Shown here: piece after piece, positions 1-22,730 of the stretch
Numbering within the stretch: position 1 is the first letter of the stretch
Layout of the letters: every line of letters starts with the position of its first letter
Source of the DNA: JAUWCW01 sp030609125 [NCBI: Candidatus Rokuibacteriota bacterium]
Lineage (GTDB): Bacteria; JAUVQV01
Assembly (NCBI GenBank): GCA_030609125.1
Contig: JAUWCW010000003.1
Coordinates: 1-22,730 of the forward strand
Reading direction: 5' to 3'
DNA: 22,730 bases
The notes under the pieces: model-generated
What the model was told of the DNA's origin: nothing
What the model saw: the letters and a program-made list of their open reading frames with translations, nothing else
The model's database searches: none
Program-made: the position numbers and the translations under genes

Positions 1-889
1 AGCCCGTGATGTACCGGACGACCACGATGGAGATGAGGAGACCGAGGATGAGCTTTATGAGCCTCGGGTGGAGGTGCTTCTGCAGCCCCGCGCCGCACCA
101 GATGCCCGCCAGGCCGCCGATGCCGAAGAGGGCCCCGAGGGCCCAGTCGGGCGACGTTGGAAGGCCGCTCGGCGACGGCAGGAAGGTGTAGAAGGCGACA
201 CCGGCGATGGAGGTGAGAAACGTCCCGAGGAGGGACGCCCCGGCGACGGTGTAGACGGGCAGGTGAAAGACCGCGACCCAGAAGGGGGCGAGAATGGCGC
301 CGCCGCCGATGCCGTAGATCCCGCCGATGACGCCTACCGCCACCGAAAGGGCGAACATGAGGGGGGTGGAGAAGGAGTAGGTCCGCCCCCCGAAGGTGTA
401 TTCGACACGGGAAAGGGTGAAGACGGTCGTTTCCACGGGTGTCATGGACGTCCGTGCCGCTTCCTTGCCGCCCGCGGACGGGCGGAAGGCCTGGATAAGG
501 AGGCGGCTGCAGATGAAGGCCAGCACGAGACCGACGAAGAGCTTGAATGCCCTGGGGTCGGGGAGCATGGTGACGCGGATGAAGTACCCCAGGGCCGTGC
601 CGGGGATGGTCCCGGCGACCATCACCGCCACGAGCGGCCAGAGCATCCTGCCCTCGCGGAAATAGCGCCAGATGCCGCCGGGGATGGAGACGACGTTGTA
701 GAAGAGGTTCGTGGAGCTCACGGCGGGGGTGGTGAAGCCGAGCACGCTCATCTGAAAGGGCAGCAGGAGAAAGGCCCCCGAGAGCCCTCCCGTGGAGGAG
801 AGCAGGCCGATGACGAAGGCCGTCAGGGGCGGGATGATGAGACTCGTCTCGACCCCGGAGACGGAAAGGCGTACGGTGAGAAAGTCCAC
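1..889 (-). CDS. TauE/SafE (TSUP) family membrane permease, partial
   Basis: Reading the minus strand from a GTG at 889 gives an open frame of 296 codons that reaches the window edge without a stop, so the C-terminus is missing. The protein is very hydrophobic and has the two-repeat layout of the TSUP family: a glycine-rich segment (GLLSSTGGLSGAF) near residues 24-36 and a second (GGIYGIGGGAILAP) near 185-200, each followed by membrane helices, with a polar loop between the halves. Known members move sulfite, sulfonates or other small organic anions across the inner membrane; the substrate here cannot be read. It starts 4 nt after the stop of the NusG-like gene and is probably co-transcribed with it. 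No good alternative start exists upstream, because the frame then enters that gene. Family call firm, substrate unknown. Confidence 0.85.
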   Translation of the reverse strand, partial: MDFLTVRLSVSGVETSLIIPPLTAFVIGLLSSTGGLSGAFLLLPFQMSVLGFTTPAVSSTNLFYNVVSIPGGIWRYFREGRMLWPLVAVMVAGTIPGTALGYFIRVTMLPDPRAFKLFVGLVLAFICSRLLIQAFRPSAGGKEAARTSMTPVETTVFTLSRVEYTFGGRTYSFSTPLMFALSVAVGVIGGIYGIGGGAILAPFWVAVFHLPVYTVAGASLLGTFLTSIAGVAFYTFLPSPSGLPTSPDWALGALFGIGGLAGIWCGAGLQKHLHPRLIKLILGLLISIVVVRYITG

Positions 890-893
890 GTCT

Positions 894-1400
894 TCAGAGT
901 CTCTCCAGCTCCTCGGCTTCCAGCTCGACGGAGGCCTGGTAACCGATGAGGCTCAGGAGAATGCGCACCCTCCCCCGGTCGTCGACGTAGCGCTCGAAGA
1001 TGCCGTAGAGATCCTTGAGGGGGCCGGAGCGGATGACGACGCTTTCCCGGGGTTGGAAGTGATAGTAGTTGATGAGGCGGTCCTTCTCGTTTTCACGGGC
1101 CTTGATGGCGTCCATCACCACGTCGTCGATCCAGCTCTCCTCCTGCCAGCCGCCGATGAGACGGGCGACGCCGCGGGTGTAGGTGACGAGCTTCCACTCG
1201 TCGGGCATGATCATCCTGACGAAAACGTAAGAGGGAAAGAGAGGCTTGACGACTTTTACTTTCCCGCCCTTGCGGAGTGAGACGACCTCAATCCGGGGGG
1301 AATAGACCTCGATGTCGGTCTGCTCCTCCAACTGAGCGGCGACGCGCTCTTCCTGGTGAGGCTTGCTCTGGATCACGTGCCAGCGCCGCTGCTTCTGCAT
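894..1400 (-). CDS. NusG-paralogue transcription antitermination protein (RfaH/UpxY/LoaP type)
   Basis: The 168-residue protein starts with the NGN-domain signature (RRWHVIQSKPHQEERVAAQL, residues 5-24), continues with PLFPSYVFVR and a segment ending TRGVARLIGG, and ends in a KOW domain (about residues 112-168, RSGPLKDLYGIFERY). Family members ride on RNA polymerase and change pausing or termination. It is probably not the housekeeping NusG, which normally sits with secE and ribosomal protein genes; specialised paralogues usually control long polysaccharide or secondary-metabolite operons. Here it precedes a TSUP permease on the minus strand and points away from the lipid/glycan cluster downstream, so its target is unclear. 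No Shine-Dalgarno is visible before the ATG at 1400, and a promoter lies so close that the mRNA may be leaderless. Confidence 0.88.
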   Translation of the reverse strand: MQKQRRWHVIQSKPHQEERVAAQLEEQTDIEVYSPRIEVVSLRKGGKVKVVKPLFPSYVFVRMIMPDEWKLVTYTRGVARLIGGWQEESWIDDVVMDAIKARENEKDRLINYYHFQPRESVVIRSGPLKDLYGIFERYVDDRGRVRILLSLIGYQASVELEAEELERL

Positions 1401-1406
1401 GCGGCT

Positions 1407-1435
1407 ATTGTATAAGGCGGGGGGGGGGGCTGCAA
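1407..1435 (-). promoter_or_regulatory. Candidate sigma70 promoter with an 11-bp poly-C spacer tract
   Basis: On the minus strand a -35-like TTGCAG (1435-1430) and a -10 TACAAT (1412-1407) are 17 nt apart. Eleven of the spacer bases are a C homopolymer (1429-1419). The predicted start of transcription falls at or next to the ATG at 1400, which fits the absence of a ribosome binding site. The hexamers and tract are seen; promoter activity is inferred. Confidence 0.5.
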
Positions 1436-1450
1436 ACGGCGGGCCACGTC

Positions 1451-1486
1451 AGATTCCTCGCTTCTCTCGGGATGACAGCCCCCCCC
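1451..1486. repeat. Intergenic repeat-like segment with C-tract
   Basis: This stretch contains ctcgggatgacag (1466-1478), which recurs exactly at 14353-14365, where it overlaps a gene end. It is followed by eight C (1479-1486). Together cagccccccc here and gggggggctg at 1423-1432 form a potential long-range stem. It looks like a dispersed intergenic element, but two partial copies in one window are thin evidence. Confidence 0.35.
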
Positions 1487-1543
1487 GCTTTCTTTCCGGA
1501 CGGTAAGCGTGTAATATCACGTGGTTATGTTGGGGGGCAAGAG

Positions 1544-2083
1544 ATGATCTACACGTATAAGGGCGTCAAGCCGAAACTGGGCAGAGGGGTCTTCATCGCC
1601 GAGGCGGCCGTCGTCGGCGGGGACGTGGAGCTCGGAGACCACGTCAGCGTCTGGCCCATGGCGGTCATACGGGGGGATGTGAATTATATCCGCGTCGGGG
1701 CGAAGACCAACGTCCAGGACGGGGCGATGCTTCATGTGACGTTTCGCAAGCACCCGCTCATCGTCGGCAGCGGAGTGATCGTCGCTCACGCCGTGGTCCT
1801 GCACGGCTGCACCATCGGCGATCATGTCCTCCTCGGCATAGGGTGCCGGGTCCTCGACGGCGCCGAGGTCGGCGAGGGGTCGGTGGTCGCCGCCGGGGCG
1901 GTGGTGCGGCCGGGGATGAAGGTGCCGCCGCGCTCCCTTGTGGCGGGCGTGCCGGCGGTGGTGAAGCGGCCCGTGACGGACGCCGAACACGAGGAGATCA
2001 TGGACAATCCGAACCGCTACCTCACGTACGTCGAGAGCTACGGGGACTCGGACATGCCGTACCTCAAGACGCCGGAAGAATGA
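1544..2083 (+). CDS. Gamma-carbonic-anhydrase family hexapeptide-repeat protein
   Basis: The ATG at 1544 follows a G-rich Shine-Dalgarno (ggggggcaagag) and gives 179 residues, the usual size for the family. Upstream in-frame starts would only add low-complexity non-homologous sequence. The protein is a left-handed beta-helix of hexapeptide repeats. It keeps the family's catalytic/metal set: R43 and D45 (VIRGDVNYIR), Q58 (TNVQDG), and histidines H64, H82 and H87 (MLHV, AHAVVLHG). Homologues form trimers that bind Zn, Fe or Co; some hydrate CO2, while others have unknown or ferripyochelin-binding-like roles, so enzyme activity is probable but unproven. Its stop is directly followed by the ATG of the glycosyltransferase, so the two are translationally linked. 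A weak TAATAT (1512-1517) is the only promoter-like element seen upstream. Confidence 0.88.
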   Translation: MIYTYKGVKPKLGRGVFIAEAAVVGGDVELGDHVSVWPMAVIRGDVNYIRVGAKTNVQDGAMLHVTFRKHPLIVGSGVIVAHAVVLHGCTIGDHVLLGIGCRVLDGAEVGEGSVVAAGAVVRPGMKVPPRSLVAGVPAVVKRPVTDAEHEEIMDNPNRYLTYVESYGDSDMPYLKTPEE

Positions 2084-2821
2084 ATGGAAAAGCGTGAGCT
2101 GACGGCGGAGAACGTCACCCTCTCGGTCATCGTGCCCATTTACAACGAGAAGGACTTTCTCCCGGCGCTGCTCGAGAAGGTTCGGGATGCTCCTTTCCGG
2201 AAGGAGATCATCGCCGTCGAGGATTGCTCAACCGACGGCACCGCCGAACTGCTCAAAAAGATCGAGGCCGACGGGTGGGTAAACAACGAGCGCACCACCC
2301 TGCGGGTTTTCATCCACGAGCGGAACCGGGGCAAGGGCGCCGCGGTCCGCACGGGTCTGGCGCAGGTTCGGGGAGACATCGTCATCATCCAGGACGCCGA
2401 CCTCGAGTACGACCCGTCCGAGTACCCCAGCGTCATCGGCCCCATTCTCAGCGGGCACGCCGACGTCGTCTACGGCTCGCGCTTCCTCGGCAAGCCGCAC
2501 CGGGCCATGCTCTTCTGGCACGACGTGGGCAACCGCTTCCTCACCACCTTCAACAACATGATCACCAACCTCAACCTCACCGACATGGAGACCTGCTACA
2601 AGGCCTTCAAGGCGGAGTACGCACCGAAGATCGTCCTCAAGTCGGACCGTTTCGGCTTCGATCCCGAGATCACCTCCCGCCTGGTGCGTCTGAAGTGCCG
2701 CTTCTACGAGGTCGCTATCTCCTATCACGGGAGGGATTTCGAGGAGGGGAAGAAGATCACCTGGAAGGACGGCTTCGTCGTCCTCTGGGCCATCATCAAG
2801 TACAATATTTTCAAGCAGTAA
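2084..2821 (+). CDS. Family 2 glycosyltransferase (polyprenyl-phosphate sugar synthase type)
   Basis: This is a 245-residue GT-A enzyme without a clear C-terminal membrane domain, the size of DPM1/soluble dolichyl-phosphate mannose synthase relatives. It shows SVIVPIYNE (14-22), a nucleotide-binding EDCSTDGT (46-53), NRGKGAAVRTG (81-91) and the metal-binding D104-A-D106 in IIQDADLEYDP. The later DMETCYKAF (167-175) and FGFDPEI (190-196) are typical of polyprenyl-phosphate hexosyltransferases. The likely reaction is transfer of a sugar from a nucleotide sugar to a polyprenyl phosphate at the inner membrane; the sugar cannot be told. The start ATG abuts the stop of the carbonic-anhydrase-like gene. 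A DUF2079 (GT-C-like) protein encoded downstream is the kind of enzyme that could use a polyprenyl-linked sugar, but they are not adjacent. Confidence 0.9.
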   Translation: MEKRELTAENVTLSVIVPIYNEKDFLPALLEKVRDAPFRKEIIAVEDCSTDGTAELLKKIEADGWVNNERTTLRVFIHERNRGKGAAVRTGLAQVRGDIVIIQDADLEYDPSEYPSVIGPILSGHADVVYGSRFLGKPHRAMLFWHDVGNRFLTTFNNMITNLNLTDMETCYKAFKAEYAPKIVLKSDRFGFDPEITSRLVRLKCRFYEVAISYHGRDFEEGKKITWKDGFVVLWAIIKYNIFKQ

Positions 2822-2868
2822 AGCGAGAACGGGAAAAACAGGGACTTTTCCACGGTTTCCATAGGTTA

Positions 2869-2884
2869 TCCCCTGATCAGGGGA
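2869..2884. repeat. Perfect 16-bp palindrome downstream of the GT2 gene
   Basis: tcccctgatcagggga reads identically on both strands. It lies 48 nt after the GT2 stop and is not followed by a T-run, so it is not a standard intrinsic terminator. It may be a protein site or part of the repeat segment that follows. Confidence 0.4.
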
Positions 2885-2897
2885 GGATGGATGATGG

Positions 2898-2961
2898 GCC
2901 GAAGTGCTCAGGGCAAGCCCTTCGGCGGAGTTTATGCTGAGCAAAGCCGAAGTGCTCAGGG
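2898..2961. repeat. Short direct and inverted repeats (intergenic repeat element)
   Basis: gccgaagtgctcaggg occurs twice, at 2898-2913 and 2946-2961. Between them, cttcggc (2920-2926) is the inverse of gccgaag (2946-2952), and ctgagc (2937-2942) is the inverse of gctcag (2954-2959), so the segment can fold. It sits in a 223-bp gene-free gap and resembles a fragment of a dispersed intergenic repeat. Confidence 0.55.
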
Positions 2962-2974
2962 GAACCTTTTTCTT

Positions 2975-3001
2975 TTGAAAGAGGGTCGCATCTGGTAAGA
3001 T
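2975..3001 (+). promoter_or_regulatory. Weak candidate promoter for the Yip1-aspS-DUF2079 genes
   Basis: TTGAAA (2975-2980) and TAAGAT (2996-3001) are separated by only 15 nt, shorter than ideal. They are the best sigma70-like pair before the zinc-ribbon/Yip1 gene. Downstream is a tandem ctgtttcag repeat (3005-3022) and then the Shine-Dalgarno aaggagg (3026-3032). Confidence 0.3.
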
Positions 3002-3044
3002 CCGTCTGTTTCAGCTGTTTCAGCCAAGGAGGTCTGTGTTCTTC

Positions 3045-3824
3045 ATGCTGTGTCCCAGGTGCTACCACGACGTTCCCGGAGGAAGCGGTGTCTGCCCCCT
3101 CTGCGGGACCCCCATTCGCGGCGCCGCGGCCGGCGACGACGAAGCGGTGGCGGGACCCTCCGCCCCTGCGGCGAGTGTCCGTGACGCCGGCTCCTGTCCG
3201 TGGGAAGACCGGGAGCGGCTCGGGACTTTTTCGGCCCTGGCCGAGACGATCCAGGGGTCCCTCTTCCGGCCGACGGATTTCTTCCGGCAGATGCCCCGGG
3301 AGGGGAGCAAGTGGCGGGCCCTGTTCTTCGCCGTGATCGTCGGCACCATGGCGTGGATCGTGGCGATGCTCTGGAAGAGCGCCTTCGGCACGCCGGCCAT
3401 GGTGGAGCACGCGGGGCGGCTTCCCGCCATGACGGGCGTCGTCCTGTACTTCACGCTGGTGTTCATCCCGGTTCTCGTCGTGCTCTCGACGATCTTCCAG
3501 AGCGCCGTCCTTCACGTCTCACTGACGTTTCTCAACGGGGCGCGGGAAAACTACGAGGCCACCCTGAAGGCCGTCTCCTACGCCACCTCGGCGAGCCTCT
3601 TTCTGGTCCTTCCCTTCGTCGGCACGCCCCTGGCGGTCGTCTGGAGGGTGGTGCTGCTGGTGATCGGCCTGCGCGAGGTTCACCGGATTTCGACGGGGCG
3701 GGCCTTCTTCGCGTGGCTGCTCCCGTTCGTGATGCTCATCACGCTCGTCGTCCTGTCCTTTGTCTTCGCCTCGGTGGTGCTGCTGAAGCTGTGGCCCGGG
3801 CTGGCAGACACGATCGCGGTGTGA
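3045..3824 (+). CDS. Zinc-ribbon and Yip1-like multi-pass membrane protein
   Basis: The protein is 259 residues from the ATG at 3045. A GTG at 3036 is also open, but it lies only 3 nt from the strong Shine-Dalgarno aaggagg (3026-3032), whereas the ATG is 12 nt away; the start is therefore a judgement. The N-terminus carries four cysteines (C3, C6, C17, C20) in a CPxC...CPLC zinc-ribbon pattern. A charged linker follows, then about five hydrophobic segments from residue 90 to the end, with the spacing and short amphipathic lead-in (QGSLFRPTDFFRQMP) typical of Yip1-domain proteins. Bacterial members have no established function. It is 41 nt upstream of aspS in the same direction; I see no functional link to translation. 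Confidence 0.75.
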   Translation: MLCPRCYHDVPGGSGVCPLCGTPIRGAAAGDDEAVAGPSAPAASVRDAGSCPWEDRERLGTFSALAETIQGSLFRPTDFFRQMPREGSKWRALFFAVIVGTMAWIVAMLWKSAFGTPAMVEHAGRLPAMTGVVLYFTLVFIPVLVVLSTIFQSAVLHVSLTFLNGARENYEATLKAVSYATSASLFLVLPFVGTPLAVVWRVVLLVIGLREVHRISTGRAFFAWLLPFVMLITLVVLSFVFASVVLLKLWPGLADTIAV

Positions 3825-3851
3825 ATGCCGCAGCATACCAACTCTTTCAGC

Positions 3852-3858
3852 AAAGGAG
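3852..3858 (+). promoter_or_regulatory. Ribosome binding site that fixes the aspS start
   Basis: aaaggag lies 7 nt before the GTG at 3866. This favours that start over the internal ATG at 3887, where many homologues begin and which has no well-spaced site. Confidence 0.7.
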
Positions 3859-3865
3859 ATTTATC

Positions 3866-5674
3866 GTGACGGAACCGTGGGGAGAGATGATCCGGACCCA
3901 CTGCTGTGGTGAGCTGAGAAAAGAGGATGTGGGCAAGGATGTGCTCCTCGCCGGATGGATGCACAGCCGCCGCGACCATGGCGGTGTGATCTTCATCGAC
4001 CTGCGGGACCGCGAGGGCGTGACGCAGATCGTCTTCAACCCCGAGACCGACGCCGAACTGCACGCCAGGGCGGGAGAGGTGAGGGGAGAGTGGGTCCTGG
4101 CGGTGAGGGGCTCGGTGCGGGAGCGTCCCGAAGGGACGGTGAACCCCAACCTGCCGACGGGAGAGGTTGAAGTCGTCGCCCGGGAGCTGACGGTGCTCAA
4201 CACGAGCAGCACCCCGCCCTTTGTGATAGAGGACGGCATCAGCATCGACGAGTCACACCGCCTGCGCTACCGCTATCTCGACCTGCGCCGGCCGGAGATG
4301 ACGAAGAAGATGATCTTCCGCCACCGGGCGATGCAGCAGCTGCGGCGGGACCTCTCCGACAGGGGCTTTATCGAGGTCGAGACGCCGATGCTCACCAGGA
4401 GCACGCCGGAGGGGGCGAGGGACTACCTGGTGGCGAGCAGGGTCAACCCGGGGAGGTTCTACGCCCTGCCGCAGTCGCCGCAGCTTTTCAAGCAGCTCCT
4501 CATGGTGTCGGGGATGGACAGGTACTTCCAGATCGTGCGCTGCTTCCGTGACGAGGACCTGCGCGCCGACCGGCAGCCGGAGTTCACCCAACTCGACATG
4601 GAGATGTCCTTCGTCGGGCGGGACCAGATCTGCACGCTCGTGGAAGAGCTTCTGGCCTCCCTCTTCCGGGACCTGCTCGGAATGCAGATCACTCTCCCCG
4701 TCCCGCGTCTCACCTACGCCGAGGCGATGGCGCGCTACGGCGTCGACAACCCGGACGTCCGGTTCGCCATGGAGATCGTCGACCTGTCGGACATAGCCGC
4801 CGGGGTCGGATTCAAGGTCTTCGCCGGCGCCGTCTCCTCCGGGGGGACCGTACGGGCCCTGCGGGGCGAGCAGATGGCGGATAAGCTCTCCCGCAAGGAC
4901 ATCGACAACCTCACGGACCTGGTCAAGATCTACGGGGCCAAGGGGCTCGCCTGGGTGAAGGTGGGGGCCGACGGCGCCTGGGAGGCGAGCCCCATCGCCA
5001 AGTTCTTCTCCGACGAGGAGAGGATGAAGATCAACGAACGGTGCGGGGCCGCCGGGGGCGACATGCTCTTTTTTCTCGCCGACACCGTGAAGGTGGTCTG
5101 CGAGGGCCTGGGGCGCCTGCGCCTCGACCTTGCCCGGCGCTTCAGCCTCATCCCCGCGGGCCGGATGGACATGGTCTGGATCACCGACTTTCCCCTCCTG
5201 GAGCACAACGAGGAGGAAAAGCGCATGGAGGCGATGCACCACCCCTTCACCGCGCCGGTGCCGGAGGACGTCCCCCTGCTCGAGACGGATCCGCTCAAGG
5301 TCCGGGCCCAGGCGTACGACATCGTCCTGAACGGCCAGGAGATCGGCGGCGGGAGCATCCGTATCCACGATCGGGATCTGCAGCAGAAAATGTTCGCGGC
5401 CCTGAACATCAGTGCCGAGGAGGGTGAGTCCAAGTTCGGTTTTCTCCTCGAGGCGTTCCAGTACGGCGCGCCGCCTCACGGCGGGATAGCCCTCGGGCTC
5501 GACCGGCTCCTGGCCGTCATGACGGGCTCGACGTCGATCCGCGAGGTGATAGCGTTCCCCAAAACGCAGAAGGCGACGTGCCTCCTCACCGGCGCCCCGG
5601 CCCCGGTGGACCTCAGGCAGTTGAGGGAGCTTCACCTCAAGACCGACGTTCCCCTCGAAAAGGGAACACCGTAG
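3866..5674 (+). CDS. aspS: Aspartyl-tRNA synthetase, probably non-discriminating (Asp/Asn)
   Basis: This is a full bacterial-type AspRS of 602 residues that charges tRNA-Asp with aspartate in the cytoplasm. It shows the N-terminal OB-fold anticodon-binding domain (about 8-115), class II motif 1 near 160-180, motif 2 at FRDEDLRADRQPEF (from about 226), the bacterial GAD insertion (about 305-435) and motif 3 at GIALGLDRLL (from about 538). The GTG start is set by the aaaggag at 3852; counting from the internal Met8 gives the family's usual numbering. In that numbering the residues that separate discriminating from non-discriminating enzymes are His31 (RRDHGG) and Gly83 (RPEG), as in Pseudomonas aeruginosa AspRS, which also charges tRNA-Asn. 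That predicts an indirect Asn-tRNA route through GatCAB, not seen here. The next gene begins 31 nt after the stop. Confidence 0.97.
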   Translation: MTEPWGEMIRTHCCGELRKEDVGKDVLLAGWMHSRRDHGGVIFIDLRDREGVTQIVFNPETDAELHARAGEVRGEWVLAVRGSVRERPEGTVNPNLPTGEVEVVARELTVLNTSSTPPFVIEDGISIDESHRLRYRYLDLRRPEMTKKMIFRHRAMQQLRRDLSDRGFIEVETPMLTRSTPEGARDYLVASRVNPGRFYALPQSPQLFKQLLMVSGMDRYFQIVRCFRDEDLRADRQPEFTQLDMEMSFVGRDQICTLVEELLASLFRDLLGMQITLPVPRLTYAEAMARYGVDNPDVRFAMEIVDLSDIAAGVGFKVFAGAVSSGGTVRALRGEQMADKLSRKDIDNLTDLVKIYGAKGLAWVKVGADGAWEASPIAKFFSDEERMKINERCGAAGGDMLFFLADTVKVVCEGLGRLRLDLARRFSLIPAGRMDMVWITDFPLLEHNEEEKRMEAMHHPFTAPVPEDVPLLETDPLKVRAQAYDIVLNGQEIGGGSIRIHDRDLQQKMFAALNISAEEGESKFGFLLEAFQYGAPPHGGIALGLDRLLAVMTGSTSIREVIAFPKTQKATCLLTGAPAPVDLRQLRELHLKTDVPLEKGTP

Positions 5675-5705
5675 TTTAAGGGGCGGACCGCTTCCCCCAT
5701 TCCTT

Positions 5706-7307
5706 ATGGCACAGGACGCCGGCACGAAGAGGCCTCTTTCCTTCTACGTCGGTTTGCTCATCCTTGCGGACGGTCTTTTCATCGCCCTTCTCGTCCTCCT
5801 GGGAGAGATAGACCTTCAGGCCGGGCCGTTCCGGTTCCATGCGGGCGACCTGAGAGGGCCGGCCCTCGTGCTCCCGGCCCTTTTCGCCCTGCAGTGGATG
5901 CTGAAGGGGAGGAAAAAGGAGAGCGGGAGGTGGCAGGACTCCTTCTTCGGTCCCGCCGGTTCTCCCACGGAACGCTGGCGGGCCGTGGAGGTGCTCGCCC
6001 TGCTGTCGACGGGCTACGTTCTCTTCGTCGGCGGCGCGGCCATCGCGCAGTGCCGGGGCGGGGGACCGGAGACCCTCTCTCTCGCAATGGCGGCGCAGGC
6101 GGCCTGGAACACCATCAACGGCGCCTTTCTCTCGTCTTCCCTCGCCGGTGACGGCGGGTATCTCGGCACCCGCTTTTCTCCCGTCATGGCCCTTGTCGCC
6201 CAGGGGTACCGCTTCTGGGAGACCCCCGAGTTTCTCGTCCGGGTGCAGAGCATCGCTCTCGCCCTCGGCGCGTGGCCGGTCTACCTCATCGCCAGACGGG
6301 ATCTCGAGTGCCGCCGGTGGGCCGTCGCCATGGCGGCCCTCTACATCGCTCTCCCGGCCGTGAGGGGGATGAATCTCTCCGGCTTTCACCCGCTGACGCT
6401 GGCGGTGACGCCCCTGCTTTTCGCCTTTCACCTGCTGCGGGACAGACCGGGCTGGGCGGGCTACTTCTGTGTCGCTTTCGCTCTCGCCTGCGGCGAAGGG
6501 GCCTGGCTGGCCGTCGCTCTGCTGGGGCTCTACATCTGCCTGCCCCGGCGGCGCTGGAGGGAGGGGCTCTTTCTTTTTCTCGTCGCCTTCTACGGCTACG
6601 TCTTCATCGGCTCGTTCGTCATTCCGCGGCTCGGGGGAGAGGAAGGAATCGCCGCGAAGGAGGCCTTCGTCGCGCTTGCGGAGGGGGGCTACGGGGCGGC
6701 GGCCCTCGCGGCCGATCCCGCGGTGGGCGGCGCCCTGAGGGACCTCTTCGTCCCGCTGGCGTGCGTGCCTCTTTTCGGCCCGCTCATCCTCGCCTTCGGC
6801 CTCCCCGTCCTCGTCACGGCTCTCTTCGGCGGGGCGGAGAGCCTGATTCAGACGGCGGTCTTCCTCCCCTTTCTTTTCACCGCCGCCGCCGCCGGGCTGA
6901 GGCGGCTCAAAGAGGGGAAGGTCCTGGGGCGCCTGAAGCTTCTCGACGGGCCGCTTCTGCGGTGGGCGCTGGTCGTCCTGCCCCTGCTCTGCTTCGGGGT
7001 CTCGCCGGCGGTTCACTTCAGGGACCGCGCGCCGGAAGGGTACCGGGAGAGCCTGGCCGCGGCGGTCTCCCGGATCCCCCCCGACGCCTCGCTCTCGACA
7101 CAGGCAGGCCTGGCCGCCCGCCTGGCGCACCGCCGGGAGCTCTTCGTCTTCCCGAGGACGGAGGGAGCCGATCTCATTCTCCTCGATCTCACCGGCGCGG
7201 ATCCCCTGACGCCCGTCCCCGGCCGGGAGGAGGGCTACGAAGTCGCCTTCCAGGACGAGCACTTTCTCCTGCTGTCGCGCCTGGCCCCTCTTCTAAAACC
7301 GCGTTGA
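5706..7307 (+). CDS. DUF2079-like integral membrane protein (GT-C-like)
   Basis: The 533-residue protein has roughly ten hydrophobic segments and a soluble C-terminal domain (about 440-533). It matches the DUF2079 pattern: QAAWNTINGAFLSSS (about 131-145), then LGTRFSPVMALVAQGYR, then VYLIARRDL, and SGFHPLTLAVTPLLFAFHL (about 223-241). DUF2079 proteins look like GT-C glycosyltransferases that use lipid-linked sugars, but activity is not established. At the position where members I know read HFSP, this one reads TRFSP, so a commonly conserved histidine appears replaced. No good Shine-Dalgarno lies before the ATG; aagggg is 22 nt away, so the start is uncertain. It follows aspS by 31 nt and ends just before a strong terminator, suggesting it is last in that operon. 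Confidence 0.72.
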   Translation: MAQDAGTKRPLSFYVGLLILADGLFIALLVLLGEIDLQAGPFRFHAGDLRGPALVLPALFALQWMLKGRKKESGRWQDSFFGPAGSPTERWRAVEVLALLSTGYVLFVGGAAIAQCRGGGPETLSLAMAAQAAWNTINGAFLSSSLAGDGGYLGTRFSPVMALVAQGYRFWETPEFLVRVQSIALALGAWPVYLIARRDLECRRWAVAMAALYIALPAVRGMNLSGFHPLTLAVTPLLFAFHLLRDRPGWAGYFCVAFALACGEGAWLAVALLGLYICLPRRRWREGLFLFLVAFYGYVFIGSFVIPRLGGEEGIAAKEAFVALAEGGYGAAALAADPAVGGALRDLFVPLACVPLFGPLILAFGLPVLVTALFGGAESLIQTAVFLPFLFTAAAAGLRRLKEGKVLGRLKLLDGPLLRWALVVLPLLCFGVSPAVHFRDRAPEGYRESLAAAVSRIPPDASLSTQAGLAARLAHRRELFVFPRTEGADLILLDLTGADPLTPVPGREEGYEVAFQDEHFLLLSRLAPLLKPR

Positions 7308-7333
7308 TCCTGCTAATCTACAACATTCGTATG

Positions 7334-7367
7334 GCGCCGGTTGCATCAGCCGGCGCTCTGTTTTTTT
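7334..7367 (+). terminator. Rho-independent terminator
   Basis: A 10-bp stem (gcgccggttg / cagccggcgc, one G-U pair) with a 3-nt loop is followed, after tctg, by seven T (7361-7367). It lies 26 nt past the DUF2079 stop and separates that operon from the radical SAM cluster. Confidence 0.92.
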
Positions 7368-7369
7368 GG

Positions 7370-7543
7370 CCCGGATATTTCATGAACTTCGTTGCGAGAG
7401 CGTGGAGATTGCGTAAGATCAAGGGCTTTGTGCAGTTGAGCGGGTGAAGCTGTGCTGAAGCACAGCAAGATCGTGAGACAAGAAAAGACCTTGAGATTGC
7501 GTGATGTCCACGTTCGCAGCAGATGGCTCATGAAATTTCCGGG
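7370..7543. repeat. 174-bp imperfect palindromic element (MITE-like or structured RNA)
   Basis: The ends are inverted copies: cccggatatttcatga (7370-7385) and tcatgaaatttccggg (7528-7543), 15 of 16 matching. Further in, gcgtgga (7400s) and tccacgt (7507-7513) and the catcaagg/ccttgaga pair are also roughly complementary. The exact middle holds a perfect 8-bp hairpin, gctgtgct-ga-agcacagc (7449-7466). The motif gagattgcgt also occurs as a direct repeat in both arms (7405-7414 and 7493-7502). The element is visibly less GC-rich than its surroundings and has no convincing ORF. It fits precisely between the terminator and the Shine-Dalgarno of the next gene. Terminal repeats suggest a miniature inverted-repeat element; a folded leader RNA is the alternative. 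No clear target duplication is seen. Confidence 0.7.
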
Positions 7544-7557
7544 TTAAGGACAGGAGC

Positions 7558-8520
7558 ATGAGCACTTCGAGAATCGGGCAGAAGCTGGCCCTGGCAGGGC
7601 GGCTGGTCAAACACACCCTCCGGGGGCAGAAGCTGCGGCACCTGACGGTGGAAGTCACCAAGCGGTGCAACGCGAAGTGCTACTTCTGCGACTACTGGAA
7701 GGAGCCTCCCCAGGATGAGCTGGCCGACTACGGCCCCATCGTCCGGCACTTCAACCCCCTGGTGGTCACCCTCTCCGGAGGGGAGCCCCTGCTGCGGGAC
7801 GATCTCGGGGAGGTGGTGGCCGGCATCAGAAGGGCCGACCCCCACGTCTACCTGGGCATGGTGACCAACGCCGCCCTGCTCGACGTGGAGCGGGCCCGGG
7901 AACTTCATCGGGCGGGGCTGAACCAGCTCTCCATCTCCCTCGACTACAACGACGAAAAGCACGGCCGTGTCCGGGCCCTGCCGGGGCTCTACGGCCGCAT
8001 CACGGGTCTTCTTCCCGAGCTCCGAAAGGTGGGGTTTCACTCGGTGGGCTTCAACACCGTCATCAAGGACGACAACCTCGACTCGATCCCCGGCATCCTC
8101 GACCTTGCCGTCAGCCACGGCGTCCAGGTCGGCTTCAGCTCCTACTGCGAGCTCAAGACCGGCAACTCCAACCCCATGGTGTCCGAGGAGAACGGCTTGA
8201 AGCTGGCGGAGGTCATCTCTCTCATCAAGGAGTACAAGAGGGAGCACGCCGTCACGCGCACCTCCGACTACTACCTGGACCGGGTGGAGGAGTACTTCTC
8301 CGACAGCGAGATACCGGGCTGCCGGGCGGGACGGAGCTGGGTCCATGTCACCCCCGCGGGGGAGATCAAGCCCTGCTCCGAGCTGCCCGTGGTGGCCGGG
8401 GACTTCCGCGGCTACGCGCCGTCCGAGGCGAAGCCCGTCTCCTGCACCGCCTGCTGGTACAGCTGCCGGGGAGAGTCGCAGGCTCCGGTGACCCTGGGCA
8501 GGGTGCGGGAGCTGCTGTAG
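7558..8520 (+). CDS. Radical SAM protein with SPASM/twitch-like C-terminus
   Basis: The 320-residue protein has the radical SAM cluster motif C37-NAK-C41-YF-C44, the SAM-contacting GGEP (74-77) and an (alpha/beta) core pattern to about residue 200. The C-terminal part carries five more cysteines (C255, C273, C296, C299, C303), the last three as CTACWYSC, which would fit an auxiliary iron-sulfur cluster of a SPASM or twitch domain. No B12-binding domain is present. The reaction cannot be named. The size and layout loosely recall the hopanoid enzyme HpnH and peptide-modifying enzymes, but nothing ties it to hopanoids here. The Shine-Dalgarno aggacaggag is well placed. It opens the cluster of lipid/glycan-type genes, and the next gene starts 9 nt after its stop. 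Confidence 0.9.
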   Translation: MSTSRIGQKLALAGRLVKHTLRGQKLRHLTVEVTKRCNAKCYFCDYWKEPPQDELADYGPIVRHFNPLVVTLSGGEPLLRDDLGEVVAGIRRADPHVYLGMVTNAALLDVERARELHRAGLNQLSISLDYNDEKHGRVRALPGLYGRITGLLPELRKVGFHSVGFNTVIKDDNLDSIPGILDLAVSHGVQVGFSSYCELKTGNSNPMVSEENGLKLAEVISLIKEYKREHAVTRTSDYYLDRVEEYFSDSEIPGCRAGRSWVHVTPAGEIKPCSELPVVAGDFRGYAPSEAKPVSCTACWYSCRGESQAPVTLGRVRELL

Positions 8521-8529
8521 GTCGAGGCG

Positions 8530-10641
8530 ATGGCAGGGACCGCCGTCATACAGAGGAGGAAGGCGGGCGGGGAAGGGGAGGTCCCGGCCTTCCCGGACAT
8601 CCTCCTGGGCCTGACGCTCCTGGAGCGGGCCGTTCTCTCCCTCAGGCAAAAAGGCGTGGAGCGCATCGTCGTCGTCGGCGACAGGGACTCCCTCACCGCC
8701 GAGGCGACGGACCTGAGGCCCCGCGTGGTCGGAAAGCTCCCGGAGTTCATAGACGCCGCCGACGCGGAGAAGCTTCGGGCCGTCTTCGACGGGGACGGCG
8801 GGGATGTCATGCGGGTGAGGGAGGAGGTCGTCTGCGACGTCACCGTCACCTCGCCGGAGAGCTACCGGGAAGCGGAGCGGCGGCTCCTCGAGTCGGTCCG
8901 CAAGGAGACCGACGGCTTTATCGCCCGCACCCTGAACAGGCCCGTGTCCCTCCGCCTCTCGAAGATCTTCATCCGCCTCGGCCTGACGCCGAACCAGATC
9001 AGCGTCGGCAACCTCGCGGTCGGGCTCGTCGGCGCCTGGTTCGCCGCCGCCGGGGGATACTTCAACATCGCCCTCGGGGCGCTGCTCTTTCAGCTCTCCT
9101 CCATCGTCGACGGCAGCGACGGGGAGGTGGCGAAGCTGACCTACACCGGCTCCGAGCGCGGCTCGTGGATCGATACCCTCTGCGACGAGCTGACGTGCCT
9201 CGCCTTTTTCGTCGCCCTCCCCGTCGGCCTCTACCGGACGACGGGGGACGGGGTCTACGTCGCCCTCGTCGCCGGGACCCTGCTCTCCGGCGGCGTCCTC
9301 TACGCCCTCATGATCCGCTACGTGAGCGGCACCAAGGACCACGGGAGCATGGTCCAGATCCTCGACGACTTCCGGGAGAGCGCCCGCCTCCCGGGCCTCT
9401 TCGGCATGGTGAACCGGTTTGTCTCGTCCCTCTCCTTCGTGGTGCGGAGGGATTTTTTCGCCTTTCTCATCATGGTCCTCTGCCTTATCGGCCAGGCCCG
9501 CCTCGTGGTCTGGATCATCGGCGTCCTGGCGCCCCTCTCGGTGGTGTACTTCGCGTACTACTCGCGGAGGAAGACGAGAGGGCCTGCCGCCGCGGCGGAG
9601 ACTGAAGAGGCGGGCGGGAGCGCCGGACAGGGAAGGGCCATGGGCGGGAACGGAAAGGGCCGCTGGGACGAGCTGAAGTACAGGGCGCGCCGCCAGGTGA
9701 GCAAGGTGGTGATGCCGAACTCCCCCTCCGCCGCCTCAGTCCCGTTCGTGGAGTACCTCAAGTGGTTTCGCTTCAGCCGCTTCACCCCCGACTACCCCCT
9801 CTCCCTCGACATCCAGACCAGGAGCGGCTGCAACGCCCGCTGCGCCTTCTGCGGCGTCAACCGGGAGAAGAACCGCATCCCCGGCGCCATGAGCGACGAG
9901 CTCTTCCGCAAGATCGTCGACGAGGCCCTCACCTGGCCGAACCTGCGCCAGATCAACCCGTACCTTCTCAACGACCCCCTGGTGGACCGGCGCCTGGAGG
10001 AGCGGCTCGACTACATCATCGCCGGAAGGGGAGATCGCCGCCGCCCACTGGTGCGGATCATCACCAACGCCGGCCTCATGCGCGACGGCAGGGCCCGGCG
10101 CCTTCTCGAGACCGGGATCGACGAGATCAACATCAGCTTCAACTCCATCGTCCCCGAGGTTTACGAGCGGGCCATGCGCCCCTTGAAGTACGACCGCGTG
10201 ATGGCCAACATTCACGAGCTCATCCGGCAGCGCGACCGTCTGGGCGTGAAAAAGCCGAAGATCAGCATCTGGACCGTCCTGACCAGGGAAGTGGAGGACA
10301 ACCTCGCCGACGAGAAGGCCTACTGGAAGAAGCTCGGCGTCGGTTTCAAGGCCCGCAAGCTCGACAACCGCGCCCGCTCCGACGTGGAGGAGGCGCAGCT
10401 CGGCAGGCGCCCCATGGACCTTGTCCGGATCTGCCCCATTCCCTTCTGGCGCGCCTGGGTCATGTGGAACGGCGACATGATCCTCTGCTGCGTCGACCAG
10501 GAGCGCAGCACGGTCCTCGGCAACTGCACCGACCGGTCGATACGCGAGATATGGAACAATCCGGCGTACCGGCAGCTGCGCGAAAAGTGGCGGACGGGGC
10601 GCCTCGAAGGACTCCTCTGCGAGCACTGCAAGGGCTCCTGA
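8530..10641 (+). CDS. Fusion: degenerate nucleotidyltransferase, CDP-alcohol phosphotransferase, radical SAM
   Basis: One uninterrupted 703-codon frame. Residues 1-125 align by eye with the front (TAVIQRRKAGGEGE, then LLERAVLSLRQKGVERIVVVG) and the end (VTVTSPESYREAERRL) of a sugar-nucleotidyltransferase, but the GxGxR/PKP loop is lost and the middle is missing. Residues 126-345 are a CDP-alcohol phosphotransferase: DGFIARTLNRPVS and TPNQISV lead into D194-x2-D197-G-x2-A-K202-x8-G211-x3-D215-x3-D219, complete except Lys for the usual Arg, then several helices. The order resembles bifunctional IPCT/DIPPS of di-myo-inositol phosphate synthesis. After a Gly/Ala-rich linker (350-375) comes a radical SAM domain with C434-NAR-C438-AF-C441 and a SPASM-like tail (C635, C653, C654, C666, C697, C700). 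The active site is cytosol-facing at the inner membrane in this family. A recent gene fusion or a lost stop are both possible. Confidence 0.88.
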   Translation: MAGTAVIQRRKAGGEGEVPAFPDILLGLTLLERAVLSLRQKGVERIVVVGDRDSLTAEATDLRPRVVGKLPEFIDAADAEKLRAVFDGDGGDVMRVREEVVCDVTVTSPESYREAERRLLESVRKETDGFIARTLNRPVSLRLSKIFIRLGLTPNQISVGNLAVGLVGAWFAAAGGYFNIALGALLFQLSSIVDGSDGEVAKLTYTGSERGSWIDTLCDELTCLAFFVALPVGLYRTTGDGVYVALVAGTLLSGGVLYALMIRYVSGTKDHGSMVQILDDFRESARLPGLFGMVNRFVSSLSFVVRRDFFAFLIMVLCLIGQARLVVWIIGVLAPLSVVYFAYYSRRKTRGPAAAAETEEAGGSAGQGRAMGGNGKGRWDELKYRARRQVSKVVMPNSPSAASVPFVEYLKWFRFSRFTPDYPLSLDIQTRSGCNARCAFCGVNREKNRIPGAMSDELFRKIVDEALTWPNLRQINPYLLNDPLVDRRLEERLDYIIAGRGDRRRPLVRIITNAGLMRDGRARRLLETGIDEINISFNSIVPEVYERAMRPLKYDRVMANIHELIRQRDRLGVKKPKISIWTVLTREVEDNLADEKAYWKKLGVGFKARKLDNRARSDVEEAQLGRRPMDLVRICPIPFWRAWVMWNGDMILCCVDQERSTVLGNCTDRSIREIWNNPAYRQLREKWRTGRLEGLLCEHCKGS

Positions 10642-10644
10642 TCC

Positions 10645-12141
10645 ATGCCGGCCCGGTCTGTCCGCAGCTCAGGCGTAGCCGCCAAGGCGGGGGTCATCGT
10701 CTTCAGCAAGGCCTTCGCCCACCTCTCGAGAATTCTCGCCATCGTCGTCCTGGCCCGCATACTCGCCAAGGCCGACTTCGGGGCGCTCAGCTTCGTCCTC
10801 CTCACCTACATCGCCGTATCGGGCCTCGCCCAGATCGGGCTCCCCGAGAGCGTCTACTTCTTCTTTGAAAAGCTCCCTCGCGGCTCGCGGGGGCGTTTCG
10901 TCCTGCTCGTGGCGCGGCTGCTCTTTCTCCTCGGCCTGGGCTCCTCGGTTGTCCTCATCGGCATAGCCCTCGTCGCCGACCGCCGGGGGCACGACGTGCT
11001 GCACCTTTTCGTTCCCCTCACGCTCCTGCCGCTGCTGGAGCTTCCCACCTTTCCCGTGACCCACGTGCTCATCGCCACCGACCGGGCGCGCGAGGCGGCG
11101 TGGCTGAACATCATGTTCAGCAGCGCCCTGGTGGCGGGGCTGGCGGCGCCGGTCCTGCTGGGACAGCCCCTCGTGACGGTCTCCTGGGGCCTCGTCGCCT
11201 ACGGGGCGTTTCGCCTCGCCGTCTGCACCGCCGTCTTCCTGCGGCACTTCGGCCGCGCCATGGAGGCGCTTCCGGCGGGCACGATGAGGAGCGTTTTCGA
11301 CTATTCCCTTCCCCTCGGCTTCGCCCAGTTCGTCTGGAAGCTCAACCAGGTGGTGGACAAGTACGTGGTCATGTACTTCCTTCCCATGGCGGCCTTCGCC
11401 GAGTACAGCGTCGGCTCCTGGGAGATCCCCCTGGTGCCCATGGTCGCCAACGCCGTGGCGGCGGTGATGATGCCCCAGTTCGTCTCGGCCTACCTCGACG
11501 GGCGCCGAAAGGATCTTCTCTCGGCCTGGACCGAAGCCATCGAGAAGGTCTCCGTCATCGTTCTGCCCCTGGTGGTCCTCTTCCTCGTCATCGCCAGGGA
11601 CCTCATTGTCCTTCTCTTCACGGAGAAGTACCTCAACGCGGTGCTCCCTTTCCAGATCTACACCCTCATCCTCCTGCAGCGGGTGACCGCCTACGACGCG
11701 GTCCTCAAGGCCATCGACCGGACCCGGGTCGTCACGCTCTGGGCGCTCTTCACCATCGCCGTCAACCTCGTGCTGTGCGTCCCCCTCGTCCTCTGGATCG
11801 GCATGGCGGGGGCCGCCCTCTCCACCCTCATCGCCAACGCCGTCACCTGGGTGTACGTCCTCGTCAAGATCGGCCACGGGCTGGATGTGAAACTGAAAGA
11901 GGTGTTCCCGTACCGGTTCTACGGCCGCGTCCTGGCCGCCGCGCTTCTGGCCGCCGCCGCCCCCGTCTTCCTCGGCGTCGTGACGGACTTTTCCGCCGGC
12001 GCGGCGCTGGCGTGGAAGACGGTGGTCTACGCCGCCGCCTTCGCCTTCGTCTCCGCAAGGATGGGTGTGTGCGGGCGGGAAGAGTGGGACTTCGTCCTCG
12101 GCGCCGTCAGGCTGAGGAGAAAGCGGCCCGGCGATGAATAG
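10645..12141 (+). CDS. Polysaccharide/lipid-linked-glycan flippase (MOP superfamily, Wzx-like)
   Basis: The 498-residue protein has about 12-14 hydrophobic helices and the opening pattern of the polysaccharide transporter branch of the MOP superfamily: AKAGVIVFSKAFAHLSRIL followed by VVLARILAKADFGALSFV and GLPESVYFF. The middle contains DYSLPLGFAQFVWKLNQVVDKYVVMYFL (shown in part), also typical. Such proteins flip lipid-linked glycans or glycolipids from the cytoplasmic to the periplasmic leaflet. It starts 3 nt after the fusion gene, with aaggg 10 nt before the ATG, and overlaps the glycosyltransferase start by 8 nt, so it belongs to the same transcript. Its presence argues that the pathway product is membrane-anchored and exported, rather than a soluble solute. 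The substrate cannot be predicted from sequence. Confidence 0.9.
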   Translation: MPARSVRSSGVAAKAGVIVFSKAFAHLSRILAIVVLARILAKADFGALSFVLLTYIAVSGLAQIGLPESVYFFFEKLPRGSRGRFVLLVARLLFLLGLGSSVVLIGIALVADRRGHDVLHLFVPLTLLPLLELPTFPVTHVLIATDRAREAAWLNIMFSSALVAGLAAPVLLGQPLVTVSWGLVAYGAFRLAVCTAVFLRHFGRAMEALPAGTMRSVFDYSLPLGFAQFVWKLNQVVDKYVVMYFLPMAAFAEYSVGSWEIPLVPMVANAVAAVMMPQFVSAYLDGRRKDLLSAWTEAIEKVSVIVLPLVVLFLVIARDLIVLLFTEKYLNAVLPFQIYTLILLQRVTAYDAVLKAIDRTRVVTLWALFTIAVNLVLCVPLVLWIGMAGAALSTLIANAVTWVYVLVKIGHGLDVKLKEVFPYRFYGRVLAAALLAAAAPVFLGVVTDFSAGAALAWKTVVYAAAFAFVSARMGVCGREEWDFVLGAVRLRRKRPGDE

Positions 12142-13294
12142 AGCGGGCAGGGTGAGGCTCCTCATCGGGACGGAGTACCTCAACGAGGGCGGGGTGGGCC
12201 GGCAGATCCACTACCTTGTAAACCACCTCGACCCGGAGCGCTTCGAGCTGCACCTGGCGGTCCTGCGGGGCCGGGACCTGTTCTTCACCGACCTCTTCGA
12301 GAGCGACAGGGTCGAGGCCCGCCTCCTGAACCGGGGAAGGGGGGTCGGGCCGCGCAGCTGGGTGGAGATGGCCGGGCTCTTCCGCTCCCTCGAGCCCGAC
12401 ATCGTCCACCTCTTCGGCGGCAAGGCGAACCACATCGGCGGGCTCGCCAGCCTCTTCGCCCGGCTTCCGGTCCTCATCTTCTCCGTCAGGAGCGCCACGG
12501 GCAGCCGGGTGAACGACGTGGTGTACCGCCTGCTGCGATCGAGGCAGAGCCTCACCATCGTCAACTCCGAGGGGACGCGCCGGGAGCTGGTGGAGCGCTC
12601 CGGCTACCGTCCGGAAGAGGTGGAAGTCCAGCACAACTTCCTCGACACCGGCCTCTTCCGCCCCCTGGAGGAAAAGGATAGGGAGGCGGCCCGCCGCCGC
12701 TTCGGCATCGGCGAGGGCAGGCGCTGCTTTGCCTCCATCGGGAGGATTGCGCCCCAGAAGAACCAGCTGGCCGCCCTGGAGGCGCTGCGCCGCCTCAAGG
12801 ACGGCGGCCGGCTCGCGGAGGACGTGGACTTTCTCTTCGTCGGCAGGGAGTACGATGCGGGCTACGCGCGCAGGGTCCGGGAGCGGTGCGGCGCCCTCGG
12901 GCTCGACGGCCTCTGCCGCTTTCACGATCCCGTCCGGGACGTCGTCCCCCTCTACAACGCGCTGGACGGGATCTTTCAGCCCTCCACCTACGAGGGCCTC
13001 TCGAACGTCGTCATCGAGGCCCAGGCCTGCGGCACGCCGGTGGCCCTCTCCACTGAAGGCGACAACGACGGGCTCGTCGAGGGGGGGAAGACGGGCATCT
13101 CCTTTTCGGCGGCCGACACGGGGGACGCCGCCCGCGCCCTGGGGGAGCTGATCGCGCTGGGAAAAGACCGGGAGAGAAGAGAAGAGGTCACGCGCCGCGC
13201 CCGCGCGGGGGTGGTGCGGAGGTTCTCCCTGGAGGGGCAGATCGCGAAGCTCCAGGAAACCTACGAGCGGCTCCTTCGGGAACGCCGCGCGTGA
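12134..13294 (+). CDS. GT4-family glycosyltransferase (GT-B fold)
   Basis: The 386-residue protein begins with a Rossmann half containing the acceptor-side glycine loop (NEGGVGRQIHYL, 17-28) and PDIVHLFGG (88-96). The donor-binding half shows IGRIAPQKNQ (202-211) and the E-x7-E motif E287-GLSNVVI-E295, followed by ACGTPVALS. This is the GT4 pattern: retaining transfer of a sugar from a nucleotide sugar to an acceptor, usually on the cytoplasmic side of the membrane. Relatives build capsule, lipopolysaccharide or glycolipid headgroups. Donor and acceptor are unknown. The ATG at 12134 lies inside the end of the flippase gene (8-nt overlap), indicating translational coupling. Given the cluster, the likely acceptor is the phospho-polyol lipid made by the neighbouring enzymes (inference). 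Confidence 0.92.
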   Translation: MNRAGRVRLLIGTEYLNEGGVGRQIHYLVNHLDPERFELHLAVLRGRDLFFTDLFESDRVEARLLNRGRGVGPRSWVEMAGLFRSLEPDIVHLFGGKANHIGGLASLFARLPVLIFSVRSATGSRVNDVVYRLLRSRQSLTIVNSEGTRRELVERSGYRPEEVEVQHNFLDTGLFRPLEEKDREAARRRFGIGEGRRCFASIGRIAPQKNQLAALEALRRLKDGGRLAEDVDFLFVGREYDAGYARRVRERCGALGLDGLCRFHDPVRDVVPLYNALDGIFQPSTYEGLSNVVIEAQACGTPVALSTEGDNDGLVEGGKTGISFSAADTGDAARALGELIALGKDRERREEVTRRARAGVVRRFSLEGQIAKLQETYERLLRERRA

Positions 13295-13309
13295 GCGCCC
13301 CGGCCGCTG

Positions 13310-13318
13310 TGCTATAGT
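13310..13318 (+). promoter_or_regulatory. Candidate extended -10 promoter inside the cluster
   Basis: TGCTATAGT has the extended -10 form TG-n-TATAGT (hexamer 13313-13318). It stands in the 75-nt gap between the GT4 gene and the second CDP-alcohol phosphotransferase. No good -35 is visible, as is common for extended -10 sites. Confidence 0.4.
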
Positions 13319-13369
13319 GTTGCCCTTTTGCCGCCGGCCCGAATAGAGACCAGGAGCAAAGGAGCGCGC

Positions 13370-14362
13370 GTGGGCACATTCATCGAAGACTACCGCAGGA
13401 TGGCGAAGCCGAGGGCCATCGAGGAGGTGGGGGACACCTACCTCATCCGGCCCCTGGGCTATCTCTTCGTTCAGCTCTTCCGCCACACCCCCGTGACGCC
13501 GACGATGGTCTCCTTTCTCTCCGTCGCGGCCGCCTGGTGGACGGCGTGGCTCTACTACCGCTCCAACAGCGTCGGGGGCGACGCCGTTGCTGCCGTCGCC
13601 GCGGCCTTTCTCTTTCTCCTGCACTCCGCCCTGGACAGCGCCGACGGACAGCTGGCGCGGGTGACGGGGCGCACCTCCGAGATGGGCCGGCTTATCGACG
13701 GCTTCTGCGACAGCCTCTCTTTTCTCGGGATCTACGTCGCCATCGTCCTCAGCTGCTGGAAGAGGATCGGCGACCACCAGCTTCTCATCGCCGCCCTCGC
13801 CGCCGCGGCGGTCTGGACGCACTCCCTGCAGAGCTCCCTCACCGAGTTTCAGCGAACCCTCTACATCTACGCCGTTCACGGCAAGCGGGACATCGTCGAT
13901 TCCAACCCGCTCCGGGTGGAGCAGGCGGCGGCGAGGGAGGGGACCTTTTTCGCCCGCCTCCTTCACACCCTGCACATCCAGTACTACCGCCAGCAGAGAG
14001 CGGTCCTCGCCACCACGGCGAGGCTGGAGAGTTTCGTCATCGACTGGATCGGGAAGAACCCGGGAAGAGAAAAAGAACTGGCCCGGATCTATGAGCGCAG
14101 CCAGCGCCCGTCTCTGAAGGGATGGTCCCTGCTGGCTCCCAACTCACACAAGATCGGCATCATCCTGTCCGCGTTTCTGCCGGTCTGGACCGGCTCCTTC
14201 TGGGGGCTGCTCGGTATGGGCTGGTACCTCATCTACGATCTCTCTCTCAATCTCGCCATGCTGTGGCTTGTCCGGCGCCAGGCGGGGACCAACAGGCGCA
14301 CCATCGAAGAGATCGGCCTGCTGGCAGAGGGGTCAGTGCCTGACCCCGGTTCCTCGGGATGA
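13370..14362 (+). CDS. CDP-alcohol phosphatidyltransferase family membrane enzyme
   Basis: The GTG at 13370 has aaaggag 5 nt upstream and gives 330 residues; an in-frame TTG at 13328 lacks such a site. The full family motif is present: D89-x2-D92-G93-x2-A96-R97-x8-G106-x3-D110-x3-D114, within several membrane helices and preceded by TPVTPTMVSFLS. The enzymes move a phospho-alcohol between CMP and another alcohol, with the active site at the cytosolic face of the inner membrane. It is longer than housekeeping PgsA or PssA (about 180-250), with a charged insert (about 165-250) before the last helices, so a special role is likely. The last 12 residues (EGSVPDPGSSG) are encoded by a palindromic repeat, so the natural C-terminus may have been replaced. 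Substrates unknown; an inositol-like polyol is suggested by neighbours. Confidence 0.9.
   Translation: MGTFIEDYRRMAKPRAIEEVGDTYLIRPLGYLFVQLFRHTPVTPTMVSFLSVAAAWWTAWLYYRSNSVGGDAVAAVAAAFLFLLHSALDSADGQLARVTGRTSEMGRLIDGFCDSLSFLGIYVAIVLSCWKRIGDHQLLIAALAAAAVWTHSLQSSLTEFQRTLYIYAVHGKRDIVDSNPLRVEQAAAREGTFFARLLHTLHIQYYRQQRAVLATTARLESFVIDWIGKNPGREKELARIYERSQRPSLKGWSLLAPNSHKIGIILSAFLPVWTGSFWGLLGMGWYLIYDLSLNLAMLWLVRRQAGTNRRTIEEIGLLAEGSVPDPGSSG
14329..14347. repeat. REP-like palindrome within a gene end
   Basis: ggggtca-gtgcc-tgacccc is a perfect 7-bp stem with a 5-nt loop. It lies in the last codons of the CDP-alcohol phosphotransferase gene and is followed by ctcgggatgacag (14353-14365), shared with 1466-1478. 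A related gtcaggcac stands at 16451-16459, next to the kinase remnant. It resembles short dispersed extragenic palindromes. Confidence 0.55.
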
Positions 14363-14387
14363 CAGGGCGATGGCGCTTGTGTAGTAT
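14359..14387 (+). promoter_or_regulatory. Candidate promoter giving a leaderless mRNA for the third radical SAM gene
   Basis: ATGACA (14359-14364, 5 of 6 to the -35 consensus) and TAGTAT (14382-14387) are 17 nt apart. The expected transcription start falls at about 14394-14397, the ATG itself. No Shine-Dalgarno precedes that ATG. The -35 lies inside the repeat that also supplies the upstream gene's stop codon. Confidence 0.5.
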
Positions 14388-14396
14388 CATCACCCC

Positions 14397-15656
14397 ATGT
14401 CAAAGACCATTTCCCATAACGACTGCTACCGGCTCCCCTGGAGCTTGACGGACAACATCATCTCCTGGCTGGAGCCGACGACGAAGTGCAACCTGCGCTG
14501 CGAGGGGTGCTACCGCAAGGACACGGCGAGCCACAAGAGCCTGGACGAGGTGCGCGCCGACCTGGAGGTCTTCCGCCGGCTGCGCAAGAGCGACTGCATC
14601 AGCATCGCCGGCGGAGAGCCGCTGGTGCACCCCGAGATCGTCGAGATCGTCCGCATGGTCAGGGAGATGGGGTGGAAGCCCATCGTCAACAGCAACGGCG
14701 TGGCCCTCGACGAGCCCCTGCTGAAGGAGCTGAAGAAGGCCGGCGTCTACGGCTTCACCTTCCACATCGACACCAGCCAGAAGCGGCCCCGCGTGAAGGC
14801 GACGACCGAGACGGAGCTCAACGAGGTCCGCCTCCACTACGCCCGGATGCTCGCCGACGCGGGCGGCATCGCCTGCTCGTTCAACGCGACGATCACCGAC
14901 AAGACCCTGAGCGAGGTTCCCGCCATGGTGAAGTGGGCGGGCAGGCACGCCGATATCGTTCAAACCATGGTCTTTATCCTCTTCCGCTCCCCCGTCCTCA
15001 CCGGGGAGTTTGAATTCTTCGCCGGCGGCAGGGAGGTCAGCTTCGGCGACACCTACAAGGATTCCGACTGGGGCGGGGCGTCGAAGCTGCACGCCCCGGA
15101 CGTGGTGGAGGCGATCCGCTCCGCCGACCCCCTCTACGAGCCGGCGGCGTACCTGAACGGCACGGCCAACCCCGAATCGTTCAAGTGGCTCGTGGCCAAC
15201 CGCATCGTGCAGGGCGGGGAAACGGTGGGGTACGTCTCCCCCCGCTTCATGGAGATCGCCCAGACACTCAACCACATGCTGCACGGACGGTACCTCTCCT
15301 ACACCTCGCCGAAGGTCTGCCGGCGCGGCAAGAGCGTCTCCTTCCTCACGGGCCTCTTCGACGGAAGGATGCGGCGCATTTTTCTGCGCCTTCTGGGAAG
15401 GATGCTGACAAACCCCGCCAACCTCCTGCGCCCCGCCCACATCCAGACCTTCATGATCATCCAGCCCGTCAACATCGAGGAAGACGGGCGGCAGGACATG
15501 TGCGACGCCTGCCCGGACGTGACCGTCCACGACGGCAAGCTGGTCTGGAGCTGCCGCCTGGAGGAGCTGAACGAGTTCGGGACCATGGTCAGCGCCGTCC
15601 CCAACGCGAAGGCGTCCGCGGCGCCGGTTCCGGAGAAAACCGGCGTCAGCCGGTAG
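14397..15656 (+). CDS. Radical SAM protein with extra C-terminal cysteine group
   Basis: The 419-residue protein carries C31-NLR-C35-EG-C38 in [15 protein letters not shown], then GGEP (72-75) and NSNG (98-101), all radical SAM core motifs. The core ends near residue 200. A longer C-terminal region follows, with C308 and a distinct group C369-DA-C372 and C386 (MCDACPD...WSCRLEE) that may hold an auxiliary cluster. No B12 domain is present. A basic hydrophobic stretch ([15 protein letters not shown], 323-337) could lie on a membrane surface. I do not recognise a characterised enzyme. Lipid-acting radical SAM families (such as tetraether synthase Tes) are worth comparing, but the match is only general. 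It has no Shine-Dalgarno and probably its own promoter, and it lies 13 nt before the nucleotidyltransferase gene. Confidence 0.88.
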
Positions 15657-15669
15657 GCCCCCTCTCTCC

Positions 15670-16443
15670 GTGAAAGAATCCGCGGAGCGTCCCCGCCAGA
15701 CGGTTATCCTCGCCGCCGGCTTCGGAGAGCGCCTCGGAAGCCCGGACCACGGAACGCCCAAGCCGCTGATGCGCGTCTTCGGGAGGCCCCTCATCGAGTA
15801 CGCCATCGCCCAGGCCGCCGCCGCCGGGTGTGAAGAGGCGATCGTCGTCGTCGGCAACAGCGGCAGCGCGGTGCGGACGCACCTCGAGGGGGGCGGCCTT
15901 CCGCTGGAAGTCACCGTGGCGGTCAACCCCGAGTACCACCTGCCCAACGGCGTCTCCCTCCTGGCGGCGGAGCCATTTGTGAACGGACCGTTCTTCCTCC
16001 AGATGTCGGACCACCTCTTCGGCGAGCCGGTTCTCGCCCGCCTGGCCCACCCGGGCGCGGCGCCGCGGGGCTGCCCGCGCCTTCTTGTCGACGCCGATCC
16101 GGTCTACACCGACGACGGGGACTCCACCAAGGTCCGCCTCGGCGAGGGGAGGATAACCTCCATCGGCAAGGAGCTCGCCCGCTGGGATGCCGTCGACACC
16201 GGCTGCTTTCTCCTCGACGAGAGGGTGTTCGACGCCCTCAGGGAGGTCAAGGAGCCGGAGCAGAGGAGCGTCACCGCCGGCATGCAGCGGCTCATCGGCG
16301 CGAAGATCCTGGCCGGGGTCGCCCTCGAGGGCGTCACGTGGGTCGACGTCGACACCCCCATGGACCGGGAAAAGGCCGAGGAGCTCTTCGGCCGGGGCGG
16401 CCCCTACGGCGCCTTCCCCCCAATTCCCCGTCTCACTCTCTGA
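15670..16443 (+). CDS. Nucleotidyltransferase resembling inositol-1-phosphate cytidylyltransferase
   Basis: The 257-residue soluble enzyme shows the sugar-nucleotidyltransferase signature [12 protein letters not shown] (12-23) and the lysine of TPKPL (29-33). Later features match the cytidylyltransferase half of archaeal IPCT/DIPPS as I know it: [15 protein letters not shown] (86-100), MSDH (112-115), DSTKVRL and [19 protein letters not shown] (165-183), and VDVDTP (225-230). The expected reaction is CTP plus inositol-1-phosphate (or a related polyol phosphate) giving the CDP-polyol. That activated group is just what CDP-alcohol phosphotransferases use, and two are encoded upstream. The fused one retains only a broken copy of this same domain, so this enzyme probably supplies the activity in trans. 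The GTG start has no clear ribosome binding site and lies 13 nt after the radical SAM gene. The inositol specificity is inference. Confidence 0.85.
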
Positions 16444-16470
16444 TCCCGCTGTCAGGCACCCCTGTTTCAT

Positions 16471-16809
16471 TGTGTTCGGAACAAGATTGTGCAGGTCCTG
16501 GAGAATCTGCTCGGCAACGCGATCAAGTTTTCACCCGACGGCGGGAAGATTGCGGTCGGCGGCAGCGCGGAAGGGCGTTACTACCGGATCACCGTAACCG
16601 ACGAGGGGATCGGGATGACCCCGGAGCAGATCGGGAAGGTTTTTGACAAGTTTTACCGGGCGGACAATTCGAGTGCCGCCAGGGACGGCATGGGGCTCGG
16701 CATGAGTATCGTGAAGCATATTGTCGACAGTCACGGCGGCGGCATCAGGGTGGAGAGCGAACCGGGAAAAGGCACCGCCGTCTCTTTCACCGTGCCCCTT
16801 GCCGGCTAG
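16471..16809 (+). pseudogene. Histidine-kinase ATPase-domain fragment
   Basis: The open frame encodes the C-terminal catalytic domain of a sensor histidine kinase: N-box VLENLLGNAIKFS, G1 box DEGIGM, F-box VFDKFYRAD and G2 box GMGLGMSIVKHIVDSHGG, ending naturally at 16809. The sensor, membrane and His-phosphorylation (DHp) parts are absent; the frame upstream of about 16475 runs into non-kinase sequence that contains the repeat-like gtcaggcac. The first usable start is a GTG at 16489, already inside the N-box helix. ATP-binding residues look intact, but a protein lacking the phospho-accepting histidine would not be a normal kinase. I read it as the 3' remnant of a deleted gene, with the break near 16470. 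A functional stand-alone ATPase domain is less likely. Confidence 0.75.
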
Positions 16810-16842
16810 TGACACCCCATATCCGCCGAATGCAGGATACCC

Positions 16843-18861
16843 CTACCAGGCGATAGAAAGCCCCGCCGAGAAGTTCCTCTCCGGCGAGGGGAAAAAGCCC
16901 CTCTCCACCGGGAAGCCCCCCAGCGCCCCGTACTCGGAGTACTTCTCGTCCGTGGCGTTGTTGACGGTGACGTGGGCAACGAGGCTCTTCCACGCGTATT
17001 CGAGCTTCAGGTTCAGGACCGAGAAGTCGTCCTGCCTGTCGAAGTCGTTTCCGAAGTCCCCCACGAAGAGGCGCTCGCCGACGTAGATCCCCTCGACGAC
17101 GGCCGTTATCCCCCGGCCGGCGAAGAAGAGCGCCCGCAGGACGGCCTTGTTTTCCGGCACGTTGGGTACGTCTTTCCCGTCGAAGGCGCCTCCGTCGATG
17201 TCGGATGCCATATGGGCGTAGCTTCCGCTCAGCCCCAGCCACGGCCGGGGGGCGGCGTCGAAGGATATCTCGACACCTCTGCGCCGGGCGTCGCCGTCGA
17301 GGTTCTGGTTGGTGAAGGCGGCGGGGTTGAAGTAGATCTCGTCTTCCGTCGACGAGGCGAAGAGGTTGAGGTGGAGGTAGCTCTTCTCCCCGAGGTAGTG
17401 GCGGAAGCCGACTTCGAAACTGTCCGTCGTCTGCGCGGTGAGGTCGGTGGTGATGGTGCTGGTGAAGAAGTTGAAGATCTCGTCCAGGACGGGGTAGCGG
17501 AAGCTCCTGGAGTAGCTGAAGTAGGTGTAGGACCTGCCGCGGTAGGTGTAGTTCGCCCCGGCCATGAAGAGGTTCTCGTCCATGCCCGTGCCGTCGGGGC
17601 TGTCGGGGCCGCCGGGGCTGAAGGAGAAGTCCGCCCAGTCGTAGCGGTATCCCCCCGAGAGGTAAAGGCCCGGCTTCAGCTCCAGCTCGTCCTGGACGTA
17701 GAGGCCGTAGTTGTCCTTTTCGAGCTTGAAGATTCCCCCCGTCTCCTCCCCGAAGAAGATCGACTCGTTGGTGATGTCCTCCCTGTCGCCGTGGTAGTCG
17801 AAGCCGAGGGTCAGGGTGTTGTTCATGCCCCGCGGGGCGCTGTGGAAGATAAACTGGGGTGAGACGATGACCGTGTCGATGACGGTGTCGCCGGTGAAGT
17901 TGCCGCCCACGTAGGAGGCGAAGGAGAGGGCGTCGCGGCTGCGCCAGGTGAGGTCCAGCTTGAAGAGGCTGTCGTTGAGAAAGGCGTACTCCGCCCCCCC
18001 CTCCACGGCGTAGTCCTCGACTTCGACGAAGTCGTCGGGGTGGATCGTCTCGCGCCGCTGCGTCCCGGCGGCGAAGTCGCTCTCCTTGATGGCGCCGGGA
18101 AGGCCGGCGTCGTCGCGGTGATACCGCCCGCCCAGGTACAGGGAGAGGTCTTCGGCGGGCGTGTACGAGAGTTTCGCGTCCAGGTCCGTCGCCTCGTTGC
18201 CGCTGTTGTCGCGGTAGCCGTCGGAGGTCAGGTACTTGACCGCGAAGGAGCCGGCAAGGTCGTTCCAGCTTCCCCCCGCATAGGCCAGCCCCTTGAAGGT
18301 GTCGTAGCTTCCGGCGACGGCGCTGACGCCGCCCTCAGTCGGGCCCGCCTCGCGGGTGATGATGTGGATCACGCCGCCGGTGGCGTTGTCGCCGTAGAGG
18401 ACGCTGCCGGCGCCGCCGTGAAGGATCTCGATGCGCTTCACCCTCTCCAGGGGGATGAGCGTCCAGTCCGTGCCGCTCAAATCCGCCTGGTTCACCCTCC
18501 TGCCGTCGACGAGGACGAGGGTGTTGAGGGCGGCGGTCTCCCCGAAGCCGCGAAGGTCGACGGTGAAGTGCCGGTTGTTGCCGGCGATGTCGCTGACGTG
18601 GATGGACGCCACGCCCCGCAGAAGGTCCGGGATGTTGCGGGCGGTGGAGTTTCGTATCTCATCTTCGGTTATGACCGTCACCCTGGAAGGGACGGAGGAG
18701 ATGCCCTCGCGGTAACGGGCGGCGGTGACGACGATCTCCCGGGCCTTGCGGGCCTCAGGCTCCCCCGTGCGGGCGGCGTCGTCCGTCTGGGCGGCGAATG
18801 ACCGAAAGGGCTGCAGGGCGATGAAAAAAGAGACGGCAAATGCGGCACAGATGATCTTCAT
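16843..18861 (-). CDS. btuB: TonB-dependent outer-membrane receptor, probable cobalamin transporter
   Basis: The 672-residue protein has a Sec signal peptide (about 1-23, KIICAAFAVSFFIALQPF then cleavage near SFA-AQ), a TonB-box-like EIVVTA (about 42-47) and a plug domain containing RNIPDLLRGV, VDLRGFGE, NTLVLVDGRRVN and IEILHGGAGSVLYGDNATGGVIHII. The remainder alternates short beta-strand-like segments typical of the 22-strand barrel. The last residue is Trp after GLSIA, an aromatic end as expected for outer-membrane insertion. Size is slightly above E. coli BtuB (about 600). The cobalamin riboswitch in its leader is the main reason for the BtuB call; sequence alone says only TonB receptor. 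The Shine-Dalgarno GGAGG stands 6 nt before the ATG. It converges with the kinase remnant, and no periplasmic or ABC partner genes lie beside it. Confidence 0.9.
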   Translation of the reverse strand: MKIICAAFAVSFFIALQPFRSFAAQTDDAARTGEPEARKAREIVVTAARYREGISSVPSRVTVITEDEIRNSTARNIPDLLRGVASIHVSDIAGNNRHFTVDLRGFGETAALNTLVLVDGRRVNQADLSGTDWTLIPLERVKRIEILHGGAGSVLYGDNATGGVIHIITREAGPTEGGVSAVAGSYDTFKGLAYAGGSWNDLAGSFAVKYLTSDGYRDNSGNEATDLDAKLSYTPAEDLSLYLGGRYHRDDAGLPGAIKESDFAAGTQRRETIHPDDFVEVEDYAVEGGAEYAFLNDSLFKLDLTWRSRDALSFASYVGGNFTGDTVIDTVIVSPQFIFHSAPRGMNNTLTLGFDYHGDREDITNESIFFGEETGGIFKLEKDNYGLYVQDELELKPGLYLSGGYRYDWADFSFSPGGPDSPDGTGMDENLFMAGANYTYRGRSYTYFSYSRSFRYPVLDEIFNFFTSTITTDLTAQTTDSFEVGFRHYLGEKSYLHLNLFASSTEDEIYFNPAAFTNQNLDGDARRRGVEISFDAAPRPWLGLSGSYAHMASDIDGGAFDGKDVPNVPENKAVLRALFFAGRGITAVVEGIYVGERLFVGDFGNDFDRQDDFSVLNLKLEYAWKSLVAHVTVNNATDEKYSEYGALGGFPVERGFFPSPERNFSAGLSIAW

Positions 18862-18864
18862 GGC

Positions 18865-18879
18865 GGTCCTCCCTCGAGG
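18865..18879 (-). promoter_or_regulatory. btuB ribosome binding site with flanking palindrome
   Basis: GGAGGACC (18872-18865) is the btuB Shine-Dalgarno region, and it overlaps the end of a cctcgagg palindrome (18872-18879). GGAGGACC is complementary, with one bulge, to GGTCCATCC (18894-18886), the 3' strand of the riboswitch P1. Sequestration of the site is therefore possible. Confidence 0.5.
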
Positions 18880-18885
18880 TGTTCC

Positions 18886-19031
18886 GGATGGACCGGTCTT
18901 CCGGCTCAGGGCTTCCTACTCGCCGGCCTTCCCAGTGCGGGGTCTCCCGTACCAGTGGCCACTGCGGCTTTCGTTCCCTTTACGGCTGCGGGGCAGCGGG
19001 GGCTTCTCACCCCTCTTCCTCACGCCCATCC
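18886..19031 (-). promoter_or_regulatory. Cobalamin (adenosylcobalamin) riboswitch
   Basis: Read on the minus strand, the leader has the conserved B12 aptamer blocks in order: GAGGAAGAGGGGTGAGAAGC, CCCCCGCTGCCCCGCAGCCG with GTAA, then CACTGGTACGGGAGACC, CACTGGGAAGG, and the 3' block GAGTAGGAAGCCCTGAGCC with GGAAGACC. The P1 helix closes with GGATGG (19031-19026) against CCATCC (18891-18886). It ends 24 nt before the btuB ATG. There is no room for a terminator with a T-run, so control is probably at translation. Family members normally lower expression when cobalamin is plentiful. Confidence 0.93.
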
Positions 19032-19104
19032 ATTGTGGTTGACGTTATGTTGTTTCTCTCGGATCCCTCGCTTCCATATCACTCCTTTCTCCGTGTTTCG
19101 GGAC

Positions 19105-19132
19105 ATTGTATTCCCTCGCGGGAAATTATCAA
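19105..19132 (-). promoter_or_regulatory. Promoter of the riboswitch-btuB transcript
   Basis: On the minus strand TTGATA (19132-19127) and TACAAT (19110-19105) are 16 nt apart. The spacer contains the inverted repeat ttccc-tcgc-gggaa (19111-19124), a possible operator. Transcription would begin near 19098, about 65 nt before the aptamer. Confidence 0.65.
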
Positions 19133-19146
19133 GATATTTGACTTGA
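19129..19146. promoter_or_regulatory. Candidate operator between the divergent promoters
   Basis: tcaag-atatttga-cttga is an inverted repeat (5-bp arms, 8-nt centre), and tcaa-gatat-ttga inside it is also palindromic. It overlaps the -35 elements of both the btuB promoter and the tetR promoter. A dimeric repressor bound here could affect both directions. Confidence 0.4.
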
Positions 19147-19170
19147 CACGGGGTGAAGGGGCTGTATACT
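19143..19170 (+). promoter_or_regulatory. Strong sigma70-type promoter of the tetR-RND operon
   Basis: A perfect -35 TTGACA (19143-19148) and -10 TATACT (19165-19170) are 16 nt apart. Transcription should begin near 19177. Around the start is an imperfect direct repeat, tatacttctggacg (19165-19178) and tatactccaaacg (19181-19193), a possible second site for the TetR product. Confidence 0.75.
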
Positions 19171-19207
19171 TCTGGACGATTATACTCCAAACGTCTAAGC
19201 GAAGAAG

Positions 19208-19834
19208 ATGACAAGCGAGAAGAAGTGTTCGGTCTGTGACGGGGTGATCGCCGCCGCCCGCAAGCTCTTTGCCCGCTACGGCCACGCCAAGACCTCCGTG
19301 GAGGAGATCGCCCGGGAGGCGGGTCTTTCCAAGGCCACGGTCTACAACTACTTCTCGAACAAGGAGTCGGTCGTCGCCGGGGTCATCGAGTACGAACGCA
19401 AGGCGCTGATCGCGAAGCTCAGCCAGGCCGTCGAGGACGCCGGCGACCCCGTGCAGGCGCTGCGGGCCTTCTTTCTGACCCGCTTTCGGCAGGTCCGGAA
19501 GCACCAGCACGAGTACCGGGCGGGGAGGGAGGAGTATCGCCGCCACATGCCCCAGGTGTTCAGGGCCATCGAGAGAAACCGCCGGGAGGAGCGCAGGATC
19601 ATCGAGGGGGTGCTGCAGGCGGGCATCGAGGCGGGCGTCTTCCACCCCGTCAAAGACGCGGGCATAACCGCCGACGTCCTCTTCACGGCCATTCTCGGCC
19701 TCACGTTCCCCCTCTTCGGCAAAACCGTTCCCCGCTCGGCGGAAGAGCGGGTGGAGGAGCTGATTTCACTTTTTCTGACAGGTCTGTGCTCCGACCGGGA
19801 GCGAAAACGCCTACTCAAAGAGGAGCAGCAATGA
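19208..19834 (+). CDS. TetR/AcrR-family transcriptional repressor
   Basis: The 208-residue protein has the N-terminal TetR DNA-binding domain: VIAAARKLFARYGHAKTSVEEIA, then the helix-turn-helix REAGLSKATVYNYFSNKESVV (shown in part; about residues 30-56). The C-terminal half is the variable helical ligand and dimer domain (LQAGIEAGVF, TAILGLTFPLFG). Family members bind palindromic operators near their own genes and release them when a small molecule binds. The stop overlaps the start of the adaptor gene (ATGA), so regulator, adaptor and pump form one transcript, the standard arrangement for a self-controlled efflux operon. The operator is probably among the repeats at 19129-19193. N-terminal Cys7 and Cys10 (KKCSVCDG) are unusual for the family; whether they sense redox or metal is unknown. 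The ribosome binding site is weak (gaagaag). Confidence 0.93.
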   Translation: MTSEKKCSVCDGVIAAARKLFARYGHAKTSVEEIAREAGLSKATVYNYFSNKESVVAGVIEYERKALIAKLSQAVEDAGDPVQALRAFFLTRFRQVRKHQHEYRAGREEYRRHMPQVFRAIERNRREERRIIEGVLQAGIEAGVFHPVKDAGITADVLFTAILGLTFPLFGKTVPRSAEERVEELISLFLTGLCSDRERKRLLKEEQQ

Positions 19835-21129
19835 AGATCTCGGGATTCGCAGTGAGAACTGCCGTGGCGGCCCTTGTCGTGGCGGCCCTTCTTGGCGCTT
19901 GCGGCAAGGGCGACGAGAAGGGCGAGGAGACAGGTCAGCGCACGGCGGTGGCCGTCGCCGTCGAGGAGATCCGGCCCGGCCGGGTGGAGGACTGGCTCGA
20001 GCTGCCGGGCAAGATAGAGCCCTTCCGCCAGGTGACGGTCAGCGCCGAGGTCGGGGGTCTTCTGGAGTGGCAGGGAGTCGAGGAAGGGGACGCGGTGGTG
20101 AAGGGCGAGAAGCTGGCCGTCATCGACCGGGAGAACCTGGAGCTTCAGGTGAGGCAGGCCGAGCTTGCCCTGGACCAGGCCCGCCTCGCCGTGGAAGGGG
20201 CGGAGGTCGGTCTGGAGAGCGCCGCCGCCGGGGCGAAGCAGGCCGACGCGGTGCTGGCCCAGGCCGCCGCGATGGAGCGCAAGGCCCAGGCGGTCCGTGA
20301 TGAGAACGAGCGCGACCTGGAGCGGGGAAGGGTGCTTTACGAGGAGCGCCTGACCCCGAAGTCGCGGGTGGAAGAGCTCGAGATGGCCCTCGAGGCATCT
20401 TCCGCCGATCTGGCTTCCGCCGGGGAAGGGGTCAAGGCCGCCGGCGCCGGCAAAGAGGTGACGGCGGCGGGGGAGAGGAGTGCCGAAGCGGCGCTGCGGG
20501 CGGCACGGTCGATGGTGAAAACGGCGGAGGCGAACCTGGAGCAGGCCGGTCTCTTCCTGCGCCGGAGCACTATCGCCTCGCCCATCGACGGCATCGTGGA
20601 CCACACCTTCTTCGAGGCCGGCGAACTGGTCAAGGCCCAGGACCCCCTCCTCCGGGTCGTCCAGGTGCGGCCGGTGAAGGCGCTCTTTCACCTTCCCGAG
20701 AAGGACGTTCCTTTCTTGAGAATCGGTGCGGAAGCGGCGGTGACCGTCACCGCCGTGTCGCCCGAGCCCATCGAGGGGGCAGTCTCCCTCATCGGCGTCA
20801 CAACGGATCCGTCGACGAGCACCTACCGGCTCGAGGTGGACCTGCCGAACGGGGAGGGCGTCCTGCGCCCGGGCATGCTCGCCGAGCTTCGCCTGCTGCG
20901 GCAGGGGCTCGACGACGCCCTGAAGGTGCCGGCCTTCGCCGTCATCAGCGGGGCGACAGAATCGTTCCTCTTCGTCTACGAGGACGGCACGGCCCGGCGG
21001 CGCCCGGTGCGGGTGGGGATCATCGACGGGGACCTCGTGCAGATCACCGCGGGTGTCGACCCCGGAGACCGCGTCATCGTCAAGGGACAGCGGGACCTTG
21101 AGGACGGCCAGAGCGTGACCCTGCCATGA
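19831..21129 (+). CDS. RND efflux periplasmic adaptor (membrane fusion) lipoprotein
   Basis: The 432-residue protein starts at the ATG overlapping the tetR stop, with aaagaggag just upstream. It begins with a lipoprotein signal whose lipobox is L21-G-A-C24, so it is anchored by lipid in the inner membrane. Then come a barrel-sandwich half (ELPGKIEPFRQVTVSAEVGGLLEW), a long Ala/Glu/Arg-rich coiled-coil hairpin (about 105-240), the second half (STIASPIDGIVDHTFFEAGELV) and beta-barrel and membrane-proximal domains. Adaptors of this type link the inner-membrane pump to an outer-membrane TolC-type channel; no channel gene is in the window. The hairpin is long and rich in small residues. The frame is open upstream to 19786, but that would sit inside tetR and precede the signal peptide. 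Confidence 0.94.
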   Translation: MKISGFAVRTAVAALVVAALLGACGKGDEKGEETGQRTAVAVAVEEIRPGRVEDWLELPGKIEPFRQVTVSAEVGGLLEWQGVEEGDAVVKGEKLAVIDRENLELQVRQAELALDQARLAVEGAEVGLESAAAGAKQADAVLAQAAAMERKAQAVRDENERDLERGRVLYEERLTPKSRVEELEMALEASSADLASAGEGVKAAGAGKEVTAAGERSAEAALRAARSMVKTAEANLEQAGLFLRRSTIASPIDGIVDHTFFEAGELVKAQDPLLRVVQVRPVKALFHLPEKDVPFLRIGAEAAVTVTAVSPEPIEGAVSLIGVTTDPSTSTYRLEVDLPNGEGVLRPGMLAELRLLRQGLDDALKVPAFAVISGATESFLFVYEDGTARRRPVRVGIIDGDLVQITAGVDPGDRVIVKGQRDLEDGQSVTLP

Positions 21130-22730
21130 TCCTCTCCGACGCCGCCATCCGCCACCGCACGACGGTCTTCGTCCTGCTGGTCATCATCGTCTTCATGGGG
21201 CTCTCCGCCTACAGCTCGCTGCCGCGCGAGTCCTCCCCGGACATCAAGATACCCTTCATGAACATCGTCACCGTCTACCCCGGCGTCTCCCCCGGCGACG
21301 TCGAGACCCTCCTCACCATCCCGATAGAGAACGAGCTGAAAAACCTGCGCGACGTGGAGGCGATCACCTCCGTGTCGGCCGAGGGGGCCTCGATCATCAC
21401 CATCGAGTTCGAGCCGAGCGTGGATCTCGATTTCGCTCTGCAGAAAGTGAAGGAAAAGGTCGATTCCGCCGCGCCCGACCTCCCCGAGGACGCCGAAGAG
21501 CCGATGGTGCTGGAGATCACCACCTCCGAGTTTCCGATCATGCAGATCAACATCGCCGGCGAGGTGGGGCTGGTGAGGCTCAAGGACATCGGGGAGGACC
21601 TTCAGGACCTGATCGAGGGTATCCGCGGCGTGCTGCGCGTGGAGCTCGTCGGCGGCGTGGAGAGGGAGATCCGGATCGAGTACGACCCCCGGCGCCTGGC
21701 GGGCTACGGCCTCTCGCCCAACGACATCGTCCGGGCGGTCCGGGCGGCGAACGTCAACATTCCCGGCGGGAGCCTGGAGCTGGGAGAGGCGGAGTACCTC
21801 CTGAGGGTCCCGGGGGAGTTCGAGGACCCGGCGGAGATCAACGACCTGGTGCTGCGCCAGGACCGGGGAAGGCCGGTTTACGTCCGGGACGTGGCGGTGG
21901 TGGTCGACGGCTACAAGGAGGTGGAGACCATCTCCCGCTACAACGGGCGTCTGAGCGTGTCGCTTTCGGTGCAGAAGAGGGCGGGGGAGAACATCGTCCG
22001 GATCTGCGACGAGGTGCGGGAGCTGCTGGAGAAGGAGGGACCGGATCTGCCGGTGGGGGTGGAGATGACCGTCGTCTTCGACGAGTCGAAGGACATCCGC
22101 AACATGGTGGCGGACCTGGAGAACAACATTCTCAACGCCCTCTTCCTCGTCGTGGGCGTCATCTTCTTCTTCATGGGTCTGGTCAACTCCATCTTTGTGG
22201 CCCTCGCCATCCCCATTTCCATGCTCATATCCTTCGCCGTCCTGAGCGCCCTCGGCTACACGCTCAACATCGTGGTGCTCTTCAGCCTCATCCTCGCCCT
22301 GGGGATGCTCGTCGACAACGCCATCGTCATCGTGGAGAACATCTACCGGCACCGGCAGGAAGGAAAGGACCGGGTGGACGCGGCCATCACGGGGACGTCG
22401 GAGGTCGCCTGGCCGGTCATCACCTCCACGGCCACGACCCTCTGCGCCTTTTTCCCCATGATCTTCTGGCCTGGGATCATGGGCGAATTCATGTCCTATC
22501 TGCCGCGGACGCTCATCATCACCCTCTCGGCGTCGCTCTTTGTCGCCCTGGTGATCAACCCCACCCTCTGCGCGGCCTTCATGCGGGTTACGCACGACCC
22601 GAAAAAGGACAAGAAGCGTGGGGGGATGACGCGCTTCACGGACCTGTACGTGCGGTTCCTCGGCTTTGCCCTCGACCACCACGTCGCCTCCCTGGTCTTT
22701 TCGGCGGGGCTGCTGGTGGGCATCATTCTG
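21126..22730 (+). CDS. RND (AcrB-type) inner-membrane efflux pump, N-terminal half
   Basis: The ATG at 21126 overlaps the adaptor stop (ATGA). The 535 codons seen cover about half of a normal 1,000-1,050-residue pump; the rest is beyond the window. After TM1 (about 12-33) come the porter subdomains (PGVSPGDVETLLTIPIENEL, 53-72), then TM2-TM6. The proton-relay helix reads LGMLVDNAIVIVENIYR, with D397 followed by Asn398 where AcrB has two aspartates (D407/D408). The single-Asp form is common in the broad HAE-type branch that includes many uncharacterised pumps. The substrate is not readable: hydrophobic drugs, bile-like acids or self-made lipids are all possible. It is expected to work as a trimer with the encoded adaptor and an outer-membrane channel encoded elsewhere or further downstream. 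Confidence 0.95.
   Translation, partial: MILSDAAIRHRTTVFVLLVIIVFMGLSAYSSLPRESSPDIKIPFMNIVTVYPGVSPGDVETLLTIPIENELKNLRDVEAITSVSAEGASIITIEFEPSVDLDFALQKVKEKVDSAAPDLPEDAEEPMVLEITTSEFPIMQINIAGEVGLVRLKDIGEDLQDLIEGIRGVLRVELVGGVEREIRIEYDPRRLAGYGLSPNDIVRAVRAANVNIPGGSLELGEAEYLLRVPGEFEDPAEINDLVLRQDRGRPVYVRDVAVVVDGYKEVETISRYNGRLSVSLSVQKRAGENIVRICDEVRELLEKEGPDLPVGVEMTVVFDESKDIRNMVADLENNILNALFLVVGVIFFFMGLVNSIFVALAIPISMLISFAVLSALGYTLNIVVLFSLILALGMLVDNAIVIVENIYRHRQEGKDRVDAAITGTSEVAWPVITSTATTLCAFFPMIFWPGIMGEFMSYLPRTLIITLSASLFVALVINPTLCAAFMRVTHDPKKDKKRGGMTRFTDLYVRFLGFALDHHVASLVFSAGLLVGIIL

Follow-up and report, generated by a model that had tools for sequence, protein, structure and literature searches.

What might a bacterial gene cluster make that joins three radical SAM domains to two CDP-alcohol phosphotransferases? 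The question is raised by a window of 22,730 nucleotides (the whole stretch of DNA analysed, from contig JAUWCW010000003.1 of a Candidatus Rokuibacteriota bacterium), for which an earlier note had proposed an exported, radical-modified and glycosylated polyol-phosphate lipid. Such a combination of enzymes is uncommon and lends itself to testing. Our analysis supports this reading in part: a polyol-phosphate lipid, with inositol as the probable polyol, whose chemistry we propose from the genes.

Results

Seven tightly packed open reading frames (G1 to G7), all on the forward strand, span positions 7558-16443, with intergenic gaps of 9, 3, -8, 33, 34 and 13 bases. The first gene, G1 (7558..8520), encodes a radical SAM protein of 320 aa from a family linked to inositol genes, and is followed by G2 (8530..10641), a 703 aa fusion protein in which a weak remnant of a nucleotidyltransferase is joined to a DIPPS-like CDP-alcohol phosphotransferase and to a radical SAM/SPASM region. 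A Polysacc_synt (MOP/Wzx-type) flippase of 498 aa (G3, 10645..12141) and a GT4 glycosyltransferase of 386 aa (G4, 12134..13294) come next, then a second CDP-alcohol phosphotransferase of 344 aa (G5, 13328..14362), a radical SAM protein of 419 aa whose predicted fold resembles Tes, the tetraether lipid synthase (G6, 14397..15656), and an IPCT-like cytidylyltransferase of 257 aa (G7, 15670..16443). The Radical_SAM profile exceeded its Pfam cut-off (29.5 bits) in G1 (74.1), G2 (52.3) and G6 (66.5), and CxxxCxxC is present in all three domains. CDP-OH_P_transf likewise exceeded its cut-off of 22 in G2 (32.8 bits) and G5 (44.1 bits), where the motif DxxDGxxA(R/K)x8-12GxxxDxxxD is intact at residue 194 (with K replacing R) and residue 103, respectively. 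Pfam also identified Polysacc_synt in G3 (39.6 bits, cut-off 28.2), NTP_transf_3 in G7 (49.8 bits, cut-off 27) and the GT4 domains of G4. These profile and motif searches confirmed the inventory of seven same-strand genes, with three radical SAM domains, two CDP-alcohol phosphotransferase motifs, an IPCT-like enzyme, a GT4 enzyme and a flippase, that had been read from the letters. Scores against curated models were below the equivalog cut-offs for all genes of the cluster. A consensus scan placed a hairpin resembling a terminator, with a T run after it, at 7333..7357 (+), in the interval that separates G1 from the DUF2079 gene upstream. It may mark the 5' boundary of the cluster; since the scan returned 17 sites in the region against a shuffle mean of 5.6, the hairpin points to such a boundary weakly.

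NF041135 is the Thermococcales model of IPCT/DIPPS, the enzyme of di-myo-inositol phosphate synthesis. Its IPCT half was matched by G7 with 136.2 bits (profile 2-216, E 1.5e-39), its DIPPS half by G2 with 101.4 bits (profile 193-418, E 5.6e-29); each covers half of the model, and both fall far short of its cut-off of 580 bits. Read by eye, R21, K31 and D114 of G7 are the counterparts of R16, K26 and D112, the catalytic Arg, Lys and Asp named in PMC12275187. Both halves of IPCT/DIPPS are recognisable, in two separate genes here; G2 keeps only a weak trace of the NTPT part, and its phosphotransferase is fused to radical SAM/SPASM. Among 145 genomes (own included), G2 itself was the only match spanning both the phosphotransferase and the radical SAM domain. 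The best curated models for G5 were archaetidylinositol-phosphate synthase (43.3 bits) and phosphatidylinositol-phosphate synthase (34.1 bits), both below cut-off.

G1 carries CX3CX2C and four conserved C-terminal cysteines (C255, C273, C296 and C299), as in twitch/SPASM enzymes, and has relatives in 26 of the 386 genomes (the host's counted), from 19 of the sampled families. Inositol-phosphate synthase was found in 23 of these 26 genomes and a match was missing in three, compared with 7 of 28 genomes that have neither G1 nor IPCT (Fisher p 2.3e-6); with one count per family of G1 genomes the figure is 16/19 (p 7.5e-5). IPCT/DIPPS matches are enriched as well (14/26 G1 genomes versus 42/360 others, p 9.9e-7). 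Of the 56 IPCT-positive genomes, 40 were tested for the synthase, and 38 of these encode it. The earlier note would have been undercut by radical SAM and phosphotransferase genes that occur together only here. For the core of the set this is not what we found: at 6 of 27 other G1 loci, in six genomes of families f16, f134, f214 and f261, no more than 60 bases separate G1 from a CDP-AP/IPCT gene, a DIPPS-like phosphotransferase being the neighbour. Two loci, L122 and L190, each join G1, CDP-AP, HAD, an NTPT-membrane protein and inositol-phosphate synthase in one cassette. Of the 28 G1 loci examined, the window's among them, only 7 have a phosphotransferase that adjoins G1 or shares its operon. 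A type I phosphodiesterase adjoins G1 instead in 9 of the 27 other loci, and 12 of those 27 have neither, so the role of G1 may be wider. The predicted fold of G1 is closest to BlsE (Z 24.8; next 22.3 and below), a match of a common radical SAM kind that does not fix the substrate. Among the genomes compared, G1 does not track ceramide genes.

The host's single MIPS match, an inositol-3-phosphate synthase (PF01658, E 1.9e-34; TIGR03450, 451.6 bits against a cut-off of 638), sits on contig C312, outside the contig of the cluster, with an inositol-monophosphatase-like gene (225.6 bits, cut-off 332) about 1 kb downstream. Because the synthase tracks with G1 across genomes, is encoded by the host and belongs to the L122/L190-type cassettes, inositol is most likely the polyol, a sequence-based assignment in which we have fair confidence.

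The earlier mention of Tes as a source of radical lipid chemistry gains weight from G6. Its predicted model (mean pLDDT 85.4, built from 8 sequences) matched Tes 7tol with Z 23.1 and rmsd 3.8 over 310 aligned residues (model 1..395), the next family reaching Z 15.8, and a profile search gave E 1e-22 for 7tol versus 4.4e-10 for the next chain. The CX3CX2C cysteines C31, C35 and C38 and the C-terminal C369, C372 and C386 are invariant in 8/8 aligned sequences, with a Met just before C369 in 7/8; the C-terminal auxiliary cluster of Tes has a labile Met ligand. G6 shares with Tes/GDGT-MAS and bacterial Tes homologues (PMC9433317, PMC8941075) the radical SAM CX3CX2C core, a cysteine-bearing C-terminal part and, as predicted, the fold. 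It differs at the N-terminus, where Tes has a rubredoxin domain (C9X2C12X20C33X2H36) and an auxiliary cluster with three Cys and one His (PMC9433317). Neither was found in G6, in which 30 residues precede the radical SAM motif, with one Cys that is absent in relatives, and the open reading frame extends just 4 codons further upstream. The score against NF045702 (Tes) was 66.6 bits, below the cut-off of 450. G6 was found in 3 of the 386 genomes (the host's counted), its closest relative lying in a ceramide-like locus, and no G1 relative was found next to G6 at the six other loci examined (L037-L039, L045-L047).

Parts of the cluster recur in a same-order relative, G001. One of its contigs has G1 (63-64% identical) followed by a Polysacc_synt flippase and GT4, and another a G5 homologue (55%) and after it a nucleotidyltransferase that shares 36% identity with G7; homologue searches of G001 returned no G6 match and no G2-type fusion. 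The complete gene set, like the G2 fusion, was seen only here among the genomes searched. Both G6 and that fusion are rare. A conserved pathway made up of the whole set is not supported, given the distribution of G6, the six other G6 loci with no G1 found nearby, the G2 fusion seen only here and the partial set of G001.

Discussion

Our main reading, to which we give a probability of about 0.55, is that the cluster directs synthesis of an exported, flipped and glycosylated inositol phospholipid whose head, and perhaps tail, is modified by radical chemistry. It builds on the gene content, the intact motifs, the association of G1 with the synthase and IPCT/DIPPS, the host synthase and the Tes-like predicted fold of G6. 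Inositol phosphate would come from the synthase encoded elsewhere in the genome and be converted by G7 to CDP-inositol, from which G2 (DIPPS-like) and G5 (PIP-synthase-like) would transfer phosphoinositol to a lipid, or build it on one. G1 might then carry out a radical reaction on the inositol part, such as oxidation, epimerisation or addition, and G6 could abstract hydrogen from an alkyl tail, leading to coupling or another modification. G4 would attach a sugar and G3 would flip the product across the membrane. We infer these substrates, reaction types and their order, as well as the lipid anchor, a part for the radical SAM domain of G2 and a single pathway for all seven genes.

The nearest described set is the inositol lipid cluster of Bacteroides vulgatus, with MIPS, an NTP transferase, a CDP-alcohol phosphatidyltransferase and HAD, and an LPG-synthase homologue nearby (PMC9246714); its authors call the functions of the three alternative-cluster proteins unconfirmed. 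The window resembles it in having NTPT and CDP-AP for CDP-inositol chemistry in one cluster and MIPS in the genome. It differs by adding three radical SAM domains, GT4 and a Wzx-type flippase, and by having no HAD among the eight proteins scanned and MIPS on contig C312. Both HAD and MIPS are present in L122 and L190, whose cassettes amount to the B. vulgatus-type set, proposed for inositol lipids (PMC9246714), plus G1. As far as that account goes, inositol lipid pathways are described via transferases, phosphatases and hydrolases only, and the term 'radical SAM' is absent from it. If our reading is true, some bacteria regularly use radical chemistry in making inositol lipids, and the G1 family would serve as a marker for lipids whose head group has been altered by radical chemistry.

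The same machinery might instead serve another polyol, with G7 making CDP-glycerate, CDP-glycerol or another CDP-alcohol and the lipid head group varying to match. CpgD of Caulobacter, whose top structural hit is IPCT, is a phosphoglycerate cytidylyltransferase that supplies CDP-glycerate for a ceramide lipid (PMC12275187). The 136 bits of G7 against the 580-bit cut-off, and the three G1 genomes that gave no synthase match, would fit such an enzyme, but the synthase in 23/26 G1 genomes, in 38/40 tested IPCT-positive genomes and within the L122 and L190 cassettes makes another polyol unlikely. A soluble compatible solute of the di-inositol-phosphate type, like that of hyperthermophiles, would account for IPCT/DIPPS halves divided between G7 and G2. 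We regard it as very improbable: making a solute gives no obvious task to a flippase, a glycosyltransferase or a Tes-fold enzyme, and in G2 the phosphotransferase forms a single protein with a radical SAM domain.

The flippase and GT4 enzyme could also belong to a surface polysaccharide or teichoic-like polymer, in which phosphoinositol is put on a lipid-linked glycan built by G4 and flipped by the Wzx-type G3. Consistent with this, a similar flippase-GT4 pair follows G1 in G001, and a NusG-like gene (judged by eye) lies upstream; NusG-like genes are often near polysaccharide loci. Set against it, Pfam found no polymerase, ligase or initiating phosphoglycosyltransferase in the eight proteins of the window that it scanned (the remaining flanking genes being assessed by eye), the Tes-like fold of G6 favours alkyl-chain chemistry, and the L122/L190 cassettes carry an LPG-synthase-type membrane domain, with no Wzx-type flippase seen there. 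On balance a polymer is an unlikely explanation. That the genes are chance neighbours from several separate pathways would explain why the complete set was seen only here and why G001 has G1-flippase-GT4 and G5-G7 on two contigs without G6 or the fusion. This we think improbable, given the single strand, gaps of at most 34 bases, the recurrence in G001 of G1 with the flippase-GT4 pair and of G5 with NTPT, and that of G1 adjoining CDP-AP/IPCT in four other families.

A bolder form of the inositol phospholipid reading, which we offer tentatively and think fairly unlikely, is a bacterial membrane lipid of a new class. This would be an inositol phosphoglycolipid, possibly built on ceramide, with tails joined or modified by the Tes-fold G6 and a cyclitol head rewritten by G1, whose widespread and undescribed radical SAM family would belong to bacterial inositol lipid cassettes. 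BtrN is a radical SAM enzyme acting on a cyclitol, and by fold it ranks only 37th for G1 (Z 15.4), a match that shows no close relation. By reaction, it and the radical SAM calditol synthase, which forms the calditol head group (PMC8941075), are precedents for such chemistry on a polyol or cyclitol. If the reading holds, the presence of an enzyme with the Tes fold in this operon points to bacterial inositol lipids that span the membrane or are modified in another way. That would be relevant to the open question of membrane-spanning lipids in bacteria, for which a synthase, Mss, has been described (PMC13274423). The Caulobacter ceramide phosphoglycerate pathway (PMC12275187, PMC11324152) is similar in that an IPCT-like nucleotidyltransferase and a CDP-alcohol-type protein add a phospho-alcohol head group; it uses glycerate where we propose inositol, and the parts of those papers cited here mention no radical SAM gene. 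As a further likeness to that pathway, the host also encodes an Spt-like gene and a GNAT relative.

Cluster content and proposed pathway

The cluster at 7558-16443 consists of seven plus-strand genes, G1 to G7, with intergenic gaps of at most 34 bases. Pfam and NCBIfam searches matched the domain list that the earlier note had drawn up for these genes: G1 and G6 encode radical SAM proteins, G3 a flippase, G4 a GT4 enzyme, G5 the second CDP-alcohol phosphotransferase of the cluster and G7 a nucleotidyltransferase, while in the 703-aa product of G2 a CDP-alcohol phosphotransferase is fused to a radical SAM/SPASM domain and to a weak remnant of a nucleotidyltransferase. The catalytic motifs of the cluster enzymes are intact. 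The model for the bifunctional IPCT/DIPPS enzyme is matched one half by G7 and the other by G2, with scores well under the model cut-off. Several high-GC genes (e.g. G4, G5 and G7 in the window and some in L112, another locus examined) were taken from the ORF listing or from all-frame matches. Among the genomes searched, the full seven-gene set is found in this genome only.

Gene content, motifs, associations and the predicted fold of G6 are computed results. We infer a common pathway for the seven genes, with substrates and order of steps as follows. G7 would convert inositol phosphate to CDP-inositol and G2 and/or G5 would transfer the phosphoinositol; G1 may then carry out a radical change of the head and G6 one of the tails, followed by glycosylation by G4 and flipping of the product by G3. 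Among the papers listed in searches of the open-access literature, none reported a radical SAM gene as part of a pathway for inositol lipids or sphingolipids.

G1 relatives are associated with inositol genes

Relatives of G1 (E 1e-30 or better) were found in 26 of 386 genomes and IPCT/DIPPS matches (E 1e-25) in 56, the host being included in both counts. The two occur together in 14 genomes (14/26 G1 genomes versus 42/360 others, Fisher p 9.9e-7); the IPCT/DIPPS counts are lower bounds, as the search missed the diverged cassette of genome G270. Inositol-phosphate synthase (MIPS), sought by PF01658 in 80 genomes, was present in all 14 genomes with both G1 and IPCT, in 9 of 12 with G1 only, in 24 of the 26 tested (out of 42) with IPCT only and in 7 of 28 with neither. 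MIPS is thus enriched in G1 genomes (23/26 versus 7/28, p 2.3e-6), also when each family is counted once (16/19, p 7.5e-5). Since the genomes are related and the 28 controls were low-numbered genomes without G1 or IPCT matches rather than a random draw, these p values are indicative.

The host itself (2.3 Mb in 376 contigs, rated 92% complete) encodes an inositol-3-phosphate synthase, matched by PF01658 and, at 451.6 bits against a cut-off of 638, by TIGR03450; an inositol-monophosphatase-like gene lies ~1 kb downstream. A PF07994 search had indicated that the host has no MIPS. We dropped this idea as a false negative, given the agreement of the PF01658 match, the sequence and TIGR03450, and the case shows that absence calls based on a single family model can mislead.

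In addition to the window, 27 G1 loci from 26 genomes were analysed. Of these genomes, 23 are among the 25 others in which the survey detected G1 (all except G342 and G365; G151 contributed two loci), and three come from the order of G270, in which G1 is present in 4 of 6 genomes searched. In 6/27 loci (L050, L052, L122, L188, L189 and L190), which span families f134, f16, f214 and f261, G1 is no more than 60 bases from a gene for a CDP-alcohol phosphotransferase or IPCT; in L125 and L128 such a gene is ~8.4 kb away. L122 and L190 each bring together G1, a CDP-alcohol phosphotransferase, a HAD protein, a nucleotidyltransferase joined to a membrane domain that is LPG-synthase/flippase-like, and MIPS. 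Apart from G1, this is the gene set put forward for the inositol lipids of Bacteroides vulgatus, namely CDP-alcohol phosphotransferase, HAD, nucleotidyltransferase, LPG-synthase-type protein and MIPS (PMC9246714).

A second partnership of G1 is with a phosphodiesterase gene, found within 232 bases in nine of the 27 loci and in six families (L114, where it is a type I phosphodiesterase, L115, L116, L117, L119, L125, L126, L128 and L132). Neither partner was detected in 12/27 loci. In L115 and L116, from two genomes of one family, G1 and the phosphodiesterase are followed by a class II aldolase (L115:8149-8892 and L116:8107-8868, the PF00596 match being that of L115) and by a gene that looks acyltransferase-like by eye.

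Genome G001, the sole same-order genome among those listed in the searches, carries G1 (63-64% identical) on one contig, followed by a Polysacc_synt flippase that is weakly G3-like (25% identical) and then by a GT4 gene. On a second contig, which also holds an MMPL gene, a homologue of G5 (55%) precedes a nucleotidyltransferase gene with 36% identity to G7.

In an alignment of 23 G1 sequences (that of the window and those of 22 relatives out of 26, after removal of four near-duplicates), the CX3CX2C motif, GGEP and four C-terminal cysteines are all invariant. The predicted G1 structure (pLDDT 93.5) is closest in fold to BlsE (Z 24.8), followed by SkfB, SuiB, MoaA and viperin-like enzymes (Z 20-22), a ranking of modelled folds that does not fix the reaction or substrate.

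Relatives of G2 and G5

Among 145 genomes searched, no other G2 match spans both the phosphotransferase and the radical SAM parts. Of the proteins that carry a relative of the G2 radical SAM domain on its own, the closest (38%) is encoded on contig C10 of genome G022, ~16 kb from a MIPS match on that contig (L048 is the stretch of bases 1-12000). By matches to the window proteins, no phosphotransferase or nucleotidyltransferase of the window kinds lies beside the stand-alone relatives in L048, L049 and L053. G5 relatives (E 1e-12) were found in 8 of 317 genomes, the host included, and exceed 40% identity in G001 only. In G105 (L182), a G5 relative of 28-32% identity adjoins a nucleotidyltransferase and lies ~6 kb from a MIPS-like gene, an arrangement that agrees with the inositol reading.

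G6 resembles a lipid radical enzyme

G6 is rare, occurring in 3 of 386 genomes (own included) and on three named contigs detected by a pattern scan limited to close relatives; G001 has no G6 match. The AlphaFold model of G6 (pLDDT 85.4) matches the tetraether lipid synthase Tes (7tol) with Z 23.1 over 310 residues, compared with 15.8 for the next family. Tes, however, has N-terminal rubredoxin and auxiliary-cluster domains, both of which G6 lacks, and G6 scores 66.6 bits against the Tes model cut-off of 450. We therefore class G6 as a Tes-fold type rather than as Tes; judging from the modelled fold, it probably acts like a Tes-fold lipid radical enzyme.

The closest G6 relative (67%) is on a Desulfococcus MAG contig, L037, where it is surrounded by two nucleotidyltransferases, GNAT, epimerase-family and sulfotransferase genes, a DAGK-type kinase and a ligase for fatty acyl-AMP that exceeds its NF006624 cut-off (767.5 bits against 600). 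GNAT, epimerase and ligase genes of these kinds are assigned to ceramide synthesis. The gene set resembles the ceramide loci of Caulobacter, where the pathway, according to two papers, includes a kinase and nucleotidyltransferases (PMC11324152, PMC12275187). Perhaps the ceramide-like set of L037:1-15171, with its G6 homologue, belongs to an undescribed lipid pathway. Other G6 contexts include FabH-like and enoyl-reductase-like genes (L039), an enoyl-CoA hydratase (L038) and a sulfotransferase with a GT2 gene (L047). A tandem pair of G6-like radical SAM genes, 48% and 29% identical to G6 in the aligned part, is found in genome G189 (L046:1142-3721).

The ceramide link is confined to the host and some G6 carriers

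The host encodes a serine-palmitoyltransferase-like (Spt-like) protein (NF047600, 583 bits against a cut-off of 640; best model of unrelated function, 408), and its gene directly precedes a relative of the L037 GNAT. This GNAT gene is split by a contig end, and the remainder is seemingly at the end of a second contig (L174/L175; C370 and C116 of the host). For the genome comparison, proteins with at least 440 bits to NF047600, a cut we chose at a gap in the score list, were counted as Spt-like. They are present in 4/26 G1 genomes and 8/28 controls, and GNAT relatives in 6/26 and 8/28, respectively. On these counts we rejected ceramide as a general partner of G1.

Within the G1 genomes, those with G1 adjacent to a phosphotransferase at first appeared to differ significantly from the rest, both when G001 was counted as adjacent despite its contig break (Spt-like 4/5 versus 0/21; GNAT 5/5 versus 1/13) and under strict counting (3/4 versus 1/22; 4/4 versus 2/14). 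We dropped this contrast, which is post hoc and is contradicted by G386-G388, where G1 lies beside a phosphotransferase and GNAT has no match, and by G389 and G390, of the same order, where GNAT is present and G1 has no match. Ceramide as the anchor across G1 genomes is unsupported. The link is limited to the host and some G6 carriers, namely L037 and G206, the latter with the GNAT as well as an Spt-like protein. In G189, which has G6, there was neither a GNAT match nor an Spt-like match above 440 bits.

Flanking genes

Upstream of the cluster is a DUF2079 gene (Pfam), and AspS and others were recognized there by eye. Downstream, also by eye, are a TonB-type receptor and part of a histidine kinase. 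The latter, a fragment of 106-121 aa (16444-16809, plus strand) directly 3' of G7, resembles the ATPase-bearing C-terminal half of a sensor histidine kinase, and no sensor part was seen. At 894-1400, on the minus strand, is a short protein that by eye is NusG/RfaH-like; such proteins are frequently associated with long polysaccharide operons.
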